A stretch of 64,000 nt of DNA from Acidobacteriaceae bacterium (GTDB lineage Bacteria; Acidobacteriota; Terriglobia; Terriglobales; Acidobacteriaceae), in the NCBI GenBank assembly GCA_030041435.1, contig JASHNW010000101.1, positions 1 to 64,000 on the forward strand, given 5' to 3'. Below the pieces are notes generated by a model, which was given only the letters and a program-made list of their open reading frames with translations, was not told the DNA's origin and searched no databases. Below are positions 1-64,000 of the stretch, piece by piece (position 1 is the stretch's first letter; every line of letters starts with the position of its first letter). Made by a program: the position numbers and the translations under genes.

Positions 1-150
1 GGGGTTCCCGGAGTGACGCTGACCAGCAGCATTCACCAGCAAAGCTCGGCGACCTTCACATCGAAGGGCAAAAACGTTCACGTCCCCAGCGGGACGCAGA
101 TGAACGTGGCGATTGCGGTAATCCCCGCAGGCGTGCGCCTCCAGCAATAG
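1..150 (+). CDS. C-terminal end of an unidentified protein (partial)
   Basis: An open frame runs from base 1 to a TAG at 148-150 and gives the last 49 residues of a protein that begins before the window. The tail is rich in Ser, Thr and Val and ends VRLQQ. No domain can be recognised from it. It is followed about 30 bases later by a good intrinsic terminator, which supports it being a real gene end. The function cannot be assigned from this piece. Confidence 0.6.
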   Translation, partial: GVPGVTLTSSIHQQSSATFTSKGKNVHVPSGTQMNVAIAVIPAGVRLQQ

Positions 151-180
151 CGGCGCCGCGGACCCACCATTCATCTGAAC

Positions 181-216
181 CCCCTCCGGCCCTGTACGCG
201 CCGGATGGGGTTTTTT
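181..216 (+). terminator. Intrinsic terminator of the partial first gene
   Basis: CCCCTCCGGC and GCCGGATGGGG form a GC-rich hairpin with a single bulged base around a short loop, followed directly by six T residues (211-216). It serves the plus-strand gene ending at 150. There is no matching T run for the opposing permease gene. Confidence 0.8.
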
Positions 217-234
217 GCGGCAGGATCCGTGGCG

Positions 235-1518
235 CTATTCGTAGCGCAGAGATTCGATGGGATGCATGGCGGCGGCGCGCCGCGCGGGCAGCGTGCCGAA
301 GATCACGCCAACGATGCAGGATGCAAGCAGGCCAACCACGGCGGACCAGCCGGAAACGGGAACGCGATAATTCGTGAAAAAGCGGATCGACCAGGGTATC
401 CCCAGGCCGACGATCGCGCCGATGACGCCTCCGAAGAGCGAGACAAAAACAGCTTCCAGCAGGAACTGCAGCTTGATTTCGCGCGCCGTGGCGCCCAGCG
501 CCTTGCGAATGCCGATTTCGCGCGTGCGGGCGCGCACCGTGGCCAGCATGATGTTCATGATGCCGACACCCCCCACGGCGAGCGTCACTCCGGCCACCAG
601 CAGCAGCATGACGGTGAGGGCGTTGACGACCACGCCGGCGAGGGCGATCAAAGCGGTCATGGTCTGGGTCGCATAAACCGAATTAGGCTGGTGGCGGCCG
701 TCGTTGTGCACAGCAGTGACGATCTGCTTCGCCGCACTTTCCACGTCGCCGGCGTCGCGGATGGAGAAGTACATCTCGTTCACGTTGTCTGTTCCAATGA
801 AATAGCGGCCAACGGAATACGGGATGAGGATGGTCTGGTCGGCGATTTCGGTCTCGCCGAATGTGTCGACTTTCTCCCTGAAGGTTCCAACGATGGTGAA
901 AGGAATGCCGTTGATCTGAAAGGTGTGGCCGAGGGCCGCGTCAGCGCCGCCGAACATATCGCGGGCAAAGGGGATGGTGACGTCGGCTACTTTCCCGTGC
1001 GTGCTCTCGTCCTCTTCATCGAAGAAGCGGCCGCCGAGAAGAACAAGATTGCGAACGTGCCGGTACTCCGGCTCTACTCCGAGGATGAGCACGTTGTGGG
1101 TGATGCCGTTGATCGTGATGTTCTGATGCATTTCCAGCACCACCGAGGACGCAGCCACTGCAGGCACGTTTTCGTCGATGGAGCGCTCGTCGTCGTAGGT
1201 GAGGAAATCGCTCTGCGTGTTGGTGACCGCGCCTGAGCCTCCGCCGGCATAGTCGAGATAGACCAGATTCGTGCCGATGCCCTGGATCTCGCTGAGGATG
1301 TACTGGCGTCCTGTGGCGGAGATAGCGACCACCAGGATGAGCGAGGTGGTGCCGATGGCCATGCCGAGCGCGGTGAGGGCAAAGCGGACTTTCGCGGCGC
1401 GGAAGCTGTCGATGGCCAAGCGGGCAATCTCGCTCAGCACCATGGTCTCGCGCGCGCTGGCCAGCGTGCGTTCAAACGACAGCCGATGATGATGGTGCGA
1501 ATGCTCCGCGGGCGTCAC
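235..1518 (-). CDS. MacB/FtsX-type ABC transporter permease
   Basis: 427-residue inner-membrane permease of the MacB/LolCE (FtsX) superfamily. After an N-terminal cytoplasmic stretch there is one membrane segment (about residues 45-68, LTALGMAIG onward), a long periplasmic MacB_PCD-like domain, then three C-terminal membrane segments with the family-typical VGGVGIMNIMLATVRARTRE region and the closing TLPARRAAAMHPIESLRYE. Such proteins pair with an ATPase and often an HlyD-like protein to drive export or lipoprotein release, but neither partner is next to it here. The chosen start is a GTG with a His-rich N-terminus. An ATG at 1443 (MVLSEIARLA) is an alternative and would match the start of many relatives. 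Family is secure, substrate unknown. Confidence 0.85.
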   Translation of the reverse strand: MTPAEHSHHHHRLSFERTLASARETMVLSEIARLAIDSFRAAKVRFALTALGMAIGTTSLILVVAISATGRQYILSEIQGIGTNLVYLDYAGGGSGAVTNTQSDFLTYDDERSIDENVPAVAASSVVLEMHQNITINGITHNVLILGVEPEYRHVRNLVLLGGRFFDEEDESTHGKVADVTIPFARDMFGGADAALGHTFQINGIPFTIVGTFREKVDTFGETEIADQTILIPYSVGRYFIGTDNVNEMYFSIRDAGDVESAAKQIVTAVHNDGRHQPNSVYATQTMTALIALAGVVVNALTVMLLLVAGVTLAVGGVGIMNIMLATVRARTREIGIRKALGATAREIKLQFLLEAVFVSLFGGVIGAIVGLGIPWSIRFFTNYRVPVSGWSAVVGLLASCIVGVIFGTLPARRAAAMHPIESLRYE

Positions 1519-1739
1519 TTAGACAAGGATGCCACAGCGGGCCGCAGGGTTCGGGGAGTTGCCTCGAAAGCCGGCAACCGCCACCGATTACGCCGGTTTT
1601 TGGGGGGCCTTCGGGGGCTGCGATGCTTTTCTGCCTCACCTTTACAGCAACAAGCGGCGCACTTCCGTGTTCCAGCCAACGCGTCCGGTAAAATCGGGCA
1701 ACGAAGCAGTTCGACCCCAGCACGAAGGAGAACCCCACG

Positions 1740-3041
1740 ATGTCATTTCGATCAGGAATACGCGGCCTGATTCTGGCCGCATTGATGACAGTGCCGCTGT
1801 TGAGCGCGCCCCGCGCGCAGGCGCAGCTCGGCATCTTTGTTTCGGTCCACATTGGGCCGCCCGCTTTGCCGGTTTATGTGCAGCCCCCGCTGCCCGCGCC
1901 GGGATATATCTGGACGCCCGGTTACTGGGCCTGGGGACCGGCGGGTTACTACTGGGTCCCCGGAGTCTGGGTCATGCCGCCGCGCGTCGGCCTGCTGTGG
2001 ACGCCCGGTTATTGGGGATACGCGGGCGGAGTTTACGGATGGCACGCCGGGTACTGGGGACCGCATATCGGCTTCTACGGCGGCGTGAACTACGGCTTTG
2101 GCTATGGCGGCGTCGGTTTCTGCGGCGGTATGTGGCGCGGCGGAGTCTTTGCCTATAACGGCGCGGTCGCGAATTTCGGCGGCGTGCACGTCACCAACGT
2201 GTATGTGGACCGGACCATCGTGAACCAGACCACGATCATCAATGTCAATCACGTCAGCTTTAACGGCCCGGGCGGCATCAATCGCCAGCCCAGCCCGGAA
2301 GAGACGCGTTGGTCCGGCGAGCAGCATTTCCAGGCTACGGCGAACCAGGTGCAGCATGAGCATTTCGCCGCTCAGGACCGTGCGCAGCTGGCCTCGGTGA
2401 ACCACGGACGTCCGGCCACGATGGCCAGCGCGAATATCAATTCGTATCGTCAGGTTGCCCAGCAGCATGCCCAGGCTCAGCCGATTTCGGCGGCCGACCG
2501 CACGGCGGGGCGCAGCTACAACCCCAACACCCGCGAAGCCAACCAGGACCAGCGCATCTCCAACGGGCTGCGCAGCGGACAGATGACCTCCGGCGAAGCC
2601 GCCCGCGCCGAGCGCACCCAGTCGCACATCGATCAGCAGGTCCACAACGACCGCGCCGCGAACGGCGGAAGACTGACCGGCCAGCAGCGGCAGCAGATCA
2701 ACGGGGAACAGAACGCCGCGAGCCGTCAGATCTACAACGAAAAGCACAACAGCAACACAGTCAGGCCGAACGCAGTCGACAACCGCGAAGCCAACCAGCA
2801 GCAGCGCACCGCCAACGGACTGCGCAGCGGCCAGATGACCTCCGGCGAAGCGGCGCGGACCAACCGCAACCAGGCCGGCGTCGCGCAGCAGGTCCACAAC
2901 CAGCGCACCGCGAACGGCGGCGCACTCAACGGGCAGCAGCGGGGTCAGGTGAACCGCGAACAGAACAGGAACAGCAAACAAATCTATAACCAGAAGCACA
3001 ACGGCAACACGGCCAAGCCGCAGGGCAGGGGGCGGCGCTAA
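1740..3041 (+). CDS. Secreted YXWGXW-repeat protein with duplicated C-terminal domain
   Basis: 433 residues. A signal peptide (about 1-28, ending APRAQAQ) is followed by an aromatic Gly/Tyr/Trp/Pro-rich segment with YXWGXW-type motifs (PGYWAWGP, PGYWGYAGG, HAGYWGP). The C-terminal third is hydrophilic, Gln/Asn/Arg-rich and contains two tandem copies of an 84-residue unit. An AAGGAGA Shine-Dalgarno lies 9 bases before the ATG. Aromatic YXWGXW proteins are common in Acidobacteria and Proteobacteria and are thought to be envelope or extracellular proteins, without an established biochemical role. It ends in a strong convergent terminator shared with the aldehyde dehydrogenase gene. Confidence 0.85.
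   Translation: MSFRSGIRGLILAALMTVPLLSAPRAQAQLGIFVSVHIGPPALPVYVQPPLPAPGYIWTPGYWAWGPAGYYWVPGVWVMPPRVGLLWTPGYWGYAGGVYGWHAGYWGPHIGFYGGVNYGFGYGGVGFCGGMWRGGVFAYNGAVANFGGVHVTNVYVDRTIVNQTTIINVNHVSFNGPGGINRQPSPEETRWSGEQHFQATANQVQHEHFAAQDRAQLASVNHGRPATMASANINSYRQVAQQHAQAQPISAADRTAGRSYNPNTREANQDQRISNGLRSGQMTSGEAARAERTQSHIDQQVHNDRAANGGRLTGQQRQQINGEQNAASRQIYNEKHNSNTVRPNAVDNREANQQQRTANGLRSGQMTSGEAARTNRNQAGVAQQVHNQRTANGGALNGQQRGQVNREQNRNSKQIYNQKHNGNTAKPQGRGRR
2532..3020 (+). repeat. Two tandem 252-bp coding repeats
   Basis: The C-terminal coding part of the YXWGXW gene holds two in-frame copies of an 84-codon unit starting at 2532 and 2784. Both begin with REANQ, both contain NGLRSGQMTSGEAAR exactly, and both end in a QIYN(E/Q)KHN motif. 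The copies are highly similar at DNA level (for example CGCGAAGCCAACCAG in both), indicating a recent internal duplication. Confidence 0.85.
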
Positions 3042-3084
3042 AGCGCATCCTCAATCGCTGTTTTCTGGCAGCTGGGACGAAAAT

Positions 3085-3114
3085 GAAACGGCCGGCAGCG
3101 CTGCCGGCCGTTTC
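3085..3114. terminator. Bidirectional terminator (30-bp perfect palindrome)
   Basis: GAAACGGCCGGCAGC is followed directly by its exact reverse complement. It lies between the convergent YXWGXW gene and aldehyde dehydrogenase gene. T-rich stretches flank it on both sides (TTTCGTTGTG on plus, TTTCATTTTCG on minus), so it should terminate both transcripts. Confidence 0.8.
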
Positions 3115-3194
3115 GTTGTGCATACCGCACCTGCAAAATGGCGCGGGCGGCGGCTCTGGGCCTTTTCCGCCCGCTCTCTGGGGACACCCTGCGA

Positions 3195-4697
3195 TCAAAG
3201 CGCCACGGTGACAGCTTTGATCTCGGTGTAGTTGTGCAGCACCTCTTCGCCCATCTCGCGGCCCCAGCCGGATTGTTTATATCCGCCGAAGGGCAGCGAG
3301 GCGTCGAACACGTTGTGGCAGTTCACCCACACCGTGCCGGCACGCAGGCTGCGCGCCACCTTGTGAGCCAGTGAGAGGTTCTGCGTCCAGACCGAAGCGG
3401 CCAGCCCGTATACCGTATCGTTGGCGCGCTTCACGATGCGATCCACGTCTTCATCGGAGAAGGGAACCGCACAGACCACGGGACCGAAGATCTCCTCCTG
3501 GACGACCTTCATCCCCGGATTGGTGTTGGTCAGCACAGTGGGCCGCACGAAGTAGCCGCGCTCGAATCCGGAGACGGGACCGCCGGCGGTGATCTTCGCG
3601 CCCTCGCTGATGCCGGACTCGATGTAGCCGATCACTTTCTGGTACTGCTCGTCGCTGACCAGCGGTCCCATCTGGCAGGCGGGATCGAGACCCGGAGCGA
3701 GCTTGATCTCCTCGGCAACATGGCTGACGCCTTCTACCACCTGATCGAAGACCTTCTCGTGCACGTAAAGACGCGACCCCGCGCAGCAGCACTGTCCGTG
3801 ATTGAAAAAGATGGCGCTGGCTGTGCCCGCGATGGCCTGATCGATGCGGGCATCGGGGAAGACGATGGCCGGCGATTTGCCGCCCAGTTCGAGCGTGACC
3901 TTCTTCAGATTGCCCGCAGCCGCTTTGACAATGAGCTTGCCGACTTCGGTCGAGCCGGTAAAGGCCACCTTGTCGACCAGGTCGTGCGCGGCCAGCGGCG
4001 CACCTGCGCCTTCGCCGTATCCGGTGAGAACGTTGACGACACCTGGCGGGAAGCCGGCTTCGTCAATCAGCTGTGCGAGGCGCAGCCCGGAGAGCGGCGT
4101 CTGCTCGGCGAGTTTCAGCACCACCGTGCAGCCGCAGGCGAGCGCGGGAGCCAGCTTCCACGCCGCCATCAGCAGCGGAAAATTCCACGGGATGATCTGC
4201 GCGACCACGCCGATGGGCTCGCGCAGGGTGTAGGAATGGAAATCGTATCCGGCCGACAGCGGCAGGGTCGATCCGGAAATCTTGGTGGCCCAGCCGGCCA
4301 TGTAGCGGAACATGTCAACGGTGAGAGGCGCGTCAGCGACCCGCGCGACCGAGAAGGGTTTGCCGTTGTCGAGCGATTCGAGCTCGGCAAACTCGTCGTT
4401 GTTCTGTTCGATCAGGTCGGCGAGCTTCCACAGCAGCCGGCCGCGCGCAGAGGGCGCCATGCGCACCCACTGGCCGTCGTCGAAGGCGCGGCGCGCGGCG
4501 AGCACCGCGCGGTTAACGTCCTCTTCTTCGGCTTCGGGGACATGCGTGATCACGTCGCCTGTGGCGGGATTGTAGACGGGGAAGGTCTTGCCGGAGGCCG
4601 CGTGAACAAAGCGGCCGTCGATGTACATGAGGTGGCGGCTGGAGACGAATTCAGCGGTGGCGCCGCTGACACGGGGATCGACGGTGAGGGTAGCCAT
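3195..4697 (-). CDS. NAD(P)-dependent aldehyde dehydrogenase
   Basis: 500-residue ALDH superfamily enzyme that oxidises an aldehyde to the carboxylate, presumably in the cytoplasm. Visible landmarks are the Rossmann motif FTGSTEVGKLI, the catalytic-base motif VTLELGGKSP (Glu270), the nucleophile motif GQCCCAGSR (middle Cys304), and EEIFGPVVC near the C-terminus. The 34-residue Glu-Cys spacing matches classical ALDH1/ALDH2 enzymes, as does the length. The frame is open further upstream to 4949, but the ATG at 4697 has a GAGGTC Shine-Dalgarno and the true family N-terminus, and the longer version would overlap the gene ending at 4886. The exact substrate (betaine, phenylacetaldehyde or general aldehydes) cannot be told. 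Confidence 0.93.
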   Translation of the reverse strand: MATLTVDPRVSGATAEFVSSRHLMYIDGRFVHAASGKTFPVYNPATGDVITHVPEAEEEDVNRAVLAARRAFDDGQWVRMAPSARGRLLWKLADLIEQNNDEFAELESLDNGKPFSVARVADAPLTVDMFRYMAGWATKISGSTLPLSAGYDFHSYTLREPIGVVAQIIPWNFPLLMAAWKLAPALACGCTVVLKLAEQTPLSGLRLAQLIDEAGFPPGVVNVLTGYGEGAGAPLAAHDLVDKVAFTGSTEVGKLIVKAAAGNLKKVTLELGGKSPAIVFPDARIDQAIAGTASAIFFNHGQCCCAGSRLYVHEKVFDQVVEGVSHVAEEIKLAPGLDPACQMGPLVSDEQYQKVIGYIESGISEGAKITAGGPVSGFERGYFVRPTVLTNTNPGMKVVQEEIFGPVVCAVPFSDEDVDRIVKRANDTVYGLAASVWTQNLSLAHKVARSLRAGTVWVNCHNVFDASLPFGGYKQSGWGREMGEEVLHNYTEIKAVTVAL

Positions 4698-4885
4698 AGG
4701 ATTTGACCTCGCGTGCAACCGGTCGCAGTTTGGCGCTGGCTCCCAGATGGGCTGACCGAGCCGGAATCCCGGAGGAACTCGCACCAATCCTTTCCGGGAC
4801 CGCCACGTGCCGGATTTTGCACGCGAAAACACTACCACCGCGGCTTGTGCATTGGCCAGGGGGCGGGGCAGATGCAGCCTCGATA

Positions 4886-5635
4886 TCAATTTTCCCCTTT
4901 GGCAGCAACCGGAGGGCCAATCCAAACGTCGCATCCGCCCCCCCGACATGTGTACGTTGTGTCGAAACTTGGGCCAGTGCCTGCAACGGTGATTTGGGAC
5001 AGGTGATCGCAGCGCGTATGTTCGCCGGTTTTCTTACCACAGGTCAGGACATCGAATCGCAGGAGCGAGTAACCGTCGATCGTCGTATCGCTGCCGCCCC
5101 CTTTGGAGAGGTCAAGGTTAAATTGGCTTGCGTCCCCGCTCACCGCCGCCAGATACAGCGTGTTCGCATTAATTGTGCCTCCGTTCTTACATGCATAGTT
5201 GCTTAGGTTCGTGCAAATCGTCAGCCAGTTGTTGCTTGATGTGTCCGCAGTACCATCCTGGCCACGGAAATATAGAGTGATCGTCCAGTTAGTCGAAATT
5301 TGAGAGGATGTGTATATCCCCTCGGTGCCGCCGTTCGGAATTCCCTCGATGGCTATCTGGGTGTTGGGAGTGTTCGAATCTTCCCATACCCAGAGGGCAC
5401 TCGGGTATGGCTGAGTCCACGCGTCCAGTGTCAGGTTCTCCACCGATCCGCCGCGCACCGTTACCGGCGAATCGTTCGGAGCGGAACCGACCACCTTCGG
5501 TTGCAGGGCGACTGCAATTCGGTGCAGGTCATCATCTCCTTTCAGGAGTGACTGGTTGGATTCATACGAGACCCAAAGTACACCGAGCGCGACTAGCAGA
5601 CACAGCACGGCGATTACAGAATTCAATCGATGCAT
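4886..5635 (-). CDS. Membrane-anchored Cys-containing protein, unknown function
   Basis: 249 residues, not recognised. Residues about 5-25 form a single hydrophobic segment (SVIAVLCLLVALGVLWV), likely an uncleaved anchor or signal. The rest is a polar, Asn/Thr/Ser/Gly-rich domain with paired cysteines (TICTNLSNYAC, LTCGKKTGEHTRC, TYTCRGGGC), consistent with a disulphide-stabilised periplasmic or surface domain. An AGGAAG Shine-Dalgarno precedes the ATG. Codon and base use look less GC-rich than in neighbours, which could indicate transfer. It lies upstream of, and in the same direction as, the aldehyde dehydrogenase but 188 bases away, so co-transcription is uncertain. Confidence 0.65.
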   Translation of the reverse strand: MHRLNSVIAVLCLLVALGVLWVSYESNQSLLKGDDDLHRIAVALQPKVVGSAPNDSPVTVRGGSVENLTLDAWTQPYPSALWVWEDSNTPNTQIAIEGIPNGGTEGIYTSSQISTNWTITLYFRGQDGTADTSSNNWLTICTNLSNYACKNGGTINANTLYLAAVSGDASQFNLDLSKGGGSDTTIDGYSLLRFDVLTCGKKTGEHTRCDHLSQITVAGTGPSFDTTYTCRGGGCDVWIGPPVAAKGEN

Positions 5636-5845
5636 TGCGGCTTCCTGGCGTGGCGGGAGAGCAGGGTCCCTGCCTGGAGATTGAAAATCAAGCCTGGAAA
5701 TATAGGAGGGGAGAATTAGTGAGAACGAAGCTTGGCATAACTCACCGACGATGTCAACAAATAAGTCGGTATTAGCGATGAATATCTTGTTGCCGGCTGC
5801 GGGGTCCCTCTCGCAACTGCCGGTGCGCTTCCGGAGCGCACGCGA

Positions 5846-8638
5846 TCAGCCCAGGCTCCAGCGCAGCGGTTTCCGCGCATCGCCTGGGCCGGTGAGTTCA
5901 ATAACACCGCCGGCCAGCCGTTTCACGAGCACCTTCGCTCCGTTCACTTCGCCGTAGGTGACGGCCAGTGCCTCCTGGGACGGCAACGCGATGTGCAGCG
6001 TCCAGACGCCGCTTCGCGCCGGAGCATACCAGCCTTCGTACCGGCCTTCGCTGGAGCGCAAGATGCCGAGCAGCGGCGATTCGAACCGGTACGACGCAGC
6101 GGGCAGCGCCGGCCGCAACGTGACGCCGTGTTCCGTAAAGTCGATCCCGAGCAGCTTCGTCGCGGAGTAAAGATAACACGCGTGGGCGTGCAGATTGAGG
6201 ACGGGAAAATCCGTGCCGTGAAAATGTGGGTCGTCCACCGTCGCGCCCGACTGCTTGCTGAAGGCGGAGTTCCACGAGTCTGTGCCACTCCAGATGCCGT
6301 ACCAGATCGCGGGATAGGCCTCGGCGTGGACGGCGAGCGAATTCTTCTTCCATTCATCCCACGCCATGGCGGGATCGACGTCAGCCAGCGCCCAGACCAG
6401 CGTCTGGTTGAGCGATGGCCAGACGCCACCGCGGACGCAGGTTCCGGGTGGGAACATGCCGGGCTTCATCATGTCCGGACCCTGGCTCATCTGCGCAGCG
6501 CCCAGCGGTCCCGGGCGAAGCAGGCGGTTCATCGTCTGCACGAGGGCGCGGCTTTGCTCCGGCGAAGTAACGCCGCCGAGGATCGCCCAGGGCTGCGGCT
6601 CGATCCACAACGTATCTTCTCCCAGCCAGCCGAGTTTGGGGCCGAGCCAGCAGCGCTTGAGCCACTGGCCCGTCCATTGCATGCGTGCGGCCTGGCGGCT
6701 GGACTCGGCCGACTGCCGCAGCTCTGCTGCGAGATCGGCTCTGCCGCCCGCGTACTGCAGCATCCGCGCGTACTCGTCAAAGACCCAGGCCGACATGGCA
6801 GAGTTGAGAACGCTCTCGCCAACCTTCGCGCACTCCGCGAAATCGGACCCTGCCCACGTGCCCAGCAGCCCGTCGTTCCAGTCGTCGCTCAGCATGCGGA
6901 CGATGCCGTGCTCGCCCACGCCCACGTCGCGGATCTGATGGCGATAGCAGCATGCGAGCAGGTTGCGGACCGTGTCGCTGCCGCCAGCCGAACCGCTGAC
7001 GCGTGCGGCAATCTTCTCATCAAGAAAATCCACATCGCGCGTCGCCAGCACATATTCGCTGGCCGTCCACAGCAGCCACAACGGCAGATCGCTGGCGTTA
7101 TCCGCGGTCATCGGGGCAACCACGCCGTGCCCCGTGATGGCGTAGGGAACCGAGCCGTCCTCGCGGACTTCGCTGAGCGTGTAGCGCAGCACGCTGCGCA
7201 CGATTTCCGGATCGCTGAAGAGGAAGGGCAGGCAGTGCTGCAGGGGATCGCGCGCCGCGCCCTGGAAACCCATGACGTACTGATAGAAGCCGCCCTGATT
7301 CAGGATGTGCTGGCCGAAATAGTCGTCGAAAGTGAGGCTGCTGCGCAGGTAGTAGTGATTCCAGGCAGTCTCGCGGGCGATCCACGGCTCGGCAGCGACG
7401 GCAAACTGCAGCCCGTGGCGCTTCCACTCGGCGCAGGATGCGGCAAGGGTCTGCGCGGCGCCTGGCTGGTAGCGGCCGATCAGCGCGTCCAGTTCGAAGC
7501 CCGCGGGGAGATAGCCGTAGAGGAAGTACAGCGTGCGTTGCTCGCCGGGCTGGAGCGGTAGATTGCGCTCGAGCAACAGCGCGGTATGCGGGCCGGTGCT
7601 GCCGAGGTTGCCGTCGAGCGGACGCGCGAGGCCATCCGGGCTGGCTGCTCCGCCCGTGCCGAAGAAGGCCTGACCGTCAGTGCTGAACCCAGTAGCGGGC
7701 GCATCGAGGGAGACCAGGAAGGTCGACGGGTAGTCGGAGCATTCGAAGGAAGCGCCGGGCTGAGGCTCTTTCACCGGCGCTACAAAGCCGTTGGGCACCC
7801 TTGCAAGCTGTTGGCGGATGCGCTGCCACGCCGCGTCTTCCTCGGGAGCATGGCCGGGGAAATGGCGAGATTCGAGCAGGCCGCGATTCCCGCCGATGGG
7901 CTGAACCTGGTGCGTGCAGCGTTCGCCTGCGCGGCGCCGCAGCTGGCAGGGACTGCCGATGCCGGTCCACGACTCGACGAAGTCGCGAAACGAGAATTCA
8001 TAGGGCTGGCAGCCCCAGTACTCGACCCAGCGCGCGGTTGCGGGTTGCGATCCGCGATTCGTGATCGTGACCTGAGAGAGCAGGACGGGATCGTCGCCGA
8101 AGGGAGCGGAGATAACCTGGTCGACGGACCACTTTGCGCCGCTGACGCGCCTGCGAAAATAGCCGATCCCGAAGATCCGCTCGAAGCCGGCGTGGCTGCC
8201 GGAGTAGTACGTCGCCAGGGTTTCGCTGCCGTCGGTGAGCCAGCCAATGCCGCCGGCGAACTGGCTGTTGCCCGGATCGAAATCGTTGAGGAATTTCGGA
8301 GCGCCTTCGTCCTGGCGAACACGCACGGCTCCGTAGTTGGAGGCGAGCGCGACGATGCGGTCGTTGCCCACCTGGTGGATGTGCTCAGTGGCGCCGAGTA
8401 TGCCGGGCGTGACCGGAGTGTTGGCGGCGGGGTCCGTCGTCTGGTCGCAAGTGTAGAGATAGGCGGGCAGGCCGAACTCGTCTTCGCACCAGGCGCCGAA
8501 GTGGCCGGAGCCGAAGGGTTTTGCGTCCGCAGACGACGGGGAAGGCTGGTCGATGGGCGGTTGCATGGCGAACAGGCCAGGGCTGGTCATGGCCGAAGCC
8601 AGAGAACTGAGCAGGAAATCTCGGCGGTTGATGGGCAT
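5846..8638 (-). CDS. Tat-exported GH94/GH36-like glycosyl hydrolase
   Basis: 930 residues. The N-terminus carries a twin-arginine signal (NRRDFLLSSLASA), so it is exported folded. The middle contains a beta-sandwich-like region and the C-terminal half an (alpha/alpha)6 barrel with a SDDWNDG motif (Asp586/Asp589), the place of the catalytic Asp in GH94 phosphorylases and related cyclic-glucan-synthase domains. The tail (HGVTLRPALP) is the family's closing beta domain. Related proteins are usually annotated as GH36-type glycosyl hydrolase domain proteins or cellobiose-phosphorylase-like. Classical GH94 phosphorylases are cytoplasmic because they need phosphate, so an exported member may be a hydrolase. 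Substrate unknown. Confidence 0.8.
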   Translation of the reverse strand: MPINRRDFLLSSLASAMTSPGLFAMQPPIDQPSPSSADAKPFGSGHFGAWCEDEFGLPAYLYTCDQTTDPAANTPVTPGILGATEHIHQVGNDRIVALASNYGAVRVRQDEGAPKFLNDFDPGNSQFAGGIGWLTDGSETLATYYSGSHAGFERIFGIGYFRRRVSGAKWSVDQVISAPFGDDPVLLSQVTITNRGSQPATARWVEYWGCQPYEFSFRDFVESWTGIGSPCQLRRRAGERCTHQVQPIGGNRGLLESRHFPGHAPEEDAAWQRIRQQLARVPNGFVAPVKEPQPGASFECSDYPSTFLVSLDAPATGFSTDGQAFFGTGGAASPDGLARPLDGNLGSTGPHTALLLERNLPLQPGEQRTLYFLYGYLPAGFELDALIGRYQPGAAQTLAASCAEWKRHGLQFAVAAEPWIARETAWNHYYLRSSLTFDDYFGQHILNQGGFYQYVMGFQGAARDPLQHCLPFLFSDPEIVRSVLRYTLSEVREDGSVPYAITGHGVVAPMTADNASDLPLWLLWTASEYVLATRDVDFLDEKIAARVSGSAGGSDTVRNLLACCYRHQIRDVGVGEHGIVRMLSDDWNDGLLGTWAGSDFAECAKVGESVLNSAMSAWVFDEYARMLQYAGGRADLAAELRQSAESSRQAARMQWTGQWLKRCWLGPKLGWLGEDTLWIEPQPWAILGGVTSPEQSRALVQTMNRLLRPGPLGAAQMSQGPDMMKPGMFPPGTCVRGGVWPSLNQTLVWALADVDPAMAWDEWKKNSLAVHAEAYPAIWYGIWSGTDSWNSAFSKQSGATVDDPHFHGTDFPVLNLHAHACYLYSATKLLGIDFTEHGVTLRPALPAASYRFESPLLGILRSSEGRYEGWYAPARSGVWTLHIALPSQEALAVTYGEVNGAKVLVKRLAGGVIELTGPGDARKPLRWSLG

Positions 8639-8915
8639 CAGGCGATCCGGTTCGCGGCGGGTGCGGCAGGGAACCGGCCGCCGAGAGCCAATTTATACCC
8701 TGCAGGACCCGGAGAACGAAGCGTTGTGGGGGTCTTCAGCACGCAGCAGCATTTCCCTCACGAGGTGCAAGTGGACGGCGAAGCAGAGCGGCGTGCGCAC
8801 GGCCGTATCTGTTCTCGCTTGCTTCCCTCTGTACGGGCAACTGCCGGCGTGGACTCTCTTTGCTTTACCATGGCTGAAGATTCACGACCTCATCTTTCTG
8901 CAAAGGCAGAACAAC

Positions 8916-11408
8916 GTGCTCGCGGCGGACCTGGTTCTGTGTGGCCGATTCAAGGTGCTTTCCTGCCTGGGAGAGGGAGGGATGGGGCAGGTATACGAGG
9001 CCCTGGACCTGGAACTGGGCGAGAGCATCGCCATCAAGGCCATCAAGGCTGAGATTGCGGGGTCGCCGGGCACCATAGCGCGATTCAAGCGTGAGGTCTA
9101 CGCCACGCGCAAGATCACCCACCCCAATGTCTGCCGTACCTTCGATCTGGAGTGCCACACGCCCCCCGGCGCCCGCGCGGGCGAGCCGCGCGATTCGATC
9201 CTGTTTCTCACCATGGAGCTGCTGCACGGCGAGACGCTGGGGCAGCGCCTGCAGCGGTCCGGGCCGCTTCCACCCGATCAGGTCTACGTCCTGGCCATCC
9301 AGGTGGCGGGCGCGCTGGCCGCCGCGCACGAAGCCGGCATCATCCACTGCGATCTGAAGCCGGCCAACATTTTCCTGACCGGGTCGGAGTCGAAGCTGCG
9401 GGCCGTGGTCACCGATTTCGGGATCGCCCGCGTGAATCCTCTGTATGACCAGACCTCCGTCTCCGGCTCGCATGAAGCGGCGACGCGCCCGGGCGAAATC
9501 ATCGGCACTCCTGATTACATGGCCCCGGAACAGTTTCGGACGCGGGAATGCACGCCGGCGACCGATCTCTATTCCTTTGGGTTGATTCTGTACGAGGCGC
9601 TGACCGGAGTCCGAGGGTTCGCCGACAGCCCCTCCGAGCAGACCGTCTGGAATAAGCTCGCCAGCGCTTCAGAAGCCGCTGCAGGTCAGCGGCCCGCCAT
9701 CCCGAAAGAGTGGAGCTATCTGCTCTCAAGGTGCCTGCAGATCGACCCCGCCAACCGCTTCAGCCACGTGGATCAGGTGATGGACGTGCTGGCGGCGATG
9801 CCGGCCCCGCATGGGCGGATTGCGACTTCAGGAAGCCGCAGAGCGCTGCGCACCCCAGCTACCGCGACGCTGCCTTCCTCCAGGAGCGCGGTGCGCAGCT
9901 GGCTCGATCGCAATCGGCGGCTCGCGCTGGCTGCGGCATCGATTCTGGTGCTCGCCGCCGGAATCCTGGGGTATGGCAAGCTGCGATCCTCTGCGCGGAC
10001 CGCGGCCGCGATCCCTTCCGTCGCGGTGCTGCCGATTGCGAGTTCCGGCAACGATCCGCAGGCGGCTGCGCTCGCCGAGAACATGGCCGAGGACCTGACC
10101 AACGATCTGTCGCAGGTGTCGGGCATCCGGATTCCCTCCGAGGCGGTCGTGCGCACCCTCGGCAATCCCAGCGACGTGCGCACTGCAGGACGCCAGCTGA
10201 AAGTCGATGCCGTGGTGAGCGGATCCCTGATGAAGGCCGGGGACGGAATGCGCCTGGTGATGAATCTGGTGGACGCGCAGTCAGGCGCGCAGATCTGGGG
10301 GCAAAGCTACGACTGCAAGCCGGCGGATTGCGCCTCTCTGGACAGCGATATCGCCCAGGAAGTCGCTTTTCGGCTTCAGCTCAAGGTGGATGGTTCCAAT
10401 CCGCGCGCCATCCGGCAGCACTCGCGGATTCCCGCCGCGGAAGCTGCGTACCAGAAGGGCGAACAGGCGCTGGCGGAACATACAGGGGATGGGTTTGCCC
10501 GCGCGGTCGATTCTTTTCAGCAGGCGATCGATGCCGATCCCCAGGATGCTCCGGCCATGGCGGAACTGGCGCACAGCTACGCGCTCATGGCTTACAACTA
10601 CAATCGGCCGGAAGCGCCGCTGGCCTTGCTGAACCAGGCCGAGCAGACGGCTCGCCGCGCTCTGCAGCTCGACAGCACATCGGCGGAAGCTTACAGCTCG
10701 CTGGCCGAAGTGGAAGTGCTGAAGGACTTCAACTGGATCGCCGCGGAGAAGGATTTCAAGCGGGCTATCGAGCTGGACCCCTCCTACCTGCCTGCCCATG
10801 TATCCTACGCGCTCCATTTGCTCACGCCGCTCGGACGCTTTGCCGAGGCGCGCGCGCAATACGGATATGCGAACCGCATGGCGCAGAGCAACCTGAGCGC
10901 CGAAATGAGCATGGCCATCACCGATTTTTATGCGCGTCAAAATGCCGCTTCGATCCAGCGGCTGGAAGCGATCGAAAAAAGCGCGCCTGGCAACTCGGCG
11001 TTCTCCGAAGGCCTTGCCGACAACTACGTCGCGATGGGCGAGCCGGAAAAGGCCCTCCCGGTGCTGATGAGCTTCAATCCAGACTCGACCGACGTGCAAT
11101 CCGTGAGGGACGCTCTGCTCGGGATTGTCTACGCGAAAATGGGCCGCAAGGCGGATGCGCTCCGCCAGCTGGACAAGGTTGAAACCGCGGAAAGGTTTCA
11201 TCTGAACTACCCGCTCGCAACCCTGCTGGCCGCGGTAGGGTATAACGACAAGGCAGTCGATTATCTGGAAAGGTCTGCCGCGAATCGCGAGACCGATATT
11301 CTCTTCATGGCAGTGGACCCGATGCTGGACCCTCTGCGGTCGAACCCCCGTTTTCATGCTCTGGAAGTCAGGCTGAACCTCATTACGGATACGGAGAATA
11401 CACAATGA
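8916..11408 (+). CDS. Transmembrane Ser/Thr protein kinase with TolB-like and TPR domains
   Basis: About 830 residues from the proposed GTG. A Hanks-type kinase domain spans about 8-280: Gly-rich loop LGEGGMGQVYEA, Lys41 in AIKAIK, catalytic loop HCDLKPAN (Asp146), DFG at Asp167 and GTPDYMAPEQ. One membrane helix follows (about 334-355, LALAAASILVLAAGILGYG), then a TolB/FlgO-like domain (VAVLPIASSG onward, about 370-480) and TPR-like helical repeats to the end. The kinase faces the cytoplasm and the C-terminal modules the periplasm. The frame is open back to 8553, but that part overlaps the opposite glycosidase gene and has no family sequence. GTG 8916 with AAAGG upstream fits the domain start but is not certain. 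Its TGA overlaps the next ATG, so it heads the YcaO/TfuA cassette. Confidence 0.88.
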   Translation: MLAADLVLCGRFKVLSCLGEGGMGQVYEALDLELGESIAIKAIKAEIAGSPGTIARFKREVYATRKITHPNVCRTFDLECHTPPGARAGEPRDSILFLTMELLHGETLGQRLQRSGPLPPDQVYVLAIQVAGALAAAHEAGIIHCDLKPANIFLTGSESKLRAVVTDFGIARVNPLYDQTSVSGSHEAATRPGEIIGTPDYMAPEQFRTRECTPATDLYSFGLILYEALTGVRGFADSPSEQTVWNKLASASEAAAGQRPAIPKEWSYLLSRCLQIDPANRFSHVDQVMDVLAAMPAPHGRIATSGSRRALRTPATATLPSSRSAVRSWLDRNRRLALAAASILVLAAGILGYGKLRSSARTAAAIPSVAVLPIASSGNDPQAAALAENMAEDLTNDLSQVSGIRIPSEAVVRTLGNPSDVRTAGRQLKVDAVVSGSLMKAGDGMRLVMNLVDAQSGAQIWGQSYDCKPADCASLDSDIAQEVAFRLQLKVDGSNPRAIRQHSRIPAAEAAYQKGEQALAEHTGDGFARAVDSFQQAIDADPQDAPAMAELAHSYALMAYNYNRPEAPLALLNQAEQTARRALQLDSTSAEAYSSLAEVEVLKDFNWIAAEKDFKRAIELDPSYLPAHVSYALHLLTPLGRFAEARAQYGYANRMAQSNLSAEMSMAITDFYARQNAASIQRLEAIEKSAPGNSAFSEGLADNYVAMGEPEKALPVLMSFNPDSTDVQSVRDALLGIVYAKMGRKADALRQLDKVETAERFHLNYPLATLLAAVGYNDKAVDYLERSAANRETDILFMAVDPMLDPLRSNPRFHALEVRLNLITDTENTQ

Positions 11409-11695
11409 CTCGTGAAGAGATGCTGAGCGAAATCGGGCTCAGCGATGGGGATTTCCGCGATTTTTTGACCAAGGTCGCTGCCTTTCGCAGTTCGCTCAAC
11501 CCGCAGCAGCTGGCCTTCTACAACCGCAGCATGCCCACGGTCGCCGAGGTTGCGCAGGCCTTCGGGCCGGATGTTTCCATACAGGATGTCGAGAACCTGT
11601 TTGCCGAAGCGCCGCCCATCAACGGCATCGCTTGCATTTTCTGGGGACAGGGGCCAGGCCATCGTCGCTGGCCGGGCGGTCACGATCCTAAATAG
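11405..11695 (+). CDS. Candidate RiPP precursor peptide
   Basis: 96 residues, no recognised family. The ATG overlaps the kinase stop (ATGA) and has its own CGGAGA Shine-Dalgarno 8 bases upstream. Residues 1-66 look like a folded, leader-like helical segment (MLSEIGLSDGDFRDFL, then a second helix around 45-66). Residues 68-96 differ sharply: Gly-, Pro-, His- and Trp-rich with one Cys (Cys77), for example IACIFWGQGPGHRRW. It is followed one base later by a YcaO gene and then TfuA, the pair that thioamidates peptide backbones in RiPP pathways and on methyl-coenzyme M reductase. The precursor role is inferred from size, composition and position. It could instead be a small accessory or substrate-binding protein. 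Confidence 0.6.
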   Translation: MTREEMLSEIGLSDGDFRDFLTKVAAFRSSLNPQQLAFYNRSMPTVAEVAQAFGPDVSIQDVENLFAEAPPINGIACIFWGQGPGHRRWPGGHDPK

Positions 11696-11696
11696 C

Positions 11697-12977
11697 ATGG
11701 CGCATGCCGCCGCCAGGCTCCGGAAGGTTCCGGGCACGCAGCGCACGGTAACGGCCGAGGAGACATTCGCGCGGGCACAACCCGTCGCGAAGTCCCTCGG
11801 CGTCACCCGCCTTGCGGACATTACCGGCCTCGACCGCGTCGGCATTCCCACCTGGAGCGCCGTCGTGCCCAGGTCCGAAGACGGCCTCTCCGTTTACAAC
11901 GGCAAGGGCCTGCGCGCGATCGACGCCAAGGCCGGCGCTTTGATGGAGGCTATCGAGCGCCAGACGGCGCTCAAAACCCGGCTGCCGCTTGTCTTCGGAA
12001 GCTTCGAGGAACTGCGGCGTAACCACGAGGTATTAGATCCGAGAGATCTGAAGGAGATCCTCGCTCCGGATTATTCCGAGACGCGCACCTACTCGTGGGT
12101 CGCCGGGCGTGAACTATTCTCCGATCGCGAGGTCCTGGTTCCGGCAAAATTCGCCGGCTATCTGTGGCACGACCTGCCTCATCCTCCCTGCTTTTCCTGG
12201 AGCACCACCAACGGCATAGCAGCGGGCAATGTGCGCGAAGAGGCCATCTGCCAGGCGCTCTGCGAACTCATCGAGCGCGACGCCTGGACGCTGGCAGAAA
12301 TCGGCGCGCATCTGCTGCCGTGGGTCCGGCATCGCGTCGCGGACCCGCAGAGTCTTGCCTCTGCGGCTGACGACCATGAGGTCTTTCCCTGCATCGACCT
12401 CGACAGCGATCCAGCCGTCGAGCTTTTCGAACGGGCCGGTCTCCACCCCATCGTTCATGACATCACCTCCGACCTCGCCATTCCCACCGTGCTTGCCGCC
12501 GTCGCTGACGAAACGCTTCCGGGATTTCCCATGGTGCATTGCGGCCTCGGAACGCATCCTGACGCGCAGGTGGCCGCCCGCAGAGCGCTGACGGAAGCGG
12601 CGCAGTCGCGCTGCGTCGACATTCAGGGGGTGCGCGAGGATCTCGAGCCGGTCGATGCGCCGCCTTGCCAGCTCAACCTGCACACGCGCCGCATCCGCAG
12701 CGTGAATCGCAGTCAGTGGCAACTCGGCCAGTCGAGGCTGCGGCGGCGGCTTGCCGATCTTCCCTCCGCTGTGTACGACGACGTGCAACAGGACCTCGAC
12801 CACGTCCTGTCGCGGCTTCAGGCCTGTGGCATCCGTCAGGTCATCGTCGTCGACTTCCCCCTTCCCGATGCGCCGTTTGCTGTGGTGCGGGTCATCGTGC
12901 CCGCGCTCGAAACCTGGTCGATCACCCACGGCCCTCTGGGCGGGCGAGCGATGGATTTCTGGCGCCGCCATGCGTGA
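11697..12977 (+). CDS. YcaO-domain protein (ATP-dependent backbone amide modification)
   Basis: 426 residues. YcaO enzymes use ATP to activate a peptide amide, giving azolines or, with TfuA, thioamides. Visible ATP/Mg-site landmarks are GALMEAIER (about residues 83-91), REEAICQALCELIERDAW (about 180-197) and the LTEAAQSR...GVRED motif (about 298-315). The N-terminal pattern (GTQRTV, TAEETFARAQP, GVTRLADITGLDRVGIP) is that of the TfuA-associated YcaO clade. The start is the ATG one base after the preceding stop. It has no strong Shine-Dalgarno, so translational coupling is likely. An open frame extends upstream to 11550 but only by overlapping the small peptide gene. It overlaps TfuA by 8 bases. 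No separate partner protein with a recognition element was seen. Confidence 0.9.
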   Translation: MAHAAARLRKVPGTQRTVTAEETFARAQPVAKSLGVTRLADITGLDRVGIPTWSAVVPRSEDGLSVYNGKGLRAIDAKAGALMEAIERQTALKTRLPLVFGSFEELRRNHEVLDPRDLKEILAPDYSETRTYSWVAGRELFSDREVLVPAKFAGYLWHDLPHPPCFSWSTTNGIAAGNVREEAICQALCELIERDAWTLAEIGAHLLPWVRHRVADPQSLASAADDHEVFPCIDLDSDPAVELFERAGLHPIVHDITSDLAIPTVLAAVADETLPGFPMVHCGLGTHPDAQVAARRALTEAAQSRCVDIQGVREDLEPVDAPPCQLNLHTRRIRSVNRSQWQLGQSRLRRRLADLPSAVYDDVQQDLDHVLSRLQACGIRQVIVVDFPLPDAPFAVVRVIVPALETWSITHGPLGGRAMDFWRRHA

Positions 12978-13578
12978 GATCGCCGTCTACCTTGGTCCCA
13001 GCCTGGACGTCGGCTTCGCGCGATCCATTCTCGACGCCGAGTATCTGCCTCCCATCAGGCGGGGAGACCTCGAGAAGCTTGCGCCTGAGGTGCGCTGCGT
13101 CGGCATCGTCGACGGCGAGTTCTATCAGAACCTAGCTGTCTCTCCAAAGGAGATACTTCCGCTGCTGGATCGCGATGTGCAGGTCTATGGGGCGTCCAGC
13201 ATGGGAGCCCTGCGCGCGGCCGAGCTCTGCTCCCACGGCATGGTAGGCGTGGGAAAGATCTTCGCATGGTACCGCGATGGTGTGATCGATGCGGACGATG
13301 AAGTGGCGCTCACCTACGACCCTGAGACCTATCGGTCCTTGTCGGAGCCGCTCATTAACATCCGCTTTGTGCTGCGAGACGCAGTGCATCGCGGCATTAT
13401 CGAGTCGTCGCAGGCCGGCGAAGTCCTGGAAGCTCTTAAAGGTGTCTACTTTCCCGATCGATCGTATCAGCTCGTGAGCCGGCTTTGTCCGCAGCTGGGT
13501 GATTTCCTGAACCTGCATCGCCGCAGCCAGAAGGCCGAAGACGCCGAATTGTTGCTACGTACGATTGTCGGCAGTTAA
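12970..13578 (+). CDS. TfuA-like protein, thioamidation partner of YcaO
   Basis: 202 residues matching the TfuA family: N-terminal VYLGPSLDV, central VGIVDGEFYQ and the signature GASSMGALRAAEL, followed by GMVGVGKIF and a DDEVA motif. TfuA proteins were first seen in trifolitoxin biosynthesis. They are thought to deliver sulfide to the YcaO-activated amide, yielding a thioamide (as on McrA and in thioviridamide- and thiovarsolin-type RiPPs). The ATG at 12970 overlaps the YcaO stop by 8 bases. The gene ends with a T-rich stretch (TTAAGATTTTTTGG), but no clear hairpin precedes it. No exporter, leader peptidase or other tailoring gene follows in the cassette. Confidence 0.88.
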   Translation: MREIAVYLGPSLDVGFARSILDAEYLPPIRRGDLEKLAPEVRCVGIVDGEFYQNLAVSPKEILPLLDRDVQVYGASSMGALRAAELCSHGMVGVGKIFAWYRDGVIDADDEVALTYDPETYRSLSEPLINIRFVLRDAVHRGIIESSQAGEVLEALKGVYFPDRSYQLVSRLCPQLGDFLNLHRRSQKAEDAELLLRTIVGS

Positions 13579-13588
13579 GATTTTTTGG

Positions 13589-13618
13589 TTGACATGGACC
13601 GGAGAGAAGGTTCATAGT
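13589..13618 (+). promoter_or_regulatory. Sigma-70-like promoter of the redox operon
   Basis: A consensus -35 TTGACA (13589-13594) is followed after 18 bases by CATAGT (13613-13618), a 4/6 match to the -10 box. It sits just after the TfuA stop and about 190 bases before the first redox gene, so the transcript would have a long leader. Confidence 0.5.
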
Positions 13619-13643
13619 GGCCCTCGCTGATGTTTTGCAGTTG

Positions 13644-13658
13644 GTTACCTTAGGTAAC
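13644..13658. promoter_or_regulatory. Inverted repeat, possible operator or leader hairpin
   Basis: GTTACC-TTA-GGTAAC is a perfect 6+6 inverted repeat about 25 bases beyond the predicted -10 box of the redox operon. It may be a regulator site or a leader stem. The rest of the leader to 13805 contains a short CCGG-TGTG-CCGG stem but no riboswitch class I can recognise. Confidence 0.3.
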
Positions 13659-13805
13659 TGCCTCGGTTCGTATGTTGCCGAATGGCCCCGTCTCTATTAA
13701 ACAGGATGTAATCTAACTTGCCTCACGGCTCCATGCCGCGGCCGCGCCCCGCTGTATTCGCCGGTGTGCCGGGGAACTGTAACCGGAATCAGGGAGGAGT
13801 CGGAA

Positions 13806-15191
13806 GTGAAGTGCAGAATCTTGCTGGTCTTCGCCGCTGCTTATATTCTGGCGCAATTCGCACTGTTTGCAGGAGTCTCGAAGAACGATAAGTCAGCTGC
13901 TCCCCCGATTAATCCGCCTGTAACCTGCAACACCATCAAACCCGACACGCCCATTACTCCAGTACTCCTGAGCAGTGGCATGCCGTGCACTGTATCGGCC
14001 GTCGCACCCTTCGATCTTAAGAACCTGCAGCGCGCCTTCGATTTCAATTCGTGGCTTTCTTTCCTCGCTCTCAACGCCCCGGCTTCGGGCGGTGTCATTG
14101 GCAAAGATGCGCCCACGGTCTGGGAGAACTGGGAAGAAGTAGAAAATGTCTTTCTTGCCGGGGGCCGCGCGCCGGCTCCGTGGGGTCACGCCGCACCCCG
14201 CCCCTCTCCCTGCCGTAACCTCCCCGACGAACCGATTCTGCAGATGGTGGGGAAGACGCCCGGCGTGTTGACCGATGTTATTCAGCCGTTCAATACCGGT
14301 CCGCTGATCGATCAGAACGGTCAGTACGTTCGATTTGAGATTGTCCTCAACCGTCCGATGTTCGAGTACATCAACCAGAATCGCCTTTACAACCAGCCTG
14401 GCCAGCAGGCGTTCAGCGGTCCCATCGATTTTCCTGAGGGCTCCCTCGATGCCGGCCAGAGCACCGGCGCCATGGGCGCCATTGTCATCAAGGCCACGTG
14501 GAAGCTGCTCGATCCGGCGAAAGACAACCCTGCCGACTTTCACACCGCAAACGTGCTGATCTATGACCCGCCGCTCGCGAATCCGCCTGCCCCCGCAAAG
14601 TGTTATCCGGCCACCGTGGGCCTGGTGGGACTCCACATCGTGCACCGCACCGACAAGGAACCCCAGTGGCTGTGGGCCACTTTCGAACACGTGGACAACG
14701 ATCCGACGCAGGCTGAGGTGAACGGGAAGCAGTTGCAGGCGCACTACAACTTTTTTGATCCAGCCTGCACCTCCTGCGCCGTGAACACGCAGCCGCCGCG
14801 CCCATGGAACCCCAGCCAGTCTCCCTTCCCGGACGGCTTCCACAGCCAGATAGTGAGAGAGACCGGCCTGATGGACGACGCCAAAGAACTGAACGCCGCA
14901 TTCCAGGCAATCCTGCAGGGCACGGTATGGCAGCACTACATGCTGGTGAGCACGCAGTGGCCCACCCAGCCGACCAGTCCCACGGATCCGAACGGTGTTC
15001 CGTTTCCGGTATATCTCGCCAACACCACCATGGAGACCTATATCCAGGGATCGGTTCCAAATTCCTCGTCCAGCTGCATGATGTGCCACGGAAACGCGAC
15101 GGATACCACGGGGCGGCACGCAAACTTCACCTATGTGTTGGAACGGGCGCAGCCGGCGGTGAAGAACAATCCTCCTCCCGCAGTTCCGTAG
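13806..15191 (+). CDS. Exported single-haem c-type protein of unknown family
   Basis: 461 residues from a GTG with an excellent Shine-Dalgarno (GGGAGGAG, 6-base spacing). An N-terminal signal peptide (about 1-25) shows export. The body is not a recognised domain, has several Pro-rich loops and scattered Cys, and near the C-terminus carries one haem-attachment site CMMCHG (Cys424, Cys427, His428). It opens a five-gene operon with an FAD dehydrogenase and a multicopper oxidase, so an electron-transfer or scaffold role is likely by context. The gene ending at 19203 has the same layout (signal, roughly 400-residue unknown body, single CXXCH about 60-100 residues from the end). Confidence 0.75.
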   Translation: MKCRILLVFAAAYILAQFALFAGVSKNDKSAAPPINPPVTCNTIKPDTPITPVLLSSGMPCTVSAVAPFDLKNLQRAFDFNSWLSFLALNAPASGGVIGKDAPTVWENWEEVENVFLAGGRAPAPWGHAAPRPSPCRNLPDEPILQMVGKTPGVLTDVIQPFNTGPLIDQNGQYVRFEIVLNRPMFEYINQNRLYNQPGQQAFSGPIDFPEGSLDAGQSTGAMGAIVIKATWKLLDPAKDNPADFHTANVLIYDPPLANPPAPAKCYPATVGLVGLHIVHRTDKEPQWLWATFEHVDNDPTQAEVNGKQLQAHYNFFDPACTSCAVNTQPPRPWNPSQSPFPDGFHSQIVRETGLMDDAKELNAAFQAILQGTVWQHYMLVSTQWPTQPTSPTDPNGVPFPVYLANTTMETYIQGSVPNSSSSCMMCHGNATDTTGRHANFTYVLERAQPAVKNNPPPAVP

Positions 15192-15252
15192 CGCGCCCGG
15201 GGGCGACGACGACGTGTTTCGCAACGAGCACAGAGTGGAGCGCAAAGTAAAG

Positions 15253-15753
15253 ATGAGCACCGCACCTTCATCGATGGATTTGTTTGTGGGATTATCCTCC
15301 GTATTAACCGGAGTCGCCGCTGACAAGCTGGCACCGCCGCTGGACACGATCAACATCAAACAGACTTATTACCAGTTTGTGCAGGGGCAGGCGGGTCAGA
15401 CCTTCCAGCAGTTACTGCAGATTTACAGCCAGAATCAGAACCAGCCTCCGCAGCAGATCGGAGACATCATCCTTAACCAATCCGGAGACGCTGTGCGCTA
15501 CCTGGCGCGCAGCATCATGCTCATGTGGTATCTGGGCAGTTGGTACGATCCAGCGGAGTTACAGAAATATAATGGGCCCAATCCGCCGCCGGGGATGGTT
15601 CCGGCACAGCAGGTCATCTCGGCAGAAGCCTACACCCAGGGCTGGGTGTGGAGCGTTGCTCAGGCGCATCCCATGGCTTACAGCAATTTCGCCTTCGGCT
15701 ACTGGTCTGCCAACCCGCCCTCGCTCGCTGACTTCGTGGGAGGTGGAGCATGA
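15253..15753 (+). CDS. Small subunit of membrane-associated FAD dehydrogenase (sorbitol-dehydrogenase type)
   Basis: 166 residues. The sequence resembles the small or gamma subunit of bacterial FAD-dependent sugar and alcohol dehydrogenases (FAD-SLDH family): MDLFVGLSSVLTG near the start, LARSIMLMWYLGSW in the middle, and a C-terminal half ending with SANPPSLADFV. In known systems this subunit is needed for folding, Tat hitch-hiking export and stability of the GMC-type large subunit. It lacks an obvious Tat motif of its own here. The ATG at 15253 is chosen because the family sequence starts there, although the Shine-Dalgarno is weak. The stop overlaps the next gene's ATG (ATGA), so both subunits are translationally coupled. 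Confidence 0.78.
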   Translation: MSTAPSSMDLFVGLSSVLTGVAADKLAPPLDTINIKQTYYQFVQGQAGQTFQQLLQIYSQNQNQPPQQIGDIILNQSGDAVRYLARSIMLMWYLGSWYDPAELQKYNGPNPPPGMVPAQQVISAEAYTQGWVWSVAQAHPMAYSNFAFGYWSANPPSLADFVGGGA

Positions 15754-17606
15754 GTCCGGCACCAGGCACATCGTGGGATATTGTGATTGTCGGCGCCGGT
15801 GTGGCAGGGGCCATGATCGCAAAACGCGCTGGACTCGCAGGCAAGAAGGTGCTGATTCTCGAGTCCGGCGCCGGCCTGCCGACGAATAACAACGACTTCA
15901 TGAGCCGCTATTACACCGCGCCGGCCAAGGTGCCCGAGTCTCCGTATACCCCTGACATCTTCGGCTCACCGGCATCCGGCAAATTTCTGGCCGATCCTAC
16001 GCTGCTGAATGCGCCCCGACCCACCGTGCTGAGTCTGGGGGCGCAAAACTGGCAGGATCCGACCCAGAGCTACCTTATCCAGCGTGGACCGCTGGCCTTT
16101 GCGAGCAGTTACGAGCGGATCGCCGGCGGAACCATGCGCCACTGGCTTGGCACCAGCCTGCGCTTCGTGCCAAACGACTTCAGGGTACAGTCTGTCTACA
16201 AGCAGTTAGTGGACTGGCCTGTCGGTTATAGCGACGTCGAACCCTGGTACCAACAGGCCGAGGCTGAGATCGGTGTTTCCGCCGCGGTGGCCGATCAGGG
16301 CTATCTTGGCATTACTTTCCCCACCGGCTACAACTACCCGATGAACCCCATCCCTCCCTCGCTGGTCGATGCCGCCATCAGTCAGGGGGTTGATGGCATG
16401 TCTTTCGATGGCACAACCCTTGCTGTCACCAGCACGCCCGCGGGACGCAATTCTCAGCCCTATCAGAATCGTCGCGTATGCGCAGGCAACACGAATTGCA
16501 TTCCCATTTGTCCCATTCAGGCGAAATACGATCCGAGCGTGACGCTCGCAGCGGCTCTTGACACCGGCAATGTCACGATCATGACGCAGACGGTCGCCAG
16601 CGACATCATCGTGGACAGTAATGGGCTCATCAGCCAGATCAACTACATTCAGTATGCGCAGCCCGGCGGCCCGCCGACCGGAACGGGCAGTGTTACAGGC
16701 AAAGTATTCGTTGTCGCCGCCCATGCGATTGAAACGCCCAAGCTGCTGCTGATGTCCAAAAACCAGGGACGAACTCCATCAGGCGTCGCAAACTCCTCGC
16801 TTTTAGTCGGGAAGAACCTGATGGATCACCCCCTCTATCTCTCCTGGGCCCTTATGCCGAAGCCAGTGTTCGGCTTTCGAGGCCCGCTTTCCACCTCGGG
16901 CATCGAGTCACTGCGCGACGGCGCATTCCGCAGCCAGCGCGCCGCGTTCCGCATTGAGATCGGAAATGAAGGCTGGAATTTCCCCATCAACGACCCGTAC
17001 ACGACTACGGTCGATTTCATCAACGGGATCAATCAGAGCGGGCTGAATCCGAACGGACCGGGGCGGCCACAGGCCCTCTTTGGACCGGCGCTGGTTGCGG
17101 CGCTAAATTCCTCGCTGACCCGGCAGTTCCGGCTCGGTTGTCTGGTCGAGCAGTCGCCGGACACGACAAACTCAGTGACATTAGCTGCGGAAACGGATCA
17201 CCTTGGCCTTCCGCGTCCGCAAATCACCTATAACCTGTCGGACTATACGAAGGCGGGCATGATTGCGGCGGTGCAGGCCTCTGACGCCATCTATGCGCAG
17301 TTAAACGCCCAGCAGTTTACAACGCAGCCTGACTCTGGCGATCCCTGTACCTTCGAGGTAACCATAAATGGCAAGCAAAGGCTGATTAAGTATTTCGGCT
17401 CCGGGCATGTCGTCGGCACGTACTGCATGGGGACCAGCGGCGGTAACTCGGTCGTGAATTCCGAGCAGCGGTCCTGGGACCACTCGAATTTGTTTCTCGT
17501 CGGCAGCGGCGTGTTTCCCACTGTGGCAACGGGAAACCCAACCCTGACCATCGCGGCTCTCGCTTTGTGGGCGGCGAACACGATTCTGACCAAAGATCTG
17601 GCATGA
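15750..17606 (+). CDS. GMC-family FAD dehydrogenase large subunit with 3Fe-4S Cys motif
   Basis: 618 residues. An N-terminal FAD-binding Rossmann motif VIVGAGVAGA (Gly15-Gly20), a GGTMRHWLGTSLR segment and the C-terminal GMC active-site region with His553 (GSGHVVGTYCMG) and Asn596 (TGNPTLT) are all visible. Cys244, Cys250 and Cys254 (CAGNTNCIPIC) have the same spacing as the three 3Fe-4S ligands of the Burkholderia FAD-glucose dehydrogenase catalytic subunit. It should therefore oxidise a sugar or alcohol and pass electrons through the cluster to a haem protein. The coupled small subunit and the two neighbouring CXXCH proteins fit that chain. No signal peptide is seen, so export would rely on the partner. 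Confidence 0.88.
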   Translation: MSPAPGTSWDIVIVGAGVAGAMIAKRAGLAGKKVLILESGAGLPTNNNDFMSRYYTAPAKVPESPYTPDIFGSPASGKFLADPTLLNAPRPTVLSLGAQNWQDPTQSYLIQRGPLAFASSYERIAGGTMRHWLGTSLRFVPNDFRVQSVYKQLVDWPVGYSDVEPWYQQAEAEIGVSAAVADQGYLGITFPTGYNYPMNPIPPSLVDAAISQGVDGMSFDGTTLAVTSTPAGRNSQPYQNRRVCAGNTNCIPICPIQAKYDPSVTLAAALDTGNVTIMTQTVASDIIVDSNGLISQINYIQYAQPGGPPTGTGSVTGKVFVVAAHAIETPKLLLMSKNQGRTPSGVANSSLLVGKNLMDHPLYLSWALMPKPVFGFRGPLSTSGIESLRDGAFRSQRAAFRIEIGNEGWNFPINDPYTTTVDFINGINQSGLNPNGPGRPQALFGPALVAALNSSLTRQFRLGCLVEQSPDTTNSVTLAAETDHLGLPRPQITYNLSDYTKAGMIAAVQASDAIYAQLNAQQFTTQPDSGDPCTFEVTINGKQRLIKYFGSGHVVGTYCMGTSGGNSVVNSEQRSWDHSNLFLVGSGVFPTVATGNPTLTIAALALWAANTILTKDLA

Positions 17607-17691
17607 CCTTCGAAAGGAGATTCTGCGCTCTCCTGCAGCCTGAGGGCGCCTGAGATTTATAACCCATTTGTAACATCAACAGGAGCAGATA

Positions 17692-19203
17692 ATGACCCGA
17701 GCCGTACGTTTCCCCCGCGGAGTGCTCGCTGCCGTCTCCATGTTGTTCGTGAGTGCGCCCGTGCTGTACACGCAGCAAGCCCCTGCGCCGGCTGCGCCCC
17801 ACGACGCCGCTTACTACGCCTTCCGCAACGCCACTACCCAACCGCCTCCCCATCCCGACACACCTGTATTCAAGCTCAGCGACGACTATCCCCACAGCCC
17901 TCCCCATCCGCTGTCGGAGAAATGTCCCGCCGCGGAATGTCCGTGGCTCTACGTCGACGTCAACTTCGATCCCACCTTCCCGAAAGACGGCAAGAGCATC
18001 GAATCCCCGAAATGGCACGGGCAGAACTGGGACGTATATCTCCAGGACATTTTGAACTATGTGAAAGAGGGTCAGACCAGCGATCTGAATAACACCGACG
18101 GATGGCGCATCGAAGTCAACCACCATACCCGCTGGTATAACGTGCCCTGGATGGCCTACGATTCGACAGCCGGCCGCGAGTATGTGCACGGCACGACGAA
18201 CGAACGCACCGCGCAACTCGCGGAACTGATCGGCCCGGAGCACTCGCCGCATGCGCTGCTTACCATGGCCGGCGAATCCGACGCCTGCAAGACGAAGTAT
18301 CCGTGGGGCTTTGAAAGCTGGTCCGTCGGATACTACAACGAGTACGGCGGCTATGTGCTGGGGCGGTCGATACCCGCCACGGGTGTTCCGCAGATGTCGG
18401 AGTATCTGGGCACGCCGGTTCCTGCCGGGCTTCCGTTTCCGCAGGGAACCGTCGTCGTCAAGATCCTCACTTCCAGCGTTCCGCCGGAATGCGTTCCGTA
18501 TCTGGCGGGTTCGCCCGCCTGGCAGATCGACCGTCACGCCTACAGCCAGGCGCATGGTTACGCATGCGAGCGCGAGGTGCAGATCTCGCACGTTGTCCAG
18601 ATGGATGTCGCAGTTACGGACTCCCGTTCGCCCATCGGATGGGTGTACGGAACATTTGCCTACGACGGAGCCGTTCCCGGAACGACCTTCTGGGATCATC
18701 TCGTCCCCGTCGGCCTGCAGTGGGGCTCCGATCCGTGGACCTTCCCCGCCGTGCCCCGCGGATCCAGCCTTCCGCTCCAGCAGAGTGTGCTCAACGACGA
18801 CATCCAGACTTTCCAGCATCTCGGCTGCATGGGCCGCCTGGCGGGCCCGGTCGATAACCCGCAGTCGTCCTGCACCTCGTGCCATGCCAGCGCCTACGCC
18901 ATGCCGCGGGGCGCCATTACCACCATGGGGACGAATGCGCCGCCCAGCTTCGGATTCAGCGGCATGTGCGAGGAGTATTCGCAGGAGAACGCAAATTACT
19001 TCCAGAACCAGGAAGCTCCGCAGGGCTTTCCCGGCGGACTTTTCCCCGGCGTTGTCACCATGGACACCTCGCTGCAGCTGGCGGTGGCGTTCACGCAGTA
19101 CGGCCAGTTCAACACGGATCATCACCCGGCCCGATGCGTGGATCCGAATCAGATCACGCCTCCCGCTCCCCGCGAGGCCGCGCTGGCAAGGGGGCGCGAA
19201 TGA
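17692..19203 (+). CDS. Second exported single-haem c-type protein of unknown family
   Basis: 503 residues with a signal peptide (about 1-28, VLAAVSMLFVSAPVLY). The body is not a recognised family. It contains a Pro/His-rich early segment (HPDTPVFKLSDDYPHSPPHP), a few cysteines, and a single haem site CTSCHA (Cys394, Cys397, His398). An AGGAG Shine-Dalgarno lies 7 bases before the ATG. It is 85 bases after the GMC gene and overlaps the multicopper oxidase gene by 4 bases (ATGA), so it is in the same operon. By context it may relay electrons from the dehydrogenase to the oxidase. Confidence 0.75.
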   Translation: MTRAVRFPRGVLAAVSMLFVSAPVLYTQQAPAPAAPHDAAYYAFRNATTQPPPHPDTPVFKLSDDYPHSPPHPLSEKCPAAECPWLYVDVNFDPTFPKDGKSIESPKWHGQNWDVYLQDILNYVKEGQTSDLNNTDGWRIEVNHHTRWYNVPWMAYDSTAGREYVHGTTNERTAQLAELIGPEHSPHALLTMAGESDACKTKYPWGFESWSVGYYNEYGGYVLGRSIPATGVPQMSEYLGTPVPAGLPFPQGTVVVKILTSSVPPECVPYLAGSPAWQIDRHAYSQAHGYACEREVQISHVVQMDVAVTDSRSPIGWVYGTFAYDGAVPGTTFWDHLVPVGLQWGSDPWTFPAVPRGSSLPLQQSVLNDDIQTFQHLGCMGRLAGPVDNPQSSCTSCHASAYAMPRGAITTMGTNAPPSFGFSGMCEEYSQENANYFQNQEAPQGFPGGLFPGVVTMDTSLQLAVAFTQYGQFNTDHHPARCVDPNQITPPAPREAALARGRE

Positions 19204-20957
19204 GATCCGTTTCGCGTCGTAGATTCATGAGCCTGGCCGCAACCGCGGCGGTCGGCGCGTCGGCGGCCCGGGCCGAGACCGCTGCGCTTGCGCCTTCCCC
19301 CGCACCTGATCCCGGGTCCGGCAATTCCGCGCCGGCGCAGAACGAGTACGCGGAATTCAATCCTGACATCACCCTGGAGTGCGGCGCCATCACAAAGACC
19401 ATCGAGGGCGTGAAGGTCAAACTGCGCGCCTACAATGGGCAGATTCCCGGCCCCATGATCGTCACCAAAGCGGGAGTCACGCTGAAGATCCGTGTCAAGA
19501 ACGAGCTGCCGCCGTCGGATTCCTCCGGCTGGGGCGGCAACATGGACGTCCCGCACATGTTCTCGCATACCAACCTGCACCTACACGGGCTCGACATTGC
19601 GCCGCACATCTTCGAACCGCTCGGCACGTCGGATCCGCTCGCGCCCATCATCGGGATTGCCCCCGGCGAATACAAGGACTATCCGTTTGTCATTCCTCCT
19701 GATCAGTCGCCGGGCCTCAACTGGTACCATCCGCATTCGCACGGATCGACGGCCGTGCAGGCTGTCTCGGGCATGGCGGGCGGACTGATCGTGAAAGGGG
19801 CCATCGACGAGGTGCCGGAGATCAAGGCGGCCAAAGATATTCCGCTGGTGGTCCAGGACCTGGGTCTGTTCCCCTCGAACCAGCCGGACAGCGACTACTA
19901 CGACTACGATCCAAAGCAAAATGCCATGTGGCAAACCTTCGGCGGCAACGTCACCATCTATAACCCGAAAACCGGCAAGGCCGAACCGACCGATTTAACC
20001 TGCGGCTTCACGACCGGGGATTACCCGCTGCGCTTTTATTTGCTGAACGGCGAGCCGTTCTTTAAGGAGACGCACAACAGTTCCGATCCCACTTCGCCCA
20101 CGGCGACGCAGCTCCAGTCGCTCGCCGTATACAAAATGCAGCCCGGCGAAGTGGTTCGTTTCCGGTTCCTCAACGCCTGTTCCGATCTTATGATCCCGCT
20201 CCAGGTGCAGGGCCACGATATGCATCTGCTGGCCATAGACGGCAATAACTTCGACAAGCCGCGCTTTCGCCCCTACGTCAACAATGCGCCCCAGGTGCAG
20301 CTGGGCCCGGCGAACCGCGCGGAGTTCCTCATCAAGGCCGGCAAACCGGGAAAGTATGCCATCCAGCAGCTCGAGCAGAACCAGCAGTTCCTTGAGGCTG
20401 CTGCAAAAATCATCGCCTATATCGAGGTCGCAGGCGATCCGGTCGATATGGGACTTCCGCTGACACTGCCGCCCATCACGCGCGATCCCCCTATCCTCGA
20501 CAGTGAGATTAAGCGCGTCCGCTACTTCACCTTTTCCAGCACGTTCCCTGGCAAAGATAACCCTGTGGTCGGCATCGACTTCCTCATCAACAACCAGCTC
20601 TACGATGAGTTTGCCGTGCCCACGGTGGTCGCGCTCAACGACTGCGAGGAGTGGCACATCATCGTTCCCGACAGCGCGCGCGGAGGCACCGAGGGCCATC
20701 CCTTCCACATCCACGTCAACGACTTCGAAGTGAAATCCATTGCCGGCATCGAGCAGCCGCCCGGCACCATCCAGGACACGCTGTGGGTGGCGCAGGACAC
20801 CGGCTCGGTGATCCGCATGCGCTTCAAGGACTGGACCGGCAAGTCCGTCTTTCACTGCCACATCCTGCCCCATGAGGAGACGGGCATGATGCAGAACTTT
20901 CTGATCCTTCCCATGCGGCCGGCGATGTTCAGCGAGGAAAAACGTATACCGTCATGA
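19200..20957 (+). CDS. Tat-exported multicopper oxidase
   Basis: 585 residues. A twin-arginine signal (SRRRFMSLAATAAVGA) marks it for folded export. All four copper-ligand clusters are present: HLHG (His127, His129), HPHSHG (His177, 179, 181), HPFHIH (His500, 503, 505) and HCHILPHEETGMM (His552, Cys553, His554, His558, Met563). The type 1, 2 and 3 sites should thus be complete. Such enzymes reduce O2 to water while oxidising a phenol, metal ion or protein partner. As last gene of an operon with an FAD dehydrogenase and two haem proteins, it may act as terminal acceptor of a periplasmic electron chain. A CotA/laccase- or CueO-like role alone is also possible. Confidence 0.9.
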   Translation: MRSVSRRRFMSLAATAAVGASAARAETAALAPSPAPDPGSGNSAPAQNEYAEFNPDITLECGAITKTIEGVKVKLRAYNGQIPGPMIVTKAGVTLKIRVKNELPPSDSSGWGGNMDVPHMFSHTNLHLHGLDIAPHIFEPLGTSDPLAPIIGIAPGEYKDYPFVIPPDQSPGLNWYHPHSHGSTAVQAVSGMAGGLIVKGAIDEVPEIKAAKDIPLVVQDLGLFPSNQPDSDYYDYDPKQNAMWQTFGGNVTIYNPKTGKAEPTDLTCGFTTGDYPLRFYLLNGEPFFKETHNSSDPTSPTATQLQSLAVYKMQPGEVVRFRFLNACSDLMIPLQVQGHDMHLLAIDGNNFDKPRFRPYVNNAPQVQLGPANRAEFLIKAGKPGKYAIQQLEQNQQFLEAAAKIIAYIEVAGDPVDMGLPLTLPPITRDPPILDSEIKRVRYFTFSSTFPGKDNPVVGIDFLINNQLYDEFAVPTVVALNDCEEWHIIVPDSARGGTEGHPFHIHVNDFEVKSIAGIEQPPGTIQDTLWVAQDTGSVIRMRFKDWTGKSVFHCHILPHEETGMMQNFLILPMRPAMFSEEKRIPS

Positions 20958-20964
20958 GGAAACT

Positions 20965-20978
20965 CCCCGGCGCCGGGG
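20965..20978 (+). terminator. Possible weak terminator of the redox operon
   Basis: CCCCGGCGCCGGGG is a perfect 14-bp palindrome 7 bases after the oxidase stop. It has no T run, so it may only be an mRNA-end stem. A second GGATGG/CCATCC hairpin lies near 21050-21075. Confidence 0.3.
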
Positions 20979-21167
20979 CGCGTGTCCTGAGCCGGAATTC
21001 CATCATCGTCTGCTCGGAGTGGGACCACGCTCCGCAGGTGCGAGGCCGCGGATGGAGGCTCCGGGCCGCCATCCGGGAGGCCAATTCCCGGCGTGGCGAT
21101 CCTGACCGCTCATGGGCGTGCCGGATTCGCCAGTCGAAGGCCGCCCGGCTCGCGGAGGCAACCGGCA

Positions 21168-24100
21168 TCAGAACTCAATGCGGAATGTCGCCTGCCCCTG
21201 GCGGTTGATAATCGCCGATCCCTCGCCGGTCACTTCACCGAAGGTCGAGTCTTCGATGTTGTTGTCCGGACCGTTCACGATCGTTCGGTTGAACGCGTTG
21301 AAATATTCGATGCGCAGCAGCGCGCTCACTCTTTCCGTAACGCTGAAGTGCTTGATGAGATCGAGATCCTCCATTCTCAGTGGAGGATTGCGCAGCGTAG
21401 CGTAGTTCCGCGCCGAATCTCCCAGCTCATATTGGTTGGCCGTCGGGGTAAACGCATTCGTGGTAAACATCTTCGGGGGCGTCGCGGATTTTCCGAGGAA
21501 GTAATCCTTCGCCAGATCATAATTGAAGGTCTGCCGGTTGACTCCCGGAACAACCAATGGACGATCGAACCCGTCGATGCCGCTCAGGCTCTCCGTCGGA
21601 CCGATGGGCGTGCCGCCTTCGTAGTCGAAGATTCCGCTTACCTGCCATCCACCGATAACCTGCCCGGTAAGGCCCCGGTTATTGAAGTATGTTTGGCCCG
21701 GACCAAAGGGCAGGGAATAGGTCGTCGCGACGCGAACCAGGTATTTCTGATCGTCGTTTGAAACAGCATACTCAGGTGTCTGGTTGTATTTGTTGAGCGG
21801 AGTATTGAAAAACGCGGAAAACGCGCGGTCCGCATTGGTCATATCTCTGCCCAAAGTCAGCGAAGCGAGATAGCTCAGGCCGTTGGAGTACCGCTTTTCT
21901 CCCTGCACCTGCAGCGCGTTGTAGAACGAGGAGCCCGAATCATCGTAGAGATTCTGCACGTTCGTGTATTGAGGGAACGGCTTCAGTGCTTGTTCCACCG
22001 TCGCCCCGCCGCCAAACTCGCTCACAAACGACGGGTAGGGATCCCTGATGCCCGCCGCGATCGCAGCCGGGGAGTTGACCGGCTGACTCAGCAGCGAACC
22101 GTAACTCAGAATCGAGGGATTCGGCTGGTTGATGGGATTCAGGCCGGACGGCAGGTGCACCGCGCGGTTCCCCACGTAGGCCGCAGTCAGGAACATGGTC
22201 CATGGCAGCTGCCGCTGGATGGTCAGGTTCCAGGCCTGATCGTAGGGAGCCGAGCCGAGGTCTTTGTTGAAATACGTGATGCTGTTGCCGTTCCCCATAG
22301 AGGGATTGAACGGAACCACGGGCGGCAGGGGCATCGTGTTGCTGTCCCAGTCGCCGTACCCCGGCGCGTTGCTGCCGGTGGAACTGCGATTGAATTCTCC
22401 GATCAGCAGATTGCCCATGGTGACGACAACATTGGCGGTTCCGTATTCATACGCGCCCCCCTGCAGATAGGCAACGAAGCCCCCCGCCTGCACCACCGTC
22501 TTGTCGTTCACCATGTAAGAGAGCCCCAGCCGCGGCCCGAACTGCTTCCAGTCGATTGCGGCCCGGTTAAATCCTGCGCACCCGGTGCAGTTGCCGAAGC
22601 GGCTCGCCGCGCCGGGAAGATTGGCGGCGCCAGGGTCCTGCGCCGTCTCGTTCAGGAACACAATATAGTTGTGCTTCTCCGTGAACGGAACCATGATGTC
22701 CCAGCGCAGGCCGGCGTTGACCGTCAGCCGGCGGGTCACTTTGATGTCGTCCTGAACGTAGGGCGACAGGTCGAAGTTGCGCAGCTCCATATCGTTGGCC
22801 TCGATGCGGTCGGCTGAGTCGACCTGGCCGAGCAGGAAGCTGGCGAAAGAACTGCCGTAGGTGCCGAAGTTGGGGTCGGATGAATCCGGCGTGGATGTCT
22901 CCGCCTGGCTGAAGTTGAACTCGCCCGCACATGCTGTGCAGGCCTGCTGATCCTCGTATTCGCGCCTCGCCTCGCCGCCAAAGTTGAAGGTATTGCGCCC
23001 TTTGCTCCACAGCCAGTTGTTCACAAAGGAGAGCCCCAGCTGGCGATCGCTGTTTGCGGTCTCGCCCGGAGAGACTCCCCAGCCGGTGATGGCATTTTGT
23101 CCGTTGAATGTGATGTTGGGAAAGTCTGTGCTGTCCTCGACTCCGGCGAACGGGTGACCCAGATACTTGCTGGATTGGCCGTCCAGCTTGCCGTACCATC
23201 CGATCCCCCCCGTCGCCACGAGGTTGGGTGTGACGGTTTTCACATAGTTCAGCAGAAATCCGTCAGCGTAGTTGTAGTCGTCCTGGGCGCTCTGCAGCTC
23301 GTTCGTGTCCGGGACGATGGGTGCGTAGTTATAGGGTGTTGTTAGCTGATTGTCGCGCCACATAGAGAAGTGAATGCTTTGCGACGGCGTGATGGTGTGG
23401 TCGACCGTGAAGCCGTACAGGTTCTCCATGATCGGGTCGTTATGGATCGCCGGCGATTCGTTGCTTTGCAGTCCGTAATTCGTTCCTGGGCGATCCGGGG
23501 CCGGGATGGAGGGCAGAATTGCCTTTGCCAGATTGCTGAAGCGCGTCGAAGGAATTTTATTTCCGGGGAACGGGAGGCCGGTGGTGGGGTCGTAGATCGG
23601 AATCTGATTGCCGTTCGCGTCCACGAAGTTGCTGAAATCCCCCTGCGTCATCGCTTGTGTGGGGACAGTGCCAATCGAGGTGATGGGCTGGTTCTCGCGG
23701 AACCAGTCCGAGGTGAACAGGAAGAAGGTCCGATTGCGGCCGTCGTAGAGCTTCGGCACCAGCATGGGACCGCTGAGGGTAAAGCCAAAGTCGTTCTGGT
23801 GGTCGACCGGCGGAATCGGCTTGTGCTGCGCGTTGAAGTTAGAGGGGAAGAACCCATCGGAATCGAACATGCTGTTGCGGTTGATTTCAAAGGCGTCGCC
23901 GTGGAGCTGGTTGGTTCCGGACGCCATGTTGTAGGTCAGAGCTCCCTGCCCGAGGCCGTACTGCGCCGCGAACGTGGCTCGCTCCACCCTGAATTCGCTC
24001 ACCATCTCATACGGCGGGTTCATGTACGTCTGCTCGCCTTCCAGGTTCGGCATGGCGATGGGGATGCCGTTGAAGAGAACCTCGTTCTCAAAGTTCATGC

Positions 24101-24680
24101 CGCCATTCACCTCGCGGGCGAAGGTGTTCCCCTGCACCCCCGGCGACAGGAAAATGAACTGATCGATCTGGCGGGCATTCCCGCTCAGTTCCACCGGCAG
24201 CGCGTTAAGCACCTTCGGCTCCAGCGTGGTTCCCACATCCGGCTGCGTGGTGTCGAGGGCGATGGAATGCGAAACAACATGGACCGTCTGCGTGGCGGAG
24301 CCGGGGCTCATCTGAATGTCGATCGTGGCCGGGGTGCCCACTTCCACATTGACGTGAGTCTTCGAAAACTTCTGGAAGCCGCTCGCCTCCGCTGCCACGA
24401 TATAAAAGCCCGGGTTCAACCCGGTGACGGCATAGGCGCCCACCCCCGTCGTCACGGCATGGGTCACGACGCCGGTCGCTTCGTTGGTCACGCTCACGCT
24501 GGCGCCAGGGATCGCGGCTCCGCTGGGGTCGGTTACCGTGCCGGAGATCCCGTTCGTTACCTGGGCATGCAGCCAGCATGCTCCCAGCAGCGCTACGCAG
24601 CATACCGCCACCCGCCGGATGGCGCGGGTCCACTCACTCCTCCCCCGCCGATCTTCTTTGCCATCACCAATCTGAACCAT
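21168..24680 (-). CDS. TonB-dependent receptor with carboxypeptidase-regulatory-like domain
   Basis: 1170 residues. A signal or anchor helix (about 22-40, VAVCCVALLGACWLHA) is followed by a carboxypeptidase-regulatory-like (CarboxypepD_reg) domain (GISGTVTDPSGAAIPGASV, about 44-125), a plug domain with the LNALPVELSGNARQID region, and a long outer-membrane beta-barrel. These Oar-like receptors are expanded in Acidobacteria and are thought to import glycans or other large nutrients with TonB energy. GGAGGAGGT lies 7 bases before the ATG. It is divergent from a winged-helix/PD40 regulator, which probably senses or controls it. Confidence 0.9.
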   Translation of the reverse strand: MVQIGDGKEDRRGRSEWTRAIRRVAVCCVALLGACWLHAQVTNGISGTVTDPSGAAIPGASVSVTNEATGVVTHAVTTGVGAYAVTGLNPGFYIVAAEASGFQKFSKTHVNVEVGTPATIDIQMSPGSATQTVHVVSHSIALDTTQPDVGTTLEPKVLNALPVELSGNARQIDQFIFLSPGVQGNTFAREVNGGMNFENEVLFNGIPIAMPNLEGEQTYMNPPYEMVSEFRVERATFAAQYGLGQGALTYNMASGTNQLHGDAFEINRNSMFDSDGFFPSNFNAQHKPIPPVDHQNDFGFTLSGPMLVPKLYDGRNRTFFLFTSDWFRENQPITSIGTVPTQAMTQGDFSNFVDANGNQIPIYDPTTGLPFPGNKIPSTRFSNLAKAILPSIPAPDRPGTNYGLQSNESPAIHNDPIMENLYGFTVDHTITPSQSIHFSMWRDNQLTTPYNYAPIVPDTNELQSAQDDYNYADGFLLNYVKTVTPNLVATGGIGWYGKLDGQSSKYLGHPFAGVEDSTDFPNITFNGQNAITGWGVSPGETANSDRQLGLSFVNNWLWSKGRNTFNFGGEARREYEDQQACTACAGEFNFSQAETSTPDSSDPNFGTYGSSFASFLLGQVDSADRIEANDMELRNFDLSPYVQDDIKVTRRLTVNAGLRWDIMVPFTEKHNYIVFLNETAQDPGAANLPGAASRFGNCTGCAGFNRAAIDWKQFGPRLGLSYMVNDKTVVQAGGFVAYLQGGAYEYGTANVVVTMGNLLIGEFNRSSTGSNAPGYGDWDSNTMPLPPVVPFNPSMGNGNSITYFNKDLGSAPYDQAWNLTIQRQLPWTMFLTAAYVGNRAVHLPSGLNPINQPNPSILSYGSLLSQPVNSPAAIAAGIRDPYPSFVSEFGGGATVEQALKPFPQYTNVQNLYDDSGSSFYNALQVQGEKRYSNGLSYLASLTLGRDMTNADRAFSAFFNTPLNKYNQTPEYAVSNDDQKYLVRVATTYSLPFGPGQTYFNNRGLTGQVIGGWQVSGIFDYEGGTPIGPTESLSGIDGFDRPLVVPGVNRQTFNYDLAKDYFLGKSATPPKMFTTNAFTPTANQYELGDSARNYATLRNPPLRMEDLDLIKHFSVTERVSALLRIEYFNAFNRTIVNGPDNNIEDSTFGEVTGEGSAIINRQGQATFRIEF

Positions 24681-24914
24681 CTCTTGACCTCCTCCAGGGG
24701 ATTGAAACAGCTGGGCGATTTTCTATCGCCTCGTTACCGGACACGCTAAGGGATCTGATTCCGCCCCAAACACTAGGCCCGGGAATGAACAGCTGTCATG
24801 GGGCAATGCTGAACTTTTGCTAAGGAAGTTCTGAGCTTCGGCTGGAACCCCAGCGTTCGATCTTGCCTCCACCCCTGGGGCTATAATGCGGGCAGTCTGG
24901 AGGCTGGGGCAGCA

Positions 24915-27188
24915 TTGCACGGCGACTTTTGTATTGGCGATTGGCATGTGCAGCCGCAAATTAACTGCGTCCGGAAAGAGGGAACCAGTCTCCATCTGGA
25001 ACCCAAAGTGATGCAGGTTTTGGTGTTGCTGGCCTCCCATCCAGGCGAGGTAATTTCGAAGGACCGCCTTCTCAACACCGTCTGGTCCGGTGTCTTTGTG
25101 GGCGAGGACGTGCTCACCCGCTCGATTTCCGAGATCCGGCGGGTCCTCGACGACGATGCCCGTTCACCCCGGGTCATTCAAACCATTCCCAAAACCGGCT
25201 ATCGCCTCATCGCTTCCGTTTCTCAGCAATCGGGAAACGGATTGACGGGAAACGGAAAACCAGCGGCCGCAATATCCGAGCACGGAAATTCCTCGGCCGA
25301 CAAACCCGACGCTTCCATCGCCGAAGCGCCGCCGCCAGCCGAACTTGCGGAAGCATTCCCCGCCCCTGTTTCCTTCAACGGAAACCTGCCCGCGGTTTCG
25401 CCCCAGCCCGCAGCGTCCCAAGCCGCCGGTCGAGCAAGCGGTCGTGCTCGTTCAGTCTCTCCCTGGATCGCCGGAGTCCTCATCGCGGCAATCGCCGGGC
25501 TTGCCTGGTGGCATTTCCGGGTACGGCCCGCTACGCCCACCGCCAACTCCGCTTACACCGTCGTGCCATTCACCACCTATCCCGGCTCGGAAGGGCAGGC
25601 TGCGTTTTCCCCTGACGGCAACCAGATCGCCTTTGTCTGGAACGGCGTCAGCGCAGAGAACAAAGACATTTATGTAAAAATTCTGGGCACCTCCACCCCC
25701 CTGCGCCTCACCACCGATCCCGCCGCAGATGTGGGTCCCGCCTGGTCGCCGGATGGAAGATTCATCGCCTTCACCCGTCTCTCCAGTGCCGGCAACGCTA
25801 TCTATATAGTTCCCGCCATCGGCGGCCCGGAGAGACGGCTCTACACCATCACCGATCCTACCTCCTGGGAGTACGGCGGTCTCACCTGGTCCAACGACGG
25901 CAAGCATCTCATTTTTCCCGATCGGCTAACCTCTGCCAGCCCTTCCGCGCTGTTCTCCCTCTCCCTCGATACGCTCACCCGCACCAGGCTGACGTCGCCG
26001 CCTCCTTCCTGGGACGGAGACTGGACCCCGGTCATGTCTCCCGATGGCACGAAAATCGCCTTCATCCGCAGCCCGGAAGGCTCGGTGCGCGACGTGTATG
26101 TCATGAACGCCGCCGGCGGAACACCAACCAGGCTCACCCACGACGGGCGGCTGGTGGTCGGCATCACCTGGACGGCAGACAGCCAGGACGTTGTTTTCTC
26201 TTCCAACCGCGAGGGCGAATTTGCGCTCTGGAAGGTGCCCGCAACCGGCGGCGCGATTGAGCGCGTGGCGGTTGGCGAGGAGAACAGCTACAGCCCCGCG
26301 ATCTCCCGCAAAGGCAATCTGCTGGCCTACTCGCACGGAACCGGCAAATGGGACATCGTGCGCGTGGACCTAAAATCGTCGGCCCGCAAAGTGCTTACCG
26401 ATCAGCTCCTCAGCTCCAACGAGCAGGATTCGGCGCCGGAGTTCTCCCCCGATGGCAAGCGCATCGCCTTCCAGTCGTGGCGCTCCGGCTCGCAGGAAAT
26501 CTGGATCTGCGATGCCGACGGGTCCAGCCCCGTGGAACTGACTTCCTTTGGAGGCGCGCTCACCGGAAGTCCGCACTGGTCGCCCGATGGCCGCCAAATT
26601 GCGTTCGACTCCCGCCCCGATGGCCGCGCGCACATTTTCCTTACCAGCCCCGATGGCGGCATTCCGCAAGCCCTCACCAGCGGCAGCTATAACGATATCG
26701 TTCCCAGCTGGTCACCGGATGGGAAGACGGTCTATTTCGGCTCCAATCGCAGCGGCCGATACCAGATCTGGAAGATAGCCGCCGCCGGCGGCACTCCCCA
26801 GCAGCTGACCACCCAGGGCGGCATGATCGCCCTCGCCTCGCCCGACGGCCAGTGGGTCTACTATTCCCGGTCCCAGGCTTCCGGATTGTGGCGCATTCCG
26901 GCGGCGGGCGGCGCCGAGCAGCAGGTGTTGAAGAGCCCGCCGGACGGCTTTCAGGGTTACTGGACCCTGACCAAAGGCGGCATCTATTACCTCGACTCCA
27001 GCGCAGGACAGAGTTCCATTAACTTCGCCAGTTATGCTGCCCTGGACCGCAGCGTGCGCGTCCATGTTCTCGATCATGTGCCCACCCTGTTGTCCGGCCT
27101 CAGCGTTTCTCCCGACGGACGCTGGCTCATCTATGCGGACATGGCCGAGGCAGGCAGTAACATCGCGCTGGTCGAAAACTTCAGGTGA
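24915..27188 (+). CDS. Winged-helix (OmpR/CadC-type) regulator fused to a PD40/TolB-like propeller
   Basis: 757 residues from a TTG start. An N-terminal trans_reg_C winged helix (about 4-98: LEPKVMQVLVLLASHPGEVISK, then TRSISEIRRVLDDD and IQTIPKTGYRLIA), a Pro/Ala-rich linker, one membrane helix (about 182-200, WIAGVLIAAIAGLAWW), and a periplasmic six- to seven-bladed propeller built from PD40 repeats (recurrent SPDG(K/R)xIAF motifs). CadC-like proteins bind DNA directly while sensing a periplasmic signal. GGAGG lies 11 bases upstream, and a TATAAT box (24882-24887) sits before it without a clear -35. The reading frame has no ATG that would keep the wHTH. Divergence from the receptor at 21168-24680 suggests local control. 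Confidence 0.88.
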   Translation: MHGDFCIGDWHVQPQINCVRKEGTSLHLEPKVMQVLVLLASHPGEVISKDRLLNTVWSGVFVGEDVLTRSISEIRRVLDDDARSPRVIQTIPKTGYRLIASVSQQSGNGLTGNGKPAAAISEHGNSSADKPDASIAEAPPPAELAEAFPAPVSFNGNLPAVSPQPAASQAAGRASGRARSVSPWIAGVLIAAIAGLAWWHFRVRPATPTANSAYTVVPFTTYPGSEGQAAFSPDGNQIAFVWNGVSAENKDIYVKILGTSTPLRLTTDPAADVGPAWSPDGRFIAFTRLSSAGNAIYIVPAIGGPERRLYTITDPTSWEYGGLTWSNDGKHLIFPDRLTSASPSALFSLSLDTLTRTRLTSPPPSWDGDWTPVMSPDGTKIAFIRSPEGSVRDVYVMNAAGGTPTRLTHDGRLVVGITWTADSQDVVFSSNREGEFALWKVPATGGAIERVAVGEENSYSPAISRKGNLLAYSHGTGKWDIVRVDLKSSARKVLTDQLLSSNEQDSAPEFSPDGKRIAFQSWRSGSQEIWICDADGSSPVELTSFGGALTGSPHWSPDGRQIAFDSRPDGRAHIFLTSPDGGIPQALTSGSYNDIVPSWSPDGKTVYFGSNRSGRYQIWKIAAAGGTPQQLTTQGGMIALASPDGQWVYYSRSQASGLWRIPAAGGAEQQVLKSPPDGFQGYWTLTKGGIYYLDSSAGQSSINFASYAALDRSVRVHVLDHVPTLLSGLSVSPDGRWLIYADMAEAGSNIALVENFR

Positions 27189-27258
27189 TTGCGGAACTTA
27201 AGCAAAACCTCAGAGAAAGCGCACCCTTTCTTCACCGCCGGCGAACTACATTCTGTGC

Positions 27259-29097
27259 ATGAGAATCTGGCGCTGCGCTGTGCTCGCCATCCTGCTGCCG
27301 ATTTGCTGCCCATGGGCGCCGGGACAGAAGCTCAGCCGTCCTGCGATTCAGGACGTCTATCCCGACAAGGCGCGTTACGCCCCCCACGAACAAGTCGTCC
27401 TCCTGGTTTCTCTTGAGGGTTCTGACACGGCCTCCCCCATCCACGCCACCCTGAAAGCCTCGTTCTGGCATCTGGATTCTCCGATCGGTACCGCTACCCA
27501 GGCCGTGACCCTCTCCGGGCCGGCTCCGGTCCAGGCAGAGATGCGCTGGACTCCTCCTGCGCAGGACTATACCGGCTACCTCGCCGACGTTCGCCTGGTT
27601 GGCCCCGACGGCCGGGAGCTCGGCCGTTCCCAGACCGCGATCGATGTTTCTTCCGAATGGAACCGTTTTCCCCGCTATGGCTACCTCGCCCACTATTCCA
27701 AAGAAGAAGGAGCGGACCCGGATGCCTGGATCGCAGAGCTGAATAAATTTCATATCGATGGTCTGGAGTATTACGACTTCCAGTATCAGCACAATCAGCC
27801 GCTGGCCGGCACTGTGGAGGATCCGGCGCCGGAATGGAACGACATCGGGGGCAGAAAGGTCAGGCGCGATGTGCTCGACGAATTTCTCGCTGCAGCGCGC
27901 CGCCACAACATGATGAGCATGGCCTATAACAGCAGTTACAGCGCCTACGCCGCCGCGTTCACCGATGGCTCCGGCGTCAGTCTGCAGTGGGCCACATGGG
28001 ATACCCCCACCGGGCCACGTACCCTCAGCACAGCCAAAAGTCTGGATTTGCCCGCGGGAGGCGGCTGGGCGACTCCTCGCCTGGTTTACATGAACCAGAA
28101 CAGTCCGGAGTGGCAGAACTATCTCTTTGCGCAGATGGCCAATCTGTTTCGCGTCTACCCCTTCGACGGCTGGCACATCGATACCTTTGGCGTGCGCGGC
28201 GCCTGGGCCTGGGACGGCTCCTATGTCAACTTCATCGATGGCTTCCGCCCTTTCATCGATCATGCAAAGGAATATCTGAACAAGCGCATCGTCCTGAACA
28301 CCGTGAATACGTGGGGGCAGGATGAAACCGCGCGTTCCGATGCCGATTTTGTCTACTCCGAACTGTGGGAGGATCACGAAACCTACTCCAGCATTCTGGA
28401 TGCGGCGGCTCAGGTACACACCGCGAATCCCGCGGCCGGCCTGGTATTCGCTGCCTATCTGCAGCGCCAGCAGAAAGAGGACACTCCCCCGGCGACAGAC
28501 GACTTCAACGCCCCCAGCGTTCTGCTGGCAGACGCCGTCATCTTCGCTTCGGGCGCCGCGCACATCGAACTCGGCGATGGTTCGCGGATGTTATCGGGAG
28601 AATACTTCCCGGCGGACAAAAGATTTGCTGTTCCTCCGGAACTTTTGTCCGCGCTCCGCCATTATTACGATTTTCTGACCGCCTATGAGAACGTTCTTCG
28701 CTGCAACATCACCCCGGCCGATGCCACCGTCACCATGACCGGCCAGCCATCGGGTCCCTATGGGGTGCCCAACACCATCTGGACCATCGCTCGCCAAAAG
28801 GGCGAAAGAACCATCGTGCACTTCATCAACTTGCTGGGATCCGACGACCCGCACTGGCGGGACGTCCATGCGGATCGCCCCGACGCGCCTTTGCTGACCA
28901 ACGTCAACATCCGCATCGCGGCCGATGAGCAGATCGCCACAGCCGGCTGGGCATCGCCCGATGTCGACGGAGGAAGATTTCATCCCCTGGCATTGACCCG
29001 CGGCAACGACAACGGCGAGCGCTATGTGGAGTTCGTGCTCCCGTCTCTCAAATACTGGGATATGGTGCTGCTCGATCGCGCAACCAGCGGGCACTGA
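27259..29097 (+). CDS. GH66-family dextranase or cycloisomaltooligosaccharide glucanotransferase-like enzyme
   Basis: 612 residues with a signal peptide (about 1-23). A beta-sandwich N-domain (about 30-130) precedes a TIM barrel with the GH66 landmarks FPRYGYLAHY, GLEYYDFQYQHN, the probable nucleophile in GWHIDTFG (Asp308) and the probable acid/base in YSELWEDHE (Glu368). A C-terminal beta domain closes the protein. GH66 enzymes cleave alpha-1,6-glucan (dextran) or cyclise it. The long extra CITase insert seems absent, which favours dextranase. No good Shine-Dalgarno precedes the ATG. It lies 70 bases after the wHTH/PD40 regulator in the same direction and may be co-transcribed with it. Confidence 0.85.
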   Translation: MRIWRCAVLAILLPICCPWAPGQKLSRPAIQDVYPDKARYAPHEQVVLLVSLEGSDTASPIHATLKASFWHLDSPIGTATQAVTLSGPAPVQAEMRWTPPAQDYTGYLADVRLVGPDGRELGRSQTAIDVSSEWNRFPRYGYLAHYSKEEGADPDAWIAELNKFHIDGLEYYDFQYQHNQPLAGTVEDPAPEWNDIGGRKVRRDVLDEFLAAARRHNMMSMAYNSSYSAYAAAFTDGSGVSLQWATWDTPTGPRTLSTAKSLDLPAGGGWATPRLVYMNQNSPEWQNYLFAQMANLFRVYPFDGWHIDTFGVRGAWAWDGSYVNFIDGFRPFIDHAKEYLNKRIVLNTVNTWGQDETARSDADFVYSELWEDHETYSSILDAAAQVHTANPAAGLVFAAYLQRQQKEDTPPATDDFNAPSVLLADAVIFASGAAHIELGDGSRMLSGEYFPADKRFAVPPELLSALRHYYDFLTAYENVLRCNITPADATVTMTGQPSGPYGVPNTIWTIARQKGERTIVHFINLLGSDDPHWRDVHADRPDAPLLTNVNIRIAADEQIATAGWASPDVDGGRFHPLALTRGNDNGERYVEFVLPSLKYWDMVLLDRATSGH

Positions 29098-29102
29098 AGG
29101 AG

Positions 29103-29140
29103 AGCGGCAGCAAGCCGCGCAGCATCTGCTTGTTGCCGCT
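29103..29140. terminator. Bidirectional hairpin between convergent GH66 and GH39 genes
   Basis: AGCGGCAGCAAGC (29103-29115) and GCTTGTTGCCGCT (29128-29140) form a 13-bp stem with one G-T wobble and a 12-base loop. There is no long T run on either side. Confidence 0.5.
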
Positions 29141-29169
29141 GGACGCACACCTGAATGAGGATCGATCTG

Positions 29170-30687
29170 CTATTGCTTCGCAACCGTAATCAGATCGAGT
29201 GCGTCCGGCGTCAGCGTCAGGCTCAGCCTGCCCCCGACAAGATGCTCCTGCTCCGCGATCGGCAGTGCCGTCTCGCGGTTCAGTTGTTCCACCTGTGCCG
29301 GAGTGGGATCGAGCGGGCTGCCCATCGCCGCATACTTCGGCAACACGTTTCCGTGGTCGCTGTCGACGCGTTCGATCGTTACTCGCGCATCCGCGGGCAC
29401 GCCGCGGAATTCCAGATCCATGGTACGCGTCTCTCCGTGCTGATCCGAATCGACCAGGTTCCAGGCGGCCACGGCCAGCGATCCGTCTGCGGACCTCGTC
29501 GCGATCACGTTCGGCGAAGCCGTCGCGATCCGCTCATTCCCCAGGTGGTGCAGCAGCGCGAACGCATAGAAGCTGGGCTTGTTGATGCCGCCTTTGGCAC
29601 GCAGCCCGAAATGCCCCTCGAATGGTTTTGGGATCGGTCCGCCCTCCTCAAACACATCGGAAAACGTCCAGAACGACATCTCGTTCACCTTGCCGTCGCA
29701 CTCGCGCACGGTGTTGGCCAGCGCCGGTCCTACGAAGATCGTGTCTCTGGATTCGTCCATCCCCTGCACGTTCCACTCCGTCCAGAACAACGGCAGCTTC
29801 GGCAGCGCCGAGGCATCAATTTGATTTCTCACCTTGGCCACCGCCGCGCACACGCGATCGTCCATCGGCACAGGCTTGTCGTTGCCAAACAGATTCTCCA
29901 CCGTGTCGTCGGCGTAGCCGTGCGTGGAGACGAAATCGATCGGAACATCGTTCTCCGCGACGTGCTGGAGAAAGGCGGGAATCCACGAGGCCGCCGCCGT
30001 CGCCGGCCCGCCCACGCGAAGACGCGGGCTGACGCTCTTCAGGGCACGCGCGGTGTGGTCGTATAAGTCGAAGTAAGACTGCTGGCGGGGTACGCCGCCC
30101 CAGAAATCGATGTTCGGTTCGTTCCACACTTCGAAGTACCACTGCGAGACTTCGTCGATGCCGTAGCGCTCGACGAGATGGCGGGCAAACGCGGTCATGA
30201 AGGCGTCCCACTCGTCCCAATCGCGCGGCGGCGAGACGTTGGGGTGGTACCAAAACCCATGAAGGTCGAGAGGATTCGCAGCGAGCTGCGTCGGCATGAA
30301 ACTGATTTCCACCAGCGGCCGCACTCCGTTTTTCACCAGCCCGTCGTAGATCTCATCCACGTAGGCGAAGTTGTAGACCGGCTCTCCATGCTCGTCGCGG
30401 GTAAACACGTCGACTTCGTCGTCCAGAATGCCGTGGAAGCGCACCCACTGGAAGTCGGTTACCTGATGGACGGCGCGCAGATCGTCGCGCCACGGCTCCC
30501 GCAGGCTCAGAATGGCGCGGCCGGAGCCGAACATCTGCTCCCAAAAGTGGGGAAACGGTGTCGTTGACGCGTTCGCGTCGATCGTCACCGTCTCCTGCGC
30601 CCGCAACGCCGGCCCTGCGGCCAGCAGCAACAGGGCGGCCGCGATGCCCACCACGCTTTTCCAGCGAAACTCAGAATCTTCGACCAT
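29170..30687 (-). CDS. GH39-family glycosidase (beta-xylosidase-like), paralogue 1
   Basis: 505 residues. A signal peptide (about 12-30) is followed by a (beta/alpha)8 clan-A barrel with the GH39 acid/base motif FEVWNEPNIDFW (Glu190) and nucleophile motif LFWTEWN (Glu304), then a C-terminal beta-sandwich. Members hydrolyse beta-xylosides, alpha-iduronides or other glycosides with retention; the precise substrate is unclear. A second, collinear paralogue with identical motif spacing is at 38159-39685. This gene is the last of a likely three-gene operon (PF10091-type glycosidase, LacI regulator, GH39), 39 bases after the regulator. Confidence 0.88.
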   Translation of the reverse strand: MVEDSEFRWKSVVGIAAALLLLAAGPALRAQETVTIDANASTTPFPHFWEQMFGSGRAILSLREPWRDDLRAVHQVTDFQWVRFHGILDDEVDVFTRDEHGEPVYNFAYVDEIYDGLVKNGVRPLVEISFMPTQLAANPLDLHGFWYHPNVSPPRDWDEWDAFMTAFARHLVERYGIDEVSQWYFEVWNEPNIDFWGGVPRQQSYFDLYDHTARALKSVSPRLRVGGPATAAASWIPAFLQHVAENDVPIDFVSTHGYADDTVENLFGNDKPVPMDDRVCAAVAKVRNQIDASALPKLPLFWTEWNVQGMDESRDTIFVGPALANTVRECDGKVNEMSFWTFSDVFEEGGPIPKPFEGHFGLRAKGGINKPSFYAFALLHHLGNERIATASPNVIATRSADGSLAVAAWNLVDSDQHGETRTMDLEFRGVPADARVTIERVDSDHGNVLPKYAAMGSPLDPTPAQVEQLNRETALPIAEQEHLVGGRLSLTLTPDALDLITVAKQ

Positions 30688-30726
30688 GATGCGGCGCTTC
30701 CTTTGCAGACTGCCGGAACCGGCTGG

Positions 30727-31800
30727 TCAGTTCCTGGGCCCGCGCTCTGTCGAGTGTCGCCTGACAAAACTGGGCGAAACCAAAATGGATTCCTGCGCAG
30801 GTTCCCTGACTCCTTCGCGAATGAGCCGCAGAAGATTCACCGCAGCCGTTTGTCCCATTTCGTAGAGGGGCTGGCGCACTGTGGTCAGCCCCGGCCGAAT
30901 GGTAGCGGCGCTGGGAATATCGTCGAACCCTATGACTGACACTTCACGCGGCACGTGAATGCCCGCTTCGTGCAGCGCGGTGATCGCGCCGATTGCGGAA
31001 GCGTCGTTGAAACAGAAAATCGCCGAGAAGCGATGACCGTTCTCCAGCAGTTTTCGCGTCGCGACGTATCCCGGCTCGCTGCCCGGCGCGATGCCTTCCA
31101 GCTGCACCACCAGCTCCGGGCGCACCCGAATGCCCAGCGCGGAGCAGGTCTTGCGGATCGCATCCCACCGTACGCGTGTATCGGAACTGAAGGTCTGCCC
31201 TTTGATGAACGCGATCCTCCGGTGGCCGAGCTCGTAAAGATGAGAAAGCGCATATTGTGCCGCGGTCCGATGATCGAGTTCGATGGTCAGCACCCCTTTG
31301 CCCCTGCGGTGGCCCGATACCGCAACCACCGGCACGGGCAGCCGTTCCACGATCGGAGTATCGACCGCGATAATGCCCTCCACCGCTCGTGACAGCAGCA
31401 GGCGCGGATATTGCTGCAGCAGATCGCTTCGATGCCGATGGCTCACCACGAAATAGAAGAACTTCTCCTTGAGCAAGGCGTCTTCGATCCCGCTCAGCAC
31501 CGCGGCTGCGTATCCCTCGCTGATTTCCGGCACCATCACGCCGACGGTGAAGCTCCGCCGTTTTCTCAGCCCCTGGGCAAAGCTGTTCGGCTGGTAGTTC
31601 AGCGCAGCCGCCGCCTTCAGCACCCGCTGCTGCGTATCCGGAGCAATGCGGTACTCCACACCCGCGTTGTTCATCACGCGCGATACGGTGGTCGGCGACA
31701 GCCCCAAATGCGCGGCAAGTTCCCTCAGGCTCGCGCCATGGCGGCCGCCTGAACCGCCCGGCGCAGAGTCGTTGCTGCGTTCTTTATCCGAGGACCTGAT
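30727..31800 (-). CDS. LacI-family transcriptional regulator with non-canonical start
   Basis: About 357 residues. An N-terminal LacI helix-turn-helix (SLRELAAHLGLSPTTVSRVMNN) and a periplasmic-binding-protein-like sensor domain (VGVMVPEISEGYAAAVLSGIE to the C-terminal SVIGFDDIPSAATIRPGLTTVRQP) are clear. The first possible TTG (31707) would delete the first helix of the HTH, so translation must begin further upstream, yet no ATG, GTG or TTG exists there before the in-frame stop. An ATC codon at 31800-31798 stands 5 bases after a strong GGAAGGAG and is my choice; CTG at 31728 is the alternative. It sits between two glycosidase genes of the same strand and probably binds the CG-centred palindromes found upstream of nearby glycan genes. 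Confidence 0.85.
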   Translation of the reverse strand: MRSSDKERSNDSAPGGSGGRHGASLRELAAHLGLSPTTVSRVMNNAGVEYRIAPDTQQRVLKAAAALNYQPNSFAQGLRKRRSFTVGVMVPEISEGYAAAVLSGIEDALLKEKFFYFVVSHRHRSDLLQQYPRLLLSRAVEGIIAVDTPIVERLPVPVVAVSGHRRGKGVLTIELDHRTAAQYALSHLYELGHRRIAFIKGQTFSSDTRVRWDAIRKTCSALGIRVRPELVVQLEGIAPGSEPGYVATRKLLENGHRFSAIFCFNDASAIGAITALHEAGIHVPREVSVIGFDDIPSAATIRPGLTTVRQPLYEMGQTAAVNLLRLIREGVREPAQESILVSPSFVRRHSTERGPRN

Positions 31801-31868
31801 AACGGCTCCTTCCCCCTTGCTGGTTCCGTCTCATCCGCCCGCAACCCACCCGCCTGCGGACAACCGGG

Positions 31869-34034
31869 TTACGGCTGAGCCGGCTGAAACCCAATCTTCT
31901 TCAACATGGCCTGGATTTCCGGATTGGCCATGAAGCATTTCCAGATCAGGCCGCTGCGATAGTTCTCGATCATCACTACCTGCGGCGCCTGATTCAGCCC
32001 CATCGTGATGCCCGAATACCAGTTCTCCTGCTCATTGAACGCGTCGCGAAACCCGTAGATGCTCCACACCTGAGCGCCCAGGTCGCGATAGAAATGCTTC
32101 AGCGCCAGCATCGACTGCGCCGGCGTATAAGCAAACGAGCTGATCGCCCCCGTGGGCGCAATCGTGCCGTCGTCGGTGACAAACGGCTTGTACTCGTCGT
32201 ACCCGTCCGGTCCATCGACCGCCGTCAGCCCCCAGCAGTCCGCGCCGTAGCCTTTCATGTGCAGAGGATTGGCGATGCTGTACGCCTGGCTCATCAGCGC
32301 CTCGTTCCGGTTGTTCTCAAAATAATCGGCGTACTTGTCGCGCCGGCCGTGCGGGTCGTAGCCCATGTACGAGTAGTGCGTAAAAAACAGCGGCCCCGGA
32401 GAACCGGGAACATAGTCCATATTGACTGTAATGCCGTAATAAGTATGCGGGCGTCCGTACACGTGGCCGGTGCCTTCCGCTGTATAGCCTGTGTAGTAAA
32501 GGCTCGCAGGCACCGGATGTGTGGGCGAGGCAATCGCCTCGAGATAAGTGATCATCACTTCATTCCAGCCCGTGAGCCGGTTGGCGATGTAGAAGGAGTA
32601 ATCCGGCGACCAGTGCCAGTAAAGGGCGTCGCGCCGCGGCGTGGCTCGAAACCACTCCCAGTCCACTCCCTCCCAAAGTTGCGTGATGCGGTCGTAAAGT
32701 TTGCGGCCGGAGGGGCCGTCCGCCTTGAAGTATTGCCGCGCCGCCAGCAGGCCCTCCATCAGGAACGAAGTCTCGACGAGGTCGGCGCCGTCATCGTACA
32801 TGCCGAAGGTGGGCATCACGTGGCCGGTGGTTCCGCTCAGGAAATGAGGCCACGCGCCGTGGAAGCGATCGGCGTGCTCAAGAAAACTCGTGATCTTCAG
32901 CAGGCGGTCGATGGCCTGCTGATGCGTGATGAAACCGCGGTCCGCGGCGACCGTGATCGCCATGATGCCGAAGCCGCTGGCGCCCAATGCGATCATATCG
33001 TCGTTGCCCGGCCGGCTTTCACGAGCCATTCCGGAATGCGGCTCAGCCGCTTCCCAGTAATAGCGGAAAGAAGCTTCCTGCACCATGGTCAGCAGCTCGT
33101 CGTCGGTCATGGGGTGCGTGGAGGCCGTGGCCGGCGTCGAGGGTGCTGACTCGAGCAGTGACGATGTTCGTGCCGTCACGCGATACGTTGCGGTCATGTG
33201 CGGGTTGCCGGTGTAATCGCAGTAGCGATTCACGCCCGGGCGCTGCACTCCGATGGCCTGGAAGGGCTGGCCGTCTTCAGAGCGGTAGATCACGTATTGC
33301 GCGAGCGCCGGATCCTCCTCCGCATCCCAGCTGATGTCGATGTGACGCTCGTATCCTCTGGCCACAACATCCTGCGGCGCCGCCGGCGCAGCCTCATTGG
33401 CAGGGGGATCGTCCTCGATGCGAATGTCGTCGACGTAAAGCGTGTGCTGGGCGGCATCGTCAGCCCCCTGCACGAAGACCAGCGTGTTGATTCGATGCGG
33501 CTCGAAGGGGTAAATCGAAGCCGTCTGGAAGGCGCTGAGCGGGATGCTCACCCGCGTCCACTTGCCCGGGATCAGGTCAGGGGCGTAATCGCCAATGGCG
33601 AGCGGCGACGTGAAGTTATGGTCGGTATCGCGCAGAGCCAGTTTCGGAAGGTCCTTCGCCGAGATGCCCTGCGGAGCGCACAGCCACAGCCAGAGATTTG
33701 CGCCGGGAAACTCCGGGGGCCGATTGCGCCATTTGTAGAGGTTGAGCTCCGCGGACCACCCTCCCTCAGGCGCTGAATCCCATCGCAGCTCCAGTGCGTT
33801 GGGACCGCTGATGAAACTCCTCGTTTCGATGGGCAATTTTCCGTCGACCAGGTAAAGCGTGCTGGGGGCGCTGGCCCGGCCGCTCGAGTAGTAATAATTT
33901 CCCGGCGAAAGACTGTTTTCGAAGAATACCTGCTGCGAGTAATTCTGATCTGCCTGCGCCGCTGCCTGTGCGGCAACCAGGCCCGGCACAGTCAGCATCA
34001 AAGCCAACCACCGGCGGGTCCTCCTGCTTTTCAC
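31869..34034 (-). CDS. Secreted PF10091-type glycosidase (glucoamylase-like, GH144-related)
   Basis: About 721 residues. A signal peptide ([17 protein letters not shown]) leads to a carbohydrate-binding-like beta domain (about 30-210), a fibronectin-III-like module (about 220-310), and a C-terminal (alpha/alpha)6 PF10091 domain starting at [18 protein letters not shown] with [17 protein letters not shown] and the ending [13 protein letters not shown]. Characterised members include GH144 endo-beta-1,2-glucanases. The frame opens at 34148, but GTG 34034 has an AAGGAG 9 bases upstream and starts the signal peptide directly. It is the first gene of an operon with the LacI regulator and GH39, and is divergent from the receptor at 34322 across a pair of LacI-type operators. 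Confidence 0.85.
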
Positions 34035-34171
34035 GTGTTTGCTCTCCTTCACGTCCGCACGGCAGATGAGCCGCACTCCCGCGGCGCTCCCCCGGCGATT
34101 CGTGCGTCGGGCTGGGGAAGCCCGGCACTTGACAACCGCGACAGCCAAGTAGTACCAATTTTAGCCACAGT

Positions 34172-34206
34172 ACAAACGATTGCGCAACCGTGCGCAAACG
34201 TTTGCG
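34172..34206. promoter_or_regulatory. Tandem LacI-type operators between divergent glycan genes
   Basis: CGCAAACGTTTGCG (34193-34206) is a perfect 14-bp CG-centred palindrome of the LacI/GalR class. A second AANCGNTT site, AAACGATT (34174-34181), lies with its centre 22 bp away, about two DNA turns, suited to cooperative binding. Both lie between the PF10091-lacI-GH39 operon and the receptor gene at 34322. Confidence 0.6.
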
Positions 34207-34321
34207 GCAGCGACAGGGTCCGGTCCTGCCCCCGTCTCGGGCCTTCCGCTTCGCGAACACTGCATCGACTGACGAGGTGCAACACAAAAACCTCACCGCA
34301 CGATTTTCTTAAGGAGACAGT

Positions 34322-37300
34322 ATGCAAGCCCCTGTGTCAGGAAACGCCCGCTCATCGCGGACAGAAATTCCCACTTCTCCATCGAGCCTGAGAAACATCT
34401 GGCTCGGCCTGCGCACCATCCTGCTGCTGGCGGGGTTGATCTGCTGTCTCACCCCCTCGCTGCATGCTCAGTACAACGCCTCGCTGCGCGGCACGGTCGC
34501 CGACCCCTCGGGCGCGGTGATACCAGGCGCCACTCTCACGCTGCTGAACACGGATACGAACGAGAGCATGACGGCGACCTCGGATGCGAGCGGCACTTAC
34601 ACCTTCAATGCACTCCCGCCCGCCCATTTCTCCCTCACCGTGGAGCACTCCGGATTTAAGACCAACGTCATTTCCCACGTGGCGATTATTCCCGAGCAGC
34701 CGAACACCCTGAACGTCGAGCTGCAGGTCGGCGAGACTCACGAAACCGTGACGGTGACCGCCGGCACGCAGGCATTGACCACCGACACCGCGACCCTGAG
34801 TTCCACCATCGACAACAACGAAGTACAGCATCTGCCCTCGTTCAACCGCGACGTCTTCCAGCTGGCGCAGCTCACCCCCGGCGTCTTCGGCAACGGGTCG
34901 CAGGGCAGCGGCGGCGGCACCTACAACCTGCCCGGCAACCAGGGACCCGGAGGCAGCGGCGGTGGCCAGGCTGGCATCTTCCAGACGGAAAACGGCCCGC
35001 AGATCCAGCCCATGGGCGGACAGTACGAGACTAACAGCATCAGCATCGACGGCATCAGCACGGTCAGCGCCGTATGGGGCGGCACTTCCGTCATCACGCC
35101 CAGCGAGGACTCGGTCGACAGCCTCCACGTGGTGGCCAACAGCTACGACGCGGAAAACGGCCGCTTTTCCGGGGCGGAGATGGAAATTACGTCGAAGAGC
35201 GGCAGCAACGATGTGCATGGCAGCGCCTTCTTCAAAGCGTCGCGTCCGGGACTGAACGCCTATCAGCGGTGGAACGGCACCGGATCGAATCACGCGGGCG
35301 TGGGGACGACTTCCAAAGAGCGGGCGGCCTCGCGCGGACTGAACCGCTACAACCAGGACTTTAACAATTTCGGCGGAAGCCTGGGCGGACCTTTCTGGAA
35401 GAACCATATCTTCGGCTTCTTCAACATCGAAACCAGCCCACTGTCCTCCAGCACCACGTCGCAGGGGTGGTACGAGACGTCGCAGTTCGATTCCTCGGCT
35501 GGTCCCGGCCCGATCGCCAAGGCTTATCTCTCCCATCCCGGCGAAGGAGTGGCTTCAGGCGCCACCATCATCAACCGCACCTGCGCCTCTATCGGCCTGA
35601 CCGAGGGGGTTAATTGCAATACGGAGTCCAACGGGCTGGATGTGGGCTCGCCGATGACCACCGGGGTGGGGAACCAGGATCTGACCTACGGCGGCACCTC
35701 GAATACTCCCGGGGTGGGCGGCGGGCTCGACGGCGTCGCCGATATCGCCTATTTCAATGTTCTCAACCCGACGACCATTTCGCAGACGCAGTACAACGGC
35801 CGTCTGGATGCGGATGTGACCAGCAAAGACCTGGTGACCTTCGCTATCTACTGGCAGCCGGAGACGACGACCGACTACAACGGTCCGACACGTTCTGCCA
35901 ACCTGTGGCACCACTCGCAGGTGAACGACGCGTTCTCGCTCATCTGGAACCACACCTTCTCGCCGACCCTGCTGAACCAGGCGCGTGCCAACGCCGCCGG
36001 CTGGCGGTGGAATGAAATCACTTCCAATCCTCAGGAGCCTTTCGGCCTGCCCCAGGACAATATCAATAACATCGGCAGCGCAGCCATCAATTTCTTCGGC
36101 GCTCCCGGGCCGAGCAACTTCGACCAGTGGACCTACACCTACAACGACGTGCTCACGAAGGTGCTGGGCAATCAGAGCATCAAGGCCGGTGGCGAGCTGA
36201 CGCGGCTCTACTACCTGAACAACGCGACTTACTCGGCGCGTCCAGGCTACAACTTCGACAACCTGTGGGATTTTGCCAACGACGCTCCTTATTTCGAGAG
36301 CGGCCAGTTCAATCACTCCACCGGCGTCCCCTTTGCCAACCGCCAGGACGACCGCCTGAACATCTGGGGCTTCTTCGTGCAGGACGACTACAAAATTCGT
36401 CCCAATCTGACGCTCAACGCCGGCCTGCGCTGGTCGTACTTCGGTGGATTCTATTCCAAGGAAAGCAATCTGGATGTGGTGCGGTTCGGGTCGGGATCCG
36501 ATCCGCTGACCGGGCTGAACATCCGCGTGGGCGGCGGCCTGCAGGGTTCGCCGCAAAGCAACTGGGGGCCGCAGTTCGGCTTCGCGTGGCAGCCGGGATT
36601 TACGAACAGCAAAGGCGTGCTGCGCGGCGGCTTCGGCATCAACTACAACCAAAACGAGATCGCGATTCTGGCCAACGGCACCGGCAACCCGCCCAACGCC
36701 ATCAACGCCAGCTTCACCTGTCCCTATCCTTACACCAGCAACCCCAGCTGCGCCGGGACGGAGATTGTCTACGCGGTGGGCAACACTACCAACTCGCTAT
36801 TTAACTATCCGGCCAATCCGAACACCATCACAAACTTCAGCAGCGCCAACCTGCCGCTGACGGGAACCACCGGCGTCACGGGATATCCGGCGAATGCCAA
36901 CACGATCTCCAACTACCACTATTCGCTCGAAGCGGATTACCAGTTCCCGTTCAACATGGTGGCCACCGTGGGTTACGAGGGCGACTTTATGCGGAACTTG
37001 CTGATCCAGAGCCTCTGGAACGCGATTGCGGCGCAGAGAGGTCTTGCGCTGAATCCGTCGGTGCAGTCTTTCGACTTCTACGGGAACGGGGGCAGCGGCA
37101 ACTTCAACTCCCTGGTGACCACGCTCGCGCATAACTTCTCCAACCACTTCCAGGCCGAGGCGATGTACACCTGGGGCAAGGCGATGGACGAGAACTCCGG
37201 ACCCTATTCCGAGGATCCGTATCCGTACGACACGAGCGCGGCGTACGGGCCCTCAGACTACAACGTGACCAATGCCTTCAAACTGTTCGGGCTGTGGCAG

Positions 37301-37909
37301 CCGGTCTTCTTCCCCGGACATTCGTGGGCGGAAAAGATCGCCGGCGGCTGGTCGCTGAGCGGCATCTGGAATGTGGACAGCGGATTCCCGTGGAACCCGC
37401 AGTACAGCACCCAGGGAGTTTACGTCCAGGGAACCTACTACTCCATTCGTCCCACCAGTCATATGTCCGGAGCGGGGACGAGCACCTCCAACAAAACGTT
37501 CGAAGGCCTGGGCGGCGTCAACTCCGATTTCAAGGGCAACGGAACCGCATATTTCGGCGCACCCACCTACACTCTGGCGCCAGGATTTCCGAATACCGCC
37601 CCTGGGCCCTCGCCGGGCATCGAGCGGAACAGCCTGAAGGGTCCTGGTTATAACGACTTTGACAGCACCCTGACCAAGGCCTTCGGCTTGCCGAATAACA
37701 AGATCCTGGGCGAGAGCGCAAACCTGACCTTCCGTGTGGATGCCTACAATTTGTTCAACAAGACCAATATCAACACGGAGTGCATCGATACCAATCTCGG
37801 CTCGGTCAATCCAAACGGTACGGTCAGCTCCGTTAACTCGGACTTTGGCGTGTCGTGCGGCGCGCTGGGCAGCCGCACGGTGCAGCTCCAGGCACGTTTC
37901 AGCTTCTAG
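34322..37909 (+). CDS. TonB-dependent receptor with carboxypeptidase-regulatory-like domain
   Basis: 1195 residues. A long N-terminus with a signal helix (about 31-50, ILLLAGLICCLTPSLHA) precedes a carboxypeptidase-regulatory-like domain (ASLRGTVADPSGAVIPGATLT), a plug (SFNRDVFQLAQLTPGVFG, with a Gly/Gln-rich insert), and an outer-membrane barrel ending in an aromatic residue (QLQARFSF), as needed for barrel assembly. AAGGAG lies 5 bases before the ATG. It is divergent from the PF10091-lacI-GH39 operon and shares its operator region, so it is probably the importer for the glycan those enzymes attack. Confidence 0.9.
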   Translation: MQAPVSGNARSSRTEIPTSPSSLRNIWLGLRTILLLAGLICCLTPSLHAQYNASLRGTVADPSGAVIPGATLTLLNTDTNESMTATSDASGTYTFNALPPAHFSLTVEHSGFKTNVISHVAIIPEQPNTLNVELQVGETHETVTVTAGTQALTTDTATLSSTIDNNEVQHLPSFNRDVFQLAQLTPGVFGNGSQGSGGGTYNLPGNQGPGGSGGGQAGIFQTENGPQIQPMGGQYETNSISIDGISTVSAVWGGTSVITPSEDSVDSLHVVANSYDAENGRFSGAEMEITSKSGSNDVHGSAFFKASRPGLNAYQRWNGTGSNHAGVGTTSKERAASRGLNRYNQDFNNFGGSLGGPFWKNHIFGFFNIETSPLSSSTTSQGWYETSQFDSSAGPGPIAKAYLSHPGEGVASGATIINRTCASIGLTEGVNCNTESNGLDVGSPMTTGVGNQDLTYGGTSNTPGVGGGLDGVADIAYFNVLNPTTISQTQYNGRLDADVTSKDLVTFAIYWQPETTTDYNGPTRSANLWHHSQVNDAFSLIWNHTFSPTLLNQARANAAGWRWNEITSNPQEPFGLPQDNINNIGSAAINFFGAPGPSNFDQWTYTYNDVLTKVLGNQSIKAGGELTRLYYLNNATYSARPGYNFDNLWDFANDAPYFESGQFNHSTGVPFANRQDDRLNIWGFFVQDDYKIRPNLTLNAGLRWSYFGGFYSKESNLDVVRFGSGSDPLTGLNIRVGGGLQGSPQSNWGPQFGFAWQPGFTNSKGVLRGGFGINYNQNEIAILANGTGNPPNAINASFTCPYPYTSNPSCAGTEIVYAVGNTTNSLFNYPANPNTITNFSSANLPLTGTTGVTGYPANANTISNYHYSLEADYQFPFNMVATVGYEGDFMRNLLIQSLWNAIAAQRGLALNPSVQSFDFYGNGGSGNFNSLVTTLAHNFSNHFQAEAMYTWGKAMDENSGPYSEDPYPYDTSAAYGPSDYNVTNAFKLFGLWQPVFFPGHSWAEKIAGGWSLSGIWNVDSGFPWNPQYSTQGVYVQGTYYSIRPTSHMSGAGTSTSNKTFEGLGGVNSDFKGNGTAYFGAPTYTLAPGFPNTAPGPSPGIERNSLKGPGYNDFDSTLTKAFGLPNNKILGESANLTFRVDAYNLFNKTNINTECIDTNLGSVNPNGTVSSVNSDFGVSCGALGSRTVQLQARFSF

Positions 37910-37936
37910 ACACCTCCCTGAAGCTGATTATTTGGG

Positions 37937-37957
37937 GGGTGCTCCTCGAGAGCACCC
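37937..37957 (+). terminator. Terminator of the second receptor gene
   Basis: GGGTGCTC-CTCGA-GAGCACCC forms a perfect 8-bp stem with a 5-base loop about 28 bases after the stop, followed by a weak T-containing stretch (TCCGCTTTGTT). Confidence 0.55.
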
Positions 37958-38084
37958 TCCGCTTTGTTCCGCTGGATGATCGCAACAAACGGAGTGCGCA
38001 GGCTCCTGCGCAGCGGCGCTGACCTGAGTCTCGCGGAAGCCGGTTTCCGTTCAGGGCCCCGCAGGGAAGTTCATGGAGTGTCGA

Positions 38085-38097
38085 TTGAAACGCTTCA
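38085..38097. promoter_or_regulatory. Candidate LacI-type operator upstream of GH39 paralogue 2
   Basis: TTGAAACGCTTCA contains a full AANCGNTT core (AAACGCTT) with near-symmetric TGAA/TTCA arms, 62 bases before the GH39 start. Confidence 0.45.
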
Positions 38098-38158
38098 TCG
38101 CTGATCGTTTTGATCGACCGTGAAGGTAAACGGCAGCCGTCGCCTGGGGAGAGAGGCA

Positions 38159-39685
38159 ATGTTTCGTTTTCGATTGATCGGCATTGCAGCAGCCGCACTG
38201 GCCATTTGCGTCGCGCCTGGGCATGCGCAACAGCCCGCTTCTCCATCTCAGGCCGGCGAGGAGATCGTCGTCGACTCCCACGCCGCCGCTACTCCTTTTC
38301 CCCATTTTTGGGAGCAGATGTTCGGCTCCGGCCGCGCTAACCTCACCCTGCGCGCCGAATATCGGACCGATCTGCGCAGCGTCAAACAGATCACGGACTT
38401 CCACTACGTCCGCTTTCACGCAATCTTTCACGATGAGAACGGCGTCTACAGCGAAGACAAGCAGGGCAACCCAGTCTACAACTGGTCGTATGTCGACCAC
38501 ATTTACGATGGCCTGCTCGCCAACGGAGTCCGCCCCTTCGTCGAAATCAGTTTTATGCCGAAGCAGCTCGCCTCCCGGCTCGATTACCAGGCCTTCTGGT
38601 ATCGCCCCATCATTGCGCCGCCATCCAGTTACACGAAGTGGGACGCCCTGATCACCGCGTTCGCGCAGCACCTGGTCGAGCGTTACGGCATCGACGAAGT
38701 CGCGCAATGGTATTTCGAGGTCTGGAACGAGCCCAACATCGGTTTCTGGGGCGGCGTGCCCGCGCAGCAAACCTACTTCGAGCTTTATGACCACACCGCC
38801 CGCGCCCTCAAGGCCGTGAGCCCGCGCCTGCGTGTTGGCGGTCCCGCGAGCGCCCAGGCTGCCTGGATACCCGACATGATCGCGCATGCCGTCCAGGATC
38901 ACGTCCCGCTCGACTTCGTTTCCACACACGCCTACGGAGACGACACGGCAAAGGATGTCTTCCACGACAACCGCGTCATCGCCCCGCATCAAATGGTAGC
39001 CGCCGCGGTGGACAAGGTGCACGACGAGATCCTCCACTCGGCGCGTCCCCACATCCCTCTCATCTGGAGCGAGTACAACGCCAGTTACGCCAACCACCAG
39101 GAGATCACGGACTCCATCTACATGGGCCCGTGGCTCGCCGATACGATCAGTCAGTGCGACGGCAAGACCGAGATGATGTCCTATTGGACCTTCTCCGACG
39201 TCTTCGAGGAACAGGGCGTCATCAAAACTCCCTTCTACGGCGGTTTCGGCATCGTCGCCGAAGACGGTATTCGCAAGCCTGCCTGGGACGCATTTATGCT
39301 CCTCCATGAGCTGGGCGATGAACGCCTGCCCGCCCCCGCGAACGAAGCGCTGGTCACGCGCAAAGCGGATGGGTCGCTGGTGATCGCCGCGTGGAATCTC
39401 GTCGAACCCGGCGCGCAGGCCTCCGACAAGACCGACACTTTCGACCTGAAAGGCATACCGGATGGCGTCTATGCCGAGATCCGCCGCGTCGACTCCACGC
39501 ACGGCGATACGCTCGACGCATGGAAACAAATGGGCAGTCCAAAATATCCCACCCGGCAGCAGATCGAAACCCTGCAGCGGGCCTCAGACATCGGGCCCCC
39601 GCAGGATGAGGCCGTCCGCGACCATCAGCTCACGCTTACCTTGCCGCCGATGGGACTGGCCGTGATCGAGATTCCGTCAGAATGA
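38159..39685 (+). CDS. GH39-family glycosidase (beta-xylosidase-like), paralogue 2
   Basis: 508 residues with a signal peptide (about 1-27, IAAAALAICVAPGHAQ). The barrel is collinear with the paralogue at 29170-30687 (shared ATPFPHFWEQMFGSGRA-type start, HLVERYGIDEV, DHTARALK(A/S)VSPRLRVGGPA). Catalytic Glu191 lies in FEVWNEPNIGFW and Glu305 in LIWSEYN. The frame is open from a GTG at 38120, but ATG 38159 follows a GGGGAGAGAGG stretch and begins the signal peptide. The two copies flank the LacI, PF10091 and receptor genes in opposite orientation. It is followed 82 bases later by rpiA. Confidence 0.88.
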   Translation: MFRFRLIGIAAAALAICVAPGHAQQPASPSQAGEEIVVDSHAAATPFPHFWEQMFGSGRANLTLRAEYRTDLRSVKQITDFHYVRFHAIFHDENGVYSEDKQGNPVYNWSYVDHIYDGLLANGVRPFVEISFMPKQLASRLDYQAFWYRPIIAPPSSYTKWDALITAFAQHLVERYGIDEVAQWYFEVWNEPNIGFWGGVPAQQTYFELYDHTARALKAVSPRLRVGGPASAQAAWIPDMIAHAVQDHVPLDFVSTHAYGDDTAKDVFHDNRVIAPHQMVAAAVDKVHDEILHSARPHIPLIWSEYNASYANHQEITDSIYMGPWLADTISQCDGKTEMMSYWTFSDVFEEQGVIKTPFYGGFGIVAEDGIRKPAWDAFMLLHELGDERLPAPANEALVTRKADGSLVIAAWNLVEPGAQASDKTDTFDLKGIPDGVYAEIRRVDSTHGDTLDAWKQMGSPKYPTRQQIETLQRASDIGPPQDEAVRDHQLTLTLPPMGLAVIEIPSE

Positions 39686-39767
39686 TAAACGCCGGCGCCT
39701 GTCGGCACTTTTGATTCTCTGATGGGGCTGCGAATTCGCTCAACAACGAGTCTATAGTCGGTGTTAT

Positions 39768-40457
39768 ATGAGTTCCCCAAACCGGCTTGACCTGAAGCTC
39801 CGGGCTGCGCAACGAGCCATCGATCTGGTGAGCCCCGGCATGACCGTTGGCCTCGGCTCGGGGTCCACCGCAACTCTCTGGATCCGATTGCTCGGCGAAC
39901 AGGTTCGCGACCGTGGCCTCACCATCCGTGCGGTCGCCAGTTCCGAGGACAGTGAGCATCTCGCCCGCAGCTTCGGCATACCCATCGTGGCTCTGGAGGA
40001 ATCGAGACAACTGGATTTAACCGTCGACGGCGCCGATGAAATTGCACCCGGACTGGCGCTCATCAAGGGCGGCGGCGGAAAGCTTCTCCGCGAAAAAATT
40101 GTTGCCAGCGCAACCAAACGTTTCGTCATCGTCGCCGACGACTCGAAAGTTGTCGACAAGCTGGGCAATCACCCCCTGCCCGTCGAAGTCATTCACATGG
40201 CCGCGCCGCTGGTGAAACATTCCCTTCAGGAGCTCGGCTTTCAGGTGGCATTGCGGCGAAACGTCGACGGCTCCCCTTACATTACCGACGAGGGCAATCT
40301 GCTCTTCGATTGTTCCGGTCTTTTGATCGACGATCCGCCCCGGCTCGCCGCGATTCTTGACGGCACCGTGGGGCTCGTCGAACACGGTCTCTTTCTCGGC
40401 ATGGCCAGCCTCGCACTCATCGCCGGCGAGGATGGCGTGGTCGAGCGCAAATCGTAG
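39768..40457 (+). CDS. rpiA: Ribose-5-phosphate isomerase A
   Basis: 229 residues, usual length. RpiA interconverts ribose 5-phosphate and ribulose 5-phosphate in the cytoplasm (pentose phosphate pathway). The diagnostic motifs are all present: GLGSGSTA near residue 30, VDGADEIAPGL, IKGGGGKLLREK with the catalytic-site Lys, and EHGLFLGMA near the C-terminus. It has no Shine-Dalgarno. A TATAGT box (39753-39758) ends only 9 bases before the ATG, which suggests a leaderless message. Its place among pentoside/hexoside glycosidases (GH39, GH3) fits channeling of released pentoses, but a housekeeping role is as likely. Confidence 0.95.
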   Translation: MSSPNRLDLKLRAAQRAIDLVSPGMTVGLGSGSTATLWIRLLGEQVRDRGLTIRAVASSEDSEHLARSFGIPIVALEESRQLDLTVDGADEIAPGLALIKGGGGKLLREKIVASATKRFVIVADDSKVVDKLGNHPLPVEVIHMAAPLVKHSLQELGFQVALRRNVDGSPYITDEGNLLFDCSGLLIDDPPRLAAILDGTVGLVEHGLFLGMASLALIAGEDGVVERKS

Positions 40458-40640
40458 CGCCTGGCTCTTCCCGCGCTCCCGCGCGAAGCGCCAGGCACTG
40501 CTGAGTCTCTCAGGAAAATTTGAGCCGGCACCAACAGGGCAGGGATCCGTGTGGCTCGGCAGCGCCTTCGCCATGAATTCCGGCCCCACATTCGCGTCCG
40601 CATGCCCGCCCGTGGCAGGCGCATGCCCGCCAACTTTTCC

Positions 40641-43328
40641 TCACTCCGGCAACATCAGTTGCCCCTTGATCGTGAAGTGTCCGGTCGCTGCCGGCGCGCC
40701 TGTTCCCGGCTGCCCTCCGCCGATTGTGATCGTGTACGGGCCCTCCGCAATAATTGGATCGCCCGCCTCGGTTACCATGCTAAGGTCCCGCCGCTGCAGC
40801 GCGAAATCCACCTTCTGGCTTGCTCCCGGCTCCAGATGGACGCGCTGGAATCCGCGCAGCGCCCGCAGGGGCGCTCCCGGCACGTCGGGGAACTGCAGAT
40901 ACAACTCCGCCACCTCGTCCCCTGCCACCTTGCCTGTATTTGTAACCGTGACGGATGCATGGACAGGATCGCCCGCGTTCACTTCCTCCGCTCCCAGCGC
41001 CAGATCGCTGAAGCTGAACGTCGTGTAGCTCAGCCCATATCCAAACGGATACAGCGGCACTCCCTTGAAATAGCGGTAAGTCCGTCCTTCCATCGAGTAA
41101 TTCTCGAAGTTAGGCAACTGATCCACGCCCGTGTAGAACGTCACCGGCAATTTCCCGCCCGGATCGTTCTTCCCGCTCAGCGTCTCGGCAATCGCTGCGC
41201 CGCCCTCTTCGCCCGAATACCACGCTTCCAGGATCGCGTTCGCGTGCGCCTTCTCCCAGTCCACGCTCAGCGCGCTGCCGTTCATCAGCACCACCACCAG
41301 CGGCCTGCCGGTCGCCGCCACCGCTTCCACCAGGTCCTCCTCCGGCTGCGGCAGATCCAGGCTCGTCCGGTCGCCGCCCAGAAACCCCGGTTGGTTCACA
41401 GGCATCTCTTCGCCTTCCAGTTCGCTGGTGATGCCCACCACCGCGATCGTCACGTCGGCTTCCTTCGCCGCCGCAACGGCCTCCGGAGAAGGCAGCGGGT
41501 TATATCGCGCCCACATCAGCTGCGCCTTCACCTCGTCTGCGCCTCTCTGGAAATAGCTCACCTCGATCGGCACGTTCACTCCGCGCTCCAGGTGGACGCG
41601 GGTCAGCTTCGTCGCGTCCTTACCACGTCCGAACACCTGCACGATCTGCCTGCCGTCGACACTCAGGCGGCCGAACCCATCCACCTCGATTCCAACCAGA
41701 TAATCGCCCGTCTCCTGCACCGTCAGAAACCCCGACCACCGCACCGTCACATTCGTCTTGCCCCGGGCCTCCGCCGGAAAATTATCTTCCGTCAGGTTGA
41801 CATTCGGTTCCACGCGGCTGGTCACCGGCGTCGGTTTCATCGCCGGTCCCAGACTCATCCCTGCCACCGTCCCGTAATCCGCCTGCAGTCCCGGCTTGCC
41901 ATCGGGCGTCGTCAGCAGCTTGTCCGGAACCGGATCGCCGTCGTTCCGCAAAAACTGCGTCCCCGGCACAAACAGGATCTTTGCATTCGGAAACTCCGCC
42001 TTCAGCCCATCCAGCACGCTCACCGTGTGTGTGGGAGTCCCCGTGTAATTCCCCAGCAGCACCCGCGTCTGATCCGCCAGTGGGCCCACCACAGCAATGC
42101 TCCGGATCCCCGGCTGCAGCGGAAGCACGCCGTCGTTCTTCACGAGCACCATCGACTCCTCCGCCAGCTTCCGCGCCAACTCCCGATGCTCCGCGCTGTC
42201 CAGTTCCTTCGCATCGATCTTCGCGTACGGATCCATGTCCGGCGGATCGAACAGCCCCAGCTTGATCCGCGCCGTGAACAACCGCACCAGCGCTGTGTCG
42301 ATGGCGCTCTCCGGCAAATACCCCTGCTGCACCGCGTCGACATACGGCTTGTAGTCGTGGTCGTCCGTCACCTTCGCCACGAAGTCGGCGCACTCGTTGT
42401 CCATCCCTCGCTCCAGTGAGATCGCCGACGACTGCGCCTGCGTCGGCCGGTAATGATGCCCGTTATAAATATCCGTCACCGCGCCGCAGTCCGAAACCAC
42501 ATATCCCTTGAAGTCCCAGTGCTTGCGCAGCTGATCCTCCAGCAGGAACTGGTTCGCGCACGCCGGTTGCCCCCTGATCGCGTTGTACGCGCACATCACC
42601 GAGTCCGCCTTGCCCTCGGTCACCGCGGCGCGAAACGCCGGCAGATACGTATCCATCTCGTCGTGCTTGCTCACGTCCACGTCCGCCATGTGCCGTGTCG
42701 GCTCCGGCCCGCTGTGCACCGCAAAATGCTTCGGCGTCGCAATCACCCGGTAATACTTCGCATTGTCGCCCTGCATTCCCGTCACAAACGCCACCCCCAT
42801 CCGCGCCGTCAGAAACGGATCCTCGCCGTACGTCTCCTGCCCCCGCCCCCATCGTGGATCGCGGAAGATGTTCAAATTCGGCGCCCAGAAATCCAGCCCG
42901 TGAAAGATCTCCGAGTTCCCGTCGTGCTCCGATTGCGCGTGCACGATCCGTCCCTCTACTCCGATGTCGGTGGCCATCGTGTGAATTCCCGGCGCATCGA
43001 ACGTCGCCGCCAGCCCTATTGGCTCCGGATATTCCGTCGTCCCGTCCACCGCAACTCCATGCAGCGCCTCGCTCCACCAGTCGTACGCCGGCACGTGCAG
43101 CCGTGGGATCGCCCGCGCCTGATTCACCAGCTGGGATGCCTTTTCCGTGAGCGTCATCCGGCTCACCAGGTCCCGCGCCCGCTCCTCCGGCGACAGATTC
43201 GGATTCATGAACGGCATCTTCTCGATGTCCTGCGTCTCCTGCGCTCTGGCCGTCGCGCCGATCGTTCCCAAACCGGTCAGAACCGCCGCCCCAAGGCACA
43301 ATCCCATGCGCAACCCGAACCTCGCCAT
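40641..43328 (-). CDS. GH3-family beta-glycosidase with PA14 insert
   Basis: About 895 residues. A signal peptide (MARFGLRMGLCLGAAVLTGLG) precedes the GH3 N-terminal barrel (LVSRMTLTEKASQLVNQA, YDWWSEALHGVA, nucleophile Asp in YVVSDCGAVTDI), a second alpha/beta domain (ESMVLVKNDGVLPL) interrupted by a PA14-type insert (about residues 480-620, GYTLQAD-like start and the GDYLVGIEVDGFGRLSVDG core), and a C-terminal fibronectin-III-like domain. The family attacks beta-glucosides, xylosides or arabinosides; the WWSEALHG pattern is frequent in xylosidase/glucosidase members. ATG 43328 is chosen because GGAGG stands 4 bases before it; an ATG at 43340 is in frame too. It is convergent with rpiA. Confidence 0.92.
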   Translation of the reverse strand: MARFGLRMGLCLGAAVLTGLGTIGATARAQETQDIEKMPFMNPNLSPEERARDLVSRMTLTEKASQLVNQARAIPRLHVPAYDWWSEALHGVAVDGTTEYPEPIGLAATFDAPGIHTMATDIGVEGRIVHAQSEHDGNSEIFHGLDFWAPNLNIFRDPRWGRGQETYGEDPFLTARMGVAFVTGMQGDNAKYYRVIATPKHFAVHSGPEPTRHMADVDVSKHDEMDTYLPAFRAAVTEGKADSVMCAYNAIRGQPACANQFLLEDQLRKHWDFKGYVVSDCGAVTDIYNGHHYRPTQAQSSAISLERGMDNECADFVAKVTDDHDYKPYVDAVQQGYLPESAIDTALVRLFTARIKLGLFDPPDMDPYAKIDAKELDSAEHRELARKLAEESMVLVKNDGVLPLQPGIRSIAVVGPLADQTRVLLGNYTGTPTHTVSVLDGLKAEFPNAKILFVPGTQFLRNDGDPVPDKLLTTPDGKPGLQADYGTVAGMSLGPAMKPTPVTSRVEPNVNLTEDNFPAEARGKTNVTVRWSGFLTVQETGDYLVGIEVDGFGRLSVDGRQIVQVFGRGKDATKLTRVHLERGVNVPIEVSYFQRGADEVKAQLMWARYNPLPSPEAVAAAKEADVTIAVVGITSELEGEEMPVNQPGFLGGDRTSLDLPQPEEDLVEAVAATGRPLVVVLMNGSALSVDWEKAHANAILEAWYSGEEGGAAIAETLSGKNDPGGKLPVTFYTGVDQLPNFENYSMEGRTYRYFKGVPLYPFGYGLSYTTFSFSDLALGAEEVNAGDPVHASVTVTNTGKVAGDEVAELYLQFPDVPGAPLRALRGFQRVHLEPGASQKVDFALQRRDLSMVTEAGDPIIAEGPYTITIGGGQPGTGAPAATGHFTIKGQLMLPE

Positions 43329-43571
43329 AAGTCCTCCCATGGATGAATGGATTAATGCAGATTTCAGTCGTCGCGCGAACTACAGTGCCGCGCGAATTCC
43401 GCCGCCGGTGGCGAAACCCCACCCTACTGCCTTCCCCCGCGATGCGTCAATTTTTAGAAAACCCTGTCCAGCCGCCTCTCTCTGCCATGTCCAAGGCAGG
43501 ATCACGGCCCCACCGGCGGGGAAGTCGCGGCTTGAACGGCCTGCCGAAAAACCCTGCGGTCTCGGCCGGGC

Positions 43572-44195
43572 ATGCATTTGACAGCCTGGAGATGCCAGGT
43601 TTTTTTGAAAAGCGAGAATCGAATCTCGCCCTGTACCCTGTACTCGGGTTCTGAACGCAATGCATCGCCCCGCCTCTCAGGCCGGCATCCACCCTCACGC
43701 ACTCCGCGCCGCCTCGCGCCGCTCGCCGCCCTTCTCGTCATCCTCATGGCCGCGTCGTTCCGGATCGCCCGCTCCCTCCCTACCTTCGCGCAATCGGCGC
43801 CTTCCCTCGACTACCCCCAACTCATCGACATCACTGCCTCCAACGGCATCCACTTCGACCATCACTCCAGCCCCGAACAAAAATTCATCGTCGAATCCAT
43901 GAGCGACGGCGTCGCCCTCATCGACTACGACCGCGACGGCGGGCCCGACATCTACTTCACCAACGCCCAGACCGTCGACATGGCGAAGCAGGGAATCAAG
44001 TCCCGCAGCGCCCTCTTCCACAACAACCACGACGGCACCTTCACCGACGTTACCGGCAAAGCCGGCGTCGGCTATCCCTGCTGGGCCAACGGCGTCGCCG
44101 TCGGCGATTACAACAACGAACGGATCGCCGGTTTCCAGTCGCATCTTTCATCTGTTGTCAAAAGTCGCATGCCGATGCAGCAGCGGAGTCCTTGA
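43572..44195 (+). pseudogene. Truncated FG-GAP/VCBS-repeat (CRTAC1/ASPIC-like) protein
   Basis: A hydrophobic signal-like stretch (RRLAPLAALLVILMAASF) leads into a sequence typical of the start of secreted FG-GAP/ASPIC-UnbV proteins: FDHHSSPEQKFIVESMSDGVALIDYDRDGGPDIYFTNA (read here in two parts, about 43852-43970), then HNNHDGTFTDVTGKAGVGYPCWANGVAVGDYNN to about 44119. Intact relatives continue for several hundred residues with DGWPDLY-type repeats. Here the frame changes into unrelated sequence just after VGDYNN and stops at 44195. The start is unclear. This is a decayed gene end, not a functional full-length protein. Confidence 0.65.
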
Positions 44196-44250
44196 AATGC
44201 CCCGCGATCGAACTCCGGGAAACGGTAGAATCGAGCAGGAGGCGAGACGG

Positions 44251-44514
44251 ATGAAGTATCGAAAAATCGATCTCGAGTTAATCGTCTTTTCCGACGAAAG
44301 TGATGCCGTCGTTGCAGAGTTGAACTCCGCGATCGACCGGTTGGAAGAAAAGCACACGATTTTCGGCGGCCTGATTGAAACCATCCCCGTCGAGCACAGC
44401 GGAGAGCGGCGGAAATCGGCGCTGAGACACGTGCTCGATGCAGGAGGCACGGCCACCTCTGCAGTCAAGCTGGCGGCTCAAAAAGTTGCCGGCGCCTACA
44501 AAAAAGTCATCTGA
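44251..44514 (+). CDS. Small conserved-looking protein of unknown function
   Basis: 87 residues from an ATG with a strong AGGAGG 8 bases upstream. The protein is charged and helical (MKYRKIDLELIVFSDESD, then an LNSAIDRLEEKH helix and a C-terminal KLAAQKVAGAYKKVI helix) with no signal or membrane segment. I do not recognise a characterised family. It lies between a truncated FG-GAP gene and a rearranged glycosidase remnant, so it may have arrived with the event that disrupted them. The frame is open from 44155 but the better start is the one chosen. Confidence 0.65.
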   Translation: MKYRKIDLELIVFSDESDAVVAELNSAIDRLEEKHTIFGGLIETIPVEHSGERRKSALRHVLDAGGTATSAVKLAAQKVAGAYKKVI

Positions 44515-44682
44515 CGTAAGCCATATTTCATCTTGCCTGTCGCCGATCATCAGCCGGATTGAGCGTTTCATCGCGCCTGCGGCGCCCCTTCAGGCACATC
44601 GCCTCGCGCTCTCATGAAGTTGTGCGTTCCATTTCCCCGATGCACCAGGGATTCCTGCCCGCCTGGTTTCCGCGCATCTGCA

Positions 44683-45012
44683 TCAGTTGCTGCGCAATTC
44701 TCTCCTTTCCCTCTCCCGCTGTGCCTCCGCCTTCTGCGCGTACTCGCGCGCAACCGCGGTTTCTCCGGCCTCCGGGGCAATCGCCGCTATGGCCGCGGCG
44801 TCGGCATACATATAACTGTTCAGGGTGGGGCGATACCCATCGCCGCTGATGCTGTGCTCCGTCGCGTCCCGCGTATTCGCGGCGTGACGCTGGCCAATGG
44901 CGACCGGCAGTTGGGAATCAGCCTGCTGCCAGCCATGGAGGCGAACTTCAGCAGCCGGGAAGCGACGCATGAAGACGCCAATGGCCTCTTCTGGTCCAAC
45001 GATTACGACGCC
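44683..45012. pseudogene. Glycosidase remnant with an internally inverted segment
   Basis: Two pieces that look like consecutive parts of one (alpha/alpha)6 (MGH1/GH63-like) glycosidase are on opposite strands. On minus, 44872-44683 encodes EHSISGDGYRPTLNSYMYADA and the following helix to a stop. On plus, 44893-45012 encodes LLPAMEANF and DANGLFWSNDYDA. In related enzymes LFW...D is followed directly by (E)xSISG(D)GYRPTLNSYMY. The plus piece is therefore best explained as a roughly 120-140-bp in-place inversion of an originally minus-strand gene. Short inverted repeats (GCGTC at 44864-44868 and GACGC at 45007-45011; GGCGT at 44881 and ACGCC at 45008) lie at the borders. Upstream 44515-44682 shows nothing recognisable. 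Confidence 0.5.
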
Positions 45013-45029
45013 TACCCCGCGGCCTCCGC

Positions 45030-47213
45030 TCACTGCAGCGGCGCAAGTTTCCCCCGCAGAACCATGATCGACGCCGCCGGAATCTCGAATCCGGTCCCGG
45101 GCGCTGTCTGCAGTTCTTCCTCCTTCGCCGGACCATCCGGATCCGCATGTCCATACCCGCTCACAATTACCGGCTGGTTCGGTTGCTCGGGATGGGACAT
45201 GGGAAAAACCATCGCCGGATGCCACGCATACTGCCCGCTGCCGAAGATCGCTGCATGCACCTGACCGGAGAATCCCAGCCTGCGCTCCTGATCGTGGAAG
45301 ACGATATGCAGCGTGTGCCCCACTTCCTGGTCGCGATTCACCAGCATCAGCGACCACTGCCCGTCCGGCCGCAGATCGGCATACGCCGTCACCATCATGT
45401 GGCCCGCCCCGTCGCTGATCGTGCTCGAGGCCGGGAAGATCGTGTTTGCTTCCTTGCCCGGCTCGATCCATTCCCGGTTGATCAGTTCGCTCGCGAAAAA
45501 CTGCGACAGCGGCTGCAGGATGTTGTAATTCGCATCCACGGAAAACATGCCGAAAACCCCCGGCGAGTTGCCGCACCCGCGGTCTTCCCGGAGCGGCAGA
45601 TAGTGGAAGTAGTAAACTCCGCTTCCGCCCGCCGTAAGAAACGATCCGATATAGTCCGCCAACCACAGTCCCGCGAAGTTTGCCAGATAGGCTTCGCTGG
45701 TGCTCGACGATAAGTTCGACTCCGTGATGAAGAATGGAATATCTTTCGGCAGTCCGTCGTCGCGCCACACCTCCACGATGTGGTCGATGCGCTGCGGCTC
45801 GTCATACAGATCGGCCCAGTTAAAGGCGCAGGGCATCAGCGGGTAATGCTCGAACGAAAAGAAAGCCAGATCCTGCATTCGCCCGTGCGCGCGCAGATAA
45901 TTAAGAAACCGCTCAAACCACGACGTGTCCCCGTTGCCGTCGGGCCATACCTGGATGTCGTCGTTCACTCCCTGAAACGCCGGTCCACCCAGCTTCAGCC
46001 TGGGATCGACCTTGTGGATCGCCGCGGCAAACTCCAGGTAGAGCGCGCCGTAATCCTCCGGCGACGTGTATTGCCCGTCCGCCTCTTCCCCCATCTCGAC
46101 GTACGAGATGGGATAGTGGCGTGCCTCGATATATTTGATCTCCGCCGTCGCGTCCTCCGGCTGCCCGTACAGCATCGCAATCGGAATCATCGCCGGCAGC
46201 CCATGTGTGATCCCGCTCGTGTAGAACAGGTCGAAGCCCGTCTGCGCCTGGCGCGTGCTCAACAGATCGTCCGCCGTGTGCCACGGATCGACTGACGAGC
46301 AATATGTCGTCGTCTGATCCTGATCCGGCGTGTGACGCACCACGTCATGCAGTTCGCCCTGCTCTCCCAGTGTCCCCACGTACACTTCGCGGATCGCATA
46401 GCCAACGCAGTTGCGCGCGTCCGTCGGCCCGTCCGCATCGCACGTGTTCGACGACTCGGTCATCAGTATGCGCAGGAACTGCACCGCCACAGGGATGTGC
46501 GTCAGCGAGATGGTTGTCTCCCCGCCTTTCCCTTCGCTGACCGTGCCCGCGGGGAACGTCTGCCACACGCCCAGCGTCGGCTTGCCGATCGGATCCAGCC
46601 CCGTCCAGAACTGCACTTCGTAGTGCTTCGCGTACGGCGCCGCCCAGTCGATGCGGATGGCGTCGATCAGATCCTTCTGCTTCAGGTCGACGATCACCCA
46701 CTGCGGATGCAGGCTGTCGGATTCCCCCGTGAATCGTTCCGTCAGATATGGATTGCTCTTCCAGAAGCTTTTGGTGTCCCCGTCGGTCAGCCGCGAATAG
46801 CCCGTGTTTCCCGTGCCGTCGTTGCGCGTAAACCCCCGCCGCGGCAGCGAGTACCCGTAGGAATACCGAATCATCTCCGTCGGCGTCGCCGACCCGTCGA
46901 AGTATCCGCGTCCGCGCGGATCGCTCCACGTGCCCTTCGGGTTCCAGTGCCATGCCTCCACCGACAACTCCGTGTTCTGCCGGTAGGTGATCGGCTCCCA
47001 CCCCGAAGGAGCCAGAGCCGCGAGCGTCTTCGGCGTCAGCGCCTTATCGATTGCCTCCACTGGAATGCGGTCCAGCGACGATCCCAGCGTCTGCTCCGGA
47101 ATGAAGTGGTTCGTCGCGTCCCCCGGCGCAATCTCCACGTCTACGGTCTGAGCGGAAACCGGCAATACGGCGCATCCGGCGAACAAAAGCGTTGTCAAAA
47201 CGGCTCTGCGCAA
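45030..47213 (-). CDS. Secreted clan-A-like glycosidase with discoidin-type domain (orphan family)
   Basis: About 727 residues. A signal peptide (RRAVLTTLLFAGCAVLPVSAQ) is followed by a region resembling an F5/8-type discoidin domain (about 140-270: YSRLTDGDTKSFWKSNPY, HPQWVIVDLKQKDLIDAIRIDW, VQFLRILM). The rest resembles a TIM-barrel retaining glycosidase: YVEMGEEADGQY would hold the acid/base Glu and PFFITESNLSS the nucleophile Glu. A C-terminal beta domain follows. I cannot place it in a specific GH family; GH39/GH51/GH79-like relatives are possible. The start is TTG 47213, 6 bases after GGAGGAG and opening the signal peptide. The longer frame to 47300 lacks such support. Divergent from the 47473 gene. 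Confidence 0.78.
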   Translation of the reverse strand: MRRAVLTTLLFAGCAVLPVSAQTVDVEIAPGDATNHFIPEQTLGSSLDRIPVEAIDKALTPKTLAALAPSGWEPITYRQNTELSVEAWHWNPKGTWSDPRGRGYFDGSATPTEMIRYSYGYSLPRRGFTRNDGTGNTGYSRLTDGDTKSFWKSNPYLTERFTGESDSLHPQWVIVDLKQKDLIDAIRIDWAAPYAKHYEVQFWTGLDPIGKPTLGVWQTFPAGTVSEGKGGETTISLTHIPVAVQFLRILMTESSNTCDADGPTDARNCVGYAIREVYVGTLGEQGELHDVVRHTPDQDQTTTYCSSVDPWHTADDLLSTRQAQTGFDLFYTSGITHGLPAMIPIAMLYGQPEDATAEIKYIEARHYPISYVEMGEEADGQYTSPEDYGALYLEFAAAIHKVDPRLKLGGPAFQGVNDDIQVWPDGNGDTSWFERFLNYLRAHGRMQDLAFFSFEHYPLMPCAFNWADLYDEPQRIDHIVEVWRDDGLPKDIPFFITESNLSSSTSEAYLANFAGLWLADYIGSFLTAGGSGVYYFHYLPLREDRGCGNSPGVFGMFSVDANYNILQPLSQFFASELINREWIEPGKEANTIFPASSTISDGAGHMMVTAYADLRPDGQWSLMLVNRDQEVGHTLHIVFHDQERRLGFSGQVHAAIFGSGQYAWHPAMVFPMSHPEQPNQPVIVSGYGHADPDGPAKEEELQTAPGTGFEIPAASIMVLRGKLAPLQ

Positions 47214-47341
47214 CAAGCACTCCTCCCGTAAACGCGCCGGTCGGCGCAATCTTCCGCCCCGGGGCTCGCGCTCTGCCGCGGACTGCACTCCGCAAAGCAT
47301 CCGCCCAAATCGCCGCGCGGCAGGTCGATCATACCTCAGGA

Positions 47342-47354
47342 TTCAAACGTTCCA
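47342..47354. promoter_or_regulatory. Weak LacI-type operator candidate
   Basis: TTCAAACGTTCCA has a CG-centred AAACGTT core but breaks the AANCGNTT pattern in the last base. It lies between the divergent orphan glycosidase and debranching-like genes. Confidence 0.3.
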
Positions 47355-47472
47355 GGATACAATTCCGGCTGTTCCCGATTCCTCCGCTTCCGGATGCGTT
47401 CGGGGTCTGCAACACTTCTGTGGTCCTGGGATCGCCCCGCGGCCGCAGGAAGCAGTTGGTCTTCGGGAGGCA

Positions 47473-50121
47473 GTGCCCCTCGTCATGCATCGCATCCACG
47501 CATCCGCTCCCCGCTTTCGCGCCCACGCAGTCTGCAGACTCTGCTCGCGCCCCCTGGCGTGGCTTCTTCCTGTTCTGGCTCTCAGCGCGCTGGCGCAGGC
47601 GCCGGATACCTCCGGCAACCTGCCGCAGCTATCCCGCGAAGCCCGCCCCCAGCAGCTCATCGCCGTTCCCGGACAGCAATCCGCGCTGCTCGGTCACGAG
47701 TCCGGCCGCTTCGAGGCCTGGGCCTGGCCGCTGAAAATCCTCCACGACTTCCACCTCAGCGTGCGCGTCGGCGGCGAGATTCTCAGCGGCGACTCCCTGG
47801 TGCGCAGCGTCACCGTGCGTCCGGAATCCACTACCCTCGTCTACGCCGGCGATACCTTCTCCATCACCGAGACGCTCCTCGTCCCCATCGATCAGCCGGC
47901 CGCGCTGGTCCGCCTGCAAATTGAAACCGCCGAGCCGATCGAGACCATCGTCTCCTTTGTCCCCGATCTGCAGCTGGAGTGGCCTGGCGCCATCGGCGGG
48001 GTCGACACGGACTGGAATCCCAAACTGCACGCGTACGTGCTCAGCGAGCCCCTGCAGCGCTTCGAAGCCGTGGTCGGCTCGCCCACCGCCTCGCAGTTTG
48101 CCGAAACCTATCCCGTTGCATGGCCCGGCCCCGAAGAGAGCGCCTTCTCCCTCGGCACGACCCCCCGGGGCTCCGCCACCGAATACGTCGTCATGGCCGC
48201 CGCTCTCGGTCACCCGAAAGACGCCGAACAGCGCTTTCTGCGCCTGTCTACCGCTTTCGATGCCACCCTGCAGCAGGCGCGCCAGTACTACCAGGACTAT
48301 CTGCGCGATCGCGTGCAGATCACCCTGCCCGACCCCATGCTCCAGAGCGCCTTCGACTGGTCCGAAATCGGCTTGATCCAGTCGCTGGTGCATAACCCAT
48401 ACCTCGGCCCCGGCCTCATCGCCGGATACAACACTTCCGGCGACGACCAGCGTCCTGGCTTCGCGTGGTTCTTCGGGCGCGATTCTCTCTGGACCTCCTT
48501 CGCCCTCAACTCCGTCGGCGACTTCGCCACCTCCCGCGCCGCCATCGACTTTCTCTCCCGTTACCAGCGCGACGACGGCAAGATTCCCCACGAAATCTCC
48601 CAGACCGCCACCTTTCTCCCATGGTTCAAGTCCGTCCCCTTCGCGTGGGCCTCTGCCGATGCCACCCCGCTCTTCATCATTGCCACGCGCGATTATGTGC
48701 AGCAGAGCGGCGACGTTCAGTTTGCGCGCGACCACTGGGATCAGCTCTGGAAGGCCTGGCAGTTTCTCCTCTCCACCTGCAACGCGGATGGCCTCGCGCA
48801 GAATGCCGGCGCGGGTCACGGTTGGGTTGAAGCCGGTCCTCTCATCCCCATCCGTGCGGAACTCTACCAAAGCGGCCTCGGCCTTGAAGCCGCTCGCTCT
48901 CTGGCTCAGATCGCTGCCCTCCTGCACAAGGACGATGTGCAGCGGCAGCTGATGGCCGCCTTCGATCGCGGCCTGCCCACCCTGAACCGCGTCTACTGGA
49001 TTCCCGACATGGACGCCTGGTCCCTCGGCCTCGATATGCAGGGGCAGATCATGCGTGTCCCCAGCGTGCTCGCTTCCGTCCCCATGTGGTTTGGGCTGCT
49101 CGATGCCGATAAAACCGAGTCCATGATCGACCGCATCGCCGGCCCCGGCTTCGCAACCGACTGGGGCGAGCGCATCATCTCCTCCCGCGATCCCAAATAC
49201 GATCCCGGCCAGTATCACGGCGGCTCCGTGTGGCCGCTCTTCACCGGCTGGGCCTCCGTCGGCGAGTACCGCTATCACCGCGCCCTCGCCGGCTATACCA
49301 GCCTGCTCGCCAATGCCCAGCTCACCTCGGCCGGCTCGCTCGGCCACGTCACTGAGGTTCTCTCCGGCAATTACTTCCAGAGCCTTTCGCCCGCCACTCC
49401 CGATCAGACATGGTCCGCGGCCATGGTTGCCGCGCCGCTGCTGCGCGGCCTCTTCGGCCTCGAAGCGGACGCCGCCACGCACACCCTCACCTTCGCGCCG
49501 CACGTCCCCGCCGGCTGGACCTCATTCGCTGTCCGAAACGTCCACATCGGCTCCTCGCAGCTCGATCTTTCATGGTCCAGGACAACCACCGTCATTCGCC
49601 TGGACGTCGTCCGCCGCGGCTCTGATCCCTGCGACCTCGATTTCGCTCCCGCCCTGAGCCTGCGCGCAAGGGTCCGGCGCGTCCTGCTCGATGGGCACCC
49701 GCTCCCCTTCCACGTGGAGATCAACGGCATCGACCAGCACGTGCGGGTGCGTGTCCCCACGTCCAATGCGACGCAGACCGTGACCATGGACGTGCAGGAC
49801 GACTTCGCCATCGGGGAAGAGAACCACTTGCCGCCTCCCGGCAGCCCCAGCCTCGGCTCCCGCGTCATCGCACAGCGCTGGTCGCCTGATCGCTCCGTGC
49901 TCACTCTCTATCTCGCTGGCCCCGCTGCAGGCTCAGGCGAGCTGCTCGCATGGAATGCCGCGCAGATCGTGCGCGTAGAGGGCGCTGCTCTGCTTCCTGC
50001 CCAGGCAGACAGCGCGCGCATCCAGTATCGAATGCCCGCCGCGGATCCTTCCGGCGATGCTCATCTCGAGATCGCCATTCATTTCACGGCGCATCGAAGA
50101 AACAGGCCCGGCGCGCAGTGA
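47473..50121 (+). CDS. Secreted glycogen-debranching/amylo-alpha-1,6-glucosidase-like enzyme
   Basis: About 880 residues. A signal sequence (about 28-42, LAWLLPVLALSALAQ) precedes a beta-sandwich domain (about 50-270) and an (alpha/alpha)6 barrel with GFAWFFGRDSLWTSFALN, RYQRDDGKIPHEIS and GSVWPLFTGWAS, all typical of the GDE_C/GH133-like and GH15-like group. A roughly 200-residue C-terminal beta domain follows. It should cleave alpha-glucosidic side branches or similar alpha-linked oligosaccharides outside the cytoplasm. The listed start is a GTG 2 bases after GGGAGG; an ATG at 47485 is probably better spaced. Only 31 bases separate it from the GH13 gene, so the two form an operon. Confidence 0.82.
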   Translation: MPLVMHRIHASAPRFRAHAVCRLCSRPLAWLLPVLALSALAQAPDTSGNLPQLSREARPQQLIAVPGQQSALLGHESGRFEAWAWPLKILHDFHLSVRVGGEILSGDSLVRSVTVRPESTTLVYAGDTFSITETLLVPIDQPAALVRLQIETAEPIETIVSFVPDLQLEWPGAIGGVDTDWNPKLHAYVLSEPLQRFEAVVGSPTASQFAETYPVAWPGPEESAFSLGTTPRGSATEYVVMAAALGHPKDAEQRFLRLSTAFDATLQQARQYYQDYLRDRVQITLPDPMLQSAFDWSEIGLIQSLVHNPYLGPGLIAGYNTSGDDQRPGFAWFFGRDSLWTSFALNSVGDFATSRAAIDFLSRYQRDDGKIPHEISQTATFLPWFKSVPFAWASADATPLFIIATRDYVQQSGDVQFARDHWDQLWKAWQFLLSTCNADGLAQNAGAGHGWVEAGPLIPIRAELYQSGLGLEAARSLAQIAALLHKDDVQRQLMAAFDRGLPTLNRVYWIPDMDAWSLGLDMQGQIMRVPSVLASVPMWFGLLDADKTESMIDRIAGPGFATDWGERIISSRDPKYDPGQYHGGSVWPLFTGWASVGEYRYHRALAGYTSLLANAQLTSAGSLGHVTEVLSGNYFQSLSPATPDQTWSAAMVAAPLLRGLFGLEADAATHTLTFAPHVPAGWTSFAVRNVHIGSSQLDLSWSRTTTVIRLDVVRRGSDPCDLDFAPALSLRARVRRVLLDGHPLPFHVEINGIDQHVRVRVPTSNATQTVTMDVQDDFAIGEENHLPPPGSPSLGSRVIAQRWSPDRSVLTLYLAGPAAGSGELLAWNAAQIVRVEGAALLPAQADSARIQYRMPAADPSGDAHLEIAIHFTAHRRNRPGAQ

Positions 50122-50152
50122 CGCCGCCGCCCGCGCAGACGAGGAGTCATTC

Positions 50153-51937
50153 ATGATGTCCCGGCCACGGTTCGTGCTCGCTCTCTTCCTCGCAGTCTGC
50201 GGCTCTCTGTACCCGCAAACCTCCGTCCCGTCCCCCGCCTCTTCGCATCAGCCGTGGTGGCGCAATGCTGTCACCTACGAGGTCTACCCGCGCAGCTTCG
50301 CCGACTCCAACAACGACGGCATCGGCGATCTCAACGGCATCGCGTCGAAGCTCGACTACCTGGAGGCCCTCGGCGTCGACGCCATCTGGATTACTCCCTG
50401 CTTCCCGTCCCCGCAAAAGGATTTCGGCTACGACGTCTCCGACTACACCAGCATCGATCCCATGTACGGAACCCTCGCCGACTTCGACAATCTCGTCCAG
50501 CAGGCGCGCCGGCGCCATATCCGCGTCCTCATGGACTTCGTCCTGAATCACACTTCCGATCAAAACCCGTGGTTCCTCGATTCCCGCTCCTCGCGCACGT
50601 CGGCTCGTCGCAACTGGTACATCTGGCGCAACGGCAAAGGCCCCGGCCAGCCGCCCAATAACTGGATCTCCGACTTCGGCGGATCGGCATGGACCTGGGA
50701 CGCGAAGACCCGCCAGTACTACTACCACTACTTCGAGGCCGCGCAGCCCGACCTCAACTGGCGCAATCCCGCCGTCGAAAAAGCCATGTTCGACGTTGCC
50801 CGCTTCTGGTACAACCGCGGCGTCGCCGGCTTCCGTCTCGACGCCGTAGACACCCTCTTCGAAGACCGCAAACTGCATAACAATCCTTACGTCAATGGAG
50901 AGATGGTCAACAAGTACAACGACAATCTCCCCCAGAATCACGTCGTCCTCCGCCGCCTGCGCAGCTTATCCGACGGCTACGGCGCCGTGCTGCTGGGCGA
51001 AACCTGGACCGACAACATCGGCCAGCTGAAGCAGTACTACGGTGGCCACGACGACGAAATTCAGCTCCCCATGGATTTCATGTTCGCTACCGTCAACACT
51101 CTCTCCGCCCCGAAATTCCGCCACCAGATCGACTCCATCGAATCCTCCGGAGAGTGGCCCGTCTTCGTCATTACCAATCACGACATGGAGCGCTCCTACA
51201 ACCGCTACGGCGACGGTGTGCACAACGATCAGATTGCGAAACTCATGGCCGCGCTCTATCTCACCCTCCGCGGCACCGCCGTCATGTACTACGGCGAAGA
51301 GATCGGCATGCGCAACAACGATCCCACCCGCCTCCAGGACGTGCTCGACCCGCTCGGCCGCATGGACTGGCCGAAGAACAAGGGCCGCGACGGTGAGCGC
51401 ACCCCCATGCAGTGGAGCGCCGCGCCCAACGCCGGATTCACCGCCGGCAAGCCCTGGCTGCCCATCCCCGCCAGCTACTCAACCTACAACGTCGCCACCG
51501 AACTGCGCGACCCCGGCTCCATCCTGAATTTCTACAAGGCTCTCCTGCGCCTCCGGCAAGAGAATCCCGCCTTTGCCGGCGGCAATTATCTCGATTGCGA
51601 TCCCAGTGACCCGAACATTCTTTGTTTCCTCAGAAGTTACGGCGATCGTTCCGCCCTGGTGGCGCTGAACCTCTCCAACCGCCCGCAGCCGCTGTCCCTC
51701 GACCTCAGCCGCTATGAATGGGGGGCAGGGAAGGTCTCGGTTCTGCTCACCACCATGCCGCAGCCTCCCACCGATCTGCGCCACGCAGTCCTCGATCCCT
51801 TTGCGGTCGTCATCCTGCAATGTCAGGGCTCGCCCTCCGCGTCGCCGCCGGCCAGCGCATCCTCCGCCCCTCCCCCGCTCCAGGAGCACGCCCATTTCGC
51901 ATCCACGGCTGCAGAGGCCCGGCTTCCCCCGTCATAA
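50153..51937 (+). CDS. Exported GH13 alpha-glucosidase / oligo-1,6-glucosidase-like enzyme
   Basis: 594 residues with a signal peptide (about 1-22). All four GH13 regions are present: DFVLNHTSD, GFRLDAVDT with nucleophile Asp230, LLGETW with acid/base Glu283, and ITNHDMERS with Asp344. The WWRNAVTYEVYPRSFADSN start and PSPQKDFGYDVSDY are those of the alpha-glucosidase / oligo-1,6-glucosidase / trehalulose-synthase branch. A low-complexity Pro/Ser/Ala-rich tail of about 40 residues follows the usual C-domain. GAGGAG lies 6 bases before the first of two adjacent ATGs. It is the second gene after the debranching-like enzyme, and the two would degrade alpha-glucans together, with the GH66 enzyme covering alpha-1,6 chains. 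Confidence 0.9.
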   Translation: MMSRPRFVLALFLAVCGSLYPQTSVPSPASSHQPWWRNAVTYEVYPRSFADSNNDGIGDLNGIASKLDYLEALGVDAIWITPCFPSPQKDFGYDVSDYTSIDPMYGTLADFDNLVQQARRRHIRVLMDFVLNHTSDQNPWFLDSRSSRTSARRNWYIWRNGKGPGQPPNNWISDFGGSAWTWDAKTRQYYYHYFEAAQPDLNWRNPAVEKAMFDVARFWYNRGVAGFRLDAVDTLFEDRKLHNNPYVNGEMVNKYNDNLPQNHVVLRRLRSLSDGYGAVLLGETWTDNIGQLKQYYGGHDDEIQLPMDFMFATVNTLSAPKFRHQIDSIESSGEWPVFVITNHDMERSYNRYGDGVHNDQIAKLMAALYLTLRGTAVMYYGEEIGMRNNDPTRLQDVLDPLGRMDWPKNKGRDGERTPMQWSAAPNAGFTAGKPWLPIPASYSTYNVATELRDPGSILNFYKALLRLRQENPAFAGGNYLDCDPSDPNILCFLRSYGDRSALVALNLSNRPQPLSLDLSRYEWGAGKVSVLLTTMPQPPTDLRHAVLDPFAVVILQCQGSPSASPPASASSAPPPLQEHAHFASTAAEARLPPS

Positions 51938-51980
51938 ACCCTGCAGAATCCCCCCTCTGTTCCTGCCATTCCGCCCCGGC

Positions 51981-52009
51981 TTGACTCTTGAAACGTTTAA
52001 ATATAGATT
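51981..52009 (+). promoter_or_regulatory. Promoter with embedded LacI-type operator for the third receptor
   Basis: TTGACT (51981-51986) and TAGATT (52004-52009, 17-bp spacer; TATAGA at 52002 gives 15) resemble -35 and -10 boxes. The spacer contains TTGAAACGTTTAA (51988-52000), a CG-centred palindrome, so a bound LacI-type repressor would block polymerase. The 307-bp stretch 51938-52244 otherwise holds only an untranslated leader, and no gene is visible in it. Confidence 0.55.
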
Positions 52010-52244
52010 TCCGGCACATCGATTTTTGAGGCCGCTTTTGTCGTGAAGACCAATGGTATCTCCAAAATCGCCGCCGCCGCTCCTCCGGTCTTCCGCAGCG
52101 TCGCTGCGTCCGCAAGGCACAGTCTCTCTGCGTGCTGTCATCGCCGCGGGCCGCACCAACCGCAAACTCCGGCCACCGCCGCTGATTTCCCCGCCTCCTG
52201 CCGCACACAGCGAGCGGGCCAGGTTGTCTGGAGGGGGATCCCCG

Positions 52245-55200
52245 ATGAGACGCAAGCTCTTCGTTCCTGGTTATTGGCTGATGCTTCTCGGCCTCGTATG
52301 CGCTCTTCCCCTGAGCCGCGCTGTTGCTCAGGAAGTTACCGCTGCCGTCAACGGCCAGGTTACCGATCCCAGCGGCGCCGTCATCGCCAACTCCACCATC
52401 ACCGCCACCGATGTCAACCGCGGCAGCAAGTTCGTCACCAAAAGCGATGCGGCCGGCGAGTACAACCTGCCCCGTCTCCCCATCGGAACCTACACGCTGC
52501 AGGCCGAGGCTGCCGGTTTCGATACCATCCTTCACTCCGCCTTTACCCTCGTCCTCAATGAGACCGCACGCATCAATTTCAAAATGAGCGTCGGCCGCGT
52601 CTCCCAGGTAGTCACCGTCAACGCCAGCTCTCCGGTCCTGCAGGAAGAAAGCACTGAGATCAGCACCGTGATCGACGCTACCACCAACGTCTCGCTGCCC
52701 CTGGCCAGCCGTAACTACCTGCAGCTCACTCTGCTCGCACCCGGCGTCACGACCACCAACCCCGAAGGCATGCAGGTCGCCCAGCGCATCGATACTGCTG
52801 AGGAGCCCTATGTCAACGGCAACCGCGCCCAGGATAACAACTATCTGCTCGACGGCATGGACAATAACCAGACCTCCGACAACCTCGTCGCCTACACGCC
52901 CAGCCCCGACGCCATCGAAGAATTCAACATGATCACCCAGAACGCCCCCGCCGAGTTCGGCAACTTTCAGGGCGGTATTGTCAACGTCACTACCAAGGCC
53001 GGCACCAACCAGTTTCACGGCGATGTCTTCGAGTTCTTCCGCAACGACGTCCTCAACGCCAATAACTGGTTCAACAATCTCGAAAACGCCCAGGCCGGCA
53101 GCGACGTCGCGCCCCGTCCCGGCGTGCGCTGGAACATGTTCGGCTTCACCCTCGGTGGTCCCGTCATTCGCCGCAAGCTCTTCTTCTTTGTCGACTATCA
53201 GGGCCAGCGCTTCGAGCAATACGCCGACTCCGCCTTCAGCGCCTTCACCGCCAGCGAGCGTGCCGGCGACTTCGGCCAGCTCTGTACCGACCCCTCCGTC
53301 GGCGGCAGCTTCGACAACAACGGCAACTGCACCGGTGGCACCCAGGTCGTCGATCCCTATACCGGCGCCAACATCCCCTTCAACCGCCTGCACGATTACA
53401 TCGCCGGCGATACCGATCCCACCCTCACCGCACAATACAATTCCGGATCGGGCGTGGTCGCGCAGAACCTCTTCGCCTCGCCCTACTACCCCTCCACCGC
53501 CGTTCTCACCAACTCCACCATCCTCAATAACTTCGTCTTCAGCACGCGCACGCCCCTCAATGTCGATCAGGGCGATGCTCGCATCGACTGGAACCTTTCC
53601 GACACCAACCACCTCTTCTCACGCTATTCGCGCGAGGAGCAGCAGAACTACCCCGTCAACAGCCTGCTCTCGGTCAGCGTCAATAACGGTGCGGCCGACA
53701 TGGAGAGCGGCGTCATCGACTGGACCCACACCTTCAACCCCCACCTCGTCAACGATGGCCGCTTCGGCGTCAACTGGGTACAGCTCCTGAACAACTCCTC
53801 CGCCACTCCCGGCGTCGGCAATCTGGGCGACTCACTCGGCATCCCCAACGGCAACGAAGGGGGCGAAGGCCTGCTGGAAATCGACCTCGGGCCTTCCTCC
53901 GGCATCGGCGGCGCGGGCAACATTCAGAACTGGTCCGACACCATCATCCAGGCCAGCGACAACCTCACAATCACCCGCGGTCGTCACGTCCTGCAGGGCG
54001 GCTTCCAGTTCATGCGTCAGCGCATGGACGACTTCTACGCCGGCAACGCAGGCATCCTCGGCGATCGCTATTTCGGCGGCAACTTCACCGGTGCGCCGGA
54101 TACCGATTTCTACCTCGGCATGGTCAACACCTCCGCTCAGTATTTCCCCTCCATCGCCGGAGGCACCGGCGAACCCGCCTGGGGACAGCGCTCCTCCATT
54201 TTCGGCGCATACGGCCAGGACAACTGGCGCGCCATGCCCGGACTGGAGCTCAACTACGGTCTCCGCTACCAGGCCCACACCCCGTGGACCGAGGCCCATG
54301 GCCGCCAGCTCAACTACGATCCCGTCACCGGCCAGCCGCTTTACCCGGCCGGCTCTGCGCTGCCTTCGGTCGCCTTCCCTGGTCTCCCGTCCGTGGCCGA
54401 CAGCAACAAGGCTCTCTATAACGGTTACTACGGCGTCGAGGACCTCGAGCCGCGCCTCGGGTTCGCCTGGACCACCGATGGCGGCCAGGGCAAAATCGTC
54501 ATCCGCGGCGCCTACTCTGTCTCCGATTATCTCGAGGGCACCGGCAACGCCCTGCGTCCCACCCTCAACATCCCCTTCAACATCCAGATGCAGCTCGATA
54601 ACTTCTGCTCCGGTGGCACCGCCGGCTGCAATCCCGCTCAGCTGCTCATCACCAATCCCCTGGTCATTAATACCTCGAACCTTCTTGCCGGTGTCCTGCT
54701 GAACCTCTGGGCGCCCAACGTGCGTCCCGCGGTCGCGCAGCAGTGGAACCTCACCGTGCAGCGCGAGCTCAACCCCAGCACCGCCTTTGAGGTCGCCTAC
54801 GTCGGCCAGCACAGCACCCACCTCATGGTTCCGGAGAGCCTGCTGCAACTCCATATGCTGCCCAACGGCAGCACGATCCCCAGCCCATATCTTTCCGGCA
54901 ATCCCGATCTCACCAGCACCGTCTCCTATGTCACCGCCACCTACTCCGACGGCAACGCCGCCTACAGCGGCCTGCAGGCCGTCTTCCAGCGCCACATGGC
55001 CAACGGTCTCGAAGGCCAGATCTCCTACGCCTGGTCGCACTGCCTCACCAACAGCATCGGCTTTTACGGCGATGTCGGACAGGCGTCCAACGCCTCCGCC
55101 TACTGGCAGAACCTCTACGATCCCGCGGCCGAGTGGGGCAGCTGCTACTTCGACCTCCATAACAACCTCACCGCCCACGCCGTCTACAACCTTCCTTTCG

Positions 55201-55718
55201 GACGCGGCCGCCAGCTCGCCTCTCACTTCAATCGCTTCACCAATGCCGTCATCAGCAACTGGACTGTCGCCGGCATCTACACCTTCCGCGGCGGATTTCC
55301 CCTCACCGCCGTCGATGCCACCGACTATTCCGGAACGAACAGCCGCGGCGAACGCGCCGACTGCCTGGGGCCGGTGCAGTATGAGAAGCAGCGCACCATC
55401 TCGGGCATCCAGTGGGTCAATCCAGACACCTATTCGAACCCGCAGGACGGCGCCTTCGGCACCTGCGGCGTCAGCACGCTGCGCGGTCCCGGCATGGATG
55501 ACGTCGACCTGAGCCTCCAGCGCGACTTCCCGACCTTCGAAAGCCAGAGGCTCGAGTTCCGCGCCGAGGGCATCAACGCGCTCAATCACCCCATCTTCAA
55601 CGCTCCCAACATGTACTGCTCGGGCGCTGCGGGCGCGGCCTGCAGCGCTGGATACGGTCTCATCAGCTCCACCCAGGGCGAGCGGAATCTGCAGTTCGCT
55701 CTGAAGTATTATTTCTGA
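52245..55718 (+). CDS. TonB-dependent receptor with carboxypeptidase-regulatory-like domain
   Basis: 1157 residues. A signal peptide (about 8-29, WLMLLGLVCALPLSRAVAQ) is followed by a regulatory-like domain (AAVNGQVTDPSGAVIANSTIT), a plug (LPLASRNYLQLTLLAPGV, then VNGNRAQDNNYLLDGMDNN) and an outer-membrane barrel ending NLQFALKYYF. The frame is open from 52053, but ATG 52245 has GGAGG 10 bases upstream and starts the signal peptide. It is followed after only 35 bases by the GH9 gene, so the importer and a secreted endoglucanase are probably co-transcribed from the LacI-operator promoter upstream. Confidence 0.9.
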   Translation: MRRKLFVPGYWLMLLGLVCALPLSRAVAQEVTAAVNGQVTDPSGAVIANSTITATDVNRGSKFVTKSDAAGEYNLPRLPIGTYTLQAEAAGFDTILHSAFTLVLNETARINFKMSVGRVSQVVTVNASSPVLQEESTEISTVIDATTNVSLPLASRNYLQLTLLAPGVTTTNPEGMQVAQRIDTAEEPYVNGNRAQDNNYLLDGMDNNQTSDNLVAYTPSPDAIEEFNMITQNAPAEFGNFQGGIVNVTTKAGTNQFHGDVFEFFRNDVLNANNWFNNLENAQAGSDVAPRPGVRWNMFGFTLGGPVIRRKLFFFVDYQGQRFEQYADSAFSAFTASERAGDFGQLCTDPSVGGSFDNNGNCTGGTQVVDPYTGANIPFNRLHDYIAGDTDPTLTAQYNSGSGVVAQNLFASPYYPSTAVLTNSTILNNFVFSTRTPLNVDQGDARIDWNLSDTNHLFSRYSREEQQNYPVNSLLSVSVNNGAADMESGVIDWTHTFNPHLVNDGRFGVNWVQLLNNSSATPGVGNLGDSLGIPNGNEGGEGLLEIDLGPSSGIGGAGNIQNWSDTIIQASDNLTITRGRHVLQGGFQFMRQRMDDFYAGNAGILGDRYFGGNFTGAPDTDFYLGMVNTSAQYFPSIAGGTGEPAWGQRSSIFGAYGQDNWRAMPGLELNYGLRYQAHTPWTEAHGRQLNYDPVTGQPLYPAGSALPSVAFPGLPSVADSNKALYNGYYGVEDLEPRLGFAWTTDGGQGKIVIRGAYSVSDYLEGTGNALRPTLNIPFNIQMQLDNFCSGGTAGCNPAQLLITNPLVINTSNLLAGVLLNLWAPNVRPAVAQQWNLTVQRELNPSTAFEVAYVGQHSTHLMVPESLLQLHMLPNGSTIPSPYLSGNPDLTSTVSYVTATYSDGNAAYSGLQAVFQRHMANGLEGQISYAWSHCLTNSIGFYGDVGQASNASAYWQNLYDPAAEWGSCYFDLHNNLTAHAVYNLPFGRGRQLASHFNRFTNAVISNWTVAGIYTFRGGFPLTAVDATDYSGTNSRGERADCLGPVQYEKQRTISGIQWVNPDTYSNPQDGAFGTCGVSTLRGPGMDDVDLSLQRDFPTFESQRLEFRAEGINALNHPIFNAPNMYCSGAAGAACSAGYGLISSTQGERNLQFALKYYF

Positions 55719-55753
55719 CGCATCGCAGAGATCGGCAGAAACGGGAGGATCAC

Positions 55754-57949
55754 ATGCCTCTTTCTATCTCTCGTCTTCGGCTCGCCGCCGGATTCGCTCT
55801 CGCCGCTCTGCTCGTGGCCGCCGTGCGTCCGGCCTTCGCAGAGTCCGCATGGGTGCGCGTTAACCAGGCAGGTTATGAGGCCGGTCAGCCCGCTCGCGCC
55901 TTCCTCATGACCAACGCTCCCGTCTCCGGCGTCACCTTCACGGTGAAGAGCTCCGAAGGCAAGATCGTCGCTTCCGCGTCCGTCGGCTCCCTCATCGGTA
56001 CCTGGGGCCACAGCAAGACGGTCATCTACGACGTCTATCCCATCGACTTCCGCGTCCCCGGCGGCGATACCTACACCATCTCTGTCGCCGGAGCCGTCAC
56101 CGCCAAATCCCCCCGCTTCGCCGTCGACACCCCGGACGTCCTCTATCCCGGCTTCCTGCTCAACACACTCTTCTTCTATCAGACCGAGCGCGACGGCCCC
56201 GCCTACATCCCCAACGCCCTCCGCACCGCTCCCGGCCATCTCCACGACGCCAGCGCCACCGTCTACCTCACGCCGCCCATCGACGACAACGGCTACGTCG
56301 ACAACGCGCCGCCTGCACCGCCGCTCGTCCCCGCCAATCTGCCCAAAATCGACGCCTCCGGCGGCTGGTGGGATGCCGGCGACTACATGAAGTACGTCGA
56401 GGACGAAAGCTACGTCGTCGCCCTCATGGAAATCGGAGTTCGCGATTTTCCCAGCCAGATGGGCGCACTCGCGCCCGCGAATCCGCCCGCCCCGCCCGTC
56501 TCCGTCTCCTGGGCGGGCGACAGCGGCAATGGCGCTCCCTACTCCTCTGACTTCACCAACGAGGCCGCCTTCGGTCTCACCTGGCTCCGCAAAATGTGGA
56601 ACGAGCCCGCCAAAACCCTCTACTACCAGGTCGACAACAGCCAGGACTACGACTACTACGGCATGGGCGATCCCGCCTCCACCGCCGGCTATTGCGGCGG
56701 AACCTATAACAATCCTTACTGCCTTATCACCGAGTACGACATCTGGACCCTCCCCCAGGCCGCCGACGACTACGATCAGTCCGGCGACCCCGAGCCCTGC
56801 GATCCGCTCACCACTTACTTCATCTGCTATCGCCCCGTCTTCCCCGCGCTTCCCGCAGGATCGCCCATCAGCCCCAACCTTGCCGGCCGCCTCTCTGCCG
56901 CCTTCGCGCTGTGCTACCAGCTCAACCACATCGCCAATGCCACTCTCGCGCACAGTTGCCTGAAGCAGGCCGAGGACATCTACGCTCTCGCCAACCTCTC
57001 TTATCCCGATCCCGCGCCGTTCTCTTACACCTTGCCCTGTCCCACCTGCCTGCTCACTACCGCTCCGCCCAATGCAGAAACCGTGTGGGATGACGACATG
57101 GAGCTGGGCGCCACCGAGCTCTACTTCGCCCTCGCAACCGCGCAGCAATGCGGCGATCTCCCCGCCGCCCTGCCCGTCACTGACCCCATGAAATACCTCT
57201 CTGACGCCACTACCTTCGCGAAGAACTACGTCAGCGATATCTACGATCCCGGCTTCGAAGACACCCTCAATCTCCTCGACGTCAGCGGCCTCGCGCACTT
57301 CGAGCTGTACCGCGCGCTCCAGATGGCCGGCGATCCCGGCGGCCTGGCCTTCAATGCCGCAGGCATTCGCAGGCAGTTCCTCGCTCAGGTCGGCGTCGCC
57401 ATCCAGCAGGCTGCGCTCGATCCTTGGGGCTTCGGCGAGCAGTGGGACAACGGCGACGTCACCTCGCACGGCGCCGGGCTCTCCGTCATGGCCAGCGAAG
57501 CGTACTGGCTCACCGGCAACCAGCGTTACAACCTCTATGCGCAGCGCTGGCTCGGCAACATCCTCGGCGCCAACTCGTGGGGATCGTCCTTCATCGTCGG
57601 CGACGGCGCCACCTTCCCCAACTGCATCCAGCACCAGGTCGCCAATCTGGCCGGAGCTCTAGACGGAACCTCGGGCGGCACGCCAATCCTCTGGGGCGCT
57701 TCCTCCGAAGGTCCGGCCGACCAAACCAGCTCCGGTGTCGTCGATGGCATGAACCTCTGCCCCGCCAACGGCAAGGATCCATTCAGAAAATTCAATGGCA
57801 ACGATGGCCCTGTCGATCCATCCGTCTACACCTACTACGCGGACAACATGCAGTCCTACACCACCACGGAACCGGCCATCGATCTCACCGCCACTTCCTT
57901 CCTCATGTGGTCCTGGCGCATGGCCGGTCAGCCTGCGTTCCCGCTATAG
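55754..57949 (+). CDS. Secreted GH9 endoglucanase (cellulase)
   Basis: 731 residues. A signal peptide (about 1-29) and a CelD_N Ig-like domain (about 30-120, VRVNQAGYEAGQPARAFL) precede a GH9 (alpha/alpha)6 barrel. The catalytic-base motif GGWWDAGDYMKYV has Asp207 and Asp210. The C-terminal acid is probably Glu706 in YTTTEPAIDLTATSFL, matching the usual NExAID context. NSWGSSFIVGDGATFPNCIQHQ is another family landmark. It should cut beta-1,4-glucan or related beta-glucans with inversion. GGGAGG stands before the ATG. It is the second gene of the operon with the TonB-dependent receptor. No carbohydrate-binding module is seen. Confidence 0.92.
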   Translation: MPLSISRLRLAAGFALAALLVAAVRPAFAESAWVRVNQAGYEAGQPARAFLMTNAPVSGVTFTVKSSEGKIVASASVGSLIGTWGHSKTVIYDVYPIDFRVPGGDTYTISVAGAVTAKSPRFAVDTPDVLYPGFLLNTLFFYQTERDGPAYIPNALRTAPGHLHDASATVYLTPPIDDNGYVDNAPPAPPLVPANLPKIDASGGWWDAGDYMKYVEDESYVVALMEIGVRDFPSQMGALAPANPPAPPVSVSWAGDSGNGAPYSSDFTNEAAFGLTWLRKMWNEPAKTLYYQVDNSQDYDYYGMGDPASTAGYCGGTYNNPYCLITEYDIWTLPQAADDYDQSGDPEPCDPLTTYFICYRPVFPALPAGSPISPNLAGRLSAAFALCYQLNHIANATLAHSCLKQAEDIYALANLSYPDPAPFSYTLPCPTCLLTTAPPNAETVWDDDMELGATELYFALATAQQCGDLPAALPVTDPMKYLSDATTFAKNYVSDIYDPGFEDTLNLLDVSGLAHFELYRALQMAGDPGGLAFNAAGIRRQFLAQVGVAIQQAALDPWGFGEQWDNGDVTSHGAGLSVMASEAYWLTGNQRYNLYAQRWLGNILGANSWGSSFIVGDGATFPNCIQHQVANLAGALDGTSGGTPILWGASSEGPADQTSSGVVDGMNLCPANGKDPFRKFNGNDGPVDPSVYTYYADNMQSYTTTEPAIDLTATSFLMWSWRMAGQPAFPL

Positions 57950-57988
57950 CAATTCCTGCGTCGGTGTATTTGCTATCCCGCCGGCGAT

Positions 57989-58615
57989 TCATGGCTGCGC
58001 ATTGAACTGTTGCAGACACTCAACCAGCATCCCGGCCGTACAGGACTCCCCCATCTCGGTATTGAACATTGCGTGATACAGGTGGGGTTCGGGCCATTTG
58101 AGCCCGAAATACTGCCGGACGTACGCAGCTCGCGATTTGTCCGTTGTGTCAATCTGTTGGATCGCCTTGTTTTCCGTTGCGCCCCTGGAGATCAGTCTGC
58201 GGATCTTAGCATCGCGAGGTGCATAGAGAAACACATGGAAGACGTCCTTGCGGCTGCGCAGGAAATACTGCGCACCGCGGCCGACAATCACCGAGGGGCC
58301 GCTGGAATATGCCGTCTGGACGGCTGTTTCCGAAACCGCGGCGATCCTGCGCGAATCCAGCAGATGGAGCCGGTTGGTAGGCGGCAAGCCTCCCTCAAAC
58401 GCTCCCCGCAGAAAATCTTTGAAAACCCGGTACACGACAGGATCGCTTCGCCCCTCCCTCTGCTCGACCGCCTGTGGCGTACTCTCGGTCAGTCGCGCGA
58501 TCTCCTGGGTCAACCGTTCGTCCCAGAGACTCCATCCCAGGCGGCTGGCAACCAAACTGGCGATTTCCGATGCTCCGCAGCCAAACTCGCGCTCAATTGT
58601 GACGGCTCGAATCAT
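57989..58615 (-). CDS. Cytidylate-kinase-like P-loop protein
   Basis: 208 residues of the cytidylate-kinase-like family (PF13189 type). The N-terminal IEREFGCGASEIASLVASRLGW replaces the classical Walker A loop of CMP kinase (GTAxSGKS) with a GCGASEIA loop. DERLTQEIARL and later VIVGRGAQYFLR and FLYAPRDAKIRRL follow the family pattern. The ATG at 58615 has GAGGAA 8 bases upstream. A start 6 bases earlier is possible. Its start lies about 10 bases after the MFS stop, so it is the last gene of the efflux operon. Whether it phosphorylates nucleotides is unproven for this subgroup. Confidence 0.82.
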   Translation of the reverse strand: MIRAVTIEREFGCGASEIASLVASRLGWSLWDERLTQEIARLTESTPQAVEQREGRSDPVVYRVFKDFLRGAFEGGLPPTNRLHLLDSRRIAAVSETAVQTAYSSGPSVIVGRGAQYFLRSRKDVFHVFLYAPRDAKIRRLISRGATENKAIQQIDTTDKSRAAYVRQYFGLKWPEPHLYHAMFNTEMGESCTAGMLVECLQQFNAQP

Positions 58616-58625
58616 TGTCATTTCC

Positions 58626-60227
58626 TCAGCCCACCGCAACATCTCCGCCCGCCCCGGGATCGTTCTTCTTCAGGAAGAACGCGAGAACGAACATAATGGC
58701 GCAAAGCACCCCCAACAGCCAGAATGTGTCCACGAACGAGAGCGTATGAGCCTGTTGATTCACCGCCCCGTAGATCCTGGCGATCGCCTGATTGTGCGCG
58801 TCCGCAGCGTCGAGTCCGGAGTGCCTGATGCTGTTTGTCAGTCCGTGAAGCACTCCCCGAAACGCCGGTGCATCAGGCGCAATGTGACCGACCAGGATCT
58901 GCTGGTGATATTGTGAGCGCCGGGCAATCATCGTCGTGACGATGGAAGTGCCGATACTGCTGCCGATGTTGCGCATGAAATTCACCATCCCCGAGACACT
59001 GTTCCCCTTCTCTGCCGCGACACCGATATATCCGGCCGCTGTAATGGGCACGAACAGGAACCCGATGCCCACGACCTGCGCGCAGCGCAGCCACATCGCG
59101 AAGTCAAAACTGATGAAAAGATCGGTTCGATATGCGGAGTAGAACAAACCAACCGCAAGACACAGCCAGCCGGCCGCAATCAAATAGCGTGCCTGAACTT
59201 TCGAGGTAAGCCGCCCCACCACCGGCATCATCAGCAGCAGCAGGAACCCGCTTGCAGACAATACCAGACCCGCCAACTCCGCGGTGTAGCCCAATAGCGT
59301 CTGCAAGAATTCCGGAATAAGTACTAAGGTGCTGAATAGCATGACACCCATCATGAACATCATCAGGTTGGCTGCCGCGAAGTTGAAGCTTTTGAACATG
59401 CGGACGTCGATGATAGGATCGCTGCGGCGCCACTCCCAGATGACGAGCGACACCAGGCAGACTGCCGCGGTGATCGCCAGCGTAAGAATGAAATGGGAGC
59501 CGAACCAGTCATCCTCCTGGCCCTTGTCCAGCAGAACCTGGAGGGAAGCCACGCCCAGCGTCAGAAATGCAATTCCGATGTAGTCCACGCGAATGCCGCC
59601 ATGCTTCACCCGGCCGGCGGCCGGTTTCTCGTGCACCAGCGTGTAGGTCATGTAAAGCGCAAGCAGTGCAATGGGCAGCTTGATGAAGAAGATCCAGCGC
59701 CAGGAATAGTTGTCGGTTATCCAGCCGCCCAGCATGGGACCTACCGTCGGAGCAAGAACCGCGGTAATGCCATAGAGCGCGAAGGCCGAGCCGCGCTGTT
59801 CAGGAGGAAATGTATCGTTAAGGATTGCCTGCGCCATCGGCTGGAGTCCGCCGCCCCCGACGCCCTGCAATGCGCGGAAAATCAGCAGGAGAGGAAGACT
59901 GGGTGCGAAACCGCACAGCAGCGAGGCCACGGTGAAGACGATCAGCGAGAGCATGAAATATCTCTTGCGCCCGATAACTTCCGCGAGCCATCCACTTACC
60001 GGAAGCACAATTGCATTGGCCGCAAGATAGGAAGTGAGCACCCATGTGCTGTCGTCGTAGCTGGCCCCCAGGTCTCCGGCAATGTATGGCAGGGCGACAT
60101 TTGCCACGCTCGTGTCCAGCACTTCCAGAAATGCGGCCATGGACACGGTAATGCCGATAAGCCACGGGTTCACAATCGGGCTGGAGCGCTCCTGCGCTGC
60201 GGGTAAACTGGCTGCTGCGGCGCTCAT
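58626..60227 (-). CDS. MFS drug exporter, DHA2 (EmrB/QacA) family
   Basis: 533 residues with about 14 predicted membrane helices. The DHA2 motifs are visible: VLDTSVANVALPYIAGDLGAS in helix 1, SGWLAEVIGRKRYFM (motif A) after helix 2, and GGGLQPMAQAILNDTFPPEQRGSAFALYGITAVLAPTVGP (read in two parts, motif C region). It should be the proton-driven inner-membrane pump of a tripartite system. The ATG overlaps the stop of the HlyD/EmrA-like gene (ATGA), and the outer-membrane TolC-like gene is just upstream, giving a complete three-part efflux set. Substrate unknown. Confidence 0.92.
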   Translation of the reverse strand: MSAAAASLPAAQERSSPIVNPWLIGITVSMAAFLEVLDTSVANVALPYIAGDLGASYDDSTWVLTSYLAANAIVLPVSGWLAEVIGRKRYFMLSLIVFTVASLLCGFAPSLPLLLIFRALQGVGGGGLQPMAQAILNDTFPPEQRGSAFALYGITAVLAPTVGPMLGGWITDNYSWRWIFFIKLPIALLALYMTYTLVHEKPAAGRVKHGGIRVDYIGIAFLTLGVASLQVLLDKGQEDDWFGSHFILTLAITAAVCLVSLVIWEWRRSDPIIDVRMFKSFNFAAANLMMFMMGVMLFSTLVLIPEFLQTLLGYTAELAGLVLSASGFLLLLMMPVVGRLTSKVQARYLIAAGWLCLAVGLFYSAYRTDLFISFDFAMWLRCAQVVGIGFLFVPITAAGYIGVAAEKGNSVSGMVNFMRNIGSSIGTSIVTTMIARRSQYHQQILVGHIAPDAPAFRGVLHGLTNSIRHSGLDAADAHNQAIARIYGAVNQQAHTLSFVDTFWLLGVLCAIMFVLAFFLKKNDPGAGGDVAVG

Positions 60228-61492
60228 CGCAGATACACTTTCGCTTCCACGTTCATCCCGGGGCGAAGCTGATGATCGCGATTCTGGTTCGGCTCCAGAA
60301 CAATCTTTACCGGCACCCGCTGGACAATCTTCACGTAATTTCCAGTAGCATTTTCGGGCGGCAGCAAGCTGAATATGGGGCCCGTTGCCGCCGCAATGCT
60401 GTCGACATGACCGTCGTATGTGCGCCCGTTTGAGTCGAGCTTAATGCTCGCTTTCTGCCCCACACGCATGCGTTTGAGCTGGGTCTCCTTGAAATTTGCG
60501 GTGATCCAAACTTGATCCAGAGGAACCACTGTGAGCAACTCCTCCCCTGGGTCGACGTTCAATCCCACCACAACTTTCTTCGTGACCTCGCCGGTTACGG
60601 GTGCGAATATTTTGGTGTATCCGAGATTTAGCTGCGCCTGCTCGACTGCAGCTTGTTTCTGGTTTACATCCGCCACCGCCGCCCGCGCCCTGGCGCGGGT
60701 TGAGGCAACACGCTGCGGCCCGGCTTCGGCATCTTCGTAGTGCGCCTCAGCCTCAGTCAGGCGGCTGTGCGCTTCCTGTACCTCCTGTTGGGCCGCTGCC
60801 TCGTCTGCATCTGCGGCGGCTGTGGCGGCGAAATCGGTCGCCGCGGCGGCATAAGCATGGTCGTAGACCTGCTTCGGTACCTCCTCCTTCGCCAGCAGCA
60901 TGCGATAGCGGCTGACGTCGTCCTGTGCCTTCACATTCTCTGCCCGTGCCTCCAAAACGCGCGCGTGCGCGGCCGCGGCCTGCTTCTCCGCTGCCTGAAT
61001 GGCCGCTTCGGCGTCCTGAATGTCTGAGGATGAGAACTTCAACTGGCTGGACGTATCGACGGAAGACACGGGAACGTCGATGTTCAGGCTTCTCGCGGTA
61101 GCTTCCGACGCTTCGAGCGCTGCCTGGGCTCTTGCCAAAGCCACTTCATAGTCTCGCGGATCGATCTCCACCAGGATGGAAGCTTTGTCGACCCACTGAT
61201 TGTCGGTGATGTTAACGTCCTGAACATATCCAGGTACGCGAGCGCTCACCGGATAAAGATGCACGTCGACCTGCGCATCGTCGGTGGAAACAAAGCCGGA
61301 GAGATAGTGCCAGAAGAGGACGCCGGCCACAGCGAGCACAATGATCGACCCAATTACGATCCAGCGCCTTCCGGAGCGCCGGCGTGGGTATGCTGAGACC
61401 AGCACATCGTCTGACACGGCGTTGCCGGCCGGCGTGCGCGGCTCCGGCGCGGTCGCTTCCGGTGAACTCGTTGGCTGATTTGTCTCTGACAT
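60224..61492 (-). CDS. HlyD/EmrA-type membrane-fusion protein
   Basis: 422 residues. A cytoplasmic N-tail, one membrane helix (about 47-67, WIVIGSIIVLAVAGVLFWHY), then the EmrA pattern: FVSTDDAQVDVHLYPVSARVPGYV at the start of the lipoyl/barrel-sandwich part, a long alpha-helical hairpin of Ala/Glu/Gln-rich heptads (about 130-270), the return lipoyl half (IFAPVTGEVTKKVVVGLNVDPG) and beta-barrel end. It links the MFS pump to the outer-membrane channel. ATG 61492 is two bases after the TolC-like stop. A TTG two codons earlier is possible. Confidence 0.92.
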   Translation of the reverse strand: MSETNQPTSSPEATAPEPRTPAGNAVSDDVLVSAYPRRRSGRRWIVIGSIIVLAVAGVLFWHYLSGFVSTDDAQVDVHLYPVSARVPGYVQDVNITDNQWVDKASILVEIDPRDYEVALARAQAALEASEATARSLNIDVPVSSVDTSSQLKFSSSDIQDAEAAIQAAEKQAAAAHARVLEARAENVKAQDDVSRYRMLLAKEEVPKQVYDHAYAAAATDFAATAAADADEAAAQQEVQEAHSRLTEAEAHYEDAEAGPQRVASTRARARAAVADVNQKQAAVEQAQLNLGYTKIFAPVTGEVTKKVVVGLNVDPGEELLTVVPLDQVWITANFKETQLKRMRVGQKASIKLDSNGRTYDGHVDSIAAATGPIFSLLPPENATGNYVKIVQRVPVKIVLEPNQNRDHQLRPGMNVEAKVYLR

Positions 61493-61494
61493 GG

Positions 61495-62988
61495 TCAATT
61501 CCCCCCCAAATACGCTGAGTACCGGGATTCCGCGACTCCCGTTGCTCTCGCCAAAGATATTTTGGCCACGTTGTAGCTGTAGAGGCTGCCAATATAGGCG
61601 TCGGTGGCGATTGCCAGCGCCTCTTGCGCCTGAACGACTTCAACATTGTCTGTAACTCCGGAACTAAATCGATCGCGAGATTGTTTCAGGGTCTCAGTAG
61701 CCAGGGTCACCGCGCTTTCCTCGACAGATACTTCCTGCGCGGCTGCTTCCAGATCGAGATAGGCGTCGCGAACCTCCAGATCGATCTTGGCTCGTGAGTC
61801 TTCCAGCCGCTGTCGTTCCTCGGTCAGCGAGGCCTCAGCCCGGAGCACATCCCCGTGTACCCTCCCACCCTGAAAAAGAGGAATACGGAGCGTGGCAGCC
61901 GCATCGACGGTGCCGTGCGACGAGCCCGGGTTAACTCCGGAAAGGCCGTAGTCGGCTTCCGCGCCTAACGATGGATACCTCTCCGCAGAAGCGGCTTTTC
62001 TCGCCAGTTCAGCCGACCGAACCCGATTGATCTGACTCTGAAAATCGGCGCGCTCTCTGTAGGCGCTTTGGATCGCCTCATCGAGACTCGAAGGCGTCAG
62101 CTCCTGGTAAGGCACGCGGGTGGTCGCCTCGAACTGTTGGTCCAGCGGAAGTCCGATTGCGCGCGCCAAAGCCAGCTTCTGCTTCGCCAAATCGTTCTGT
62201 GCGACAATCAGTTTCTGCTCGCGCGATTGCAGTTGCACCTGTGCACGCAGCACGTCCACGGCTGAGGCAAGGCCTGCGGTCTTCTGGTCGGATGCCTGTT
62301 GAGACAGTGTCCTGGCGGTGTCCCTCTGTGATGTGGCTGACTCGACCTCCGATTGGTCGGCGATCACCAGCAAATAATTGGAGACAATCACCAGTACTAC
62401 GAGCTCGCGCGCGTCTTTGGAACTGAACTGGGCCGACTTCAGGTCCGCCTGCGACGATCGCGCCCGCTCGATGGATGCCCAGTCAAAAACCGATTGCGTG
62501 AGATATGCCCGCGAGTCGAAATAGCCAAATGGTCCGATGATCGGAGGTACGCCGTGAATGGACAGACCAAAGGCCGCCTTGATGTTGACCTGATGAACCC
62601 CGAAACCCGTATCGGTCACTACATTCGGAAGCAGGTCACTTAGCTCCTGCCATTTTTCTCCCCGGGCATCTGTAACCGCATCCGTAGCCAGCACCCCACC
62701 CAGATTTTGCCTGAGTCCGAGATTGACGGCGGCTTCGAGGGAAAGTTCCACCGGCGCTGCGCTGAGTTTTCCCGAAGGAACTCCTCCCAGGTAGGGATTT
62801 TGCGAAAGAGACTGATAGCTATTCTGTCCCGCCTGAATGGCTGTTCGCGGCGCTCCTGTTACTTCGGCCAGAGCGATCGGATTGTAAGGTGCCGGCGTGG
62901 CTGGCGGGCTGTACTGTGCAAAGGCCACTGCTCCGCCGGGAAGGGCAAAGCTGAGAAGTAGTAGCTTACCCCAGGGTCTGTGCTGCAT
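61495..62988 (-). CDS. TolC-type outer-membrane efflux channel
   Basis: 497 residues. A signal peptide (about 1-24, LLLLSFALPGGAVAFAQ) is followed by the duplicated OEP (outer-membrane efflux protein) pattern: two halves with long coiled helices (for example QLQSREQKLIVAQNDLAKQKLALARAIGLP cut by beta segments, and VRSAELARKAASAERYPSLGAEADYG). GAAGGA lies 5 bases before the ATG. It heads the operon tolC-like, emrA-like, emrB-like, cytidylate-kinase-like. A lone tripartite set in this order is typical of multidrug or organic-acid efflux. Confidence 0.9.
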   Translation of the reverse strand: MQHRPWGKLLLLSFALPGGAVAFAQYSPPATPAPYNPIALAEVTGAPRTAIQAGQNSYQSLSQNPYLGGVPSGKLSAAPVELSLEAAVNLGLRQNLGGVLATDAVTDARGEKWQELSDLLPNVVTDTGFGVHQVNIKAAFGLSIHGVPPIIGPFGYFDSRAYLTQSVFDWASIERARSSQADLKSAQFSSKDARELVVLVIVSNYLLVIADQSEVESATSQRDTARTLSQQASDQKTAGLASAVDVLRAQVQLQSREQKLIVAQNDLAKQKLALARAIGLPLDQQFEATTRVPYQELTPSSLDEAIQSAYRERADFQSQINRVRSAELARKAASAERYPSLGAEADYGLSGVNPGSSHGTVDAAATLRIPLFQGGRVHGDVLRAEASLTEERQRLEDSRAKIDLEVRDAYLDLEAAAQEVSVEESAVTLATETLKQSRDRFSSGVTDNVEVVQAQEALAIATDAYIGSLYSYNVAKISLARATGVAESRYSAYLGGN

Positions 62989-63728
62989 ACGGGTCCTTCC
63001 CAGAGAAATGTCCGTTCTCTCTTCTCATCTGTCGTGGTTTGCGCTTTCCTGATTTGTTTTTCGTCGCTTTCCCGGATCTTCTGCGACAGCACGACATCAC
63101 ACATCGCCGCACCATTGTTTGAAAATCACACCAGAAGAAGGAAAGGAAATCTATTGCACTTTGGTATTGATATATACCTGAGTATCGGTCGACATCGGCA
63201 TTAACAGACTGTCTCCGCTCGTTTGTGGTGTCATCCGATGCCGACGGCTGGCCACCTTCAATTGCCAGTCACAGCTACTGGAGTAGCTGCGAGCGGCATG
63301 AGTTACATTGCATCGTCACGGCGATGATTGGTCGCTTGCCCCCACCTGATACTGTCGGCAGATGAGTCACGATTGTCACGGGCGGGGAACTGCCTGCGAA
63401 AAGCGATAGTTCACGCTGAAGGAGAGCTGAATACCAGCGCCCTTGAACCGGGAAGGGGCATGTTACTTCCGCCGGCGCACGCGGCTCCTGAAGCAGATCC
63501 TGCGCGATCTTTGTTGAATGTGAACCACCGCAGTTCGCCCGCTGTCCTCATCTACGGTCCGCAGGGCGCCGGGACAGCTGCCGCGTTGCCGTGATGCGAA
63601 AGTCTGTTTTCCTGGAGTACGCTTACAGTCTGCCGTCGCATCAGCCGAAGCATGGAGACCTCGCTTCAGCACCAGGTGCGCTCGCAGGAATCGTTGCATG
63701 TCGCTCAGCACAGGCACCGGAAGCGCGC
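62989..63728. other. Gene-poor gap upstream of the efflux operon
   Basis: No convincing protein gene is seen in about 740 bases. Short frames on both strands (for example 63328-63594 plus and 63463-63732 minus) have no recognisable domain or Shine-Dalgarno. The stretch 63120-63200 is AT-rich for this genome (TATTGATATATACC) and may carry the minus-strand efflux promoter. A palindrome at 63272-63289 is listed separately. Confidence 0.5.
63272..63289. promoter_or_regulatory. 18-bp palindrome, possible regulator site
   Basis: CAGCTACT-GG-AGTAGCTG has two perfect 8-bp arms around a 2-bp centre. It lies about 280 bases upstream of the efflux operon start with no gene around it. It has no T run, so a dimeric-regulator site is more likely than a terminator. 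Confidence 0.35.
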
Positions 63729-64000
63729 TCACGTTTCGGCAAGCGCACTATGCAGCGCATCCAACAGGGCGATGTCGCTGAACGGCTTGAATAAACATGC
63801 GATGGCGCCTTGCTCGACCAACCGCGACCGGACCGCCTCGTCCCGGTGGGCAGTAATGAAAATCACTGGAACCCTGCCGCCGCCACGCTTCAACTCCTGC
63901 TGCAGTTCGGGCCCGCTCATTCCCGGCATTGCGATGTCCAGAATCAGACATTTCGATTGCGACGGCGCGTCGGATGCAAGGAACGCCTCTGCGGAGCAGA
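63729..64000 (-). CDS. Response-regulator receiver domain (partial, 5' end outside window)
   Basis: The visible 90 residues run from the window edge to a TGA at 63731-63729 and are the second half of a CheY-like receiver: CLILDIAMPGMSGPEL holds the phospho-acceptor Asp, VIFITAH the conserved Thr/Ser position, and ACLFKPFSD the conserved Lys. It ends right after the domain (DALHSALAET), so it is a stand-alone receiver or the last domain of a hybrid kinase. The upstream half is missing. Confidence 0.88.
   Translation of the reverse strand, partial: CSAEAFLASDAPSQSKCLILDIAMPGMSGPELQQELKRGGGRVPVIFITAHRDEAVRSRLVEQGAIACLFKPFSDIALLDALHSALAET

What the first reader, a model, noticed from the sequence alone, without database searches (positions are those of the whole stretch)
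11405..11695. Peptide with helical leader-like half and Gly/His/Trp/Cys-rich tail
Residues 1-66 look like a structured leader. Residues 68-96 change sharply to IACIFWGQGPGHRRW-type sequence with one Cys, two His, two Trp and six Gly. This two-part layout, the private Shine-Dalgarno and the position directly before YcaO fit a RiPP precursor with a roughly 25-residue core. The family is not one I recognise.
Basis: inference. Interest (0 to 1): 0.72.

Follow-up and report, generated by a model that had tools for sequence, protein, structure and literature searches.

The report
Kinase-linked thioamide peptide precursor family
A small gene in a soil acidobacterium very probably encodes the raw material of a chemically modified peptide: its front half is a conserved handle, its back half is a rapidly changing tail, and in every copy found it sits between a membrane sensor kinase and the two enzymes that would put sulphur into its backbone.

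Summary
The 96-aa ORF at 11405-11695 is real. Nine distinct homologues (window plus eight acidobacterial loci) share one order: membrane Ser/Thr kinase, peptide, YcaO, TfuA; only these four genes recur in 9 of 9 loci. No convincing homologue without YcaO was found. Residues 1-67 are conserved (z 99.7 against shuffles) and predicted as a five-helix domain; the tail (68-96) is barely alignable (z 2.0) and predicted disordered, though 8 of 9 tails keep a short hydrophobic run. The adjacent TfuA makes backbone thioamidation of the tail most likely (inferred; no chemistry). The YcaOs form one clade beside an actinobacterial one that includes Asanoa ishikariensis, a thiovarsolin-network species. No Pfam or NCBIfam model recognises the leader. 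The unexpected part is the kinase: over 388 family genomes its sensor region scores best against the six other known carriers, and its distances track YcaO (r 0.89). The kinase domain alone does not form one clade. What the kinase and the mature peptide do is unknown. Filed as a new precursor family and variant architecture of a known kind, YcaO-TfuA RiPPs.

The parts
8553..11408 (+). Ser/Thr protein kinase, predicted membrane protein: kinase domain (res 134-409), hydrophobic segment (about 457-475), C-terminal TolB_N plus TPR region; first gene in all 9 cassettes
   Evidence: (motifs, hydropathy)
11393..11396 (+). Shine-Dalgarno-like GGAG, 8 nt before the peptide ATG
   Evidence: Sequence
11405..11605 (+). 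Leader domain of the precursor, residues 1-67, five predicted helices
11606..11692 (+). Predicted core/tail, residues 68-96, hypervariable and disordered; stop TAG 11693-11695
11627..11644 (+). Hydrophobic run IACIFW (res 75-80); a comparable run is in 8 of 9 tails
11697..12977 (+). YcaO (426 aa), PF02624 233 bits; closest solved relative by sequence is MJ1094
12970..13578 (+). TfuA (202 aa), PF07812 146 bits; start overlaps the end of YcaO

Best explanation
The ORF is a RiPP precursor peptide. Its N-terminal 67 residues are a folded helical leader that presents the C-terminal tail (about 29 residues) to the adjacent YcaO-TfuA pair. YcaO activates one or more backbone amides of the tail with ATP and TfuA delivers sulphide, giving a thioamidated core. 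A housekeeping protease would then free a short, protease-resistant peptide, since no peptidase or exporter recurs in the cassette. The first gene is a membrane kinase that most likely controls or reads out the pathway. Shown: ORF, homologues, leader/tail conservation break, invariant gene order, YcaO and TfuA identity, single YcaO clade, kinase sensor closest among carriers. Inferred: recognition by the leader, thioamide as the modification, cleavage site, any role of the kinase.
For: 9 of 9 homologues in the order kinase-peptide-YcaO-TfuA; TfuA confirmed by Pfam in all nine. In an all-against-all comparison of the nine loci, only these four genes (and out-of-frame shadows of them) recur in 9 of 9. 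Leader z 99.7, tail z 2.0. Helical leader and disordered tail with two different members as query, on the same seven sequences. Nearest solved relatives are MJ1094 and the TfuA 6XP8. The 9 YcaOs form one clade, 100/95. In the 396-genome phylum sample the window and G225 have both peptide and YcaO. YcaO-TfuA pairs thioamidate precursor peptides in characterised pathways (PMC6511847, PMC8153245, PMC13174530; passages, and section 20 of the first).
Against: No product, mass or binding data. No peptidase or exporter in the conserved unit. Only nine family members, so 'hypervariable' rests on few sequences; one tail (L042) lacks the hydrophobic run and is Gly-rich. The tails share no residue that would obviously be thioamidated in all. 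Leader and YcaO identities correlate only moderately (r 0.47; 12 of 5000 permutations as high). G220 has a related YcaO-TfuA pair (40%) without this peptide.
Confidence: 0.8

Rival explanations
1. The peptide is not the substrate but a small adaptor protein that brings another protein to YcaO-TfuA or to the kinase; its tail is only a disordered extension.
For: The leader is predicted to fold, and some YcaOs modify full-size proteins: McrA in archaea (PMC5589413, listing and abstract start only) and uL16 in E. coli (PMC13063428, abstract start only).
Against: The tail is kept in 9 of 9 at 19-38 residues, with a hydrophobic run in 8 of 9; no second candidate substrate recurs in the nine loci. 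A substrate encoded elsewhere in the genome is not excluded.
Confidence: 0.1
2. The kinase is a biosynthetic enzyme that phosphorylates Ser/Thr of the tail for dehydration, as proposed for the phosphotransferase/HopA1-like pair of thioamitides.
For: A phosphotransferase (APH-like) acts with YcaO-TfuA in thiostreptamide S4 biosynthesis (PMC8153245, passages). The Pfam APH model also touches the kinase domain here: 18.6 bits in the window, under its 23.2 cut-off, and above it in L039, L043, L044 and L045 (24.7-35.3 bits).
Against: Pkinase scores far higher over the same stretch (126-156 bits), and the window protein adds a hydrophobic segment and a TolB_N/TPR region. No HopA1-like match among the 8 window proteins scanned. 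The window tail holds no Ser or Thr, and L047's neither.
Confidence: 0.05
3. YcaO-TfuA installs something other than a thioamide (azoline, amidine).
For: Some tails have Cys, Ser or Thr that could cyclise; YcaOs as a superfamily make azolines and amidines (established knowledge; PMC8442711 title and abstract start).
Against: TfuA is adjacent in 9 of 9; the SagD-type model scores 136.5 bits, under its 219.25 cut-off; the L047 tail has no Cys, Ser or Thr and L041 only one Ser.
Confidence: 0.05

Closest known systems
Thiovarsolin-type clusters (VarA, VarY YcaO, VarT TfuA)
   Same: YcaO-TfuA with a short precursor and no dedicated protease (PMC6511847 section 20). The YcaO clade next to the cassette clade holds Asanoa ishikariensis (99/94, midpoint root), a species the paper puts in the thiovarsolin network.
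   Different: The cassette leader profile finds nothing in the Asanoa loci; no APR or GPR in the nine tails; a kinase instead of the var tailoring genes; Acidobacteriota, not Actinomycetota.
Thioamitides (thioviridamide, thiostreptamide S4)
   Same: YcaO-TfuA acting on a C-terminal core (PMC8153245); the hydrophobic make-up of those cores is recalled.
   Different: Of the other thioamitide enzymes, no HopA1-like protein was found among the window proteins scanned, and only four genes recur across the nine loci.
Archaeal McrA-glycine thioamidation pair
   Same: Closest curated models TIGR03266 and NF033432 and closest solved YcaO, MJ1094.
   Different: Below both curated cut-offs (259 of 365 bits; 224.6 of 235.2 bits); here a small peptide is encoded next to the pair.
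ECF sigma / Ser-Thr kinase modules
   Same: An ECF sigma gene lies within the fetched locus in 5 of 9. That such pairs are common in Acidobacteria is recalled.
   Different: No ECF match at E 1e-4 in the 64-kb window nor in L043-L045; no paper linking one to a RiPP cassette seen in the listings.

Membership tests
YcaO-TfuA (thioamidated) RiPP cluster | YcaO gene adjacent to TfuA gene | tested here: met
   PF02624 233 bits and PF07812 146 bits, overlapping genes; TfuA in 9 of 9 loci
YcaO-TfuA (thioamidated) RiPP cluster | Adjacent short precursor with conserved leader and variable C-terminal core | tested here: met
   Nine homologues; leader z 99.7, tail z 2.0
YcaO-TfuA (thioamidated) RiPP cluster | Backbone thioamide in the product | not testable with these tools
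   Needs expression and mass spectrometry
Thiovarsolin family | APR/GPR core in the precursor | tested here: not met
   No APR or GPR in any of the nine tails (listing)
Thiovarsolin family | YcaO in the same clade as Asanoa ishikariensis YcaO | tested here: inconclusive
   Neighbouring clade 99/94, not inside it; that L049 is the paper's Asanoa locus was not checked letter by letter
Thioamitides | HopA1-like/phosphotransferase dehydration pair and AviCys genes | tested here: not met
   Only four genes recur in nine loci; no HopA1 match in the 8 window proteins scanned from 8553 to 19200. Weak APH matches overlap the Pkinase domain
Nif11 / NHLP or other curated leader families | Match to a curated leader model in Pfam or NCBIfam | tested here: not met
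   0 families for the window peptide; for the 9 members only one- or two-member matches at E 0.013 or worse, none a leader model
McrA-glycine thioamidation proteins | NCBIfam equivalog cut-offs | tested here: not met
   TIGR03266 259 of 365; NF033432 224.6 of 235.2 bits
SagD-type TOMM (azoline) clusters | SagD subfamily cut-off | tested here: not met
   TIGR03604 136.5 of 219.25 bits
Known folds (leader domain) | Structural match to a solved fold | tested here: inconclusive
   Best Foldseek E 0.65; best VIA Z 2.0, rmsd 4.5 over 52 residues

The most novel reading that the evidence does not exclude
The cassette is a peptide signalling device: the modified, protease-resistant tail is exported or partitions into the membrane and is read by the TolB_N/TPR sensor of its own dedicated membrane kinase, so a thioamidated RiPP works as a self-ligand of a bacterial Ser/Thr receptor kinase. 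Tail and sensor would then diversify together (not tested), while the kinase domain can be swapped.
Probability: 0.15. Interest if true: 0.8.

Novelty: new variant of a known kind. Interest (0 to 1): 0.55.

Why it matters
By a 2021 survey all then-known thioamidated RiPPs made by YcaO-TfuA came from Actinobacteria, though mining had flagged TfuA clusters in Acidobacteria too (PMC8120280, passage). This gives a concrete, minimal precursor-YcaO-TfuA set in Acidobacteriaceae with a folded leader that no Pfam or NCBIfam model recognises, so it is a good test bed for how YcaO-TfuA pairs find a substrate. The invariant membrane kinase raises a testable question: whether these peptides are signals or sensed products rather than antibiotics.

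Tried and rejected
Plasmid hits to the peptide (8 records, E 0.03-5, Azospirillum and Streptomyces): I opened three of eight (L002-L004). The L002 hit lies in frame inside a 659-aa acyl-CoA synthetase-like ORF, so a chance local likeness; my notebook entry 1 wrongly calls it antisense. The L004 hit falls on the strand opposite an annotated hypothetical gene. L003 carries no annotation and was not analysed; the other five were not opened. Treated as chance.

IMG/VR scan with the peptide: none. Weak hits (45 of 100 genomes at E <= 10, only own and G050 credible; 9 of 396 at E <= 0.01; the seven beyond window and G225 have 17.6-20.9 bits, in long frames or across stops) were dropped as chance; their neighbourhoods were not examined.

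Kinase as one clade: rejected for the whole protein (3 changes, 0% of 200 bootstraps) and for the kinase domain alone (2 changes, 5%); on the kinase domain alone an own-genome paralogue (L146, 194.6 bits) outscores six of the eight other cassette kinases. Only the C-terminal sensor forms one side of a branch (100/100), there against just three paralogues, all from G050. In one search only the top four candidates per genome were scored.

Are other proteins with this sensor followed by small peptides? Six of the eight next-best loci were fetched (G590 and G039 were not). By ORF listing alone, in five no small same-strand ORF and large partner follow; the sixth (G492) is cut by the contig end.

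Known fold for the leader: no useful match; PDB sequence hits, nearly all of the 60 shown to EF-hand proteins (E 0.0044 and worse), taken as chance helix likeness. A riboswitch downstream of TfuA: no Rfam match in the window. Further conserved tailoring genes: none; after the four genes the next most shared is the ECF sigma, 5 of 9.

Full report
OBSERVATION. The ORF 11405-11695 (+) encodes 96 aa exactly as quoted. It starts inside the end of an upstream kinase gene (ATGA, 11405-11408), has GGAG at 11393-11396, and ends one base before the ATG of a 426-aa YcaO (11697-12977), which itself overlaps a 202-aa TfuA (12970-13578). Pfam identifies YcaO (PF02624, 233 bits), TfuA (PF07812, 146 bits) and the kinase (Pkinase, TolB_N, TPR); the peptide has no Pfam or NCBIfam match.

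HOMOLOGUES. A search of 100 relatives found one clear homologue, in G050 (E 4.5e-7); its neighbourhood is kinase, peptide, YcaO, TfuA. A YcaO search over 396 phylum genomes at E <= 1e-60 gave the window, G225 and G220. G225 carries the same order; G220 does not have this peptide. A three-member profile over 398 family genomes found 7 with the peptide at E <= 0.01, and a YcaO scan of named genome contigs returned the 80 best of 342 relatives. Scanning the fetched loci with the profile gave nine distinct members: window; G225; Acidobacteriaceae bacterium KBS 83 (=G050); KBS 89 (=G728); Granulicella sp. L46 (=G619); a lichen MAG (=G647); G745; MAG CP_BM_ER_R8_9 (L044); Terriglobia MAG SRVP_11 (L045). 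G handles were equated with named strains by identical peptides. All nine have the order kinase-peptide-YcaO-TfuA. Comparing all ORFs of 60 aa or more of the nine loci (window 2001-22000, the others 8-18 kb) with each other, these four genes and out-of-frame shadows of them are the only groups present in 9 of 9; an ECF sigma follows with 5 of 9. Gaps kinase-peptide run from -4 to 45 nt; gaps peptide-YcaO from overlap to 29 nt, but 162 nt in G745 (YcaO starts there are the first possible ones). The eleven other genomes of the window's genus lack the peptide at E <= 0.01, as do 60 of 62 genomes of G728's genus. In a phylum sample of 396, only the window and G225 are credible (seven weak rows dropped).

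LEADER AND TAIL. In the nine-row alignment A3, residues 1-67 have mean pairwise identity 0.33 and a mean local score of 99.0 against 23.8 for shuffles (z 99.7; 0 of 200). Residues 68-96 have identity 0.18, 44% gapped cells, and 17.4 against 16.1 (z 2.0; 4 of 200 shuffles as high). Tails are 19-38 residues. Eight of nine hold a run of four or more residues of AVILMFWCTY; shuffled tails average 2.57 and none of 2000 shuffles reaches eight (the alphabet was chosen after seeing the tails). Two AlphaFold2 models, with the window and with the Granulicella peptide as query on the same seven sequences, give the same five helices to residue 67-69 and a disordered tail. No solved fold matches usefully.

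THE ENZYMES. Among solved proteins the window YcaO is most like MJ1094 (E 7e-43) and TfuA most like 6XP8 (E 7e-45), but both fall under the curated McrA-thioamidation cut-offs. Residues E84, E87, E190, E193, Q303 and R305 are invariant in three members; that such residues bind ATP and Mg is recalled. In an 84-row tree the nine YcaOs form one clade (100/95), next to an actinobacterial clade of three Asanoa species and one MAG (99/94), then Nitrososphaerota (midpoint root). Santos-Aberturas et al. place Asanoa ishikariensis in the thiovarsolin network and note no specific protease in the var cluster (PMC6511847: passages, section 20). TfuA delivers sulphide to YcaO in an archaeal system (stated in PMC8153245, passages). 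So thioamidation of the tail is the best-supported chemistry, by inference.

THE KINASE. All nine kinases have a Pkinase domain; the window one has glycine-loop, AIK, HCD (not HRD) and DFG motifs, and a hydrophobic segment near 457-475. Searched with the full kinase, the cassette kinase of each of six other carriers (241-751 bits) beats the best paralogue of the window's own genome (193 bits). Searched with the C-terminal sensor alone over 388 family genomes (228 with matches at E <= 1e-40), the top seven are the seven known carriers in that sample (1014 to 242 bits), followed by 227 bits. Sensor and YcaO identities correlate at 0.89 (0 of 5000 permutations as high); leader-YcaO 0.47 (12), leader-sensor 0.42 (33). 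Against this, whole-protein and kinase-domain trees do not make the nine one clade, and on the kinase domain an own-genome paralogue outscores six of eight other cassette kinases; only the sensor tree does, with few paralogues. So the sensor rather than the kinase domain seems to travel with the cassette. Of six non-cassette loci fetched among the next eight, five show no small peptide and partner behind the gene, and one is cut by a contig end. An ECF sigma gene lies within the locus in five of nine, but not in the 64-kb window.

MECHANISM. Most likely: transcription under control of the kinase (inferred); translation of the precursor coupled to its neighbours (gene overlaps shown in the window, coupling inferred); leader docking on YcaO-TfuA (inferred); thioamidation of one or more amides, perhaps near the hydrophobic run (inferred); release by general proteases (inferred by analogy with thiovarsolins). 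The function of the product is open. The bold reading is that it is a ligand of the cassette's own sensor kinase.

LITERATURE. Malit et al. 2021 counted TfuA-related clusters in Acidobacteria among many phyla, but the passages I saw describe none of them (PMC8120280; its supplement was not available). Searches joining TfuA or YcaO with Acidobacteria or kinase, and one joining Acidobacteria with thioamitide, returned 1, 7, 1 and 6 papers; judged by their listings, plus passages of two, none describes this cassette. Only open-licence papers were searched, so the family may be listed in a supplement or a subscription paper.

Noticed in passing
L040:10837-11049 (G220, another acidobacterial family): A different YcaO-TfuA pair (YcaO 40% identical) with a 71-aa peptide candidate downstream of TfuA; the leader profile does not find it.
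   Followed up: no
L046:5748-5882, L049:5676-5852, L056:5747-5890: Three Asanoa species carry a short peptide before YcaO whose end (DTGCAAFAAP..) is nearly identical, a motif-conserved tail in the neighbouring clade.
   Followed up: partly
L050, L052, L053: Nitrososphaerota carry YcaO-TfuA pairs near this clade without an obvious small precursor within 700 nt before and 1500 nt after YcaO (same strand); their substrate is unclear.
   Followed up: no
L115:7107-7367: A Solirubrobacterales ORF near a YcaO weakly resembles the leader (E 0.49), with an LSPEE-type motif; probably chance.
   Followed up: no
L044:3161-5641, L045:3116-5614: In the two most divergent cassettes the sensor region is close to the family (211-223 bits to the window) but the kinase domain much less so (106 bits), suggesting domain exchange.
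   Followed up: partly
L039:5129-5662, L042:8326-9048, L047:1236-1733: Three loci share a further protein next to the ECF sigma gene, apparently secreted (L039 starts MKNLSIFRTIFVVASLVAG); role unknown.
   Followed up: no
window 13806-17606: Downstream of TfuA lie a 461-aa protein without family, a small FAD-SLDH-like subunit (below cut-off) and a GMC oxidoreductase; not shared with the other cassette loci.
   Followed up: no
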